Shown here: piece after piece, positions 1-40,141 of the stretch
Layout of the letters: the number at the start of each line of letters is the position of its first letter
How positions within the stretch are numbered: the stretch's first letter is position 1
NCBI GenBank assembly: GCA_014381945.1
Contig: JACNKQ010000026.1
Location: forward strand, 1-40,141
Source: Actinomycetota bacterium
GTDB taxonomy: Bacteria; Actinomycetota; Acidimicrobiia; Acidimicrobiales; MedAcidi-G1
Direction: 5' to 3'
DNA: 40,141 nt
Program-made: the position numbers and the translations under genes
Notes under the pieces: generated by a model
Database searches by the model: none
What the model saw: the letters and a program-made list of their open reading frames with translations, nothing else
What the model was told of the DNA's origin: nothing

Positions 1-109
1 AGTGGTCCTTGTCCTTCTGCCAGATGTCCTGCGTGTCGTACTGGTCGAAGCGGGCGGATACGGCGGCATCGGTTTCAGCCTGGATGCTGATCTCGTGTTC
101 GATGGGCAC
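1..109 (-). CDS. N-terminus of a cut-off enzyme, perhaps class III aminotransferase
   Basis: Only the first 36 codons are inside the window. A GTG start at 109 follows a good ribosome binding site (AGGAG, 6-nt spacing). The peptide starts VPIEHEISIQAE and ends FDQYDTQDIWQKDKDH. The closing W-x-K-D-x-x-H pattern resembles the region just before the HP-(W/F/Y)-T motif near the N-terminus of class III PLP aminotransferases, but the diagnostic part lies outside, so the call is a guess. It is in line with the DUF1028 and Rieske genes and is probably the next gene of the same minus-strand operon (47-nt gap). An aminotransferase would fit an operon that degrades a nitrogen compound. Confidence 0.35.
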   Translation of the reverse strand, partial: MPIEHEISIQAETDAAVSARFDQYDTQDIWQKDKDH

Positions 110-156
110 TGGGTGCTCCTTGTCAGGGCCGGCGGGACGATTCGGTCTTCGGTCGC

Positions 157-834
157 CTACGGGTCGCCGGCGACGCCGTAGCTGGGTGCGTTCACCGGGT
201 CGAGGGCCCGGACGAGGTACGGCTTCATCTCGGGTTCGTACCTGGTCCAGAGGTGCCGCAGCGTGGCGATCGGATCGTCGTCGTCCCAGTCGACCCGGAG
301 GTCGACGAGGGCGAACGGCTGCTCGTGGTGGACGAGCAGGGCCGCCGAGTAGACGGACCCCTCTTCGCCGCCGGCTGCGAGGCCCGCTTCGAGTCCTCTG
401 AGGAGGCGCTCGGCGAGGTGGTCGCCGGGGCATGCGTCGAACGCATCGGTCATCGCCTGCGGCACGTCGGGTGCGCTCAGGAGGTTGCCGGCGGCGACAC
501 AGTGGTCGCCTTCGCTGATCCGGTTGAGGCCCAGCACGTTGGCGCCGGTGAAGTGCCCGACGCGGCCCTGGAGGTCGACGGCGGTGAGTTGTCGATAGTC
601 GATGTTGTCGCGTCCGGCGGCCACCGCTGCCACGGCCTCGGGGGCGGTGTCGCCGGCAGCGAGTCGTTCGAAGACGAGTTCGGCGAGGTGCGGGTCGGTG
701 ACGTTCTGGGTCGAGACGGCCCCGACGCCTGCCCTGGCGTGTGGGCATCTCGAACCGACGCAGATCGACGAGGTCGTGATCGCCACGCCGAACATGTCGG
801 TGCGGGCGCAGTGGCCGACGACGGAGAAGGTCAT
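157..834 (-). CDS. DUF1028 family protein (Ntn-hydrolase-like)
   Basis: 225 aa, the usual size for DUF1028. The N-terminus MTFSVVGHCARTDMFGVAI, a conserved GAVSTQN stretch and the GHFTGANVLG region are typical of this family, which is grouped with Ntn-hydrolase folds; no reaction is firmly established for it. It starts 9 nt after the Rieske gene ends, with no obvious Shine-Dalgarno site, so translation is probably coupled. Family members often sit with M20 peptidases, RidA proteins and aminotransferases in amino-acid or peptide catabolic operons, as here. No signal peptide is seen, so it is probably cytosolic. Confidence 0.8.
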   Translation of the reverse strand: MTFSVVGHCARTDMFGVAITTSSICVGSRCPHARAGVGAVSTQNVTDPHLAELVFERLAAGDTAPEAVAAVAAGRDNIDYRQLTAVDLQGRVGHFTGANVLGLNRISEGDHCVAAGNLLSAPDVPQAMTDAFDACPGDHLAERLLRGLEAGLAAGGEEGSVYSAALLVHHEQPFALVDLRVDWDDDDPIATLRHLWTRYEPEMKPYLVRALDPVNAPSYGVAGDP

Positions 835-843
835 GGGCGCACG

Positions 844-1986
844 CTATGCGAGCCGGTCGGCCAGGTACCCCATCAGGTCATGGAGCTCGTGTTCCAGCCA
901 ACTGAGGGGACCGGGTCTCGCCAGGGGCGCACGGGAGCCCCGGTGGATGCCCTCGACGACGACACGGTCCTCCTCGCAGACGTCGGCGAAGAATGCGACG
1001 GTCTCGGCCACCCACGCCTCGGGATCGTCCAACGAGGCGTACATCTCCGGTGCCGCTGCGATTCCGAAGCGCAGGTCCACCTGCGAGGTGCCTCTGGGTC
1101 GCAGCGACAGGTACCAGAGGTGGTCGGGTGCGAGGATGTACATGTGCGACGGGAACACCGTCGGCATCACGGTTGTGCTGCGCCACTCGCCGTCGAGGCT
1201 CGTGTTGTCGGCGTGGGCCCGGCCGTACCTGGAGCGTTCGTCCTTGGCGAACAACTGGTAGGTGAACGCCGGGTGGCGCCTGTCGGGGAAGACCACAGAG
1301 TCCATCGGCATCCAGGTGCCGAGCGTGGCCCAGTGTGCGACGGGCAGGTGGTAGCCCTCCATGAAGTTCTCGGTCAGGAACTTCCAGTTCGTGTTCCAGA
1401 CGTGGTCGGCGCGGTGGACGGGCACGTAGTGGGCGATCCCGTACCGGGCGACGAGGTCGTCGAGTGGCTCGAGCAGTTCGGCGACCGGCAGTGCGTCGGG
1501 GTCGAGCGTGATGTAGATCCAGCCGTTCCACACCTCGGTTCGGATCGACGGGAGGCAGTGGTCGGCCTTGTCGAACCCGTCGGTGGCCTCCATGTGGTTG
1601 GCGGCGGCGAGTCGGCCGTCGAGGTCGTAGGACCATGCGTGGTAGGGGCACACGATCCTGCCGGTGTTGCCGCTGCCGTCGAGGAGTCGCATCATCCGGT
1701 GGCGGCAGACGTTGGCGAGGGTGCGGATCTCGCCGTCGCGGCCGCGCATGCAGAACACGGGCTGGTCGGCGATCGAGTAGGTGAGGTAGTCGCCGGGTTC
1801 GGGGATCTCGGCGGCGAGCCCGGGCGACACCCAGTCGTGGGCGAACATCCGCTGCTGCTCCAGTTCGAGGATCTCCTCGCTGTGGTACATCTCGGGCGGC
1901 ATCGCGGTTGCGCCCGACAGCGGGCCGTCGGCGACCTGCCGCAGCCGGGCGAGCACCGCTCTGACCTCGGGGCTCAGGGAGGACAC
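844..1986 (-). CDS. Rieske non-heme iron oxygenase, large subunit
   Basis: 380 aa. The Rieske [2Fe-2S] site is complete: C94-x-H96 (NVCRHR) and C113-x2-H116 (CPYHAW). The catalytic domain has the mononuclear iron motif ENFMEGYHLPVAHW, giving H213 and H218 as ligands after E206/N207; the third, acidic ligand would lie in the C-terminal third. The architecture is that of ring-hydroxylating oxygenase alpha subunits and of the related choline/carnitine/betaine oxygenases. No beta subunit, ferredoxin or reductase gene is nearby, so electrons must come from elsewhere. GTG start at 1986, 12 nt after ridA. Position in an operon with an M20 deacylase, acyl-CoA dehydrogenase and RidA protein suggests hydroxylation or N-dealkylation of a nitrogenous substrate, but the substrate cannot be read from the sequence. 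Confidence 0.9.
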   Translation of the reverse strand: MSSLSPEVRAVLARLRQVADGPLSGATAMPPEMYHSEEILELEQQRMFAHDWVSPGLAAEIPEPGDYLTYSIADQPVFCMRGRDGEIRTLANVCRHRMMRLLDGSGNTGRIVCPYHAWSYDLDGRLAAANHMEATDGFDKADHCLPSIRTEVWNGWIYITLDPDALPVAELLEPLDDLVARYGIAHYVPVHRADHVWNTNWKFLTENFMEGYHLPVAHWATLGTWMPMDSVVFPDRRHPAFTYQLFAKDERSRYGRAHADNTSLDGEWRSTTVMPTVFPSHMYILAPDHLWYLSLRPRGTSQVDLRFGIAAAPEMYASLDDPEAWVAETVAFFADVCEEDRVVVEGIHRGSRAPLARPGPLSWLEHELHDLMGYLADRLA

Positions 1987-1998
1987 GGGGTGGCCTGG

Positions 1999-2415
1999 TC
2001 AATCCGGGATGACGGCGGTGGCTTCGATCTCGACCAGCCACTCCGGGCGGGCGAGTGCCGACACGACGATGCCGGTGGAGCAGGGATGGACTCCGACCAG
2101 CCATTTCCCCATCTCCCGGTACACGGCTTCGCGGTGGGAGATATCGGTGAGGTAGACGACGATCCGGCAGATGTGGCCGAGTTCTGATCCGGCTTCGGCG
2201 AGCAGCATCTCGATGTTCGCCATCGTCTTTTCGGTCTGCCTGGCGGCATCGCCGACGTGCAGCGACTCGCGGGTCTCGAGGTCCTGCGACACCTGGCCCC
2301 GCAGGAACACCATCGTCCCGCGGGCCACGACTCCCTGGCTGAGGTCGTTGTCGAGGTTCTGTTCCGGGTAGGTGTCCCTGGTGTTGAAGGGGCGGATCCG
2401 CTGGTGGCTGGACAT
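1999..2415 (-). CDS. RidA/YjgF/UK114-family protein lacking the catalytic Arg
   Basis: 138 aa. ATG at 2415 follows GGGAG with 5-nt spacing, which decides the start against a much longer read-through frame. The C-terminus (ARPEWLVEIEATAVIPD) is the standard RidA ending. Archetypal RidA proteins deaminate reactive enamines/imines using an Arg in P-A-R-(S/T); here the same place reads HPCSTG, with Ser113 where the Arg should be. It therefore looks like one of the Rid subfamilies without that Arg, and imine deaminase activity should not be assumed. It sits between the acyl-CoA dehydrogenase and Rieske genes and probably handles an unstable intermediate of the same pathway. Confidence 0.88.
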   Translation of the reverse strand: MSSHQRIRPFNTRDTYPEQNLDNDLSQGVVARGTMVFLRGQVSQDLETRESLHVGDAARQTEKTMANIEMLLAEAGSELGHICRIVVYLTDISHREAVYREMGKWLVGVHPCSTGIVVSALARPEWLVEIEATAVIPD

Positions 2416-2432
2416 GGTCGCTCCCGGCCCGC

Positions 2433-3644
2433 TCAGGCGCCGGCGTGGGCCTGTCCGGCGTCGATCGGGTCGACCTCGAACGGGGTGGAGCCGCCCCTGC
2501 CGCCCTTGGCGGAGAAGCCGTGGCCGAGCGCCAACTGTGCGAGGCGCTCGAGATAGAGGTCGTCGCGGAAGTGCAGGGTGAAGGTCCGGGCGTCGCGCAT
2601 CATCTGTCCGAGCGGGTAGCGCTCGTGGCAGGCCCGGGCGCCGACCAGGTCGAAGCCCTCGTACGGGATCGCCAGGACGACCTCCTTGGCGAGGTGCATG
2701 GTGCGGACGGCGTCGGCCTCGCATTCGTCCGGGTCGTCGCCGCGGTCGAGGCGGGCGGCGGTGGAGCGCAGGCCCGCTCGTGCGGCGAACAGGTCGGCGT
2801 CCATCTTGCCGAGGCGCACCCGGACCGCTTCGGAGTCGGCCAGGTCGTCGCGTTGGCCGATGTAGCCGGCGATGAAGTCGAACGCGGCCTGTGCGGAGCC
2901 GAGGTGGTTGGCGGCGTAGGCGCAGGAAAATGTTCGGGGGTCGCCGGTGACCCAACCGCCGGGCTCCCCGACCACGTGGTCGTCGGGGATGAACACGTCG
3001 TCGAACTTCACCCCGCAGGAGATGGTGGAGCGCATGCCCAGCATCTGCCAGTCATCGAGGAGTTCGACACCGTCGGATTCCGTGTCGACGACGGCGAAGA
3101 CGAGGCGGTGGGCGTAGGAGTCGTCGCCTTCGACGGCCGCCCACACCATGAGGTACTTGGCGATCGCCGCCACGGAAGCGAAGCCCTTGCGTGCGGTGAG
3201 TCGGTAGCCGCCGTCGACCTTCGTCAACTCGGCAGCCAGCTTTTCGGCACCGTTTTCGAAGATGTGCGCCTCGGAGCCGAGCGAGGCGCAGAACGCCCCG
3301 TCGACGATCCTCGGCATGAAGTGGTCGCGCTGCTCGGGGGTGCTGTGCCAGGCGATGATCCCGGCGGCGTGGTTGTGGACCTGCAGCAGTTGCGCGGTGT
3401 TCGACTCCCACCATGCCAGGCGTTCGAGGATCTCGTACCAGGCGGAGTAGTTGCCGGGCAGCCAGAGGCCCGCTCCGCCGTATTCGGTCGGCAGGCAGAG
3501 AACGTGGAGCCCGGCGGCCTTCGCCTCGGCGAAGTTCTCGTGGGGGAACGCCACGGTTTCGTCGAGGCCGCGCATGCGTTCGCGGAAGCGGGGGCCGAGT
3601 TCGTCGATGCGGGCGAGGATCTCTTCGGTGGCGGCGGTTGTCAT
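2433..3644 (-). CDS. Acyl-CoA dehydrogenase-family flavoprotein
   Basis: 403 aa, full length for the family. N-terminal helical domain with LPTEYGGAGL (about residues 52-61), a middle beta domain (GMRSTISCGVKFDDVFIP) and a C-terminal four-helix domain with ERYPLGQMMRDAR, the usual R-x2-RDAR-type FAD/CoA region. The stretch after RDAR, where the typical Y-E-G-T catalytic-Glu motif is expected, reads TFTLHFRDDLYLERL, so the classic base is not evident; the protein may be a dehydrogenase with a relocated base or a monooxygenase-type member (DszC/HpaB-like branch). RBS GAGGAG, 5-nt spacing. Its ATG overlaps the stop of the upstream M20 gene (ATGA), showing translational coupling. Confidence 0.85.
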   Translation of the reverse strand: MTTAATEEILARIDELGPRFRERMRGLDETVAFPHENFAEAKAAGLHVLCLPTEYGGAGLWLPGNYSAWYEILERLAWWESNTAQLLQVHNHAAGIIAWHSTPEQRDHFMPRIVDGAFCASLGSEAHIFENGAEKLAAELTKVDGGYRLTARKGFASVAAIAKYLMVWAAVEGDDSYAHRLVFAVVDTESDGVELLDDWQMLGMRSTISCGVKFDDVFIPDDHVVGEPGGWVTGDPRTFSCAYAANHLGSAQAAFDFIAGYIGQRDDLADSEAVRVRLGKMDADLFAARAGLRSTAARLDRGDDPDECEADAVRTMHLAKEVVLAIPYEGFDLVGARACHERYPLGQMMRDARTFTLHFRDDLYLERLAQLALGHGFSAKGGRGGSTPFEVDPIDAGQAHAGA

Positions 3645-4795
3645 GGGGACTCCTCGGGATCGGCGCCAGTGCAGAACGCCTGGATGGTCTCGTGCAGGAC
3701 CTCGACGCAGCGGTCGAGTTGGGCGGGTTCGACGTACTCGTTGGGCTTGTGGGCGTCGGCGATGTCGCCGGGACCGACGATGACGGCCGGCGTGCCGAGG
3801 CGGTCAGCGTAGAGCCCGGCCTCGCATCCGAATGACACGGGGAGGGGCCTTCCGGAACCGACCAGTGCCTCGAGCGAGGTGACGGCATCGAGCGACGGGT
3901 CGGTGGCGAGCGCCGGGTAGGAGAGGACCTGTTCGGCCTCGATGTGTCCGCCGACGTCTTCCAGGCGGGAGCGGGCCGAGGCGACCTCCTGCCAGAACCC
4001 GGCGAGCACGGCTTCGGGATCCGTGTCGGCGCCGTGGCGGAGTTCGAAGTCGAGGGTGCAGTCCGGGGCAAGCACGTTGAGTGCAAGGCCCCCGTGGATG
4101 CTGCCGACGTTGGCGCTGATGCCTGCGCTGGTCGAGTTGAGGTCGCCGATTGAGACCGCCAGCCCTGCGGCGATCATTACGGCGCTGGGGTCGATTGCCG
4201 CCCGGCTGGAGTGGCCGGCCCGGGCCCTCACGTCGATCCGGTGGGCGACCTTCCCGGTGTGGGCGTTGCAGAGCCGCATACCTGTCGGCTCGCCCACCAC
4301 GACGACCTCCGGGGCGCACGGGGAGTGCCCGGCCAGCCGGTCGAGCAGGCCGTGCACGCCGACGCACCCGATCTCCTCGTCGTAGCTGAGGCCCAGGTGG
4401 ACCGGCGCTCTGAGGGTCGCAAGGTCGACTGACTCGAGGACCACCAGGGCGGCGGCGAGGAAGCCCTTCATGTCGGCGCTGCCACGGGCACGCAGCTGTC
4501 CGTCGACCTCGGTCAACGAATACGGGTCGGTGGCCCAGCCGGTGCCGGCGGGGACGACGTCGGTGTGGCCGGAGAGCAGGATGCCGCCGGGGACGTCGGG
4601 CCCGAACCGGACGTGGAGGTTGGCCCGCCCGGTGTCACCGTGGACGACATCGACTGCGGCGTCGGCCCTGGCCGCCCGGTCGGCGAAGAGGTCGATGAGC
4701 TCCAGGTTCGTGGACAGGCTCTCGGTGGGGAACGCCACGAGGTCGGCGAGGAGGTCGACGACCGCCGACCCGGTCGCCTCCCGTACCGATGCCAT
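3641..4795 (-). CDS. M20 family deacylase, ArgE (acetylornithine deacetylase)-like
   Basis: 384 aa, zinc-dependent M20 fold. Visible metal/catalytic motifs: LLSGHTDVVP (His ligand plus Asp), RGSADMKGF (bridging Asp), SYDEEIGCVG (Glu base and Glu ligand), VVGEPTGM and, near the C-terminus, PGDIADAHKPNEYV with the final His. The overall pattern is that of ArgE-type N-acyl amino-acid deacetylases. No arginine-synthesis genes surround it; as first gene of a catabolic operon it more likely removes an acyl group from a pathway intermediate. Start at ATG 4795, because a near-consensus promoter (4803-4831) places the transcript start at this codon, giving a leaderless mRNA. Confidence 0.88.
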   Translation of the reverse strand: MASVREATGSAVVDLLADLVAFPTESLSTNLELIDLFADRAARADAAVDVVHGDTGRANLHVRFGPDVPGGILLSGHTDVVPAGTGWATDPYSLTEVDGQLRARGSADMKGFLAAALVVLESVDLATLRAPVHLGLSYDEEIGCVGVHGLLDRLAGHSPCAPEVVVVGEPTGMRLCNAHTGKVAHRIDVRARAGHSSRAAIDPSAVMIAAGLAVSIGDLNSTSAGISANVGSIHGGLALNVLAPDCTLDFELRHGADTDPEAVLAGFWQEVASARSRLEDVGGHIEAEQVLSYPALATDPSLDAVTSLEALVGSGRPLPVSFGCEAGLYADRLGTPAVIVGPGDIADAHKPNEYVEPAQLDRCVEVLHETIQAFCTGADPEESP

Positions 4796-4802
4796 GCCGA
4801 TG

Positions 4803-4831
4803 ATTGTCGCCCTCTGTGTTTCGGTCGTCAA
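4803..4831 (-). promoter_or_regulatory. Leaderless promoter of the M20/Rieske operon
   Basis: On the minus strand TTGACG (4831-4826) and GACAAT (4808-4803) are separated by exactly 17 nt. The -10 box ends 7 nt before the ATG at 4795, so transcription should start at or next to the start codon. No Shine-Dalgarno sequence is present. Confidence 0.65.
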
Positions 4832-4862
4832 ACGGGCGCCTGCAGGTTGGGCGGTATCCGGG

Positions 4863-6104
4863 TCATTCTCTGGTGGTGGGCAGGACCTCGTCGAAGGTGT
4901 CGAGGTCGCGCAGGGCGGGGAACCAGCGCCACCACAGCGCCACCACGACGATCGTGCCCACCCCGCCGAACACAACAGCCCCGACGAGGCCCATAAAGGC
5001 CGCTGTCAGGCCCGACTCTGCGGCGCCGAGTTCGTTGGATGCACCGATGAACACGTTCTCGACGGCGAGCACCCTCCCACGCATCTCTTCGGGGGTTGCC
5101 AGCGGTACCAGCGTCAGGCGGATGAACATCGAAACGGCGTCGGCCCCGGAGAGCACCAGCAGCGCAACGAAGGCCAGTGCATAGCTGCGGCTGAACCCGA
5201 GGACGACCGTGCCGAGGCCGAAGACCGTGACGACCGCCAGCAGGATGTGCCCGAGGTTTCGCTGCACGGGTCGAACCGCCAGCACGATCGTCACGGCCCC
5301 GGCCCCGATGCCCACTGCTGCACGAAGCCACCCCAGGCCCACCGCTCCGACTCCGAGTCGATCCTCGGCGATGGCGGGGAGGAGGGCGACGGCGCCTCCG
5401 AACAATACGGCGAACAGGTCGAGTCCCATGGCCCCGAACAGGATCGGGCTGCGTCGGATGAACCGGAGTCCCTCAAGTGCTTCGTGGACCGCCCGGCCGG
5501 GACTCGGGGCGTCGAGCCGTCGGACTCCGGACGAGGGCGTCAGGACGACGATGCCGAATGCGATTGCCAGGGCGACAGAGGCGGCGAGGTACGGCAGCGG
5601 CTCATCGACGACGAAGAGAAGGCCGAATACGACCGGCCCGACGATGATTCCGGCCTGGAAGGCGACCGACTTCAGGGCGACGACCCTGGTCACCACTGCG
5701 AGCGGCGAGAGGTCGATCATGAGGGCCCGGCCTGCGGGCGCTGCGAACGAGCGGGCGATCCCCACGATGCCGATGATGAAAAAGATCGGCACCACTGAGG
5801 TCGGTTCGCTCCTGGCGTAGCCGAAGAGCAGCAGCGATGCCATTGCCTCGGTCACGAGGGCTGCGCCGAACACCCAGCGCCGGTCGATGCGGTCGGCGAC
5901 GGTCCCGGCAATCGGAGCCAGGATGACCACCGGAAGGAACTCGGCGAGGCCCAGCAGGCCGAGGTCCAGTTCCCGGCCCGTCAGGTCGTAGACCTGCTTG
6001 CCGACGATGGTCACCTGGCCGACCATGGCGAATGAACCGAGGAAGTGGGCGACGAACAGCACCCGTACCCGAACGGGGATCCGAATCGGTTCGGGGGTGT
6101 GCAT
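4863..6104 (-). CDS. MFS transporter (MFS_3/EntS-like exporter)
   Basis: 413 aa with about 12 hydrophobic segments. The cytoplasmic loop after TM2 reads AGTVADRIDRRWV, the classic MFS D-R-x-x-R-R signature, and the second half carries the related PEEMRGRVLAVENV loop typical of the EntS/MFS_3 group. Integral membrane protein, probably a proton-driven exporter of a small molecule; substrate not predictable. Start chosen at ATG 6104 (MHTPEPIRIPVRVRV), since a longer frame would run into the divergent monooxygenase gene. CAGAGT lies 6 nt before this ATG and may be a -10 box. Divergent from the EthA-like gene, so the two may share control. Confidence 0.85.
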   Translation of the reverse strand: MHTPEPIRIPVRVRVLFVAHFLGSFAMVGQVTIVGKQVYDLTGRELDLGLLGLAEFLPVVILAPIAGTVADRIDRRWVFGAALVTEAMASLLLFGYARSEPTSVVPIFFIIGIVGIARSFAAPAGRALMIDLSPLAVVTRVVALKSVAFQAGIIVGPVVFGLLFVVDEPLPYLAASVALAIAFGIVVLTPSSGVRRLDAPSPGRAVHEALEGLRFIRRSPILFGAMGLDLFAVLFGGAVALLPAIAEDRLGVGAVGLGWLRAAVGIGAGAVTIVLAVRPVQRNLGHILLAVVTVFGLGTVVLGFSRSYALAFVALLVLSGADAVSMFIRLTLVPLATPEEMRGRVLAVENVFIGASNELGAAESGLTAAFMGLVGAVVFGGVGTIVVVALWWRWFPALRDLDTFDEVLPTTRE

Positions 6105-6188
6105 CGGTTCACTCTGCCACCGGTTGCGGGACGCACCGGACTCCGGGCGGATGTGGCATCTGACGATCCCATGGTGGACCCTCTGCCC

Positions 6189-7670
6189 ATGGGCGAGCGA
6201 GAGGCTGAGACCGAGCACTTCGATGTCCTGGTCGTGGGGGCCGGCATCTCAGGCATCGGCGGCGCCTACCACCTTCAGCAGCAGTGTCCCGACAAGTCGT
6301 ACGTGATCCTCGAGACCATGGACGGGTTCGGTGGCACCTGGAAGACGCACACGTATCCGGGCATCCGTTCCGACAGCGACCTGTACACGTTCGGGTACCG
6401 GTTCAAGCCATGGACCGGGCCGCCGATCGCCACCGCCGACGAGATCCTCGACTACATGGGCGAGGTGATCGACGACAACGACATCGGCCGCCATATCCGC
6501 TACTCGCACACGATCTCGTCGGCGTCATGGTCGACCGGGGACCGGCGCTGGACCCTCGCGGTGACCCGCACCGACACCGGGGAGCAGGTCCGGTTCACCG
6601 GCGACTTCCTGTGGATGTGTCAGGGGTACTACCGGCACAGCGCCGGATACACCCCCGAGTGGGAGGGCATGGACCGCTTCGGTGGCGAGATCGTGCACCC
6701 CCAGACGTGGCCCGAGGACCTCGACTATGCGGGGAGGCAGGTGGTGGTGATCGGGTCGGGGGCCACGGCGGCGACCCTGATTCCGGCGATGGCGGCCGAC
6801 TGTGGGCACGTCACGATGCTGCAGCGGTCGCCGACCTACTTCGTCGCCCGGCCCAACAGCAACGAGATGGCCGACACCCTCCGGGAACTCGACATCCCGG
6901 AGGAGTGGACCCACGAGATCGTTCGTCGGCAGATCCTCCACACCCAGCAGCAGGTCGTGCAACTGTCGGCCGAGTTCCCGGACCTGGTGCGGGAGGAGTT
7001 GTTCAACGGGATCCGGGAGGTCCTCGGCGAGGACTACGACGTCAGCCCCCACTTCACGCCGTCGTACCCGCCGTGGCGGCAGCGCCTGGCCCTGATCCCC
7101 GATGGCGACCTGTTCCACAGCATCGCTGCAGGCGACGCCTCGGTGGTGACCGACGAGATCGAGGAGTTCACCGAAACCGGCATCCGGTTGAAGTCCGGCG
7201 ACCACCTCGAGGCCGACATCATCATCACCGCCACGGGGTTCGAACTCAACGTGCTGGGCGACATCGACTTCTGCATCGACGACGAACCGCTCGTCTTTTC
7301 CGACACGGTCGGCTATCGGGGGATGATGTTCACGGGCATTCCGAACATGGTCTGGGTGTTCGGCTACTTCCGCGCCAGTTGGACGCTGCGGGCAGACCTG
7401 GTCGCCGACTTCGTGTGCCGGCTCCTGCACCACCTGGATGACCGTGGCGCCTCGATGGTGACGCCGGTGTTACGCGCCGAGGATGCCGGCATGGACCTGC
7501 GGCCGTGGGTCGACCCGGAGGACTTCAACCCCGGCTACCTGATGCGTGCCATGCACCTGATGCCCCGTCAGGGAGCGCACGATCCGTGGCGCATGTCGCA
7601 GGACTACTGGGCCGACCGGCACACCATCCCGACCGCCGACCTGGACGACGGCACCCTCGTCTACGACTGA
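6189..7670 (+). CDS. EthA-like Baeyer-Villiger flavin monooxygenase
   Basis: 493 aa from ATG 6189, close to the 489 aa of mycobacterial EthA. FAD Rossmann motif GAGISG (17-22), the Baeyer-Villiger fingerprint FGGEIVHPQTWP (164-175) and NADPH Rossmann motif GSGATA (189-194) are all intact. Further EthA-like blocks are YPGIRSDSDLYTFGYRFKPW, TMLQRSPTY, LKSGDHLEADIIITATGFEL and the C-terminal GYLMRAMHLMPRQG. The family inserts oxygen beside ketones or oxidises thio-compounds; the mycobacterial member activates ethionamide. ATG 6171 and a start at 6045 are possible; 6045 would overlap the divergent MFS gene. Physiological substrate unknown. Convergent with the tryptophan dioxygenase gene. Confidence 0.93.
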   Translation: MGEREAETEHFDVLVVGAGISGIGGAYHLQQQCPDKSYVILETMDGFGGTWKTHTYPGIRSDSDLYTFGYRFKPWTGPPIATADEILDYMGEVIDDNDIGRHIRYSHTISSASWSTGDRRWTLAVTRTDTGEQVRFTGDFLWMCQGYYRHSAGYTPEWEGMDRFGGEIVHPQTWPEDLDYAGRQVVVIGSGATAATLIPAMAADCGHVTMLQRSPTYFVARPNSNEMADTLRELDIPEEWTHEIVRRQILHTQQQVVQLSAEFPDLVREELFNGIREVLGEDYDVSPHFTPSYPPWRQRLALIPDGDLFHSIAAGDASVVTDEIEEFTETGIRLKSGDHLEADIIITATGFELNVLGDIDFCIDDEPLVFSDTVGYRGMMFTGIPNMVWVFGYFRASWTLRADLVADFVCRLLHHLDDRGASMVTPVLRAEDAGMDLRPWVDPEDFNPGYLMRAMHLMPRQGAHDPWRMSQDYWADRHTIPTADLDDGTLVYD

Positions 7671-7684
7671 GGCCGGGCAGCCGC

Positions 7685-8629
7685 TCAGGACTCGAGACGG
7701 GTGCGCAGCGACCACAGTTCGGGGAAGTACCGGAACTCGGTGGTTTGGCGCAGCCATTCGACGCCCGTGGATCCGCCGGTGCCCGGCTTGTAGCCGATGA
7801 TGCGCGACACGAGCACGAAGTGGCGCCACCGGTAGAGGGCCATCTGTTCGTCGAGTGCGATCAGGGTTTCACCGAGGCGGTAGAGGTCGTTGCCGGTGCT
7901 CGGATCGTCGTAGATGTCGAACCAGGCCTGCTCGACGCTCTCGTCGGGGGGGTAGGCGTCGGCCCAGTCGCGGTCGAGCGCACCGGGGTCGATGGCGAAA
8001 CCCCGGCGGTCCAGCATGGCGATGACCTCGTCGTAGAGGCTGGGGCTATCGAGGGCCTCTTTCATGTGGGGCCACACGTGGGGGACGTTGCGGTGGGCGC
8101 TGGCCAGGTGCCGGTCCTTGTTGCCGAGGATGAACTCGACGTGGCGGAACATGAACGACAGTTGGCCGGACGCCTCGTCGAGGTGGTCGCGGAACTGGTT
8201 GAAGCCTTCGGCTGACACGGTGGCGACAACGTCCCACGTGCTGATCAGAAGCTTGGCGATCTCGAGCGAACGGTCGAGCACCAGCATGGCGTCGGAGACC
8301 TGGTCGCCACGGATGAGGTGGCGGGCGTTGTGAAGTTCGAAGTGGAATGACTTGAACAGCAACTCCTTGACCTGTCCCATGATGAAGAAGCACGTCTCGT
8401 CATAGGCGTCGCTGCGGGGGTGCTGGAGGGTGAGCAGCAGGTCGATGCTCTGGTAGTCGATGTACGGGTTGCTGGTGCTGTCGAAGTCGACCCTGGGCGT
8501 GCCACCGGTCTCTTCTACGAACTCGGCCCTGCTGGTGTCGGTCGTGGTACCCATCGGCCGTGGCTCGTTGCCGGGCGGCACCCCGGCCGGGTCGACGATG
8601 GTCGGGATCTGGGGCTTGAACGTGGGCAC
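7685..8629 (-). CDS. kynA: Tryptophan 2,3-dioxygenase
   Basis: 314 aa. Heme dioxygenase that opens the indole ring of L-tryptophan to N-formylkynurenine. Seen: YIDYQSIDLLLTLQ near residue 56, FRDHLDEASGQLSFMFR (146-162, the family's F-R-x-x-L...SG motif), YRWRHFVLVSRIIG with the probable heme ligand H270, and the substrate loop GTGGSTGVEWL (283-293). An N-terminal stretch of about 50 residues precedes the conserved core. GTG start at 8629 follows AGGAGG (5-nt spacing) that overlaps the stop of the upstream arylformamidase, so the two form an operon for consecutive steps. Confidence 0.96.
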   Translation of the reverse strand: MPTFKPQIPTIVDPAGVPPGNEPRPMGTTTDTSRAEFVEETGGTPRVDFDSTSNPYIDYQSIDLLLTLQHPRSDAYDETCFFIMGQVKELLFKSFHFELHNARHLIRGDQVSDAMLVLDRSLEIAKLLISTWDVVATVSAEGFNQFRDHLDEASGQLSFMFRHVEFILGNKDRHLASAHRNVPHVWPHMKEALDSPSLYDEVIAMLDRRGFAIDPGALDRDWADAYPPDESVEQAWFDIYDDPSTGNDLYRLGETLIALDEQMALYRWRHFVLVSRIIGYKPGTGGSTGVEWLRQTTEFRYFPELWSLRTRLES

Positions 8630-8638
8630 TTCCGCCTC

Positions 8639-9514
8639 CTAGGACGGGTCGGGTGACAATCCGTCGAGCAGCGACGTTACCCCCCTGCCGATCGCCGAGT
8701 CGGGGTCGGCGAGGTCGAGGACCACGTCGAAATGGTTGCGTGCCCTGACCTCGAACGCAGTGCAGGTGGACCCTGCAGCCTTCAGGGACCCGGCGAACCG
8801 CCGACTCTGTTCCTTGAACTCGTCTGTCTCGATCTCGCCCCAGCACACGAGGCTCGGGGGGAAACCGGCGACGGCTGCGAGAGCGGGGCTGAGGGCGTGG
8901 GCGTCGGCTGTGGTGAGGTCGAGGGCCTCGACGATTGAGGTCCCGACCAGGGGGCGCAGGTCGAAGACCCCCGAGATCAGCACGGCTGCGCTGGCCAGGT
9001 CGTCGGTGAGGGCCACCATCGCTGCGAGGTGGGCACCGGCCGAGCTGCCTGCCACGACCATCCGAGCAGGGTCGATGCCGACTTCTTCGGCGTGGTCGTG
9101 GAGCCATCGCACAGCCTGTCGGCATTCGTCGACGATCTCGGCGAGCAATGCTTCCGGCGCGAGCGTGTACCCGAGAGCGGCGAAGGCGACGCCCCGGTCG
9201 ACCCATGCCGGGGCGGCGAAGGCGGAGTCCTCCTTGGAGAGTTCCTGCCAGTAGCCGCCGTGGATGAACACCAGCAGCGGCGGTGGCTCATCGGTGCCCA
9301 CCGGAAGGAACAGGTCGAGGAGTTGCCTTGGGGCCGGCCCGTAGGAGTGTTCCTGCCAGGAGTCGACCGTTGCCCGCGCCTCGGCGCTGCGGTCCCGGTA
9401 TTCATCCATAAAGGGGCGGTAGTCGCCACCGATGCAGGAACTGGGCGAATAGGCCACCTCACGTTCGGCCGTGATCATCGACTCCCAACGGACGCTCTCA
9501 TCGACATGGTCCAC
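8639..9514 (-). CDS. Arylformamidase (kynurenine formamidase), alpha/beta hydrolase type
   Basis: 291 aa (279 if ATG 9478, preceded by GGGAG, is the true start). Oxyanion-hole motif HGGYW (85-89), as in AFMID-type kynurenine formamidases, nucleophile S158 in GSSAG, a probable acid around D231 and H261 (ARNHFDV). It hydrolyses N-formylkynurenine to kynurenine and formate. The conserved start of the animal/bacterial AFMID family (EREVAYSPSSCIG) is present. It precedes tryptophan dioxygenase with 9 nt between stop and next start, supporting the assignment over a general esterase. The metal-dependent KynB family is unrelated, so that symbol is not used. No kynureninase or kynurenine monooxygenase is in the window. 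Confidence 0.88.
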   Translation of the reverse strand: MDHVDESVRWESMITAEREVAYSPSSCIGGDYRPFMDEYRDRSAEARATVDSWQEHSYGPAPRQLLDLFLPVGTDEPPPLLVFIHGGYWQELSKEDSAFAAPAWVDRGVAFAALGYTLAPEALLAEIVDECRQAVRWLHDHAEEVGIDPARMVVAGSSAGAHLAAMVALTDDLASAAVLISGVFDLRPLVGTSIVEALDLTTADAHALSPALAAVAGFPPSLVCWGEIETDEFKEQSRRFAGSLKAAGSTCTAFEVRARNHFDVVLDLADPDSAIGRGVTSLLDGLSPDPS

Positions 9515-9582
9515 AGATGTTTGTCTACATCCCTGAGGGCTTTGGATCGGCCCTCGGCCATGACGTGGACCCGGCAGGCACC

Positions 9583-9588
9583 TATTCT
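9583..9588 (+). promoter_or_regulatory. -10 box TATTCT, leaderless start of first PhyH gene
   Basis: TATTCT ends 6 nt before GTG 9595. This spacing puts the transcript start at the GTG and argues for it over the longer frame beginning at 9517, which would reach almost to the divergent arylformamidase gene. Confidence 0.5.
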
Positions 9589-9594
9589 CGTGCC

Positions 9595-10410
9595 GTGGAT
9601 ACCGGACGGATCGGCGAGGCGACCGCTGCTGCGTTAGCTGCCGACGGGGCTGTGTGCCTACGTGGACTGTTCACCGACTGGGTGGATGTCCTGGCCGCCG
9701 GGGTGGCCCGCAACGAAGCCGACCCGAGCGGGTTCTTCGACGACAACGGCACGGCCGACGACGCCGGCCGGTTCTGGGACGACTACTGCAACTGGAGCCG
9801 CATCCCGGAGTACGAACGCTTCGCCTTCGAGTCCGAGGTAGGTGCGGTCGCCGCCGGGTTGATGCGGTCCGAGACGGTGCAGTTGTTCCACGAGCACGTG
9901 CTGGTCAAGGAGCCGGGGGCGCCACGCCACACGCCCTGGCACTGCGACTCCCCGTACTACTTCGTCGAGGGCCCGCAGACGGTCAGCATCTGGATCCCCC
10001 TCGACCCGGTGCCCCTGGCGTCGACCCTGCGGTTCATCCGCGGCTCGCACCTCTGGGACGCAGCGGTCCATCCGGTGAGTTGGACGACCGGCGACGGCTT
10101 CTACGGCGACGACGAGACGACCGAGAGCGGGGGCTTCCGGCCGGCCCCGGATCCGGATGCAGACCCTGACCGGTACGACATCCTCGAGTGGGCCTGCGAG
10201 CCGGGTGACGCCGTGGCGTTCCACTTCAACACGGTGCACGGGGCGAGGGGTTCGGCGAACCTGCGGCGGGCGTTTTCCATCCGGCTCGTGGGCGACGACG
10301 CCCGCTACGTGCAACGCCGGGGCCGCACCTCGCCACCGTTCGAGGGCCACGACATGGTCGAGGGTCAGCGCCTCCGCCAGGACTGGTTCCCGATGCTCCC
10401 CGTAGGTTGA
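9595..10410 (+). CDS. PhyH-family Fe(II)/2-oxoglutarate dioxygenase (first of tandem pair)
   Basis: 271 aa from GTG 9595. Iron ligands of the double-stranded beta-helix fold: TPWHCDSPYYF (H-x-D) and the distal His in FNTVHGARG, with the 2-oxoglutarate-binding Arg in NLRRAFSIR. LRFIRGSHLWD is a typical PhyH block. The Asp of H-x-D is present, so hydroxylation rather than halogenation is expected. It hydroxylates an unknown small molecule. Followed by a second PhyH gene 5 nt downstream, itself with its own -10 box. Divergent from the kynurenine operon, which hints at, but does not prove, an indole- or kynurenine-type substrate. Confidence 0.88.
   Translation: MDTGRIGEATAAALAADGAVCLRGLFTDWVDVLAAGVARNEADPSGFFDDNGTADDAGRFWDDYCNWSRIPEYERFAFESEVGAVAAGLMRSETVQLFHEHVLVKEPGAPRHTPWHCDSPYYFVEGPQTVSIWIPLDPVPLASTLRFIRGSHLWDAAVHPVSWTTGDGFYGDDETTESGGFRPAPDPDADPDRYDILEWACEPGDAVAFHFNTVHGARGSANLRRAFSIRLVGDDARYVQRRGRTSPPFEGHDMVEGQRLRQDWFPMLPVG
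10403..10408 (+). promoter_or_regulatory. -10 box TAGGTT, internal leaderless promoter
   Basis: TAGGTT overlaps the last codons of the first PhyH gene and ends 7 nt before ATG 10416. No Shine-Dalgarno sequence is seen, so the second PhyH gene may be transcribed from its own leaderless start as well as by read-through. Confidence 0.5.
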
Positions 10411-10415
10411 CCGGG

Positions 10416-11258
10416 ATGAGCACCAACTGGGGCACCACGCTGACGGCAGGGCAATGTCGGGCGTATGCAGAGGACGGTGTCGTCCACGTGCCGAACGCCG
10501 TCGATTCGGACCTCCTCGCCGAGATCGACCGATTGGCCGACCGCCAACTGCAGGAGCCGGGGCCGTGGGTCACCGACGATGGCGCCGAGCAGACAGACGG
10601 GCGCCTGTTCACCACCCGTTACCTGTGGCGCAGCGAGCCGGCCGTCCGCCGCTTCGTATTCGAGTCGGGTGTGGCCGGGCTGGCGGCCACGCTCATGGGC
10701 TCGACCTCGGCCCGCTTCTACTTCGACCACCTGCTGGTCAAGGAGCCGGGCACCGAGTCGCCGACGCCGTGGCACCAGGACATCGGGTACTGGCCGTTCC
10801 TGGGATCGAAGATCTGTTCGGTGTGGGTGGCCTGCACCGGGGCCAGCGTGGCGGAGAGTTCGCTCGAGTTCGTAAGGGGATCGCATCTCTGGGGCTGCTA
10901 TTTCGCCCCCGAGTCGTTCACCGGCGAATCCGAGTGGACAGCCGACTTCGAGGGTGAGCACTGCCCGGACATCGATGCCGCACGCCGCGACTACGACATC
11001 GTCGGGTTCGACGTGGAGCCCGGTGATGCACTGGTTTTTTCGGCGTGGACCGTCCACGGGGCGGCGGGAAACGCCGGCACGCATCGCCGGACCGCCCTTT
11101 CGACTAGGTGGCTGGGCGACGACGCCACGTGGTCGCCACATCCGGGCAGCGATCCCAGCGTGACCCAGGCCGATACCACGGCCGTCCCCGGCGAGTACCC
11201 GGCCGACGACGACCGCTTCCCGCTGGTCTGGCCGGCATCCGACGGGAGGACCCCATGA
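10416..11258 (+). CDS. PhyH-family Fe(II)/2-oxoglutarate dioxygenase (second of tandem pair)
   Basis: 280 aa. Motifs parallel those of its neighbour: TPWHQDIGYW (H-x-D), LEFVRGSHLWG, distal His in SAWTVHGAAG and Arg in HRRTALSTRWLGDD. The pair clearly shares ancestry (LVKEPG, RGSHLW and RLVGDD/RWLGDD blocks in both) but is divergent, so it is an old duplication or two enzymes acting in sequence. TTG 10407 in frame is less likely than ATG 10416. Its stop overlaps the amidase start (ATGA), tying it to amide hydrolysis. Substrate unknown. Confidence 0.88.
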   Translation: MSTNWGTTLTAGQCRAYAEDGVVHVPNAVDSDLLAEIDRLADRQLQEPGPWVTDDGAEQTDGRLFTTRYLWRSEPAVRRFVFESGVAGLAATLMGSTSARFYFDHLLVKEPGTESPTPWHQDIGYWPFLGSKICSVWVACTGASVAESSLEFVRGSHLWGCYFAPESFTGESEWTADFEGEHCPDIDAARRDYDIVGFDVEPGDALVFSAWTVHGAAGNAGTHRRTALSTRWLGDDATWSPHPGSDPSVTQADTTAVPGEYPADDDRFPLVWPASDGRTP

Positions 11259-12697
11259 GCAGCCACGCCTACTCTTCTGCGAGCCGGATAGCCATGGGCA
11301 TCCGGGAGGGAACGACCTCCAGCCGGGATGCCCTCGAGGAACTGATCGACCGCGTGGCACGCCTCGACGGGCCGCTCAACTGTGTCGTCACCCTGGACCT
11401 GGAGCGGGCACGCGCACAGGCGGATGCGTGCGACGCCGAGGTGGCCGACGGTCACCTGCGGGGTCCGCTGCACGGTGTGCCGATGACCATCAAGGACTCG
11501 TTCCAGACGGAGGGGCTGCGGACGACTTCGGGTGCCCCGGAACTCGCCGATTTCGTGCCGGAGAAGGACGCCGTACCGGTTGCCCGCCTGAAGGCCGCCG
11601 GGGCCGTGGTCTTCGGCAAGACCAACCTGCCGATCTACGCCGGCGACACCCAGACCTACAACGAGGTGTTCGGCGCTTCCAACAACCCGTGGGATGTGAC
11701 CCGGACCGTCGGTGGTTCCTCCGGAGGGGCGGCCGGTGCCCTGGCCGCCGGGCTGACCCCGCTGGAGCTCGGAAGCGATATCGGAGGTTCGATCCGGGGA
11801 CCGGCGAGCACCTGCGGGGTGCTCGGCCACAAGCCCTCGTACGGGATCGTTTCGGCGCTCGGTCAGATTCCCGGTCCGCCGGGGACGCTCAGCCAGGCCG
11901 ACATCGCCGTCGCCGGACCGATGGCACGCGACATCGAGGACCTGGAGCTGGGCCTGGATGTCCTTGCGGGACCAGACGAATGGCACGCTCCGGCCTACCG
12001 GCTCGACCTGCCGCCGGCACGACACGGGCATCCCGGCGGGTACCGGGTGGCGGTCTGGATGGACGAGGATTCAGCGCCGATCGATGACGAGGTTCGCACG
12101 CAGCTCGAGGGGGCCGCCGACCGCCTCGAGGCGAGCGGTGCAACGGTGGACCGCACTGCCCGTCCCGCGTTCGACTTCGACTATGCGACCCGCGTTTTCC
12201 TGCAGTTGCTCGGCGCGGCCGAGTGCGGCGGCTTCCCCCATGACGAGATCGAACGGATGGCAGAGGAGAAGATCGAGGAGCAGGCGGGCCTCGTGCCCGG
12301 CTTCTATTCGCTGCGGCACCGGGCGTGGCTGTCGGCCAACGAGCGTCGCCTCCAGATGCGCCGCATGTGGCATGACTTCTTCAGGGACTTCGATGCAGTG
12401 CTCCTTCCGACGCTGCCGACGGATGCGATCGAGCACGACCATTCCGAACCGTCGGATAGGCGGTCGATCACGGTCAACGGCGCACAGCGGCCGTACCTGG
12501 ACCAGTTGCTCTGGGTGGGGCTGACCGGTGTCGCATTCCTGCCTTCGACTGTGGTGCCGGTGGGTCGGACCGGCCGGGGCCTGCCGGTGGGCATCCAGGT
12601 CGCCGGTCCGTTCCTCGAGGACCACACGACCCTCGACCTGGGCCGCCACATCCTCGACCAGGCCGGAGGCTTCGAGGCGCCCCCCGGCTTTCGGTAG
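11255..12697 (+). CDS. Amidase signature-family amidohydrolase
   Basis: 480 aa. The Ser-cisSer-Lys triad is visible: Lys in PMTIKDSF, cis-Ser in VGGSSGGAAGALAAG and nucleophile Ser in GSDIGGSIR. Hydrolyses a C-N amide bond; family substrates include acyl amides, indoleacetamide and nylon oligomers, and none can be chosen from the sequence. Strong RBS GGGAGGA (11244-11250) and ATGA overlap with the preceding PhyH gene show co-translation, so the three plus-strand genes probably hydroxylate and then hydrolyse one substrate. GatA is unlikely because no gatB/gatC is near. Converges on the lipoprotein gene with only 10 nt between. Confidence 0.92.
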   Translation: MSSHAYSSASRIAMGIREGTTSSRDALEELIDRVARLDGPLNCVVTLDLERARAQADACDAEVADGHLRGPLHGVPMTIKDSFQTEGLRTTSGAPELADFVPEKDAVPVARLKAAGAVVFGKTNLPIYAGDTQTYNEVFGASNNPWDVTRTVGGSSGGAAGALAAGLTPLELGSDIGGSIRGPASTCGVLGHKPSYGIVSALGQIPGPPGTLSQADIAVAGPMARDIEDLELGLDVLAGPDEWHAPAYRLDLPPARHGHPGGYRVAVWMDEDSAPIDDEVRTQLEGAADRLEASGATVDRTARPAFDFDYATRVFLQLLGAAECGGFPHDEIERMAEEKIEEQAGLVPGFYSLRHRAWLSANERRLQMRRMWHDFFRDFDAVLLPTLPTDAIEHDHSEPSDRRSITVNGAQRPYLDQLLWVGLTGVAFLPSTVVPVGRTGRGLPVGIQVAGPFLEDHTTLDLGRHILDQAGGFEAPPGFR

Positions 12698-12707
12698 GAC
12701 TACCCGT

Positions 12708-13331
12708 TCAGTCGCAGTCGTTGTGCTTCCGCCACATGGTCTCGTCGTGCCCTTCGGGGACATTTTCGCAGGGGTCGTCGTCGCTGAGGTAGCCGCGCAG
12801 TTCGTTGTATTCGTCGATCTGCTCAGCGGTCAGAATGTCCGGGGTCTCGAGGTGGGTTGCGAGGTGGAGGATGCGCAGTTCGGCTGTGGTTGCACTGATG
12901 GCCTCGACCATTTCGGTGAGCGACTGCTCGGTCACCTCGTCGGCCCTGAATGCCCGGTTCAGGGCCACCTCCTGTTCGATCAGCCGTTCGCCCAGGATGA
13001 TCGCTGCGGCCTGCATCTCGTCGTAGATGGCGACGATCTGCGACTCCTGGTCTGCGCTCAGGTCGATCTCGACCTTCATCTCGAGGATGTGGGCCGGTCC
13101 GGGGACGCCGTTCAGTTCTGCGGCCTTGGCGAGGCCCCAGCCGCGTCCGTTGCGCAGGTCGTCGATGTCGGTGTCGGACAGCGTCTTGATTGTCCGTGCC
13201 TCCTGGCCGGCATAGTCGGATGTGAGGTCGGCCGTGGTGGTGGGCACGGCATCGTCGGCGGTATCTGAACCGCAGCCCGCAACGGCAGCCAGTGCGAGCC
13301 CGATCAGGGCGAGGCGAAGTGGGAAGTGCAT
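12708..13331 (-). CDS. Spy/CpxP-like lipoprotein
   Basis: 207 aa. Signal peptide with lipobox V-A-G-C20 after MHFPLRLALIGLALAA, so a lipid-anchored exported protein. The mature part is mostly helical and carries two LTxxQ-like motifs, LSADQ and LTAEQIDEYNELRGYL, as in the Spy/CpxP/ZraP family of periplasmic chaperones and metal-stress proteins; the C-terminus (HDETMWRKHNDCD) has potential metal ligands. RBS AAAGGAG with 6-nt spacing fixes the ATG at 13331, rejecting an upstream extension. Envelope stress or metal handling is a reasonable inference, not shown. Confidence 0.72.
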   Translation of the reverse strand: MHFPLRLALIGLALAAVAGCGSDTADDAVPTTTADLTSDYAGQEARTIKTLSDTDIDDLRNGRGWGLAKAAELNGVPGPAHILEMKVEIDLSADQESQIVAIYDEMQAAAIILGERLIEQEVALNRAFRADEVTEQSLTEMVEAISATTAELRILHLATHLETPDILTAEQIDEYNELRGYLSDDDPCENVPEGHDETMWRKHNDCD

Positions 13332-13408
13332 TGAACGCTCCTTTGGAAGATGGCGGAGAGCGTCGAATCCGTGTACCGCCCGACTGCTGCAACTCTCCCG
13401 CAACGATG

Positions 13409-13414
13409 AGGCTA
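13409..13414 (-). promoter_or_regulatory. Candidate -10 box TAGCCT upstream of lipoprotein
   Basis: TAGCCT lies in a 13-bp element (13408-13420) repeated exactly before the tRNA gene (13568-13580), where the same hexamer sits at the expected -10 position. Here it would give a leader of about 70 nt ending in a good RBS. No convincing -35 box. Confidence 0.35.
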
Positions 13415-13451
13415 ACGGTCCCTGCCAGGCAACGACCCAGACAACGAGAAG

Positions 13452-13478
13452 GGCCCGGAACCGTTGAGATTCCGGGCC
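13452..13478 (-). terminator. Intrinsic terminator after tRNA-fMet
   Basis: GGCCCGGAA (13452-13460) and TTCCGGGCC (13470-13478) form a perfect 9-bp stem with a 9-nt loop. Reading leftward it begins 7 nt past the tRNA CCA end and is followed by a short pyrimidine tail (CTTCTC); on the other strand the tail is TTTCGCTT, so it could work in both directions. Confidence 0.7.
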
Positions 13479-13485
13479 TTTCGCT

Positions 13486-13562
<77 letters not shown>

Positions 13563-13568
13563 GCGAGG

Positions 13569-13574
13569 AGGCTA
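13569..13574 (-). promoter_or_regulatory. -10 box TAGCCT of tRNA-fMet
   Basis: TAGCCT ends 6 nt before the tRNA 5' nucleotide, so the primary transcript would have almost no 5' leader. The hexamer overlaps the stop codon of the 39-codon ORF to its right and lies in the 13-bp element also found upstream of the lipoprotein. Confidence 0.5.
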
Positions 13575-13691
13575 ACGGTCGGCGGCGTCGGCGCCTACTC
13601 GCGACGTGGCCGTTCGGTAGCCGTTGACGGCCAGGCCGATCGACCGTGCGGCCATGGCCCGGCGTTGGTCGAAGGTGTGGGCCGTGGTCAT
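13572..13691 (-). CDS. 39-aa ORF coupled to a Phd-like antitoxin
   Basis: Starts MTTAHTFDQRRAMAARSIGL, ends at TAG 13572-13574. Its ATG overlaps the antitoxin stop as ATGA, the spacing used for real coupled genes elsewhere in the window, which is the main support. No domain, signal peptide or membrane segment is recognised, and it is far too short for a PIN or RelE toxin. It could be a small unknown protein, the remnant of a deleted toxin, or chance. Its end overlaps the tRNA promoter. Confidence 0.3.
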   Translation of the reverse strand: MTTAHTFDQRRAMAARSIGLAVNGYRTATSRVGADAADR

Positions 13692-13945
13692 CGACCGCGG
13701 TCCTCGTTGAGCGCTTCTGCGATCGATGCGTCGGACCTGTACCTGACAGAGGGTTGGAGGCTCGTCCGTCGCTGGGGCTCGATCCAGCCCTCGGTGATGC
13801 CCCGCTCCACCACCGAACCATGGTCGTACTGCACGCTCCGGGCCATGGGCCTACCCCGGTCGGTCGCGACGACCGACTCTCCACTCGCCACGCGGCCGAG
13901 GTACTCGGAGAGCCCGGCCCTCAGTTCCAGTATCCCGACGTCCAT
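13688..13945 (-). CDS. Phd/YefM-type antitoxin without an evident toxin
   Basis: 85 aa. The N-terminus MDVGILELRAGLSEYLGRVA followed by GESVVATDRGRPMARSV matches the Phd/YefM DNA-binding fold (I-x-E-L-R, L-x-x-x-L, G-E-x-V-x-V-T-x-x-G-x-P-x-A). The C-terminal tail (WIEPQRRTS...IAEALNEDRGR) is where such proteins bind a VapC or Doc toxin. No toxin gene follows; only a coupled 39-codon ORF. It is preceded by TAGAGT 6 nt before the ATG, so it should be expressed leaderless. Its toxin may be elsewhere or lost. Confidence 0.8.
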   Translation of the reverse strand: MDVGILELRAGLSEYLGRVASGESVVATDRGRPMARSVQYDHGSVVERGITEGWIEPQRRTSLQPSVRYRSDASIAEALNEDRGR

Positions 13946-13951
13946 GAGGGC

Positions 13952-13957
13952 ACTCTA
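13952..13957 (-). promoter_or_regulatory. -10 box TAGAGT, leaderless start of antitoxin
   Basis: TAGAGT ends 6 nt before ATG 13945; no Shine-Dalgarno sequence. Fits the TANNNT-N6/7-start pattern seen at other genes in this window. Confidence 0.5.
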
Positions 13958-14029
13958 GGCAAGGCGTTGGAATGGCATCCGTGCAGAATCGGTCACCGGC
14001 AGGTTCCGCCACGCGGGGGCAGGACCCGG

Positions 14030-14830
14030 CTACAGGGCGCCCAGGAAGTCGCGGACGAGCCGGTTGAACTCGGCGGGGGCCTCGTTGGGGGTGAGGTGCC
14101 CGACGCCGGGCAGCTCCACGAGAGTCGCCCCGGGGATGCCGTCGGCAAGCATCCTGGACACGTGCGGCGGGGTGGCCGGGTCGAGTTCGCCGACGATGAC
14201 GAGCGTTGGCACCGCTATCGCTGCGAGTTGGTCGCGGACGTCGTGGTCCGGGAGGCAGCGGACGGCGGCCTCGTAGGCCTCCGGCGACAGCCGCTCCATG
14301 GCGGCGACCGACAGGTCACGGTCGGGGCCCGAGAAGTCGGGTCCGGCGATTCCGTCCATGACCGACTCGGCGATGTCGGCCGGTGTCAGGCCGCGGCGGA
14401 TGGGTTCGAGGCGGTCGGCGATCCACTCCTCGCGTCCGGAGCCGCCGAGCCCGAATGCGGCGCTCGTGTCGGCCAGCACGAGCGACCGGACGCGCCCGGG
14501 ATGCCGGGCCACTATGTGGAGTGCGTGCTGGCCTCCGAACGAGAGCCCGACGAGGTGTGCCGATGCGACGCCGAGCCGGTCGAGCAGTTCGACGGCGGCG
14601 TCGGCAATCGCCGGGAAGGTCATGTGCTCGAGTGGTGCCGAGTTGCCGAAGCCCGGGAGGTCCCAGGCCACGCACCGCCAGCGGTCGGAGAGATCCTCGA
14701 GTTGCCGGTCCCAGGCGATGCGGCTGTGGCCGATCCCGTGCAGGAACAGCACCAGGTCGCCGCTCCCGGCCTCGCGCCAGGCGACGGGGTGCTCGTCGAC
14801 ATCCCGCAGCGCGGGGGCGTGGCCCGACAT
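14030..14830 (-). CDS. Alpha/beta-fold hydrolase (enol-lactonase/esterase-like)
   Basis: 266 aa. LFLHGIGHS oxyanion region (about 28-36), nucleophile Ser in GLSFGG, acidic residue in VGELDPATPP and His in LPGVGHLTPNEAP give a complete triad. Best resembles PcaD-like 3-oxoadipate enol-lactonases and related esterases, but no beta-ketoadipate genes are near, so only the fold and a hydrolase role are supported. Cytosolic, no signal peptide. TAGGAT 7 nt before ATG 14830 suggests a leaderless transcript separate from the ectoine-type genes upstream, from which it is parted by a repeat-rich 200-nt gap. Confidence 0.85.
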   Translation of the reverse strand: MSGHAPALRDVDEHPVAWREAGSGDLVLFLHGIGHSRIAWDRQLEDLSDRWRCVAWDLPGFGNSAPLEHMTFPAIADAAVELLDRLGVASAHLVGLSFGGQHALHIVARHPGRVRSLVLADTSAAFGLGGSGREEWIADRLEPIRRGLTPADIAESVMDGIAGPDFSGPDRDLSVAAMERLSPEAYEAAVRCLPDHDVRDQLAAIAVPTLVIVGELDPATPPHVSRMLADGIPGATLVELPGVGHLTPNEAPAEFNRLVRDFLGAL

Positions 14831-14837
14831 CGCCGGG

Positions 14838-14843
14838 ATCCTA
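14838..14843 (-). promoter_or_regulatory. -10 box TAGGAT, leaderless start of hydrolase
   Basis: TAGGAT ends 7 nt before ATG 14830 on the minus strand; no RBS is present. Confidence 0.5.
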
Positions 14844-14870
14844 GTTGCACCCGGCCGGCGAGAAGTGAGT

Positions 14871-14901
14871 GGAGAAGCGTCTCCCGATCACACAGTGGTT
14901 G
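14871..14901. repeat. Diverged third repeat copy, with a 16-bp match to 40065-40080
   Basis: The first part (GGAGAAGCGTCTCCCGATCAC) is a diverged version of the repeat unit at 14960-15024. The last 16 bp, 14886-14901, are the exact reverse complement of 40065-40080 (CAACCACTGTGTGATC), 25 kb away. Both sites are non-coding. Confidence 0.5.
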
Positions 14902-14907
14902 CAGGCG

Positions 14908-14958
14908 GGTGGCGGGCCGGTGGCGGGCCGGTGGCGGGCCGGTGGCGGGCCGGTGGCC
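14908..14958. repeat. 11-bp tandem repeat, about 4.6 units
   Basis: GGTGGCGGGCC is repeated at 14908, 14919, 14930 and 14941 without a mismatch, followed by a partial copy from 14952. It lies in the non-coding gap between the M20 gene and the hydrolase. Unit length and perfect identity suggest slippage and a locus that varies between strains. Confidence 0.9.
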
Positions 14959-14959
14959 A

Positions 14960-15024
14960 CCAAGTGATCGGAAGCCCGTCCCCTGATCACTTGCCAAGTG
15001 ATCGGAAGCCCGTCCCCCGATCAC
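14960..15024. repeat. Tandem 31-bp palindromic repeat
   Basis: Two 31-bp copies (14960-14990 and 14994-15024) differ at one position (T14984/C15018), period 34 bp. Each can fold: copy 1 pairs CAAGTGATC (14961-14969) with GATCACTTG (14985-14993); copy 2 pairs GTGATCGG with CCGATCAC. They begin 10 bp beyond the M20 stop codon, so the hairpins could end or stabilise that transcript, in the manner of REP elements; there is no T-tract. Confidence 0.85.
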
Positions 15025-15033
15025 ACCGTCCCC

Positions 15034-16221
15034 CTATCCGTTGTCGGTCAGCAGGTCCGGCAGTCGGTCGAGGATGGTGAGGCAGGAGGCCAGGTCGGAG
15101 ACTTCGACGTACTCGTCGGGGCGGTGGGCGACGCCGATGTCGCCGGGACCCCACACGACAGACGGGATGCCGGCCGCCTGGTAGAGGCCGGCCTCGGTGC
15201 CGTAGGCGACGACGCCGACCGGCGGGTCGCCGCCCAGCAGGGACCGCATCAGGTCAATTGCCGGTGAGGCATCGTCCCATTCGAGGCCGTCTATCTCGCA
15301 CACGATCTCGGTCTCGATGGCGGCTTCCGGGTACACGGTGCGCATCTCGACCGCCAGCCCGGCCTCGACCTCGGCCATGCGGGCCTTGACGAACCCGGCG
15401 TCGCTTCCCTGCACGGGGCGCATCTCCCATTCGAAAGCGCACTCTCCGGCCACCGTGCAGCGGGCCATCCCCCCGCTGATCGTGCCGACGTTGGTGGTGG
15501 TGTGGGCGGGCTCGAAGCGGCTGTCGGCCGGCGCCCGGGCGGCCAGTTCGCCTGCCAGCCCCAACAGCCCATCTATCCAGCGGGTTGCGTGGTGGATGGC
15601 GCTGACCGCCTCGGACGGCCGTGCGCTGTGCCCGTCCATGCCGGTGACGGTGGTCGTGTACTCGTAGCAGCCCTTGTGGGCGCCGACGACCTGCAGGCCG
15701 GTGGGTTCCCCGACGATCGCGGCTGCCGGCTGGGGTGCGTCCGCCAGCGAGTCGATCAGCACCGGGGCGCCGTGGAAGCCGTCCTCCTCGTCGAAGGTGA
15801 GGGCGATGTGGATCGGGCGCTTCAGGTCGGCGGCTGCGAACGTCGGGGCCAGCGCCAGCACGCAGGCCACGAAGCCCTTCATGTCGGCGGTGCCCCGACC
15901 GTAGATGCGGTCTTCGATGCGGGTGGCTGTGAACGGCGGCGTCGCCCAGTCGGCGGGGTCGACGGGCACGACGTCGCTGTGGCCGGCCAGCATGACGCCG
16001 CCGTCGACCAAGGGGCCGATCGTGGCGAACAGGTTGGCCTTGGTGCCGGTGGGGTCGTGGCTGAGACGGATGTCGGAGGCCACGCCGTCGAGCCGGTCGA
16101 CCACCCAGGCGACGAGGTCGACGTTGGGCGTGAGCGCCACCGACGGGAAGGCGATCAGGTCGTCGAGGATCGCGAGGGTGTCGTCCAGCAGCGCCTCGTC
16201 GGTCGAAGGGTGGCCGGTCAC
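15034..16221 (-). CDS. M20 deacylase, probably acting after ectoine hydrolase
   Basis: 395 aa, ArgE/DapE-type M20 zinc hydrolase. Motifs: LAGHSDVVP, RGTADMKGF, TFDEEDGFHG, IVGEPTGLQ and PGDIGVAHRPDEYV. GTG start overlaps the stop of the DoeA-like gene (GTGA), so the two are co-translated. In known ectoine degradation, DoeA yields N-acetyl-diaminobutyrate and DoeB, an AstE-type enzyme, deacetylates it. DoeB is absent here; an ArgE-type enzyme works on the closely similar N-acetylornithine, so this gene is a plausible DoeB replacement (inference). It is distinct from the M20 gene at 3641, to which it shows only family-level similarity. Confidence 0.88.
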   Translation of the reverse strand: MTGHPSTDEALLDDTLAILDDLIAFPSVALTPNVDLVAWVVDRLDGVASDIRLSHDPTGTKANLFATIGPLVDGGVMLAGHSDVVPVDPADWATPPFTATRIEDRIYGRGTADMKGFVACVLALAPTFAAADLKRPIHIALTFDEEDGFHGAPVLIDSLADAPQPAAAIVGEPTGLQVVGAHKGCYEYTTTVTGMDGHSARPSEAVSAIHHATRWIDGLLGLAGELAARAPADSRFEPAHTTTNVGTISGGMARCTVAGECAFEWEMRPVQGSDAGFVKARMAEVEAGLAVEMRTVYPEAAIETEIVCEIDGLEWDDASPAIDLMRSLLGGDPPVGVVAYGTEAGLYQAAGIPSVVWGPGDIGVAHRPDEYVEVSDLASCLTILDRLPDLLTDNG

Positions 16222-17402
16222 GGCTTGACGAACAACTCGCGAGGGCAGTTGGCCAGGGTCTCGGCGGGGCCCTCGTCGCGGATGAGGAGGCTCTCGGTGA
16301 TCTCGAGGCCCCAGTCGTCCATCCAGAGGCCGGGCATGAAGTGGAAGGTCATGCCGGGTTCGAGGATCGACTCGTCGGTCGGGCGGAACGAGATGGTGCG
16401 CTCGCCCCAGTCGGGCGGGTAGCTGATGCCGATCGGATAGCCGCAGCGCCCCTCCTTGTGGATGCCGTACCTCGCCATGGTGTCGTAGAGGGCGTTGGCG
16501 ACGTCGCAGGCCCGGTTGCCGGCCCGGGCGGCGTCGAGGCCGGCTTCGAGACCTTCTATCAACGCCTTCTCGGCCTCGAGCATGGCGGCCGGGGGGGCGC
16601 CGAGGAAGGCGGATCGGCACAGCGGCAGCTGATAGCGGCGGTAGGCGCCGGCGAGCTCGAAGAAGGTGCCGGCGCCGGCCTCGAACGGCTTGTCGTCCCA
16701 GGTGATGTGTGGTGCGGAGGCGTCGGCGCCGGTGGGGAGCATCGGGACGATGGCCGGGTAGTCGCCGCCGAACTCGTCGGTGCCGGACATGCCTGTGGCG
16801 TAGATCTCGGCGACCAGGTCGCACTTGCGCATGCCGGGTTCGATCAGTTCTCGGACCCGGGCGTGCATGAGCTCGACGATCCGGGCGGCGCGGCGCATGT
16901 AGACAAGCTCCTGCTCGGACTTGACGCCCCGCTGCCAGTTGACGAGGCCGGTGGCGTCGACGACGTCGGCATCGGGCAGGGCCGCCACGAGGTTCTGGTG
17001 GGCGGCGGCCGAGTAGTAGTAGTTGTCGAGTTCGACGCCGACCCGTCCGCAGCCGAGGCCCAGATCGTTGAGCAGCCCGCCCAACTGCCCGAAGGCGTGG
17101 CGTTCGGTCGACATGACGTGGTCGTCGGAGTAGTCGAGGATGCGGGATTCGTCCATGTAGACGGTGCGGCGGGCGCCGTTGGCATCCATGCGTCGACCCC
17201 ACCACCACGGTTCGCCGTCGGGTCCGACGATGACCGCCTGGGGCGTGTAGAAGGACCAGCCGTCGTAGCCGGTCAGCCACGCCATGTTCGACGGGTCGGC
17301 GGCGACCATCACGTCGACGCCGGCGGCGTCCATGGCGACCCGCACCTTGGCGAGGCGGGCGGCGTATTCGTCGCGGCTGAAGTCGAGTTCGATGTCGGGC
17401 AT
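16218..17402 (-). CDS. doeA: Ectoine hydrolase (DoeA/EutD)-like M24 protein
   Basis: 394 aa from ATG 17402 (396 from GTG 17408). Blocks recalled as characteristic of DoeA are present almost unchanged: DPSNMAWLTGYDGWSFY, GVELDNYYYSAAAH, PGMRKCDLVAEIYATG, GADASAPHITWDD, YPIGISYPPDWGERT, PGMTFHFMPGLW and LEITESLLI. DoeA opens the ectoine ring to N-acetyl-2,4-diaminobutyrate. The usual M24 metal-ligand positions are altered (GTFFELAGAYRRYQLPLCRS: Glu and Pro where aminopeptidases have Asp), as expected for the creatinase/DoeA type. TACGTT 6 nt before ATG 17402 favours that start. Divergent from a PhyH gene. Assignment rests on recalled family motifs, not an alignment. Confidence 0.82.
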   Translation of the reverse strand: MPDIELDFSRDEYAARLAKVRVAMDAAGVDVMVAADPSNMAWLTGYDGWSFYTPQAVIVGPDGEPWWWGRRMDANGARRTVYMDESRILDYSDDHVMSTERHAFGQLGGLLNDLGLGCGRVGVELDNYYYSAAAHQNLVAALPDADVVDATGLVNWQRGVKSEQELVYMRRAARIVELMHARVRELIEPGMRKCDLVAEIYATGMSGTDEFGGDYPAIVPMLPTGADASAPHITWDDKPFEAGAGTFFELAGAYRRYQLPLCRSAFLGAPPAAMLEAEKALIEGLEAGLDAARAGNRACDVANALYDTMARYGIHKEGRCGYPIGISYPPDWGERTISFRPTDESILEPGMTFHFMPGLWMDDWGLEITESLLIRDEGPAETLANCPRELFVKP

Positions 17403-17408
17403 CGGCAC

Positions 17409-17414
17409 AACGTA
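17409..17414 (-). promoter_or_regulatory. -10 box TACGTT, leaderless start of doeA-like gene
   Basis: TACGTT ends 6 nt before ATG 17402 on the minus strand. The opposite box at 17452-17457 lies 37 bp away, so both promoters share one short divergent control region. Confidence 0.5.
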
Positions 17415-17451
17415 GTGGCCGCATCAGTCCGACGAAATGGCCCGGAGGCAA

Positions 17452-17457
17452 TAGCGT
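17452..17457 (+). promoter_or_regulatory. -10 box TAGCGT, leaderless start of third PhyH gene
   Basis: TAGCGT ends 7 nt before ATG 17465; no RBS. Partner of the divergent box at 17409-17414. Confidence 0.5.
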
Positions 17458-17464
17458 TCCGGCC

Positions 17465-18289
17465 ATGAGGGGTCTGACCGACGAGCAGGTGGTGCAGTAC
17501 AGGGAGCACGGCTGGGTGGCCCCGATCGACCTTTTGACCGCTGACGAGGCGGCCGACGCGCTGGCGGCCCTCGAGGAAGCGGAGGCCGACTTCCCGGACG
17601 ATCTCCATGCCGAGAACCGCAACAACGCCCATCTGTTGCTGCCGTTCCTCGCCGAACTGGCAGTCCACGAGGTTGTCCTCGAATGCGTCCGGTCGCTGGT
17701 CGCCGATCCTGTCGCTTTGTCGAGTTCGGTGCTGTTCATCAAGGAGCCACGCACCGGTTCGTATGTGACCTGGCACCAGGACGCCACCTACATGGCTCTC
17801 GAGCCCGACGACTTCGTCACAGCATGGATCGCGCTCACTCCGAGCACCGTGGACAGCGGCTGCGTCTCGGTGCTTCCCGGCACGCACCGCAGGGGGATCC
17901 TCGAGCACACCGACGCCTACGGCGACGACAACATCCTGACGCGGGGCCAGTACCTGGACGTCGACGACTCGACGGCGGTCGACCTGGTCCTGGCGCCGGG
18001 CCAGATGTCGCTGCACCACCCGCACCTTGTCCACGGGTCACAACCCAACCGGTCCGACGACCGGCGTGTCGGCGTTGCGTTCCAGTCGTACCTCGGGGCC
18101 GGCGTGCGCCCGACCCGTGGCGAGCATCACGTGATGGCGATCGACGACCGTCCCGTCGACCCGGCATTTCACACGGTCCCGGCACCGGCTGCCCGGTGCA
18201 CGCCGGAGGGCCGCGCCACCCGCCTCATCGTCAACGATGCCTTCGCCGATGTGCTCTACGAAGGCGCCGAGGTACGGCGCCTGCTCTGA
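17465..18289 (+). CDS. PhyH-family Fe(II)/2-oxoglutarate dioxygenase (third)
   Basis: 274 aa. H-x-D in TWHQDATYMAL, VLPGTHRRGIL block, distal His in HPHLVHGSQPNRSDDRR and a following Arg for 2-oxoglutarate. It belongs to the branch that includes SyrB2-like proteins, but the Asp ligand is kept, so hydroxylation is expected, not chlorination. It is not an obvious EctD. Position divergent from doeA and upstream of a creatinase-like gene suggests it modifies a related substrate, possibly a hydroxylated or N-methylated compatible solute; this is inference. No relation closer than family level to the tandem pair at 9595-11258. Confidence 0.87.
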   Translation: MRGLTDEQVVQYREHGWVAPIDLLTADEAADALAALEEAEADFPDDLHAENRNNAHLLLPFLAELAVHEVVLECVRSLVADPVALSSSVLFIKEPRTGSYVTWHQDATYMALEPDDFVTAWIALTPSTVDSGCVSVLPGTHRRGILEHTDAYGDDNILTRGQYLDVDDSTAVDLVLAPGQMSLHHPHLVHGSQPNRSDDRRVGVAFQSYLGAGVRPTRGEHHVMAIDDRPVDPAFHTVPAPAARCTPEGRATRLIVNDAFADVLYEGAEVRRLL

Positions 18290-18309
18290 GGGTCGAGGCC
18301 CGGACCCGG

Positions 18310-18339
18310 TTGTCCCGACACCCCGCCAGCGTCCATACT
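18310..18339 (+). promoter_or_regulatory. Candidate promoter before the M24/oxoprolinase genes
   Basis: TTGTCC (18310-18315) and CATACT (18334-18339) are 18 nt apart, followed by a leader with RBS GGAGGA (18355-18360) 5 nt before GTG 18366. Unlike most starts here this gene would have a conventional leader. Confidence 0.35.
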
Positions 18340-18365
18340 TCCGACGCCCGAACCGGAGGAACCCC

Positions 18366-19517
18366 GTGCCGATCCACTTCACCCCCGAGGAGATGCAGGG
18401 CCGCAAGGAGCGGGCCGCTGCGACGATCGCCGGTGCCGGCCTCGACGCCCTGCTGATGTTCAAGCAGGAGTCGATGTACTGGCTGACCGGCTACGACACG
18501 TTCGGCTACGCCCTGTTCCAGTGCCTGGTGATGACCACCGACGGCCGGATCGCCCTGCTCAACCGCGCCCCCGACTACGGGACGGCGCTCTACACGTCCG
18601 ACATCGAAGACGTCCGCACCTGGGTTGATGTCGAGGGCATGAACCCGGCGATGGACCTGCGGGCCATGCTCGACGACCTGGGCCTCGCCGGCAGCCGGGT
18701 CGGCATCGAGATCGACTCGTACGGCCTCAAGGCCTCGAACTGGCTGCTGCTCGAAGCCCAGCTCGACGGGTACCTCGACTGGACCGACGCCTCGACGTTG
18801 ATCCAGGAGGTGCGCCGTGCCAAGAGCCCGCAGGAACTCGCCTACATCCGACGGGCCGCCGAGCTGGCTGACGATGCCTGGGACGAGGCGGTGCGACTGG
18901 CCGGTCCGAGCGTCGACGAGGCCGAGATCCTGGCCGCCATGCAGGGGGCGGTGTTCCTGGGTGGTGGCGACTACGCCGGCAACGAGCTGATCATCGGATC
19001 GGGCGCGGGTGCGCTGATGGTGCGCTACACGACGGGGCGGCGGCGACTCGATGCCGACGACCAGCTCACGCTCGAGTGGTGCGGTGTGCAGCGCCGCTAC
19101 CACGCAGCGATGATGCGCACGATCCTCGTCGGCACACCTGATCCGGTGCAGGTCGACATGCACCGGGCGTGCGAGGAGGCGCTGCTGGCCTGCGAGGAGG
19201 CCATCAGGCCGGGAGCGACGCTGGGCGAGGTCTTCGACGCCCACTCCCGGGTGCTCGACGCCGCCGGCTACCGGGACCACCGGCTCAACGCCTGCGGCTA
19301 CGGCATGGGAGCCGTCTACGCACCGATCTGGACCGACCCGCCGATGATCTACGCCGGCAACCCGCTCGAGTTCGAGCCGAACCACACCTTCTTCCTGCAC
19401 ATGATCCTGCTGAACCACACCGACGGAAAGGCCATGACGCTCGGGCACTCGGTGGTCGTGACCGAGACCGGCTGCGAACGCCTCAGCCGCTCGAGCCTCG
19501 ACCTCGTAGTCGCCTGA
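18366..19517 (+). CDS. Creatinase/DoeA-like M24 hydrolase (second M24)
   Basis: 383 aa; GTG start supported by GGAGGA with 5-nt spacing. Two-domain creatinase layout: N-terminal domain (MFKQESMYWLTGYDTFGY at about 34-51) and pita-bread C-terminal domain. In place of the two Asp metal ligands it has LEWCGVQRRYHAAMMRT (Glu, Ala), and the His-Gly motif is ACGYGMGAVY, so it should not be a metalloaminopeptidase but a C-N hydrolase of the creatinase/ectoine-hydrolase kind. Resemblance to the DoeA-like protein is limited to the fold. Twenty nt downstream begins a 5-oxoprolinase/hydantoinase, so a cyclic or guanidino substrate is likely. Confidence 0.83.
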   Translation: MPIHFTPEEMQGRKERAAATIAGAGLDALLMFKQESMYWLTGYDTFGYALFQCLVMTTDGRIALLNRAPDYGTALYTSDIEDVRTWVDVEGMNPAMDLRAMLDDLGLAGSRVGIEIDSYGLKASNWLLLEAQLDGYLDWTDASTLIQEVRRAKSPQELAYIRRAAELADDAWDEAVRLAGPSVDEAEILAAMQGAVFLGGGDYAGNELIIGSGAGALMVRYTTGRRRLDADDQLTLEWCGVQRRYHAAMMRTILVGTPDPVQVDMHRACEEALLACEEAIRPGATLGEVFDAHSRVLDAAGYRDHRLNACGYGMGAVYAPIWTDPPMIYAGNPLEFEPNHTFFLHMILLNHTDGKAMTLGHSVVVTETGCERLSRSSLDLVVA

Positions 19518-19537
19518 CCCCGGGGATCCTGCGCACC

Positions 19538-22500
19538 ATGTCCGGCTGGCAGTTCTGGATCGACCGGGGCGGCACGTTCACCGACATCGTGGCCCGCCGC
19601 CCGGACGGTTCGACCACCACCCACAAGCTGCTCTCGGAGAACCCCCGCCGGTACGGGGACGCCGCCATCCGGGGCATCCGCGACCTGCTGGGCCTGGCCG
19701 ACGGCGACGACCTGCCGTTCGACGACCTCGAGGCCGTCAAGATGGGCACGACGGTCGCCACCAACGCCCTGCTGGAGCGCGAGGGCGAGCCGACGGTGTT
19801 CATCACGACCCGGGGCTTCGCCGACGCCCTGCGCATCGGCTACCAGGCACGACCCCGCCTGTTCGACCTCGACATCGTGCTGCCCGAGATGCTCTACACC
19901 GAGGTCGTCGAGGTCGATGAACGGATCGACGCCCACGGAGAGGTGCTCGTCCCGCTCGACGAGGATGCGGCCCGATCCGATCTGGCCCGGGTGCGGGCCG
20001 AGGGCATCGACTCGGTGGCGATCGCCCTCCTCCACGGCTACCGCCACACCGACCACGAGGCCCGCCTGGGGGCCATCGCCCGCGACCTCGGCTTCGGACA
20101 GGTGTCGGTCAGCCACGAGGTCAACCCCCTGATGAAGCTCGTGTCCCGTGGCGACACCACCGTCGTCGACGCCTACCTGTCGCCGATCCTGCGCCGCTAC
20201 GTAGACAGGGTCGACCGGCAACTGCGCCCGGGGGGCACCGGGCCGCGCCTCATGTTCATGCAGTCGAACGGCGGGCTGGCCGACGCCCGACGGTTCCGCG
20301 GCAAGGACGCCCTGTTGTCCGGGCCGGCCGGCGGCATGGTGGGCATGGTCCGCACGGGTGGGGCGGCCGGCTTCGGTCGGCTCATCGGGTTCGACATGGG
20401 TGGTACCTCGACGGACGTGTCGCACTATGCGGGTGATCTGCAACGCACCCACGAGACCGAGGTGGCCGGTGTGCGGGTCCGGGCCCCGATGATCGACATC
20501 CACACGGTGGCGGCCGGCGGCGGATCGGTCCTGCACTTCGACGGTGCGCGCATGCGGGTGGGTCCCGACTCGGCCGGTGCCGACCCCGGGCCGGCCTGCT
20601 ACGGCAACGACGGCCCGCTGGCGGTCACCGACGCCAACGTGCTACTCGGGCGGCTGCGGCCCGAGTTCTTCCCGCAGGTATTCGGCCCCGGGGCCGACCG
20701 GCCGCTCGACGTTGCCGCCGTGGCCGAGCGCTTCGGTGCGTTGGCCGCACAGGTGGCGGCAACTGGCGTCGAGCGTTCGCCGGAGGAGATCGCCGAGGGG
20801 TTCCTTTCGATCGCCGTGGAGAACATGGCGAACGCCATCAAGAAGATCTCGGTACAGCGCGGCCACGACGTCACCGGCTACACGCTGGCCTGCTTCGGGG
20901 GGGCCGGCGGCCAGCACGCCTGCCTCGTCGCCGACAGGATCGGGATTCAACGGGTCCACATCCATCCCCACGCCGGGGTGCTGTCGGCGCTCGGCATCGG
21001 CCTGGCCGACGTGCGCCATGTCTCCGACGCCACGGTCGAGGCTCCGCTGACCGCCGACCTGCTCGACGGCCTGGCACCCCGCTGGGCAGACCTCGAGCGC
21101 TCCGGGTTCGACACGGTCGCCGCCCAGGGCGTCGCCGACGAACAGATCTCGTGCATTCGGCGTCTCGCCCTGCGGTATGCCGGATCAGACACGTCACTGC
21201 ATGTCGACGCCGGCGACCTCGAGGTCGTCGTGGCCGGGTTCGAGTCGGTTCACGCCGCACGCTTCGGGTTCACGTCCCCGGACACTCAGGTGATCGTCGA
21301 GTCGCTGCAGGTCGAGACGGTGGGTGCCGCCGAACCGCTCGACGTCGGCGGTGCCGTCGCCCCGACCCCGGGGGGGCCGCTCGGAACGTTCCCGACCACG
21401 ATGGCCGGCCGCACCCACGACACCCCGTTCTTCGACCGCACGGCGTTGGCCGCAGGACAGGTCGTGGCAGGCCCGGCGGTGGTCGTCGACGCCAACGCCA
21501 CCACCGTCGTCGAGCCCGGTTGGTCGGCGACCACGACCGCTTCGGGCGACCTGGTCCTCGAGCGGGTCGAGGCGCTTCCGGACCGGGTGGCGATCGGCAC
21601 CGACGTCGACCCGGTGCAGCTCGAGATCTTCAACAACCTCTTCATGAACATCGCCGAGCAGATGGGCGTGGTGCTCGAGCACACGGCGGCTTCGGTCAAC
21701 ATCAAGGAGCGCCTCGACTTCTCGTGCGCCCTGTTCGACCCCGACGGCGACCTGATCGCCAACGCCCCCCACATGCCGGTCCACCTCGGGTCGATGGGCG
21801 AGTCGGTGCGGTCGATCATCCGGCAGAACCCGGACATGGTGCCGGGCGAGGTGTTCGTGATGAACGCCCCGTACAACGGCGGCACGCACCTGCCTGACAT
21901 CACGGTCGTGAAACCGGTGTTCGACGACGCCGGACGGGAACGCATCTTCTATGTGGCGTCGCGTGGGCACCACGCCGACGTTGGCGGGAGCGTCCCCGGG
22001 TCGGCGCCGGCCGACTCGACGTCGATCGATGAGGAGGGCGTGCTGATCGACAACCTTCTGCTGGTGTCCGACGACCGGTTCCTCGAGGCGGAGCTGGTCG
22101 AGGTGCTGACCGGCGGCCGCTGGCCGGCCCGCAATCCCGGCCAGAACGTCGCAGACCTCAAGGCCCAGGTGGCGGCCTGCGAGAAGGGCACCACCGAGTT
22201 GCGCCGGGTCATCGACCACTACGGCCTCGACGTGGTGCACGCCTACATGGTCCACGTCCAGGACAACGCCGAGGAGTCCGTGCGCCGCGTCATCGATGCG
22301 CTCTCTGACAGCACGTTCACGTACCGGATGGACGACGGCCACCAGGTGACGGTGACTATCACTGTCGACCACGCAGACCGGTCGGCCCGCATCGACTTCA
22401 CGGGCACGAGCGACACGCATCCCGGCAACTTCAACGCCCCGTCGGCGATCGCCCACGCTGCGGTGCTGTACGTGTTCCGCTGCATGGTCGACGACGACAT

Positions 22501-23137
22501 TCCGCTCAATGCCGGTTGCATGAAGCCGATCGAGGTGGTGCTGCCCGACGCCTCGATGATCAACCCGTCGTATCCGGCGGCGGTGATCGCCGGCAACGTC
22601 GAGACCAGCCAGGTCGTTGTCGACACGCTGTTCGGGGCGCTGGGCGTGCTGGCCGCGCCGCAGGGCACGATGAACAACTTCATCTGGGGCAACGACGAGC
22701 ACCAGTACTACGAGACGATCTGCGGTGGTGCCGGGGCGACCGCCCGTGCCGACGGCTGCGACGCCGTCCACACCCACATGACCAACTCCCGCCTCACCGA
22801 CCCCGAGGTGCTGGAGTGGCGCTACCCGATCCATCTCGAGACGTTCCACATCCGACGGGGCTCGGGCGGGGCGGGCCGTCACCGGGGCGGCGACGGGGCG
22901 GTGCGTCGTGTGCGGTTCGGCGAGGCCATGGAGGTCAACGTGCTGGCGGGCCACCGGAGGGTGCCGCCGTACGGGGTCGACGGCGGTGAGCCGGGGTCGG
23001 TCGGCCACAACCGGCTGATCCGGTCCGACGGCACGGTCGAGGAGCTGGGGACATGCCCGCGGGTCAACGTCTGGGCAGGCGACCGGTTCGAGATCGAGAC
23101 CCCGGGCGGTGGCGGCTTCGGCCCGGTGGAGGCCTGA
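19538..23137 (+). CDS. Fused HyuA-HyuB hydantoinase/5-oxoprolinase (ATP-dependent)
   Basis: 1199 aa, a natural fusion. Residues 1 to about 688 are the HyuA half: DRGGTFTDIV at the N-terminus, the second phosphate loop FDMGGTSTDVS near 284, CFGGAGGQHA and a VHPHAGVLSALG-like block. From about 689 (DPVQLEIFNNLF) the HyuB half follows: NAPYNGGTHLPDI, FTGTSDTHPGNFNAPSAI and the C-terminal ETPGGGGFGP. The family opens cyclic imides or lactams with ATP: 5-oxoproline, N-methylhydantoin, hydantoins; the fused layout is that of 5-oxoprolinase. ATG 19538; the open frame upstream is only the shadow of the M24 gene. Between a creatinase-like gene and a broken racemase-superfamily gene, so hydantoin or creatinine-type substrates are a serious alternative. 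Confidence 0.92.
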   Translation: MSGWQFWIDRGGTFTDIVARRPDGSTTTHKLLSENPRRYGDAAIRGIRDLLGLADGDDLPFDDLEAVKMGTTVATNALLEREGEPTVFITTRGFADALRIGYQARPRLFDLDIVLPEMLYTEVVEVDERIDAHGEVLVPLDEDAARSDLARVRAEGIDSVAIALLHGYRHTDHEARLGAIARDLGFGQVSVSHEVNPLMKLVSRGDTTVVDAYLSPILRRYVDRVDRQLRPGGTGPRLMFMQSNGGLADARRFRGKDALLSGPAGGMVGMVRTGGAAGFGRLIGFDMGGTSTDVSHYAGDLQRTHETEVAGVRVRAPMIDIHTVAAGGGSVLHFDGARMRVGPDSAGADPGPACYGNDGPLAVTDANVLLGRLRPEFFPQVFGPGADRPLDVAAVAERFGALAAQVAATGVERSPEEIAEGFLSIAVENMANAIKKISVQRGHDVTGYTLACFGGAGGQHACLVADRIGIQRVHIHPHAGVLSALGIGLADVRHVSDATVEAPLTADLLDGLAPRWADLERSGFDTVAAQGVADEQISCIRRLALRYAGSDTSLHVDAGDLEVVVAGFESVHAARFGFTSPDTQVIVESLQVETVGAAEPLDVGGAVAPTPGGPLGTFPTTMAGRTHDTPFFDRTALAAGQVVAGPAVVVDANATTVVEPGWSATTTASGDLVLERVEALPDRVAIGTDVDPVQLEIFNNLFMNIAEQMGVVLEHTAASVNIKERLDFSCALFDPDGDLIANAPHMPVHLGSMGESVRSIIRQNPDMVPGEVFVMNAPYNGGTHLPDITVVKPVFDDAGRERIFYVASRGHHADVGGSVPGSAPADSTSIDEEGVLIDNLLLVSDDRFLEAELVEVLTGGRWPARNPGQNVADLKAQVAACEKGTTELRRVIDHYGLDVVHAYMVHVQDNAEESVRRVIDALSDSTFTYRMDDGHQVTVTITVDHADRSARIDFTGTSDTHPGNFNAPSAIAHAAVLYVFRCMVDDDIPLNAGCMKPIEVVLPDASMINPSYPAAVIAGNVETSQVVVDTLFGALGVLAAPQGTMNNFIWGNDEHQYYETICGGAGATARADGCDAVHTHMTNSRLTDPEVLEWRYPIHLETFHIRRGSGGAGRHRGGDGAVRRVRFGEAMEVNVLAGHRRVPPYGVDGGEPGSVGHNRLIRSDGTVEELGTCPRVNVWAGDRFEIETPGGGGFGPVEA

Positions 23138-23142
23138 GCGTC

Positions 23143-23705
23143 ATGCGACCGGGGATCGGATTTGACGGTGGGCGGCACCACCGGGCGAAGCTGGGCTTCG
23201 TCCTGCTGGCGATGGATCAGACCATCGAGTCGGACATGGCGCGTCTGGCGCCGCCGGGGGTCGGCGTGCACTTCAGCCGGGCGCCGATGCCGAACCAGGT
23301 CACGGCCGGGAACCTGGCGGCGATGGTCGACGCCCTGGGTGCCCACAGGGTGGTGGTGGCCACCCGTACCTCGACGAGGTGAACCGGATAGAGGCCGACT
23401 ACATGGCGGACCTCGGCTACGACGTGCTCGACCTACAGGGGCTCGGCATCACCGACGACGCCGACATGGTGCGGGTGACGCCCGAATACCTGCGCGACCT
23501 CGCCATCTCGGTCGACCGGCCCGACGCCGACGCCATCTTCGTGAACTGCGGGGCGCTGCGCACGGTCGAGGTGATCGACGAGATCGAGGCGGCCACCGGC
23601 AAGCCGTGCGTGGCGAGCAACCAGGCGATGCTCCGGCACTGCCTCCGCCTGGCCGGCATCGACGACCACCTCGAGGGCCTGGGGGTCGCCTTCCGCCGCT
23701 GCTGA
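23143..23705 (+). pseudogene. Broken EutA/maleate isomerase-like gene (Asp/Glu racemase superfamily)
   Basis: The first frame (ATG 23143, stop at 23382) gives KLGFVLLAMDQTIESDMARL through LAAMVDALGAHRVVVAT and then an unrelated RTSTR end. The rest continues in another frame as PYLDEVNRIEADYMADLG to VASNQAMLRHCLRLAGI (stop 23705). Adding one C in the run at 23363-23365 restores the frame. Even repaired the protein is about 187 aa, while the family is near 250: roughly 55-60 residues are missing between NLAAM and VDALGAHR, the part that holds the first catalytic Cys (CTSG). The second-Cys region is intact (FVNCGALRTVEVI). EutA occurs in ectoine gene clusters, fitting the neighbouring doeA. The frameshift alone could be a sequencing error; the deletion could not easily be. 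Confidence 0.7.
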
Positions 23706-23712
23706 GGACGCG

Positions 23713-24267
23713 TCACCAGACCGTTCTGGCGCGCGCCTCGGCAAGATGCTCCTCTATCCCGAGTTCGGCGGCCCAGTGGTCGAGGTAGGCGTCGTCGAGG
23801 TCCTTCGCCCGGACATCGAGCATCCCGACGACGTCGCGCAACTGCCGTTCGGAGGTCGATCGCATCCCCCATTCGAGCTTGCCGAGGATTGTGTCCTCGG
23901 CCGTGGCGAGGTAGATGGACACCCCGCCGATCGTCTGTGCGGTCCGTCGATCGAACTCCGACCTGCTGAACGGCCGGGCCTTGCAGATCACGAGATCTAC
24001 CTTCCAGCCCCTCGCGACATCGATGACGTTGAACAGGCTCCGATGTTCGAGGGCCCCCAGGGCGTCGCCGATGGCGATTCGATCACCGGCGAGCGAATCG
24101 ACGAACCGTTCCAGTGCCTCGACGGATGGGTCGATGACGACATCGAAGTCCTGCGTCGATCGTGGCTCGCCGTGGAAGCTGCTGGCTGTCGATCCCACAA
24201 CCATGTGCGGGATACCTGCCTCGTTGAGGGCACTGATGACGAGCCCGAGGAATTCGAAGTCGCTCAT
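23713..24267 (-). CDS. Minimal nucleotidyltransferase, TA-like module
   Basis: 184 aa. Nucleotidyltransferase signature G25-S26 followed by D40-F-D42 (DFDVVID) and a third carboxylate at D92 (WKVDLVIC), as in MNT/AbiEii-like enzymes. A helical C-terminal part follows (AEDTILGKLEWGMRSTSERQ). Such proteins transfer NMP groups to proteins or tRNA ends and are frequently one half of toxin-antitoxin-like pairs. Its ATG overlaps the stop of the small upstream gene (ATGA). Convergent with the broken eutA-like gene. Function beyond the fold is not known. Confidence 0.8.
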   Translation of the reverse strand: MSDFEFLGLVISALNEAGIPHMVVGSTASSFHGEPRSTQDFDVVIDPSVEALERFVDSLAGDRIAIGDALGALEHRSLFNVIDVARGWKVDLVICKARPFSRSEFDRRTAQTIGGVSIYLATAEDTILGKLEWGMRSTSERQLRDVVGMLDVRAKDLDDAYLDHWAAELGIEEHLAEARARTVW

Positions 24268-24503
24268 GGGGCCTTCGAGTCGGGCAGCCGGTCCCCCAGG
24301 TCCCCGTGGAGGATCCGAACGAGTTCGGCCATGACCTGGTCGTCGTCGAAGCCGGGGTTCCTCGACCGGATGCCGGCGATGGTCGCCTGCCGTGCCTGCT
24401 CGGACAACTCGGAGGCCAGCAGCACGCGCTCCTCACCCGTCATCCGCCGGTAAGCCTCGAACTGAAGGCGCCGGATCTCGGTGTCGGTGTCGTCGAGTTG
24501 CAT
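24264..24503 (-). CDS. Small helical partner of the nucleotidyltransferase
   Basis: 79 aa from ATG 24503, starting MQLDDTDTEIRRLQFEAYRR. Highly charged and helical, with ERVLLASELSEQARQATIAGIRSR and a closing hydrophobic helix (VMAELVRILHG). The same type of short protein is recalled as a regular companion of this nucleotidyltransferase type, so it is a candidate antitoxin or cofactor; no DNA-binding motif is evident. TAACTT 7 nt upstream favours ATG 24503 over the TTG at 24512 or GTG at 24506. Confidence 0.65.
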   Translation of the reverse strand: MQLDDTDTEIRRLQFEAYRRMTGEERVLLASELSEQARQATIAGIRSRNPGFDDDQVMAELVRILHGDLGDRLPDSKAP

Positions 24504-24510
24504 CACCCGC

Positions 24511-24516
24511 AAGTTA
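24511..24516 (-). promoter_or_regulatory. -10 box TAACTT, leaderless start of the small gene
   Basis: TAACTT ends 7 nt before ATG 24503 on the minus strand; no RBS is seen. It separates this pair from the GlcD-like gene upstream. Confidence 0.5.
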
Positions 24517-24539
24517 GCCCCGCCCTGTGACAGCGCCGT

Positions 24540-25979
24540 TCAGTCGGGGCGGGTGCTTTGTTCGATGGTCTGGGCGCCCTTGCCGGGGTTGAACAGGCCG
24601 GTGGGGTCGAGGGCGGCCTTGACGGCACGCATGAGGTCGAACTCGACCTGCGACTTCTGGCCGGGGAGGCGGCCCAGCAGGTCCTGGCCGACGCCGTGCT
24701 CGGCGCTGATCGTGCCGCCCAGTTCCCAGATCACCTCGTCGACGGCGGCGGTGACGGCCTCAACCAGGTCCAGGGCGAGGCGACCGCCGTGCTCGAGGGA
24801 TGGCAGCACGTAGACGTGGAGGTTGCCGTCGCCGAGGTGGCCGAACGAGAACGTGACCGCCTCGGGGCCGCAGAGCCGGGCGGCGATGTCCTCCACCGAG
24901 CGTTGGAACCCGGGGATCCGGTCGATCGGGACGGCGGCGTCGAACTTGGCGCCCCGGCTGTCGAAGAGGATCTCGGGCGGGAGTTCGTCGCGCAGCATCC
25001 AGAGGTTGGCCTCCTGGGAGGCGGTCTCGGCGACGACGGCGTCGGTGACGTAGCCGCTCTCGACGGCCTCGGTGAGGAAGCGGGTGACCGTGTCGGTCAC
25101 GGGCTGGCTGCCGCTGAACCGGGCCAGCAGGTACCACTCGGTCCGGGTGTCGATCGGGCGGACAACGCCGAGGGTGTCGACGGCCATGCCGACGCCCATC
25201 TCGGGGACCAGTTCGAATGCGGTCAGGCCGCCGGAGTCGATCGAGCGTGCCAGGCCGTAGAGGTCGGTGACCGTGTCGAGCCCGGCGAGGGCGGCGAACA
25301 GGGACCGGTGGTGCTGCATCGCCGGTTGGAGTTCGAGCACGGCCTGCGTGACCACGCCGAGCGTGCCCTCGGCGCCGATGAACAGTTGCTTGAGGTCGTA
25401 GCCGGTGTTGTCCTTGCGCAGCGCCCGCAGGCCGTCGAAGACGCGGCCGTCGGCTAGCACCGCCTCGATACCCAGCACGTGGCGCCGGGTGTTGCCGTAG
25501 CGCAGCACGTTGAGGCCGCCGGCGTTGGTGGAGATGGCGCCGCCGACGGTGGCGGTGCCGCGGGCGCCCCAGTCCATGGCGAGTTGTTGGCCGACGGCGG
25601 CGGCCGCCTGCTGTACCTGCTCGATGGTGCAGCCGGCTTCGGCGGTGACGGTGAAGCGGGCAGGGTCGACGGAGACGATCCGGTTCAGGCGGGTGGTGAG
25701 CAGCAGCACCGATGGCCGGCCGTCGGGTGCAGCGTCGATCGGGACGGAGCCGCCGGAGAGGCCGGTGTTGCCGCCCTGGCTGACGACGACGGCGCCGTGC
25801 CGGGCGCAGGCCCGCACGACCTCCTGCACGCCCTCGACGGTGTCGGGCCGGGCGACGAGCACCGGTGTGCCCGAATAGGTGCCCCGCCAGCCGGTGAGCA
25901 GCGACCCGGCGTCGGCCGGGTCGAGCCACCCCCGCGGACCGAGGGCAGCCTGGATATCTGCAACCAGAGCTTCGGTCAT
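24540..25979 (-). CDS. GlcD/D-lactate dehydrogenase-like FAD oxidoreductase
   Basis: 479 aa. N-terminal FAD_binding_4 domain (VAO fold) with VVSQGGNTGLSGGSVP (about 62-77), GATVGGAISTNAGG-type block (TATVGGAISTNAGGLNVLRYG) and GAEGTLGVVT; C-terminal FAD-oxidase domain with FSFGHLGDGNLHVYV and ISAEHGVGQDLLG, whose His residues bind metal and substrate. The family oxidises D-2-hydroxyacids (D-lactate, glycolate, D-2-hydroxyglutarate). Start ATG 25979; a longer frame would cross the divergent DUF971 gene. TACACT (26003-26008, minus strand) is a possible -10 box with a short leader. No partner Fe-S subunit nearby. Confidence 0.9.
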   Translation of the reverse strand: MTEALVADIQAALGPRGWLDPADAGSLLTGWRGTYSGTPVLVARPDTVEGVQEVVRACARHGAVVVSQGGNTGLSGGSVPIDAAPDGRPSVLLLTTRLNRIVSVDPARFTVTAEAGCTIEQVQQAAAAVGQQLAMDWGARGTATVGGAISTNAGGLNVLRYGNTRRHVLGIEAVLADGRVFDGLRALRKDNTGYDLKQLFIGAEGTLGVVTQAVLELQPAMQHHRSLFAALAGLDTVTDLYGLARSIDSGGLTAFELVPEMGVGMAVDTLGVVRPIDTRTEWYLLARFSGSQPVTDTVTRFLTEAVESGYVTDAVVAETASQEANLWMLRDELPPEILFDSRGAKFDAAVPIDRIPGFQRSVEDIAARLCGPEAVTFSFGHLGDGNLHVYVLPSLEHGGRLALDLVEAVTAAVDEVIWELGGTISAEHGVGQDLLGRLPGQKSQVEFDLMRAVKAALDPTGLFNPGKGAQTIEQSTRPD

Positions 25980-26081
25980 GTGCGGGTTCCCATGGTCCGC
26001 CGAGTGTAGGGCGGGTCCGGTCCGGCATTCCGAGGGCCGGAACCGGGAACCTTTCGATGTGCGTCCGGGCATGATGGCGGG

Positions 26082-26402
26082 GTGGAGGACCGTTACGTAG
26101 TCGCCGACCTCGTCGTCGAGCGCAGTCGTGGGCTGACGGTCACCTTCGAGGACTGCTACGTGGCCGAATTCGACCTGATGCGGCTGCGCCTGTGGTGCCC
26201 GTGTGCGTCGTGTCGCGCTCTCGGGGAGCGTGACGAGGATGTCTGGCCGCGGCCCGGCAGCCCCACCCCGCTGTCCATCGCCGACGCTGCGCTGCACGGC
26301 GCCTGGGGCCTGGTGATCACCTGGAACGACGGGCACAGCACCGGCATCTACCCGTTCGAGCAGTTGCGTCTCTGGTCAGAGAACCCTCCGGGCCGGCGCT
26401 GA
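26082..26402 (+). CDS. DUF971 (gamma-butyrobetaine hydroxylase-like N-terminal domain) protein
   Basis: 106 aa from GTG 26082. LTVTFEDCYVAEFDLMRLRLWCPCASCRA and the C-terminal HSTGIYPFEQLRLW are typical of DUF971, the small domain also found at the N-terminus of gamma-butyrobetaine hydroxylase. CPCASC supplies three Cys that could bind zinc or a cluster. Stand-alone members are common and not well understood. CATGAT lies 6 nt before the GTG, a degenerate form of the leaderless -10 pattern. Stops 2 nt from the convergent PhnD-like gene. Confidence 0.82.
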   Translation: MEDRYVVADLVVERSRGLTVTFEDCYVAEFDLMRLRLWCPCASCRALGERDEDVWPRPGSPTPLSIADAALHGAWGLVITWNDGHSTGIYPFEQLRLWSENPPGRR

Positions 26403-26404
26403 GG

Positions 26405-27205
26405 TCAGGCGACGGTCGGGTAGCCGGCGGCTGCGGCGGCGGCGAGGCGTTCGGCGATGACCTCGTAGTCGGCGGCGGGGCGCACCCGGTAGCCGTAGAG
26501 GTCGAGGGGCCGCCGCACTTCGGGACTGAGCGAGGCGACGGCCTCGACGACGGCCGCGTTGATTGCGTCAACGAGGTGGGCGTGGGCCCAGCCGACGACC
26601 AGCGGCGGGGCGGGCGTGGGGTCGGTCCAGCCGAGGATCCGCACCTCGTCGACGGCTGGTTCGTGGTCGAGTGCGAGGTGCCAGGCGACGGCGTCGATGG
26701 CCGCCACGTCTGCCTCCCCGGCGGCGACCCGGCGGATCGACTCGCGGTGGGTGCCGGTCTCGACGCATTCGCCGAAGAACCTGCCGTCGTCGGCCAGCGG
26801 GGCGACCGCTGACATGAGGGCGCCGTGGCCCGACCACGAACTCCGGCCGTTGAACGCCGCGCACCGGCCCCGGAAGGCGGCCAGGTCGTCGGCGGTGTCA
26901 CCCACGCGGCAGACCAGCACGGACCGGTAGTCGCCCGGGTCGCAGCCCTCGACCCCGTGGTCGAGCGAGCCGAGCACCTCGACCCGGCCACGCAGGCCGT
27001 CGACCAAGTTGAGGCCGCAGGCCTGTCCGAGCAGCAGTTCGGGGACGGTCCAGAGGTCCTCGAAGCGGTCGGGCCGGGTGAGCGACAGAGGTGCCTCGAT
27101 GCCTGCGGCCCGCAGCCGGGCGGCGATGGCCGTCCAGAGGGCATCGACCTCGTCGCGGACCTCCGGCCAGTCGTACATAGGCAGGCCGGCGACGTAGGGG
27201 CTCAT
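26405..27205 (-). CDS. PhnD-like substrate-binding domain protein without signal peptide
   Basis: 266 aa. Resembles PF12974-type phosphate/phosphonate periplasmic-binding proteins: YRSVLVCRVGD, the AFNGRSSWSGHGAL loop (N-x-x-x-S-x-S-G type) and EADVAAIDAVAWHLA. The N-terminus MSPYVAGLPMYDWPEVRDEV has no signal peptide or lipobox and no in-frame extension is available without entering hutI, so the protein seems cytosolic and no ABC transporter genes are near. It begins 10 nt after hutI and is probably the last gene of the hut operon; it may sense or bind a ligand rather than import it. Confidence 0.75.
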   Translation of the reverse strand: MSPYVAGLPMYDWPEVRDEVDALWTAIAARLRAAGIEAPLSLTRPDRFEDLWTVPELLLGQACGLNLVDGLRGRVEVLGSLDHGVEGCDPGDYRSVLVCRVGDTADDLAAFRGRCAAFNGRSSWSGHGALMSAVAPLADDGRFFGECVETGTHRESIRRVAAGEADVAAIDAVAWHLALDHEPAVDEVRILGWTDPTPAPPLVVGWAHAHLVDAINAAVVEAVASLSPEVRRPLDLYGYRVRPAADYEVIAERLAAAAAAGYPTVA

Positions 27206-27215
27206 TGGCGCCTGC

Positions 27216-28370
27216 CTATCGGCGATAGCCGCCGATGACCTCCCGGACGAGGGGGACGCCGGGGCGGTAGGCGAGGTGGTGGTGGCTGGGGGCGTCGAGC
27301 ACGACGGCGTGTCCGGCGGAGCCGGGGGTGAGGCGGCCGACGTCGTCGCGGCGCAGGGCGGCGGCGCCGCCGAGGGTGGCGGCCCGGACGGCCTCGTCGA
27401 TGGTGAGGTGCATGTCGCGCACGGCGAGGGCGATGCAGAATGCCATCGAGGTGGTGTAGCTGGAGCCGGGGTTGCAGTTGCTGGCGAGCGCCACGGTGGC
27501 GCCGGCGTCGAGCACCCGGCGGCCGTCGGGGTAGGGCTGGCGGGTCGAGAAGTCGGTGGCGGGCAGGAACGTGGCGACGGTGTCGCTGCCGGCCAGTGCG
27601 TCGACGTCGGCGTCGGTGAGGTGGGTGCAGTGGTCGACGGAGGCGCAGCCGAGTTCGACGGCGAGCTGCACGCCGGGGCCGGTGCCGAGTTGGTTGCCGT
27701 GGAGGCGCAGGCCGAGTCCGGCGGCCCGGCCGGCTTCGAGCACGGCCCGACACTGGTCGGCGTCGAAGGCGCCGGTCTCGCAGAAGGCGTCGATCCAGCG
27801 GGCGTGCGGGGCGCAGGCGGCGAGCATGGGGCCGCACACGAGGTCGACGTAGTCGTCGGGGCGGCCTTCGTACTCATGGGGGACGACATGGGCGCCCATG
27901 AAGGTGGTCTCGTCGGTGAACCCGGCGGCGATGCGCAGGTGGCGGGCTTCTTCATCGACGTCGAGTCCGTAGCCGGACTTGATCTCGACGGTGGTGGAGC
28001 CGGCGGCCCGGGCCTCGGCGAGGCGGGCGGCGGTGAGGGTGCGCAGTTCGTCGTCGGAGGCTGCCCGGGTGGCTGCGGTGGTGACCCGGATGCCGCCGCC
28101 GTCGTAGGGGCGGCCGGCCATGCGGGTGGTGAACTCCTCGGCCCGGTCGCCGGCGAACACGAGGTGGGTGTGGGAGTCGACGAAGCCGGGCAGCACGCAG
28201 GCGCCGGCGGTGTCGATGCGCTCGTCGGCGACCTTGCCGGAGGGTCCGACCGATTCGACGATGCCGTCTGTGATGACGACCGATGCGTTGTGGACGATGC
28301 CGAGTGGGCCGTCGCCGAGTGTCGGGTCGTTGGTGACCAGTAGGCCGATGTCGTCGATGACGAGGCTCAT
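27216..28370 (-). CDS. hutI: Imidazolonepropionase
   Basis: 384 aa, amidohydrolase fold. Metal motif [19 protein letters not shown] (His-x-His), [31 protein letters not shown] and [12 protein letters not shown] are all HutI signatures. It hydrolyses 4-imidazolone-5-propanoate to N-formimino-L-glutamate, third step of histidine degradation, in the cytosol. ATG 28370 overlaps the hutF stop (ATGA). The frame is open well upstream, but only as an overlap with hutF. Confidence 0.96.
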
Positions 28371-29734
28371 GCTGCGCTTCCTGTCACGGCCCGGATGGAG
28401 GCGTCGAGTTCGGCGGCCACGTCGATCGAGGCGTGGGCGCCGTCGCTCACGACGACGTTGCCGCCGACGACGACGTATGTGACGTCGGCGGCGGTGGCGG
28501 CGAACACGACCGAGGCGAGTGCCGAGTCGGCGTCGGTGCCTGCGAGGCGGACCGAGTCGAGGCCGACGGTGGTGAGGTCGACGGGGGATCCTTCGGCGAG
28601 CACGCCGCCGCCGTCCCAGCCGAGGGCCGAGTAGCCGGTGGCGGTGGCTGCGGTCAACAGCGCCGACGCCGGGTGGGTTCCGCGCACGAGGGTGGCGAGG
28701 CGTTCGTCGAGTTCGACGGCCCGGGCTTCTTCGAATGGGTCGATGACCGCGTGCGAGTCGCTGCCGAGGCACAGCGGCACGCCGGCGGCGGCGAGTGCGC
28801 CGGTGGGGCCGATGCCGTCGGCGAGGTCGCGTTCGGTGGTCGGGCAGAGGCAGACACCGGAGCGGGTCGAGGCGAGCAGGCCGAGGTCGGCGTCGGTGAG
28901 GTGGGTGGCGTGGACGGCGGTGAGGCGTTCTCCCAGCAGGCCGGCGTCGTGGAGCAGTTCGGTTGGCGTGCGCCCGTGGTGGGCGAGGCAGGCCTCGTTC
29001 TCGGCGGGCTGTTCGGAGAGGTGGATGTGGAGGGGTGCGTCACGGCCCGTGGCCCACGCCCCGACCGCGGCCATCGAGGCCGGGTCGACGGCCCGCACGG
29101 AGTGGACGGCGGCACCGAGCACGGCCATCGGGGTCGGGCTGCCGGCGCCACAGCGGGCGGCTGCCCTGGCGGCCCAGGCGTCGGCGTGGCGGTCGCCGAA
29201 GCGGCGCTGGTGGTCGGCGAGTGGGGCGTATCCGTCGGCGGTGAGGCCGCCGTGGAGGTAGCAGGTGTCGAGCAGGGTGATCCGGATGCCGGCCTCGGCG
29301 GCGGCGGCCAGCAGGGCCTCGCCCATGGCGTTGGCGTCGGCGTAGGGGGTGCCGTCTGGCTGGTGGTGCACGTAGTGGAACTCGCCGACGACGGTGATGC
29401 CGGCGAGGGCCATCTCGGCGTAGGTGGCCCGGGCGAGGCGGAAGTAGGCGTCGGGGTCGAGGCGCTGGGCGATGCCGTACATCTGGTCGCGCCATGTCCA
29501 GAACGAGCCGGTGCCGGCCCGGGTGCGGCCGCGCAGGGCCCGGTGGAAGGCGTGGCTGTGGGCGTTGGCGAGGCCCGGAATGGTGAGGCCGTCGAGGCGG
29601 GTGGCGCCTGCGGGCGGGGCGGCGACGCCTGCGTGCACCGAGGTGATGCGGCCGTCGGAGGCTTCGATCACGACGCCGGCGGTCGCCTGCTCAGCGCCGC
29701 CGCCCAGCCAGGCCAGCTCGCACCACCAGCTCAT
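28367..29734 (-). CDS. hutF: Formimidoylglutamate deiminase
   Basis: 455 aa, amidohydrolase fold: H59-x-H61 in [14 protein letters not shown], metal His in [22 protein letters not shown] and the Asp in [33 protein letters not shown] is a typical HutF block. HutF converts N-formimino-glutamate to N-formylglutamate and ammonia, which commits the pathway to a following N-formylglutamate deformylase (HutG). None of the usual HutG family is in the window; the gene just upstream is a deformylase homologue. Overlaps that gene by ATGA. Confidence 0.95.
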
Positions 29735-30306
29735 CGGGCGGCGACCTCGGCGACGAAGGCGGTGATGCGCTCTACGAACGCTTCTCGGTGGTGGGTGGTG
29801 AACTCGTCCCAGGTGGCGAGCGTGGATGGGTCGGTGACCCGGTCTACGAACAGCACGCCGTCGAGGTGGTCGACCTCGTGCTGCCAGGTGCCGGCCTCGA
29901 GCCCGCTGGCGACGACGTCGTGTTCACCGCCGTAGCGGTCGAGGTAGCGGACCCGCACGTCGACGTGGCGTTCGACCTCGCCCCGCAGCGGCACGGACAG
30001 GCAGCCCTCGTTGTTGGTGAACGTGGCGTCGCCGACGGTTTCGACGACCGGGTTGACGGCGATGGTCAGCGGGATGGACGGCTTGTACGGGTAGCGGGGG
30101 TTGTCGTCGACCTCGAGGATGCAGATGCGCAGGGTTTCGCCGACCTGGTTGGCGGCGATCCCGCCGCCGTCGGCGTCGTGCATGGTGTCGACGAGGTCGT
30201 CGATGAGGTGCTGGACCTCGGTCGTGGCGAGTTCGTCGGCGGCGACCTCACGGGCGACCCGGCGCAGGATCGGGTGTCCGATCTGGAGGATCTCGCGCAC
30301 GGCCAT
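29731..30306 (-). CDS. Peptide deformylase homologue embedded in the hut operon
   Basis: 191 aa. All three deformylase motifs are intact: GGGIAANQVG (motif 1, G-x-G-x-A-A-x-Q type), EGCLSVP (motif 2, Cys metal ligand) and HEVDHLDG (motif 3, HExxH). Peptide deformylase removes formyl from N-formyl-Met of new proteins. Here the gene lies 3 nt after hutU and overlaps hutF by ATGA, so it is made with histidine enzymes. Since HutF yields N-formylglutamate and no hutG is present, it may deformylate that compound instead (inference). A ribosomal housekeeping role for this copy would be unusual in such an operon; no fmt gene accompanies it. Confidence 0.92.
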   Translation of the reverse strand: MAVREILQIGHPILRRVAREVAADELATTEVQHLIDDLVDTMHDADGGGIAANQVGETLRICILEVDDNPRYPYKPSIPLTIAVNPVVETVGDATFTNNEGCLSVPLRGEVERHVDVRVRYLDRYGGEHDVVASGLEAGTWQHEVDHLDGVLFVDRVTDPSTLATWDEFTTHHREAFVERITAFVAEVAAR

Positions 30307-30309
30307 GGG

Positions 30310-31962
30310 TCAGTCTGACTCGCGCATCGGGATCCGCACGCCCCGTTCGTCGGCGACGGTGACTGCCCTCTCGTAGCCGGCGTCGGCGTGGCGGATGACG
30401 CCGGTGCCGGGGTCGTTGGTGAGGACCCGTTCGAGCTTGGCGGCGGCCAGGTCGGTGCCATCGGCGACGCTGACCTGTCCGGCGTGGATGGACCGGCCGA
30501 TGCCGACCCCGCCGCCGTGGTGGATGCTGACCCAGGTGGCGCCGGACGAGGTGTTGAGCATGGCGTTGAGCAGCGGCCAGTCGGCGACGGCGTCGGAGCC
30601 GTCGAGCATGTCCTCGGTCTCGCGGTAGGGGGAGGCGACGGAGCCGGAGTCGAGGTGGTCGCGGCCGATGACGAGGGGGGCCCTGAGTTCGCCGCTGCGG
30701 ACCATTTCGTTGAAGCGCAGGCCGAGGCGGTGGCGTTCGCCGTAGCCCAGCCAGCAGATGCGGGCTGGCAGGCCCTGGAAGGCGACCCGTTCGCCGGCGA
30801 GGCGGATCCAGCGGGCGAGGCCCTCGTCGTCGGGGAACTCTTCGAGGACGGCCCGGTCGGTGGCGGCGATGTCTGCGGGGTCGCCGGACAGCGCCACCCA
30901 GCGGAAGGGTCCCTTGCCCTCGCAGAACAGGGGCCGGACGTAGGCGGGGAGGAATCCGGGGTAGGCGAAGGCCCGGTCGTATCCACCCAGCTCGGCTTCG
31001 GCACGCAGGCTGTTCCCGTAGTCGAACACCTCGGCACCGGCGTCCATGAAGCCGACCATGGCCTCGACGTGGCGGGCCATCGAGTGGCGGGACCGGCGGG
31101 TGTACTCGTCGGGGTCGGTGCGGCGCAGTTCGGCGGCGGCGCCGTCGGTGAGGTCGGTGGGCCGGTAGTCGAGCGGGTCGTGGGCCGAGGTCTGGTCGGT
31201 GACGATGTCGGCGTCGACGCCGTCGGCGAGGAGGCGGGGCAGCACGTCGGCTGCGTTGCCGACGAGGCCGACGGAAAGCGCCCGGCGTTCGGCCTTGGCG
31301 GCGGTGACGCGTCGGAGGGCGTCGTTGTAGTCGTCGGCGATCTCGTCGAGGTAGCGGTGGTCGACGCGGCGTTCGAGCATGTGCGGGTCGACGTCGATTA
31401 CGAGCACGACGCCGTCGTTCATGGTGACGGCGAGGGGTTGTGCGCCGCCCATGCCGCCGGCGCCGGCCGTGATCGTGAGCGTGCCGGCGAGGGTGCCGTC
31501 GAACTTCCTACGGGCGATCTCGGCGAAGCATTCGTAGGTGCCCTGGAGGATGCCCTGGGTGCCGATGTAGATCCAGGACCCGGCGGTCATCTGGCCGTAC
31601 ATCATGAGGCCTTCGGCTTCGAGGCGGCGGAACTCGGACCAGTTGGCCCAGTCGGGGACGAGGTTGGAGTTGGCGATGAGCACCCGGGGGGACCATTCGT
31701 GGGTGCGGAACACGCCGACGGGCCTGCCGGACTGGACTAGCAGGGTCTCGTCGTCGGCGAGGGTGGTGAGGGTGCGGAGGATGGCGTGGTAGGCGGGCCA
31801 TGAGCGGGCGGCCCTGCCGGTGCCGCCGTAGACGACGAGGTCGTCGGGGCGCTCGGCGACCTCGGGGTCGAGGTTGTTCTGGAGCATCCGGAAGGCGGCT
31901 TCCTGGGGCCAGCTGCGACACGTCAGGTCTGTGCCCCGGGGTGCGTGGACGGGGGTGGACAT
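30310..31962 (-). CDS. hutU: Urocanate hydratase
   Basis: 550 aa, normal length. NAD-binding loop [18 protein letters not shown] (about 171-188), [25 protein letters not shown]-type block and [17 protein letters not shown] with the catalytic-region residues. Converts urocanate to imidazolonepropionate using NAD+ as electrophile. ATG 31962 follows GGAG with 6-nt spacing (revised from a longer frame). First gene of the minus-strand hut operon; the control region upstream holds a perfect palindrome next to the divergent IclR regulator. Confidence 0.96.
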
Positions 31963-32019
31963 GTGTGGCTCCAGTTTCGGGGCGGGCGGATGGTTGCGGT
32001 CGGCCACAGTCTGCCGTAG

Positions 32020-32038
32020 GTTGCCGTGTGTTGGCAAC
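32020..32038. promoter_or_regulatory. Palindromic operator between hutU and the IclR gene
   Basis: GTTGCC (32020-32025) and GGCAAC (32033-32038) form a perfect inverted repeat with 7-nt spacer in the 99-bp divergent gap. TACTTT (32039-32044), a candidate -10 box for the plus strand, touches its right edge, and the left arm read on minus gives TTGCCA, a possible -35 for hutU. Placement suits a repressor, most simply the adjacent IclR protein, controlling both directions. Confidence 0.55.
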
Positions 32039-32061
32039 TACTTTCATCTGGTGACACACTC

Positions 32062-32739
32062 ATGACCGCAACCGCTCCATCCACACTTCATGTGGCCCGG
32101 TCCGCCGAGCGGGCGCTGCAACTCGTCGACGCCGTCGTGACGGCCGGACGCCTGCCGCTGGGCGAGGCGGCGAAGGCGGTCGACCTGCCCACTTCGACCG
32201 CGCTGCGGCACCTCAGGGCGCTCGAGCAGCACGGCTGGCTAGACCGCGACGACGCCGGGCGCTTTTCCGCAGGACCCGCCTTCCTGCGCCTGGCGCTCAC
32301 GTCGCTGCGCGAGGGGCCGGCCGCCCACCTGACCGCCGTCGCCCAGGCACACCTCGACCGTCTGGCGGCCGACACCGGCGAGTCCGCCTACCTGGCGGTG
32401 CGCGAGCGCACCAGCGCCGTCTACCTGGCCGCCGCCGAGAGTTCCCGGGCGATCCGCCACACCGGCTGGGTCGGCCGCACCGTGCCGCTCGACATCACCG
32501 CCGTCGGCGCCGCGCTGACCGGCGACGGGTCGGCGGTCGCCCACCGCAACGTCGGCGCCGTCGAGCCCGACGTGTCGGCCGCCGTGGCGCCGGTGGTCGG
32601 CCCGGACGGCGATGTCGTGGCCGCCATCTCGGTGCTCGGCCCGGCGCAGCGCCTCAGGGGGAAGGTGCTCGATGCCACGGCCGCTGCGGTGCTCGAAGCT
32701 GCCGATGCCCTGGGACGTGACCTGCGGGGTCGGGCATGA
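32062..32739 (+). CDS. IclR-family regulator of histidine utilisation
   Basis: 225 aa from ATG 32062. Winged HTH at about residues 10-65 (LPLGEAAKAVDLPTSTALRHLRALEQHGWL) and a C-terminal ligand-binding domain (TGESAYLAVRERTSAVYL, HTGWVGRTVPLDITAVGAAL, AISVLGP). IclR proteins bind short palindromes and respond to small catabolic acids; urocanate would be a natural inducer but this is inference. Overlaps hutH by ATGA, so regulator and first pathway enzyme are co-produced, divergent from the rest of the hut genes. Confidence 0.9.
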   Translation: MTATAPSTLHVARSAERALQLVDAVVTAGRLPLGEAAKAVDLPTSTALRHLRALEQHGWLDRDDAGRFSAGPAFLRLALTSLREGPAAHLTAVAQAHLDRLAADTGESAYLAVRERTSAVYLAAAESSRAIRHTGWVGRTVPLDITAVGAALTGDGSAVAHRNVGAVEPDVSAAVAPVVGPDGDVVAAISVLGPAQRLRGKVLDATAAAVLEAADALGRDLRGRA

Positions 32740-34265
32740 GCGCCGTTCGGCTCGACGGCCCGGGCGTCACGATCGCCGACGTGGTGGCGGTGGCGCGTGG
32801 CGCCGCTGTGGTCGAGTTGACCGATGCCGCTGTCGAGCGCATGGCCGCCGCCCGTTCGATCGTCGAGACGCTGGCCGGGGGCGATCCCGCCTACGGGGTG
32901 TCGACCGGGTTCGGTGCGCTCGCCACGGTGACGATCCCGCCCGGGCGGCGGGCCGACCTGCAGGCGGCGCTGGTGCGCTCGCATGCGGCGGGGATGGGGC
33001 CGCCGGTCGAGGCCGAGGTGGTGCGGGCGATGGTGTTCCTGCGGGCGCGCACGCTGGCGTTGGGGTTCAGCGGGGCCCGGCCGCTGGTGGCCGAGAGCCT
33101 GCTGGCGATGGTCAATGCGGGCATCGCCCCGCTGGTGCCCGAGTACGGGTCGTTGGGTGCGAGCGGCGACCTCGCTCCCCTGGCGCATGCGGCGTTGGCG
33201 ATGCTGGGCGAGGGCGATGTGGAGGTGGACGGCCGAGTGGTGCCGGCCGCCGAGGCGTTGGCCGCTGCCGGACTCGAGCCGCTGGTGCTGGCCGACAAGG
33301 AGGGCCTGGCGCTCACGAACGGCACCGACGGGATCCTCGGGCAGCTCTGCCTGGCCTGCCACGACGCATCTGCCCTGTTGTCGGCCGCCGATGTGTCCGC
33401 TGCGCTGACGGTCGAAGGGCTGCTGGCCACCGACCGGGCGTTCGCCGCCGACCTGCTGGCCCTGCGACCGCAGCCCGGCCAGGCCGTGAGCGCCGCCAAC
33501 CTGCGGGCGCTGCTGGCTGATTCGCCGATCGTGGCCAGCCACCGCTCCGACGACGTGCGGGTGCAGGACGCCTATTCGATCCGGTGCACGCCCCAGGTGC
33601 ACGGTGCCGCCCGCGACACGCTGGCGCATGCCGTCATGGTGGCCGAGGCCGAGTTGGCGTCGGCGATCGACAACCCGATGGTGATGCCAGACGGGCGGGT
33701 CGAGTCAGGTGGAAACTTCCACGGGGCGCCGCTGGGGTTCGCCGCCGACTTCCTCGCCATCGCCCTGGCCGAGGTGGGGGCGATCGCCGAGCGGCGCATC
33801 GACCGGGTGCTCGACCACCACCGCTCCCATGGCCTGCCGCCGTTCCTGGCCGACGACCCGGGGGTCGACTCGGGGATGATGATCGGGCAGTACACGGCGG
33901 CCGGGTTGTGTGCCGAGAACCGCCGTCTGGCGGCGCCGGCCAGCGTCGACTCGTTGCCGACGTCGGGCATGCAGGAGGACCACGTGTCGATGGCGTGGGG
34001 TGCGGTCCGCAAACTGCGTCGGCTGGTCGACAACGTGCGACGGATCCTGGCGGTCGAGATGGCGGTGTCGGCACGGGCGGTCGACCTGCGGGCGCCGCTG
34101 GTGCCGGCGGCCGGCACGGGGGCGGCGCTGGCGGCGCTGCGCGGCGAGGTCCCGGGCCCTGGCCCCGACCGCTTCCTGTCGCCCGAACTGGCAGCCGCCG
34201 AGGAACTGCTGCGCTCAGGCGCCGTGCTCGATGCCGTCGAGGAGGCCATCGGCCCCCTGGCCTGA
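32736..34265 (+). CDS. hutH: Histidine ammonia-lyase
   Basis: 509 aa. MIO prosthetic group forms from A142-S143-G144 in GSLGASGDLAPLAH. YGVSTGFG near 53-60 supplies the catalytic Tyr, and QDAYSIRCTPQVHGA, SAIDNPM, SGGNFHGAPLGF and PTSGMQEDHVSM are class signatures; the QVHG and the Glu in QEDH fit histidine over phenylalanine or tyrosine. Deaminates histidine to urocanate. Co-translated with the IclR regulator (ATGA). Confidence 0.97.
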   Translation: MSAVRLDGPGVTIADVVAVARGAAVVELTDAAVERMAAARSIVETLAGGDPAYGVSTGFGALATVTIPPGRRADLQAALVRSHAAGMGPPVEAEVVRAMVFLRARTLALGFSGARPLVAESLLAMVNAGIAPLVPEYGSLGASGDLAPLAHAALAMLGEGDVEVDGRVVPAAEALAAAGLEPLVLADKEGLALTNGTDGILGQLCLACHDASALLSAADVSAALTVEGLLATDRAFAADLLALRPQPGQAVSAANLRALLADSPIVASHRSDDVRVQDAYSIRCTPQVHGAARDTLAHAVMVAEAELASAIDNPMVMPDGRVESGGNFHGAPLGFAADFLAIALAEVGAIAERRIDRVLDHHRSHGLPPFLADDPGVDSGMMIGQYTAAGLCAENRRLAAPASVDSLPTSGMQEDHVSMAWGAVRKLRRLVDNVRRILAVEMAVSARAVDLRAPLVPAAGTGAALAALRGEVPGPGPDRFLSPELAAAEELLRSGAVLDAVEEAIGPLA

Positions 34266-34288
34266 GCCCGAGTACCCAGGTGTTCAAG

Positions 34289-34309
34289 TGGTATCTGATC
34301 TGATACCAT
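34289..34309 (+). promoter_or_regulatory. Palindromic operator overlapping a leaderless promoter
   Basis: TGGTATC (34289-34295) and GATACCA (34302-34308) are a perfect inverted repeat with a 6-nt spacer. The right arm contains the -10 box TACCAT (34304-34309), which ends 6 nt before ATG 34316; TGTTCA (34281-34286) is a possible -35 at 17 nt. A protein on this palindrome would block the promoter, as expected for autoregulation by the HTH protein encoded next. Confidence 0.65.
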
Positions 34310-34315
34310 CTTGCC

Positions 34316-34645
34316 ATGGACGCCGGCGCACTCATCCGCAGGGCCAGGAGGCGGTCAGGGCTCGGACTCCGGGCACTCGCCCGGGCGGCCGGCACCTCGC
34401 ACGCCACGCTCTCGGCCTACGAGTCGGGTTCGGTGACGCCGTCGGTCGCCACGCTCGAGCGGATCGTCGGCGCCGCCGGTTTCACCATCCAGACCGAACT
34501 CCGCCCCAGGGTCGACGCAGGCTCGCGGCTCCCCCGCGGCGAGGAGCTTGCCGCCGTGCTCGAATTGGCTGCGAAGTTCCCCGCCCGGCACTCGCCCACG
34601 CTGGAGTACCCGCCGTTCCCGCCCCGCCGGAAGGATGCATCGTGA
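34316..34645 (+). CDS. Xre-type HTH regulator, probable antitoxin
   Basis: 109 aa. Residues about 5-60 are a Cro/C1-type HTH: ALIRRARRRSGLGLRALARA, GTSHATLSAYESGSVTPS, ATLERIVGAAGF. The C-terminal half is Pro-rich and unclassified (RHSPTLEYPPFPPRRKD). Its stop overlaps the start of a nucleotidyltransferase (GTGA). HTH protein plus nucleotidyltransferase, autoregulated, is the layout of AbiE-like and MNT-type toxin-antitoxin modules. The T/A-richer promoter differs from the surrounding DNA. Confidence 0.82.
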   Translation: MDAGALIRRARRRSGLGLRALARAAGTSHATLSAYESGSVTPSVATLERIVGAAGFTIQTELRPRVDAGSRLPRGEELAAVLELAAKFPARHSPTLEYPPFPPRRKDAS

Positions 34646-35172
34646 CCTCGCTGGCCGAACAGGTGGTCGCCATCCACGGGTCGCTCGAGGCCGCCGGGAT
34701 CCCGCACGCCTTCGGCGGAGCGCTGGCGCTGGCCTGGTGCACCGAGCAGGCGCGGGGCACCATCGACATCGACGTCAACCTGTTCGTCGGCGTCGAGGAA
34801 GCCGATGCTGCGCTCGCCGCCCTGCCGGCTGAAGTGACCGTCTCGGACGCCAACCGGGCGGCGATCGCCGACGGCGGCCAGGCGAGGCTCTGGTGGGACG
34901 CCACGCCGATCGACGTATTCTTCAACACCAGCGGCTTCCACGCCGAGGCAGCCGGCCGAGCCGACCATCGATGGTTCGAGGGCACCAGGGTGCCGTTCCT
35001 CTCCTGCCGGGACCTGGCCGTCTTCAAGACGTTCTTCAACCGGACCCGCGACTGGGCCGACCTCGAGGAAATGGCCGCCGCCGGCAACCTCGACACCGCA
35101 GCGGTGGTCGGCGAGGTCGCCCGCCACCTCGGAGAGGACGACGAGCGGGTCGAGCGGCTGCGATCGCTCTGA
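34642..35172 (+). CDS. Nucleotidyltransferase, probable toxin partner of the HTH protein
   Basis: 176 aa from GTG 34642. Nucleotidyltransferase core: G25-G26 (AFGGALALAW), D42-I-D44 (TIDIDVNLF) and D91 (PIDVFF). The C-terminal helical part (DLAVFKTFFNRTRDWADLEEM) is like that of AbiEii/DUF6036-type proteins that nucleotidylate RNA or protein targets. Coupled to the HTH gene by GTGA overlap. It differs in sequence and partner from the nucleotidyltransferase at 23713, so the window carries two unrelated modules of this kind. Confidence 0.8.
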   Translation: MTSLAEQVVAIHGSLEAAGIPHAFGGALALAWCTEQARGTIDIDVNLFVGVEEADAALAALPAEVTVSDANRAAIADGGQARLWWDATPIDVFFNTSGFHAEAAGRADHRWFEGTRVPFLSCRDLAVFKTFFNRTRDWADLEEMAAAGNLDTAAVVGEVARHLGEDDERVERLRSL

Positions 35173-35208
35173 TCGGCGGGCTCCGGGGCACGCCCGGCTC
35201 GGGCGCGG

Positions 35209-35214
35209 TACGGT
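35209..35214 (+). promoter_or_regulatory. -10 box TACGGT, leaderless start of ATP-grasp operon
   Basis: TACGGT ends 6 nt before ATG 35221; no Shine-Dalgarno sequence. It separates this operon from the nucleotidyltransferase gene, which ends 48 nt upstream. Confidence 0.5.
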
Positions 35215-35220
35215 CGGCGG

Positions 35221-36705
35221 ATGACCGGCGGGCTCTTCTCCGACTACGACCGGGGCGGGTTCTTCGACGAGGCCATCGACGACGACGGTGGAGCGCGCCA
35301 CGGATACGGGCCGGTCGTCGACTGGTTCGACGCCCTGACCCCCGAGAACCTCGACTACCACGCCTCGCTGCGCGACGACCTGCTGCGCACCCGTGGCATC
35401 ACGTTCACGGTCTACGGCGAGACGTCTGGCATCGAGCGCACGTGGCCTATGGACCTGTTCCCGCGGATCATCCCGGCCGACGAGTGGGCGCTGCTCGAGC
35501 GGGGCCTGGCGCAGCGGGTCAACGCCGTGAACCGGTTCCTCGAGGATCTCTACGTCGGCGAACAGGCGATCCTCGAGGACGGGGTGGTGCCGCGTTGGCT
35601 GGTGATGTCGTCGGACGGGTTCGAACGGGAGGCGTTCAACATCGCCGTGCCGAACGGGGCCCGTTGCCTGGTGTCGGGGATCGACATCGTGCGGGGCGCC
35701 GACGGGCGGTTCCTGGTGCTCGAGGACAACCTGCGGAACCCGTCGGGCGTGTCCTATGTGTTGGAGAACCGGGCGACGATGGCCCGGGTGCTGACCGGGG
35801 CGTTCGCCGAGATGGGGATCCGGTCGGTCGACGACTACGGGCGGTCGCTGTTGTCGGCGCTGCGCAACGCCGCCCCTTCTTCCTCTGGCGACGACCCGGT
35901 GGTTGTGGTGCTGACGCCGGGCGTTTTCAACTCGGCGTACTTCGAGCATGCGTTCCTGGCACGGCAGATGGGTGTCGAGCTGGTCGAGGGCCGCGACCTG
36001 GTGGTCGACGACAACGTGGTGGCGATGCGCACCACCGGCGGGCTGCGCCGGGTCGATGTGATCTACCGGCGCATCGACGACCACTTCCTGGACCCGGTGG
36101 TGTTCGAGACCTCGTCGACGCTGGGTGTGCCCGGGCTGATGGCGGCGGTTCGGGCCGGCACGGTGACGCTCGCCAACGCCGTGGGCAACGGGGCGGCCGA
36201 CGACAAGGCCGTGTATCCGTATGTGCCCGAGATGATCCGCTACTACCTGGGCGAGGAGCCGCTGATCGACAACGCCCCCACCTATGTGTTGTGGGACGCC
36301 GACCAGCGGGCCGAGTCGGTGGCCCGTGCCGACGAGTTGGTGTGGAAGCCGGTGGCGGAGTCTGGCGGCTACGGGATCGTGATCGGCCCGTCGGCTTCGG
36401 ACGAGGAGTTGACCGATGTGCTGGCGAAGGTCGAGGCCGACCCGCGGGGCTGGATCGCCCAGGAGGTGGTGCAGCTCAGCCGGGTGCCGTCGTGTGTCGA
36501 GGGTGGGCTCGAGGGCCGCCACGTCGACCTGCGCCCGTTCGTGCTGACGGGTGCGACGATCGAGGTGCTGCCGGGCGGGCTGACCCGGGTGGCGATGCGC
36601 AAGGGGTCGCTGATCGTGAACTCGTCGCAGGGCGGCGGGTCGAAGGACACGTGGGTGCTCGAGGACCAGCCGGGCTCGCACGATCCGGGAGCAGGCGGTT
36701 TCTGA
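35221..36705 (+). CDS. Circularly permuted ATP-grasp protein
   Basis: 494 aa. TWPMDLFPRIIPADEWALLERGL, VSGIDIVRGADGRFLVLEDNLRNPSG, DVIYRRIDDHFLDP, VWKPVAESGGYGIVIGP and the C-terminal LPGGLTRVAMRKGS are hallmark blocks of the DUF404/DUF407 permuted ATP-grasp family. It is expected to activate a carboxylate with ATP to form an amide or peptide bond; product unknown. It is followed without a gap by an alpha-E gene (overlap TGATG) and a transglutaminase gene, the conserved trio predicted by comparative genomics to make and cleave an uncharacterised peptide. Confidence 0.93.
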   Translation: MTGGLFSDYDRGGFFDEAIDDDGGARHGYGPVVDWFDALTPENLDYHASLRDDLLRTRGITFTVYGETSGIERTWPMDLFPRIIPADEWALLERGLAQRVNAVNRFLEDLYVGEQAILEDGVVPRWLVMSSDGFEREAFNIAVPNGARCLVSGIDIVRGADGRFLVLEDNLRNPSGVSYVLENRATMARVLTGAFAEMGIRSVDDYGRSLLSALRNAAPSSSGDDPVVVVLTPGVFNSAYFEHAFLARQMGVELVEGRDLVVDDNVVAMRTTGGLRRVDVIYRRIDDHFLDPVVFETSSTLGVPGLMAAVRAGTVTLANAVGNGAADDKAVYPYVPEMIRYYLGEEPLIDNAPTYVLWDADQRAESVARADELVWKPVAESGGYGIVIGPSASDEELTDVLAKVEADPRGWIAQEVVQLSRVPSCVEGGLEGRHVDLRPFVLTGATIEVLPGGLTRVAMRKGSLIVNSSQGGGSKDTWVLEDQPGSHDPGAGGF

Positions 36706-37670
36706 TGCTGGCCCGTCACGCCGAGAACCTGTTCTGGGCCGGCCGCTACCTCGAGCGTGCCGAGGACACGGCGCGCATCCTCGACGCCACGCAGCACGCC
36801 ACGATCATCCGTCCGGACGCCGCCGCACAGTGGGGCGACCTGTTGACGGTCCTGCGGGTGGCGGAGGAGTTCGCCGAGGCGGACCGGTCGGTGGGTTGGC
36901 GGGAGGTGAGCGGGTTCCTGGTCGCCGATCCGGAGAACCCGGGGTCGATCGTGTCGGCGGTGGAGACGGCCCGCGAGAACCTGCGCAGCGTGCGCGAGCA
37001 GATCCCGTCGGAGTTGTGGGAGACCACCAACCGGTTCCACCTCGAGTTGGGCGAGCACGACCTCGCCGCCGAGCTGGCGGGCGAGCCGTACACGTTGTTC
37101 CAGTTCGTGAAGAACCGTTGCCAGGCGGTGGCGGGCACGATCGAGCAGAACATGCCCAGGGGCGACGGCTACCGGTTCCTCAACGTGGGTGTCCAGCTCG
37201 AGCGTGCGTTGATGACGTCTCGGTTGTTGAGCATCCGGTGGGGGCACCTCGCGTCGCGGAGTTGGGAAGATGCGCTGCTGACCCTGTCGTCGGTGTCGGC
37301 GGTGGAGGCGTTCCGGCGGGCCCACACGCCGACGACGGATCCGGCGCGGATCTCGTCGTTCCTGTTGCGGGATGCGCTGTTTCCCCGGTCGGTGCTCTAC
37401 TGCCTGACCCGGGCCGAGAAGCTGTTGGGGAACCTGGTCGACCGGGAGCCGGGGCGGGGCCGCACCGAGACGGTGCTGGGTCGGGTGCGGTCGACGCTCG
37501 AGTTCGCCGACCTCGATGCGGGTCTGGTCGACGTGCCGGCGTTCTGTGCCGAGTTGGACGACGGCATCCGTGAGGTGGCCGGGGCGATGGGCGAGCAGTA
37601 CTTCCGCAGCGGGATGCCGTTCGAAACGCATCCGCAGGCGTCGACCGTGCCGATCGTCGGCAGGAGGTAG
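36705..37670 (+). CDS. Alpha-E (DUF403) domain protein
   Basis: 321 aa, nearly all alpha-helical. The N-terminal MLARHAENLFWAGRYLERAE is diagnostic, as are FLNVGVQLERALMTSRLL and SSFLLRDALFPRSVLYCL. Many Glu/Arg residues line the predicted helices. No reaction is known; it always travels with the permuted ATP-grasp protein and is presumed its partner or a second catalytic subunit. Start overlaps the ATP-grasp stop by one base (TGATG). Confidence 0.92.
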   Translation: MLARHAENLFWAGRYLERAEDTARILDATQHATIIRPDAAAQWGDLLTVLRVAEEFAEADRSVGWREVSGFLVADPENPGSIVSAVETARENLRSVREQIPSELWETTNRFHLELGEHDLAAELAGEPYTLFQFVKNRCQAVAGTIEQNMPRGDGYRFLNVGVQLERALMTSRLLSIRWGHLASRSWEDALLTLSSVSAVEAFRRAHTPTTDPARISSFLLRDALFPRSVLYCLTRAEKLLGNLVDREPGRGRTETVLGRVRSTLEFADLDAGLVDVPAFCAELDDGIREVAGAMGEQYFRSGMPFETHPQASTVPIVGRR

Positions 37671-37675
37671 GCGGC

Positions 37676-38623
37676 GTGAGGCTCGACATCAGCAACCGGA
37701 CCCTGTTCCGGTACGACGCTCCGGTGGCGGAGTCGCACAACGAGGTGCGGGCGTGTCCGGTATCGGACCACCGTCAGAATCTGGTGGCCTACCGCCTGAG
37801 CGTGTCGCCGACGGCACGGACGATGGCGTACAACGACTACTGGGGCACCCGGGTCGATGCGTTCGGGGTGCGTGAGCCGCACCTGTCGCTCGAGATCGTG
37901 GCGGAGGCGGCGGTCGACACGTTCGAGGCGCCGCCCATGCCGATTCCGTGTGCGTGGGAGGTGTTGGAGGAGCCGTGGTTCCGTGACCGGCACCACGAGT
38001 ACCTGGAGCCCACGCCGCATGTCGGGTGGGGCGACGGCGTGGACGCTGCGGGCCGTGATGCCGTGGTGGGCGACGACGTGGTGGCCACGATCGTCGGGGT
38101 GCACGACCTGGTGCGGGAGCGGCTCGAATACGAGGCGGGGTCGACCCATATCGGTATCGCCGTCGAGGATGTGTTGTCGGAGGGCACGGGGGTGTGTCAG
38201 GACTTCGCCCATCTGGCGGTGGCTTTGTGCCGGTCGGTCGGGGTGCCGGCCCGGTATGTGTCGGGCTACCTGTTCACGTCGTCGGACCGCACCGGCGAGG
38301 ACGTGGTGGGCGACATCGTGCATGTGCAGACGCACGCCTGGTTCGAGGCGGCGGTGCCGGGGTGGGGTTGGCTGGCGCTCGACCCGACCAACGGCCACGA
38401 GGTCGGGGTGCGCCACGTCAAGATCGGCCACGGCCGCGACTACGACGACGTGCCGCCGCTGCGGGGGTCGATTTCGGGCGGCGCCGAGGCGGAGGCGGGC
38501 ACGAATGTCGAGATCCGCCGCATGGACCCGACCCAGCAGGCGGCGGTGGTGCAGCCGCCGGTCACGATGTCCCAGTTCGACCACCTTCCGATCCAATCCC
38601 AGCAGCAGCAACAGCAGCAGTAG
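37676..38623 (+). CDS. Transglutaminase-like cysteine peptidase with polyQ tail
   Basis: 315 aa. N-terminal bacterial transglutaminase-associated beta domain (RLDISNRTLFRYDAPVAESH) and papain-like core with Cys in GTGVCQDFAHLAV, His in VQTHAWFEA and Asp in LALDPTNGHEV: full triad. Probably an amidase or peptidase acting on the product of the ATP-grasp enzyme. GTG start with AGGAGG overlapping the previous stop. The last eight residues are S-Q7, encoded by a CAG/CAA run directly before the stop; this tail is not part of the domain and may vary by slippage. No signal peptide. Confidence 0.92.
   Translation: MRLDISNRTLFRYDAPVAESHNEVRACPVSDHRQNLVAYRLSVSPTARTMAYNDYWGTRVDAFGVREPHLSLEIVAEAAVDTFEAPPMPIPCAWEVLEEPWFRDRHHEYLEPTPHVGWGDGVDAAGRDAVVGDDVVATIVGVHDLVRERLEYEAGSTHIGIAVEDVLSEGTGVCQDFAHLAVALCRSVGVPARYVSGYLFTSSDRTGEDVVGDIVHVQTHAWFEAAVPGWGWLALDPTNGHEVGVRHVKIGHGRDYDDVPPLRGSISGGAEAEAGTNVEIRRMDPTQQAAVVQPPVTMSQFDHLPIQSQQQQQQQ
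38600..38620 (+). repeat. CAG/CAA trinucleotide run at the end of the transglutaminase gene
   Basis: Seven codons, three CAG, one CAA, three CAG, directly followed by TAG. Encodes the terminal polyglutamine. Confidence 0.9.
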
Positions 38624-38644
38624 TAGGAGCAGGCGGGGGCTGGT

Positions 38645-39358
38645 TCAGTCGTCGTATCCGGGGATGCAGCGCTCCATGATGTCGACGTCGAAGTAGTTCT
38701 CTCGGGGGCCGGTCAGCCTCAAGACCTCGAAGCGGACGACGTCTGCTTCGGTGAGGCCATCGGTGAAGCAGTCGACGTTCCCGATCCCGTATGCGTTGCC
38801 CTGCATCCAGACCTTTTCGACGAGGTCGGCGCAGGTGGCGACCGGATCGACGACGGCGTGTGCGTCCTCGACGCTCATCGGCAGCCAGATGTCGCCGATG
38901 AAGTCGATCGTCCCACCGAATCCCATCGCGACCATCATCTCGGTGACGATGCAGAGTGCCTCGTCTTCGCTCAGGTAGGGGCCGTAGACGGGGATTTCCT
39001 GGCGGTTCTCGACGAAGCGGTCGGCGAACTCCTTCAGTGCATCGACGGTTTCTGCGCTCAACTCATTGCCGAGTGCCTCGGCGGCAGCCGCTTCGGCCTC
39101 GTCCGGCTCGAGCCCCCGGGTCTCGTAGAGGTTGACGAGTTCGTCCTCGATCGCAGCGGCCACGTCGAGCGTGGTGGTGGTCGAGGTGGTGGTCGAAGTG
39201 GAGGTCGAAGTGGTGGTCGAAGTGGAGGTCGTGGAAGTGGTCGCGGTCGTGGTCGTGGAAGTGGTGGTTTCGACGGCTCGGTCCTCGGTGCTGGAGCCGC
39301 AGGCGGCGGTGCCGGCCAGAAGGGCGAGGGCCAGGCCGAGGGAACGGAAGGTGCTCAT
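38645..39358 (-). CDS. Lipoprotein with Thr/Ser linker
   Basis: 237 aa. Signal peptide ending L-A-G-T-A-A-C20, a likely though imperfect lipobox. Residues 31-63 are only Thr, Ser and one Ala, a flexible wall-spanning linker probably open to glycosylation. The folded part (about 64-237) has a helical segment (LDVAAAIEDELVNLYETRGL) and three Cys (CIVTEM, CADLVEK, CFTDGL/CIPGYDD region) able to form disulfides; no known domain recognised. ATG 39358 overlaps the stop of the PemK-like gene (ATGA). Reminiscent of the Spy-like lipoprotein at 12708 only in general layout. Confidence 0.75.
   Translation of the reverse strand: MSTFRSLGLALALLAGTAACGSSTEDRAVETTTSTTTTATTSTTSTSTTTSTSTSTTTSTTTTLDVAAAIEDELVNLYETRGLEPDEAEAAAAEALGNELSAETVDALKEFADRFVENRQEIPVYGPYLSEDEALCIVTEMMVAMGFGGTIDFIGDIWLPMSVEDAHAVVDPVATCADLVEKVWMQGNAYGIGNVDCFTDGLTEADVVRFEVLRLTGPRENYFDVDIMERCIPGYDD
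39170..39268. repeat. Low-complexity coding repeat (Thr/Ser linker)
   Basis: Imperfect repeats of GTGGTGGTCGAAGTGGAGGTCGA-like units (plus strand) encode the linker of the lipoprotein. Purely compositional and likely to differ in length between strains. Confidence 0.7.
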
Positions 39359-39918
39359 CGGAGGACCCACTTCCTGTCGACCTCGGAGAGGGTGCCGACG
39401 AGTTCGTGGATGTCGCTACGCGGGATCACGGTCTCTGCGTGTTCGAGGATCGACTTGTGGTCGAGGCCGATGGACTTCGAGTCCTTGAGGCGTTGGCCCT
39501 TGCCCTCGGCGTTGCGACTGAACAAGGCGCGTACGGCGACGAAGTCCCGCTCGACCCGGACGACGACCGCCGGCCGGTTCTTGGAATCGACGTCCGGATT
39601 GGTCCGGTCTTCGATCCCGTCAAAGGGGATGGTGGCGACGACGACCACGCCGGGTTCGAGGTCGAGCGTTTCGGGCGGGATGTAGGGCTCGCCGTCGATG
39701 TAGAGCAGCGCCTCGGGCTCCGGCTCGGGTGGTCCGAGCAGTTCGATCGTGGAGCCCTTTCGACGGACCTGCATCTCGACGGTCTGTGCGTTCACCCAGC
39801 CCAGATTGACGAGGTGTTCGGGAACCGGCAGCGTCTCGCCCCCGTCGGCGGGCCGCCAGAACCACTCACCCTTCTTATTGGGGCCGGAGACGACCACCTT
39901 CTCGAGCCGGGTGCCCAT
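39355..39918 (-). CDS. PemK/MazF-like domain protein with N-terminal extension
   Basis: 187 aa. Residues about 88-185 look like the PemK/MazF SH3-like fold: GVVVVATIPFD, then K113-N-RPAVVVRV (the K-x-R-P-x-V-V core), FVAVRALFSR and a closing VIPRSDIHELVGTLSEVD. The first 85 residues (RLEKVVVSGPNKKGEWFWRP and a Pro/Glu-rich EPEPEALLY stretch) are not part of a MazF toxin and are unclassified. No antitoxin gene is adjacent; instead the stop overlaps a lipoprotein start (ATGA), so it may be a non-toxic relative. Start ATG 39918. Confidence 0.5.
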   Translation of the reverse strand: MGTRLEKVVVSGPNKKGEWFWRPADGGETLPVPEHLVNLGWVNAQTVEMQVRRKGSTIELLGPPEPEPEALLYIDGEPYIPPETLDLEPGVVVVATIPFDGIEDRTNPDVDSKNRPAVVVRVERDFVAVRALFSRNAEGKGQRLKDSKSIGLDHKSILEHAETVIPRSDIHELVGTLSEVDRKWVLR

Positions 39919-40141
39919 CAGCGCGACGCTTCTCTCATACCTCCCGAGTCTCCCCCACCTGTGACACCGGGTGTCGGCGGGTCAGTCCTCGAGCACTAAC
40001 GGTGCGCCCCGCCCCCCCCCCTTCTCCCCCGACGCTCGGTCTCCCCTCTCACCTCTCCTTACGACAACCACTGTGTGATCAATCTCGCCGCCGCGCGACC
40101 GCCGTGCCGCGACTGCCTCTTGACCCCCCGGATCCCGCTCC
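39919..40141. other. Non-coding end of window
   Basis: No supported gene in 223 bp. It holds a small hairpin (GACACCGGGTGTC, 39963-39975), a run of nine C (40013-40021), CT-rich sequence and the 16-bp element at 40065-40080. Confidence 0.5.
40065..40080. repeat. 16-bp element, inverted match to 14886-14901
   Basis: CAACCACTGTGTGATC is the exact reverse complement of 14886-14901. The GATCAC core also recurs in the palindromic repeats at 14960-15024, which suggests a dispersed non-coding element, though the end of this copy may lie beyond the window. Confidence 0.5.

Follow-up and report, generated by a model that had tools for sequence, protein, structure and literature searches.

Gene organisation of the operon

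The window analysed here, the whole stretch of 40,141 nucleotides, is the entire contig C78 of an Acidimicrobiales genome (G000), and it begins inside an operon whose sixth gene is truncated by the contig end. An initial annotation had described a coupled operon with genes for a deacylase, a flavoprotein, RidA, a Rieske oxygenase and DUF1028. The open reading frames of the window and their Pfam matches confirmed all five genes, each on the minus strand, within the following arrangement:

4863..6218, minus strand: MFS transporter (Pfam MFS_1, 96.6 bits)
4803..4831, minus strand: promoter-like site (sigma-70 consensus match only)
3641..4795, minus strand: M20/ArgE-like deacylase (position of HinG, N-formylaspartate deformylase)
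2433..3644, minus strand: acyl-CoA-dehydrogenase-fold flavoprotein (Pfam Acyl-CoA_dh domains)
1999..2415, minus strand: RidA-like protein (position of HinL; Pfam Ribonuc_L-PSP, 69.5 bits)
844..1986, minus strand: Rieske oxygenase alpha subunit, subtype A (Pfam Rieske, 63.5 bits; Ring_hydroxyl_A, 79.9 bits)
157..834, minus strand: DUF1028 protein (Pfam, 212.4 bits; position of HinH)
1..109, minus strand: 5' part of a class III aminotransferase gene (extends into contig C2; L127, 18488-19891)

Reading from M20 through the flavoprotein, RidA and Rieske genes to DUF1028, the intergenic gaps are -4, 17, 12 and 9 nt, and 47 nt separate DUF1028 from the next gene start at position 109. A sigma-70-like site (TTGACG-17-GACAAT, minus strand, 4831-4803) lies just ahead of the M20 start codon, at a spacing from the ATG that would make the mRNA leaderless. 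Because consensus matching found two promoter-like sites in 6.6 kb against a mean of 0.1 after shuffling, the single promoter proposed earlier is plausible for this operon. The MFS gene, located 67 nt upstream of the M20 gene on the same strand, may be co-transcribed with it.

Leftward extension, which had been suggested as a way to complete the operon, was achieved through an exact 55-nt overlap between the start of the sixth gene and the end of contig C2. Across this join runs a 485-aa class III aminotransferase frame that scores above the NCBIfam cut-off for PRK07036 (704.9, cut-off 618) and is 61-62% identical to the aminotransferases adjoining M20 genes in loci L065, L078 and L082. The operon continues into a sulfatase gene, whose possible GTG start overlaps the aminotransferase stop, and then into a TauD-like gene; an xsc gene (Xsc) is found further downstream on the same strand.

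Conservation of the gene cluster

Linkage was examined around the best 80 of 588 confirmed RidA loci (595 pattern matches), which are the nearest relatives of the window's RidA, so the counts are not unbiased. Within this sample RidA and DUF1028 are linked in 73/80 loci, often together with M20, and the pair is also linked in all five RidA-positive genomes of a phylum sample. DUF1028 is absent near RidA in the remaining seven (L037, L059, L040, L061, L064, L095 and L115); the contigs of L037 and L059 terminate within the Rieske gene or shortly past it, and in the L040 genome a DUF1028 gene adjoins HpaB, away from RidA. LysR, Rieske, HutD and aspartate ammonia-lyase genes lie within 10 kb of RidA in 56, 17, 10 and 4 of the 80 loci, respectively. 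In eight loci besides the window, the Rieske gene separates RidA from DUF1028. Conserved clusters containing Rieske, DUF1028 and RidA genes therefore exist, which removes the objection of missing conserved linkage that the initial annotation had anticipated.

The gene content resembles that of the hin genes, which degrade histamine by way of imidazole-4-acetate to aspartate. Excerpts of two reports (PMC6467879, PMC8231116) describe HinF as an FAD monooxygenase (EC 1.14.13.5), HinL as an enamine deaminase, HinH as an amidase, HinG as EC 3.5.1.8 and HinI as aspartate ammonia-lyase, with HinFLHG converting imidazole-4-acetate to aspartate. Compared with hinFLHG of Pseudomonas putida U and P. aeruginosa, the window encodes together RidA, DUF1028 and M20 proteins for the HinL, HinH and HinG slots, its operon includes an aminotransferase gene, and LysR is common among the RidA relatives counted above. 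The window differs in that HinF is replaced by the acyl-CoA-dehydrogenase-fold flavoprotein, a Rieske gene is added and the downstream genes are others.

Two loci link the hin set to DUF1028. About 12 kb of L130 carries aspartate ammonia-lyase, M20, DUF1028, RidA, HinF, LysR, aldehyde dehydrogenase, amino-acid permease and class III aminotransferase genes. L128, from the window's own order, holds a similar set with HpaB replacing HinF and with no aspartate ammonia-lyase match in the 20 kb examined. Since RidA and DUF1028 lie inside these hin-type sets, DUF1028 was placed at HinH; this gene order, rather than Pseudomonas sequence (PA5391 of P. aeruginosa, AWA45227 of P. putida), indicates that HinH is a DUF1028 protein. 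The correspondence is looser for other members: L128 and L130 encode M20 proteins remote from that of the window (unmatched by it; 37 and 31 bits in Pfam), and their aminotransferases share only 36-37% identity with that of the window. The class III aminotransferase that comes next in the window's operon is a candidate for the HinC role, but its NCBIfam equivalog differs from that of the L130 enzyme.

Other hin functions were also sought. With the L028 aldehyde dehydrogenase as query, no HinD-type match was found in the window or in L127. Aspartate ammonia-lyase (HinI) gave zero matches at E <= 1e-30 in the genomes of the window, L037 and L038 (G000, G660 and G662), while G661 and the query's own genome, G623, were matched.

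The DUF1028 protein as a predicted hydrolase

The DUF1028 sequence begins with M1-T2, invariant in 43 sequences. Its AF2 model (pLDDT 94.7) gave VIA Z scores of 31.8 to 2imh, 17.6 to taspase-1 and about 12 to HslV, and in several HslV/proteasome rows residue 2 of the model was the first to be aligned, falling on chain residue 1. From this model DUF1028 is predicted to be an Ntn hydrolase with Thr2 as its N-terminal nucleophile. The initial annotation had suggested that the operon may give DUF1028 a function; this is largely pre-empted if HinH is indeed a DUF1028 protein, as gene order indicates. Moreover, DUF1028 occurs in 104/396 genomes of the phylum sample and the window-type RidA in only 5/396, so that a single role cannot be generalised to every DUF1028 protein. 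The literature collection searched contained no paper naming DUF1028, COG3342 or PF06267.

The RidA and M20 proteins

The RidA protein is 85% identical to those of L037 and L038 and 82-84% identical to several HpaB-linked RidA proteins. It lacks the canonical catalytic arginine (Arg105 in E. coli RidA): the arginine of PH0854 (PARVA) aligns on Ser113 and that of NMB1025 (PARAC) on Thr114. The designation deaminase is therefore doubtful. For the M20 protein, Pfam Peptidase_M20 scored 105 bits, and the NCBIfam models PRK07522 (341.3, 412 needed) and AcOrn-deacetyl (290.2, 297.7 needed) fell short. Its GHTD, ADMKG, DEE and GEPT motifs, and the AH of AHKPNEY, align with acetylornithine deacetylase 7rsf.

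A probable third flavin enzyme in the first-step oxygenase slot

The flavoprotein had been labelled acyl-CoA dehydrogenase-like, a description that its best NCBIfam models do not favour: these are the monooxygenases SfnB (110.9, cut-off 430.9) and DszC (98.1, cut-off 850), both far below cut-off, and all three best models are sulfur-compound enzymes scoring under their cut-offs. The profile alignment to DszC (4doy) ends with RTHSLH on RTFTLH and includes a counterpart of the catalytic histidine; His358 stands at the end of the DszC alignment, the 3x0x range ends at residue 391, and the catalytic histidine of DszC is His391. A structure prediction from three sequences only (pLDDT 41) was set aside.

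Across the loci the first-step flavin oxygenase is of three kinds: HinF, HpaB with a flavin reductase, or the flavoprotein, the last in the window and two Acidimicrobiales loci. L037 and L038 retain the order M20-flavoprotein-RidA-Rieske, and their flavoproteins are 80% identical to the window's. The HpaB-type cassettes (HpaB and flavin reductase, RidA, DUF1028), many of them alphaproteobacterial, contain RidA proteins up to 84% identical to that of the window, and in L045, L047, L049 (Roseovarius aestuarii), L054 and L059 the window's Rieske subtype also lies beside RidA; they differ in that their flavin oxygenase belongs to Pfam family HpaB rather than Acyl-CoA_dh. When HpaB was sought in nine genomes, none matched in G000 or the L038 genome. 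Genomes of four loci with RidA-Rieske and no flavin gene alongside (L040, L053, L057 and L060) encode HpaB elsewhere at 68-88% identity; that of L067 has one (70%), and that of L050 only a 31% match. A search of G000 with the L028 HinF (E <= 0.001) was likewise empty, which by itself proves nothing. Two PF01613 (flavin reductase) matches were present in G000. Given the shared slot and the complementary distribution, the flavoprotein appears to replace HinF or HpaB and is probably a reduced-flavin monooxygenase.

The Rieske oxygenase

The closest PDB relative of the Rieske protein is carnitine monooxygenase CntA. The CxH/CxxH and NWK-EN-E-YH-H motifs are present, with the bridging glutamate (CRHRMMRLLDGSGNTGRIVCPYH and NWKFLTENFMEGYHLPVAH); CntA reads NWK..DNYMECYH at the aligned place. 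We take this glutamate, at a position common to CntA, GbcA and the window's alpha subunit, to be a marker of the GbcA/CntA quaternary-amine group. The gene neighbourhood of the window enzyme differs from theirs, and its NCBIfam GbcA score is far under the cut-off (149.1 vs 670).

Two subtypes were seen, A (window; sequence feature ENFMEGYHLPVAH) and B (Caballeronia type), and both occur in L045 and L049. The window's protein falls in a 12-row set (98*), 11 rows of which are RidA-linked. Of 296 genomes of the class, G000 and three others had a Rieske match at E <= 1e-60; the proteins of those three are 40-42% identical, with no RidA or DUF1028 match in the stretches examined.

A proposed route of imidazole degradation

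Taken together, the linkage of the genes across loci, the way in which the three flavin oxygenases are distributed and the predicted DUF1028 fold lead us to favour, with some confidence, a variant of the hin-type route, in which imidazole-4-acetate or a methylated relative would yield aspartate, formate and ammonia; we infer each of the reactions. The class III aminotransferase would take the amino group from histamine or a related amine. The Rieske enzyme would then pre-oxidise the substrate; our best guess is removal of an N-methyl group from a methylated imidazole. The flavoprotein, in place of HinF or HpaB, would hydroxylate the imidazole ring to an imidazolone, which DUF1028, as an N-terminal-threonine amidohydrolase, would open to an N-formimino-amino acid. 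Conversion of N-formimino to N-formyl could tentatively be assigned to RidA/HinL or to HutF of the same window, and M20, by comparison with HinG, would remove the formyl group. Gene order points to imidazole ring cleavage instead of the generic N-acyl amine initially suggested as substrate, although the N-alkyl part of that suggestion may persist as the Rieske target.

The Hut pathway (HutH-U-I-F) also proceeds through imidazolone ring opening and formimino to formyl steps to an amino acid, and the window contains hutH, hutU, hutI and hutF, all over cut-off. The proposed route would be a one-carbon-shorter twin of it, with different enzyme families and with aspartate rather than glutamate as product.

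The genes downstream (sulfatase, TauD and Xsc), like the Xsc near L038, do not fit an imidazole route. They could instead finish, with the aminotransferase, a sulfonate or sulfated-amine catabolism in which the operon frees, for example, taurine from an N-substituted form. In favour of this reading are the sulfatase and TauD-like genes immediately after the aminotransferase, the same-strand Xsc beyond them, a downstream Xsc in L038 (87% identical), the TauE/SafE gene that comes after Rieske in L024, and the action on sulfur compounds of the three sub-cut-off flavoprotein models. Among the best 80 of 588 RidA loci, however, the only close Xsc match is the one near L038 (others 34%, L038, and 25%, L116), and L065, L078 and L082, where aminotransferases lie beside M20, have no Xsc match in the stretches examined; we regard this explanation as unlikely.

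We think it similarly improbable that the operon serves betaine- or carnitine-type N-demethylation, with RidA, DUF1028 and M20 processing a non-imidazole product. CntA and GbcA are closest to the Rieske protein, and Rieske relatives in L017 and L027 adjoin choline dehydrogenase, BKACE (3-keto-5-aminohexanoate cleavage protein), sarcosine-oxidase or aminomethyltransferase genes. MTTB adjoins the L038 cassette, and HpaB in L175, but with five MTTB genes in G000 this supports methyl removal only weakly. Against such a role, RidA-DUF1028 occurs mostly without Rieske in the sample above, and HutD or aspartate ammonia-lyase accompanies the pair in several loci.

A part in tryptophan/kynurenine breakdown, suggested by two adjoining genes (7685-8629 and 8639-9514), one for tryptophan 2,3-dioxygenase and one for an alpha/beta hydrolase whose position would suit a kynurenine formamidase, is highly improbable because linkage is missing (no dioxygenase match and one 35% hydrolase match, in L046, among the best 80 of 588 RidA loci), and an oppositely oriented monooxygenase gene intervenes.

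Two further candidates were dropped: homarine, with nothing relevant among the literature matches listed, and a conserved TPP decarboxylase step, since the TPP enzymes encoded near L038, L127, L175 and L176 share only 25-29% identity with one another.

If correct, the hin-type route would tie a widespread family, DUF1028, to a testable reaction, imidazolone ring opening by an N-terminal threonine hydrolase, and three different flavin enzyme families would fill one imidazole-ring oxygenase slot. It also predicts demethylases for N-methylimidazoles; the titles and abstracts among the literature matches listed included no bacterial degradation genes for these compounds. More speculatively, the operon might be dedicated to N-methylated imidazoles, with Rieske A and B demethylating the two ring nitrogens, the flavoprotein hydroxylating the imidazole ring as a new kind of enzyme for this step, and DUF1028 acting as an imidazolone hydrolase of the Ntn type. 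L045 and L049, having both subtypes, could in that case handle dimethylated rings. Candidate N-methylated substrates include methylimidazole-acetates, methylhistamine, and zooanemonin or other 1,3-dimethylimidazolium betaines of marine origin.

Operon layout and extension

The five-gene arrangement described in the initial annotation was confirmed: the M20, flavoprotein, RidA, Rieske and DUF1028 genes all lie on the minus strand, with intergenic gaps of -4, 17, 12 and 9 nt and a promoter-like site upstream of the M20 gene. A sixth start codon lies at 109, 47 nt past DUF1028. The window is an entire contig (C78) of a 2.49-Mb genome in 78 contigs, and contig C2 ends with exactly the 55 nt that open the window. 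This overlap allowed the proposed leftward extension, adding an aminotransferase, a sulfatase and a TauD-like gene. The reading frame across the join encodes a class III aminotransferase of 485 aa; on the same strand follow the sulfatase, with a possible GTG start overlapping the aminotransferase stop, and the TauD-like gene, which overlaps the sulfatase end. Because these genes continue on C2, the operon is longer than the initial annotation could see, and on sequence grounds they are its putative extension.

L127 (contig C2) 11245-18737: downstream of the aminotransferase come sulfatase, TauD, a D-amino-acid-transaminase-like protein and Xsc

Conserved linkage of RidA and DUF1028

RidA alignment A1 was used to search the genome contigs (genome_contigs), and the nearest 80 loci (the best 80 of 588 confirmed) were analysed. 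DUF1028 lay no more than 2.6 kb from RidA in 73 of the 80, and within 2.6 kb in 65 of the 70 having 2.5 kb of room on both sides. Clusters of Rieske, DUF1028 and RidA, for which a search had been suggested, do exist besides the window (e.g. loci L038, L045, L047 and L049). Neighbours within 10 kb at more than 30% identity were LysR (56/80), M20 (41/80), Rieske (17/80), HutD (10/80), aspartate ammonia-lyase (4/80) and primary-amine oxidase (3/80). Window-type RidA occurred in 5 of 396 sampled genomes of the phylum, each time with DUF1028 adjoining (in the window, one gene further); DUF1028 occurred in 104 of the 396, indicating that it has other partners in most of those 104.

Thirteen plasmid stretches picked from search matches were read. 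RidA-DUF1028 stands with an argE/M20 gene in 10 of them, the M20 gene of Arthrobacter L028 being counted from annotation only, and RidA is absent from three (L017, L026, L027). Across the plasmid records searched, DUF1028 had a match in 105 from Klebsiella and 7 from Escherichia; one E. coli record (L022) carries RidA-DUF1028-argE, then ABC transporter, quinone oxidoreductase, GST and AroQ-like genes.

Comparison with the hin pathway

According to published accounts (PMC6467879, PMC8231116), Pseudomonas converts imidazole-4-acetate to aspartate by hinFLHG: HinF is an FAD monooxygenase (EC 1.14.13.5), HinL an enamine deaminase, and HinH and HinG amidases (HinG, EC 3.5.1.8). The same accounts list HinI (aspartate ammonia-lyase), HinC (aminotransferase), HinD (aldehyde dehydrogenase), HinA (permease) and HinK (LysR regulator).

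About 12 kb of another genome (L130, G623) holds aspartate ammonia-lyase, M20, DUF1028, RidA, HinF, LysR, aldehyde dehydrogenase, amino-acid permease and class III aminotransferase genes; DUF1028 is the one left for HinH, the role that gene order suggests for it. A second hin-like set (L128, from G106, of the same order as the window's genome) comprises permease, aminotransferase, aldehyde dehydrogenase, LysR, HpaB, RidA, DUF1028, M20 and flavin reductase, with HpaB replacing HinF. However, the M20 proteins of both sets are distant from that of the window, and their aminotransferases are only 36-37% identical to the window's, which is closest (61-62%) to those of L065, L078 and L082, also adjoining M20. 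L128 11905-13080 and L130 7858-9123 stood out for these distant M20 proteins, which occupy the HinG place and have weak Pfam scores, and, in L128, for a single ORF that joins a flavin reductase domain to a LysR substrate-binding domain.

Among the nearest 80 RidA loci, HinF was present within 6 kb in 25, HpaB in 30 and the window-type flavoprotein in two (L037 and L038, both Acidimicrobiales), while 23 had none of the three. Both Acidimicrobiales loci have the order LysR-M20-flavoprotein-RidA-Rieske, followed in L038 by DUF1028. Four RidA-Rieske loci without a flavin oxygenase nearby (L040, L053, L057, L060) have HpaB elsewhere in the genome, 68-88% identical to that of L054. HpaB had no match in the window's genome or the L038 genome (E <= 1e-20), nor HinF in the window's genome (E <= 0.001, HinF of L028 as query). 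This complementary distribution argues that the window flavoprotein does the job of HpaB or HinF. Its best family models, SfnB and DszC, score below cut-off; it aligns His at the place of DszC residue 391, and structure prediction gave no usable model (pLDDT 41). Flavin reductase has two matches in the window's genome.

The window operon probably functions like hinFLHG. Aspartate ammonia-lyase (HinI) had 0 matches in the window's genome and the two Acidimicrobiales genomes (E <= 1e-30), and no HinD-type aldehyde dehydrogenase matched adjoining the operon (window and L127). Since HinF and HinI were searched for and not found, the operon is a variant of the known hin-type kind, better not classed as hin.

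Rieske oxygenase subtypes

In a tree built by a quick method, with long outer branches, the Rieske proteins formed two separate subtypes. Subtype A has 12 rows (support 98): the window, L038, L040, L045, L047, L049, L053, L054, L057, L059, L060 and L017 (Roseovarius pelagicus), the sole row without RidA linkage. Subtype B has 13 (support 99); L045 and L049 carry both. The motif ENFMEGYHLPVAH occurs in 8 of the 11 RidA-linked subtype A rows (L038 ends VTH; L057 has MES and L059 one X), and ENFMESYHLPVCH in 10 of the 13 subtype B rows (L018 and L023 have PMLH, L064 FRLH). In nine loci (the window, L038, L045, L047, L049, L053, L054, L057 and L060) subtype A lies between RidA and DUF1028; L037 and L059 end at contig ends near Rieske, and L040 lacks DUF1028 there. 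L047 has one additional gene between Rieske and DUF1028 (11569-12684), whose product reads like a histone-deacetylase/acetylpolyamine-amidohydrolase-family protein. A PhyH gene takes the Rieske place in L065, and PhyH and MTTB follow DUF1028 in L038.

Every Rieske row listed keeps Glu at what we take to be the bridging-residue place of CntA and GbcA. Given this conserved Glu, and since the window enzyme matches CntA best among PDB entries, our best guess for its candidate role is N-demethylation of the substrate.

DUF1028 as a candidate amide hydrolase

The AF2 model of the window DUF1028 (pLDDT 94.7) matched the known DUF1028 structure 2imh (Z 31.8), taspase-1 (Z 17.6) and HslV (about 12); in several of the HslV and proteasome alignments, residue 2 of the model falls on chain residue 1. 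Met1-Thr2 is invariant across 43 aligned sequences. From this invariance and the fold matches we infer an N-terminal threonine nucleophile that would act in amide hydrolysis, for instance on a cyclic imidazolone. In the DUF1028 tree the window falls in a six-row set, all Rieske-linked (support 96), within a mixed 15-row set (support 98). A second, distant DUF1028 gene of the genome (L013, C3:342-935) is 39% identical.

The RidA step and neighbouring genes

The aligned window RidA lacks Arg at the canonical position, so conversion of N-formimino to N-formyl by RidA is weakly supported; HutF of the window could act in its place.

27216-34265, hutI, hutF and hutU minus strand, hutH plus strand: all over curated NCBIfam cut-offs
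15034-23137: ArgE-like M20 (over the TIGR01892 cut-off), M24 protein (weak ectoine-hydrolase scores) and HyuA-HyuB fusion
19169-23137: the HyuA/HyuB-like fusion (hydantoinase/caprolactamase-like), ORF of 1322 aa, below its cut-offs
6045-11258: FMO-like monooxygenase, tryptophan 2,3-dioxygenase, alpha/beta hydrolase and PhyH genes, adjoining the operon
9517-10410: PhyH gene
10437-11144: second PhyH-like stretch, 27% identical to the L038 PhyH
35221-38623: circularly permuted ATP-grasp and transglutaminase-like pair

The hut genes are predicted to break down histidine. An imidazole operon fits such a neighbourhood, a location that by itself proves little. Tryptophan 2,3-dioxygenase showed no link to the cassette in the other RidA loci (80 nearest). 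The hin-type scheme leaves unaccounted for the sulfatase, TauD and Xsc near the operon, and Xsc near L038, which would suit breakdown of a sulfonate or sulfated amine; we consider it improbable that the operon belongs to such a pathway, and prefer hin-type imidazole ring cleavage. The close Xsc in L038 also lies downstream.
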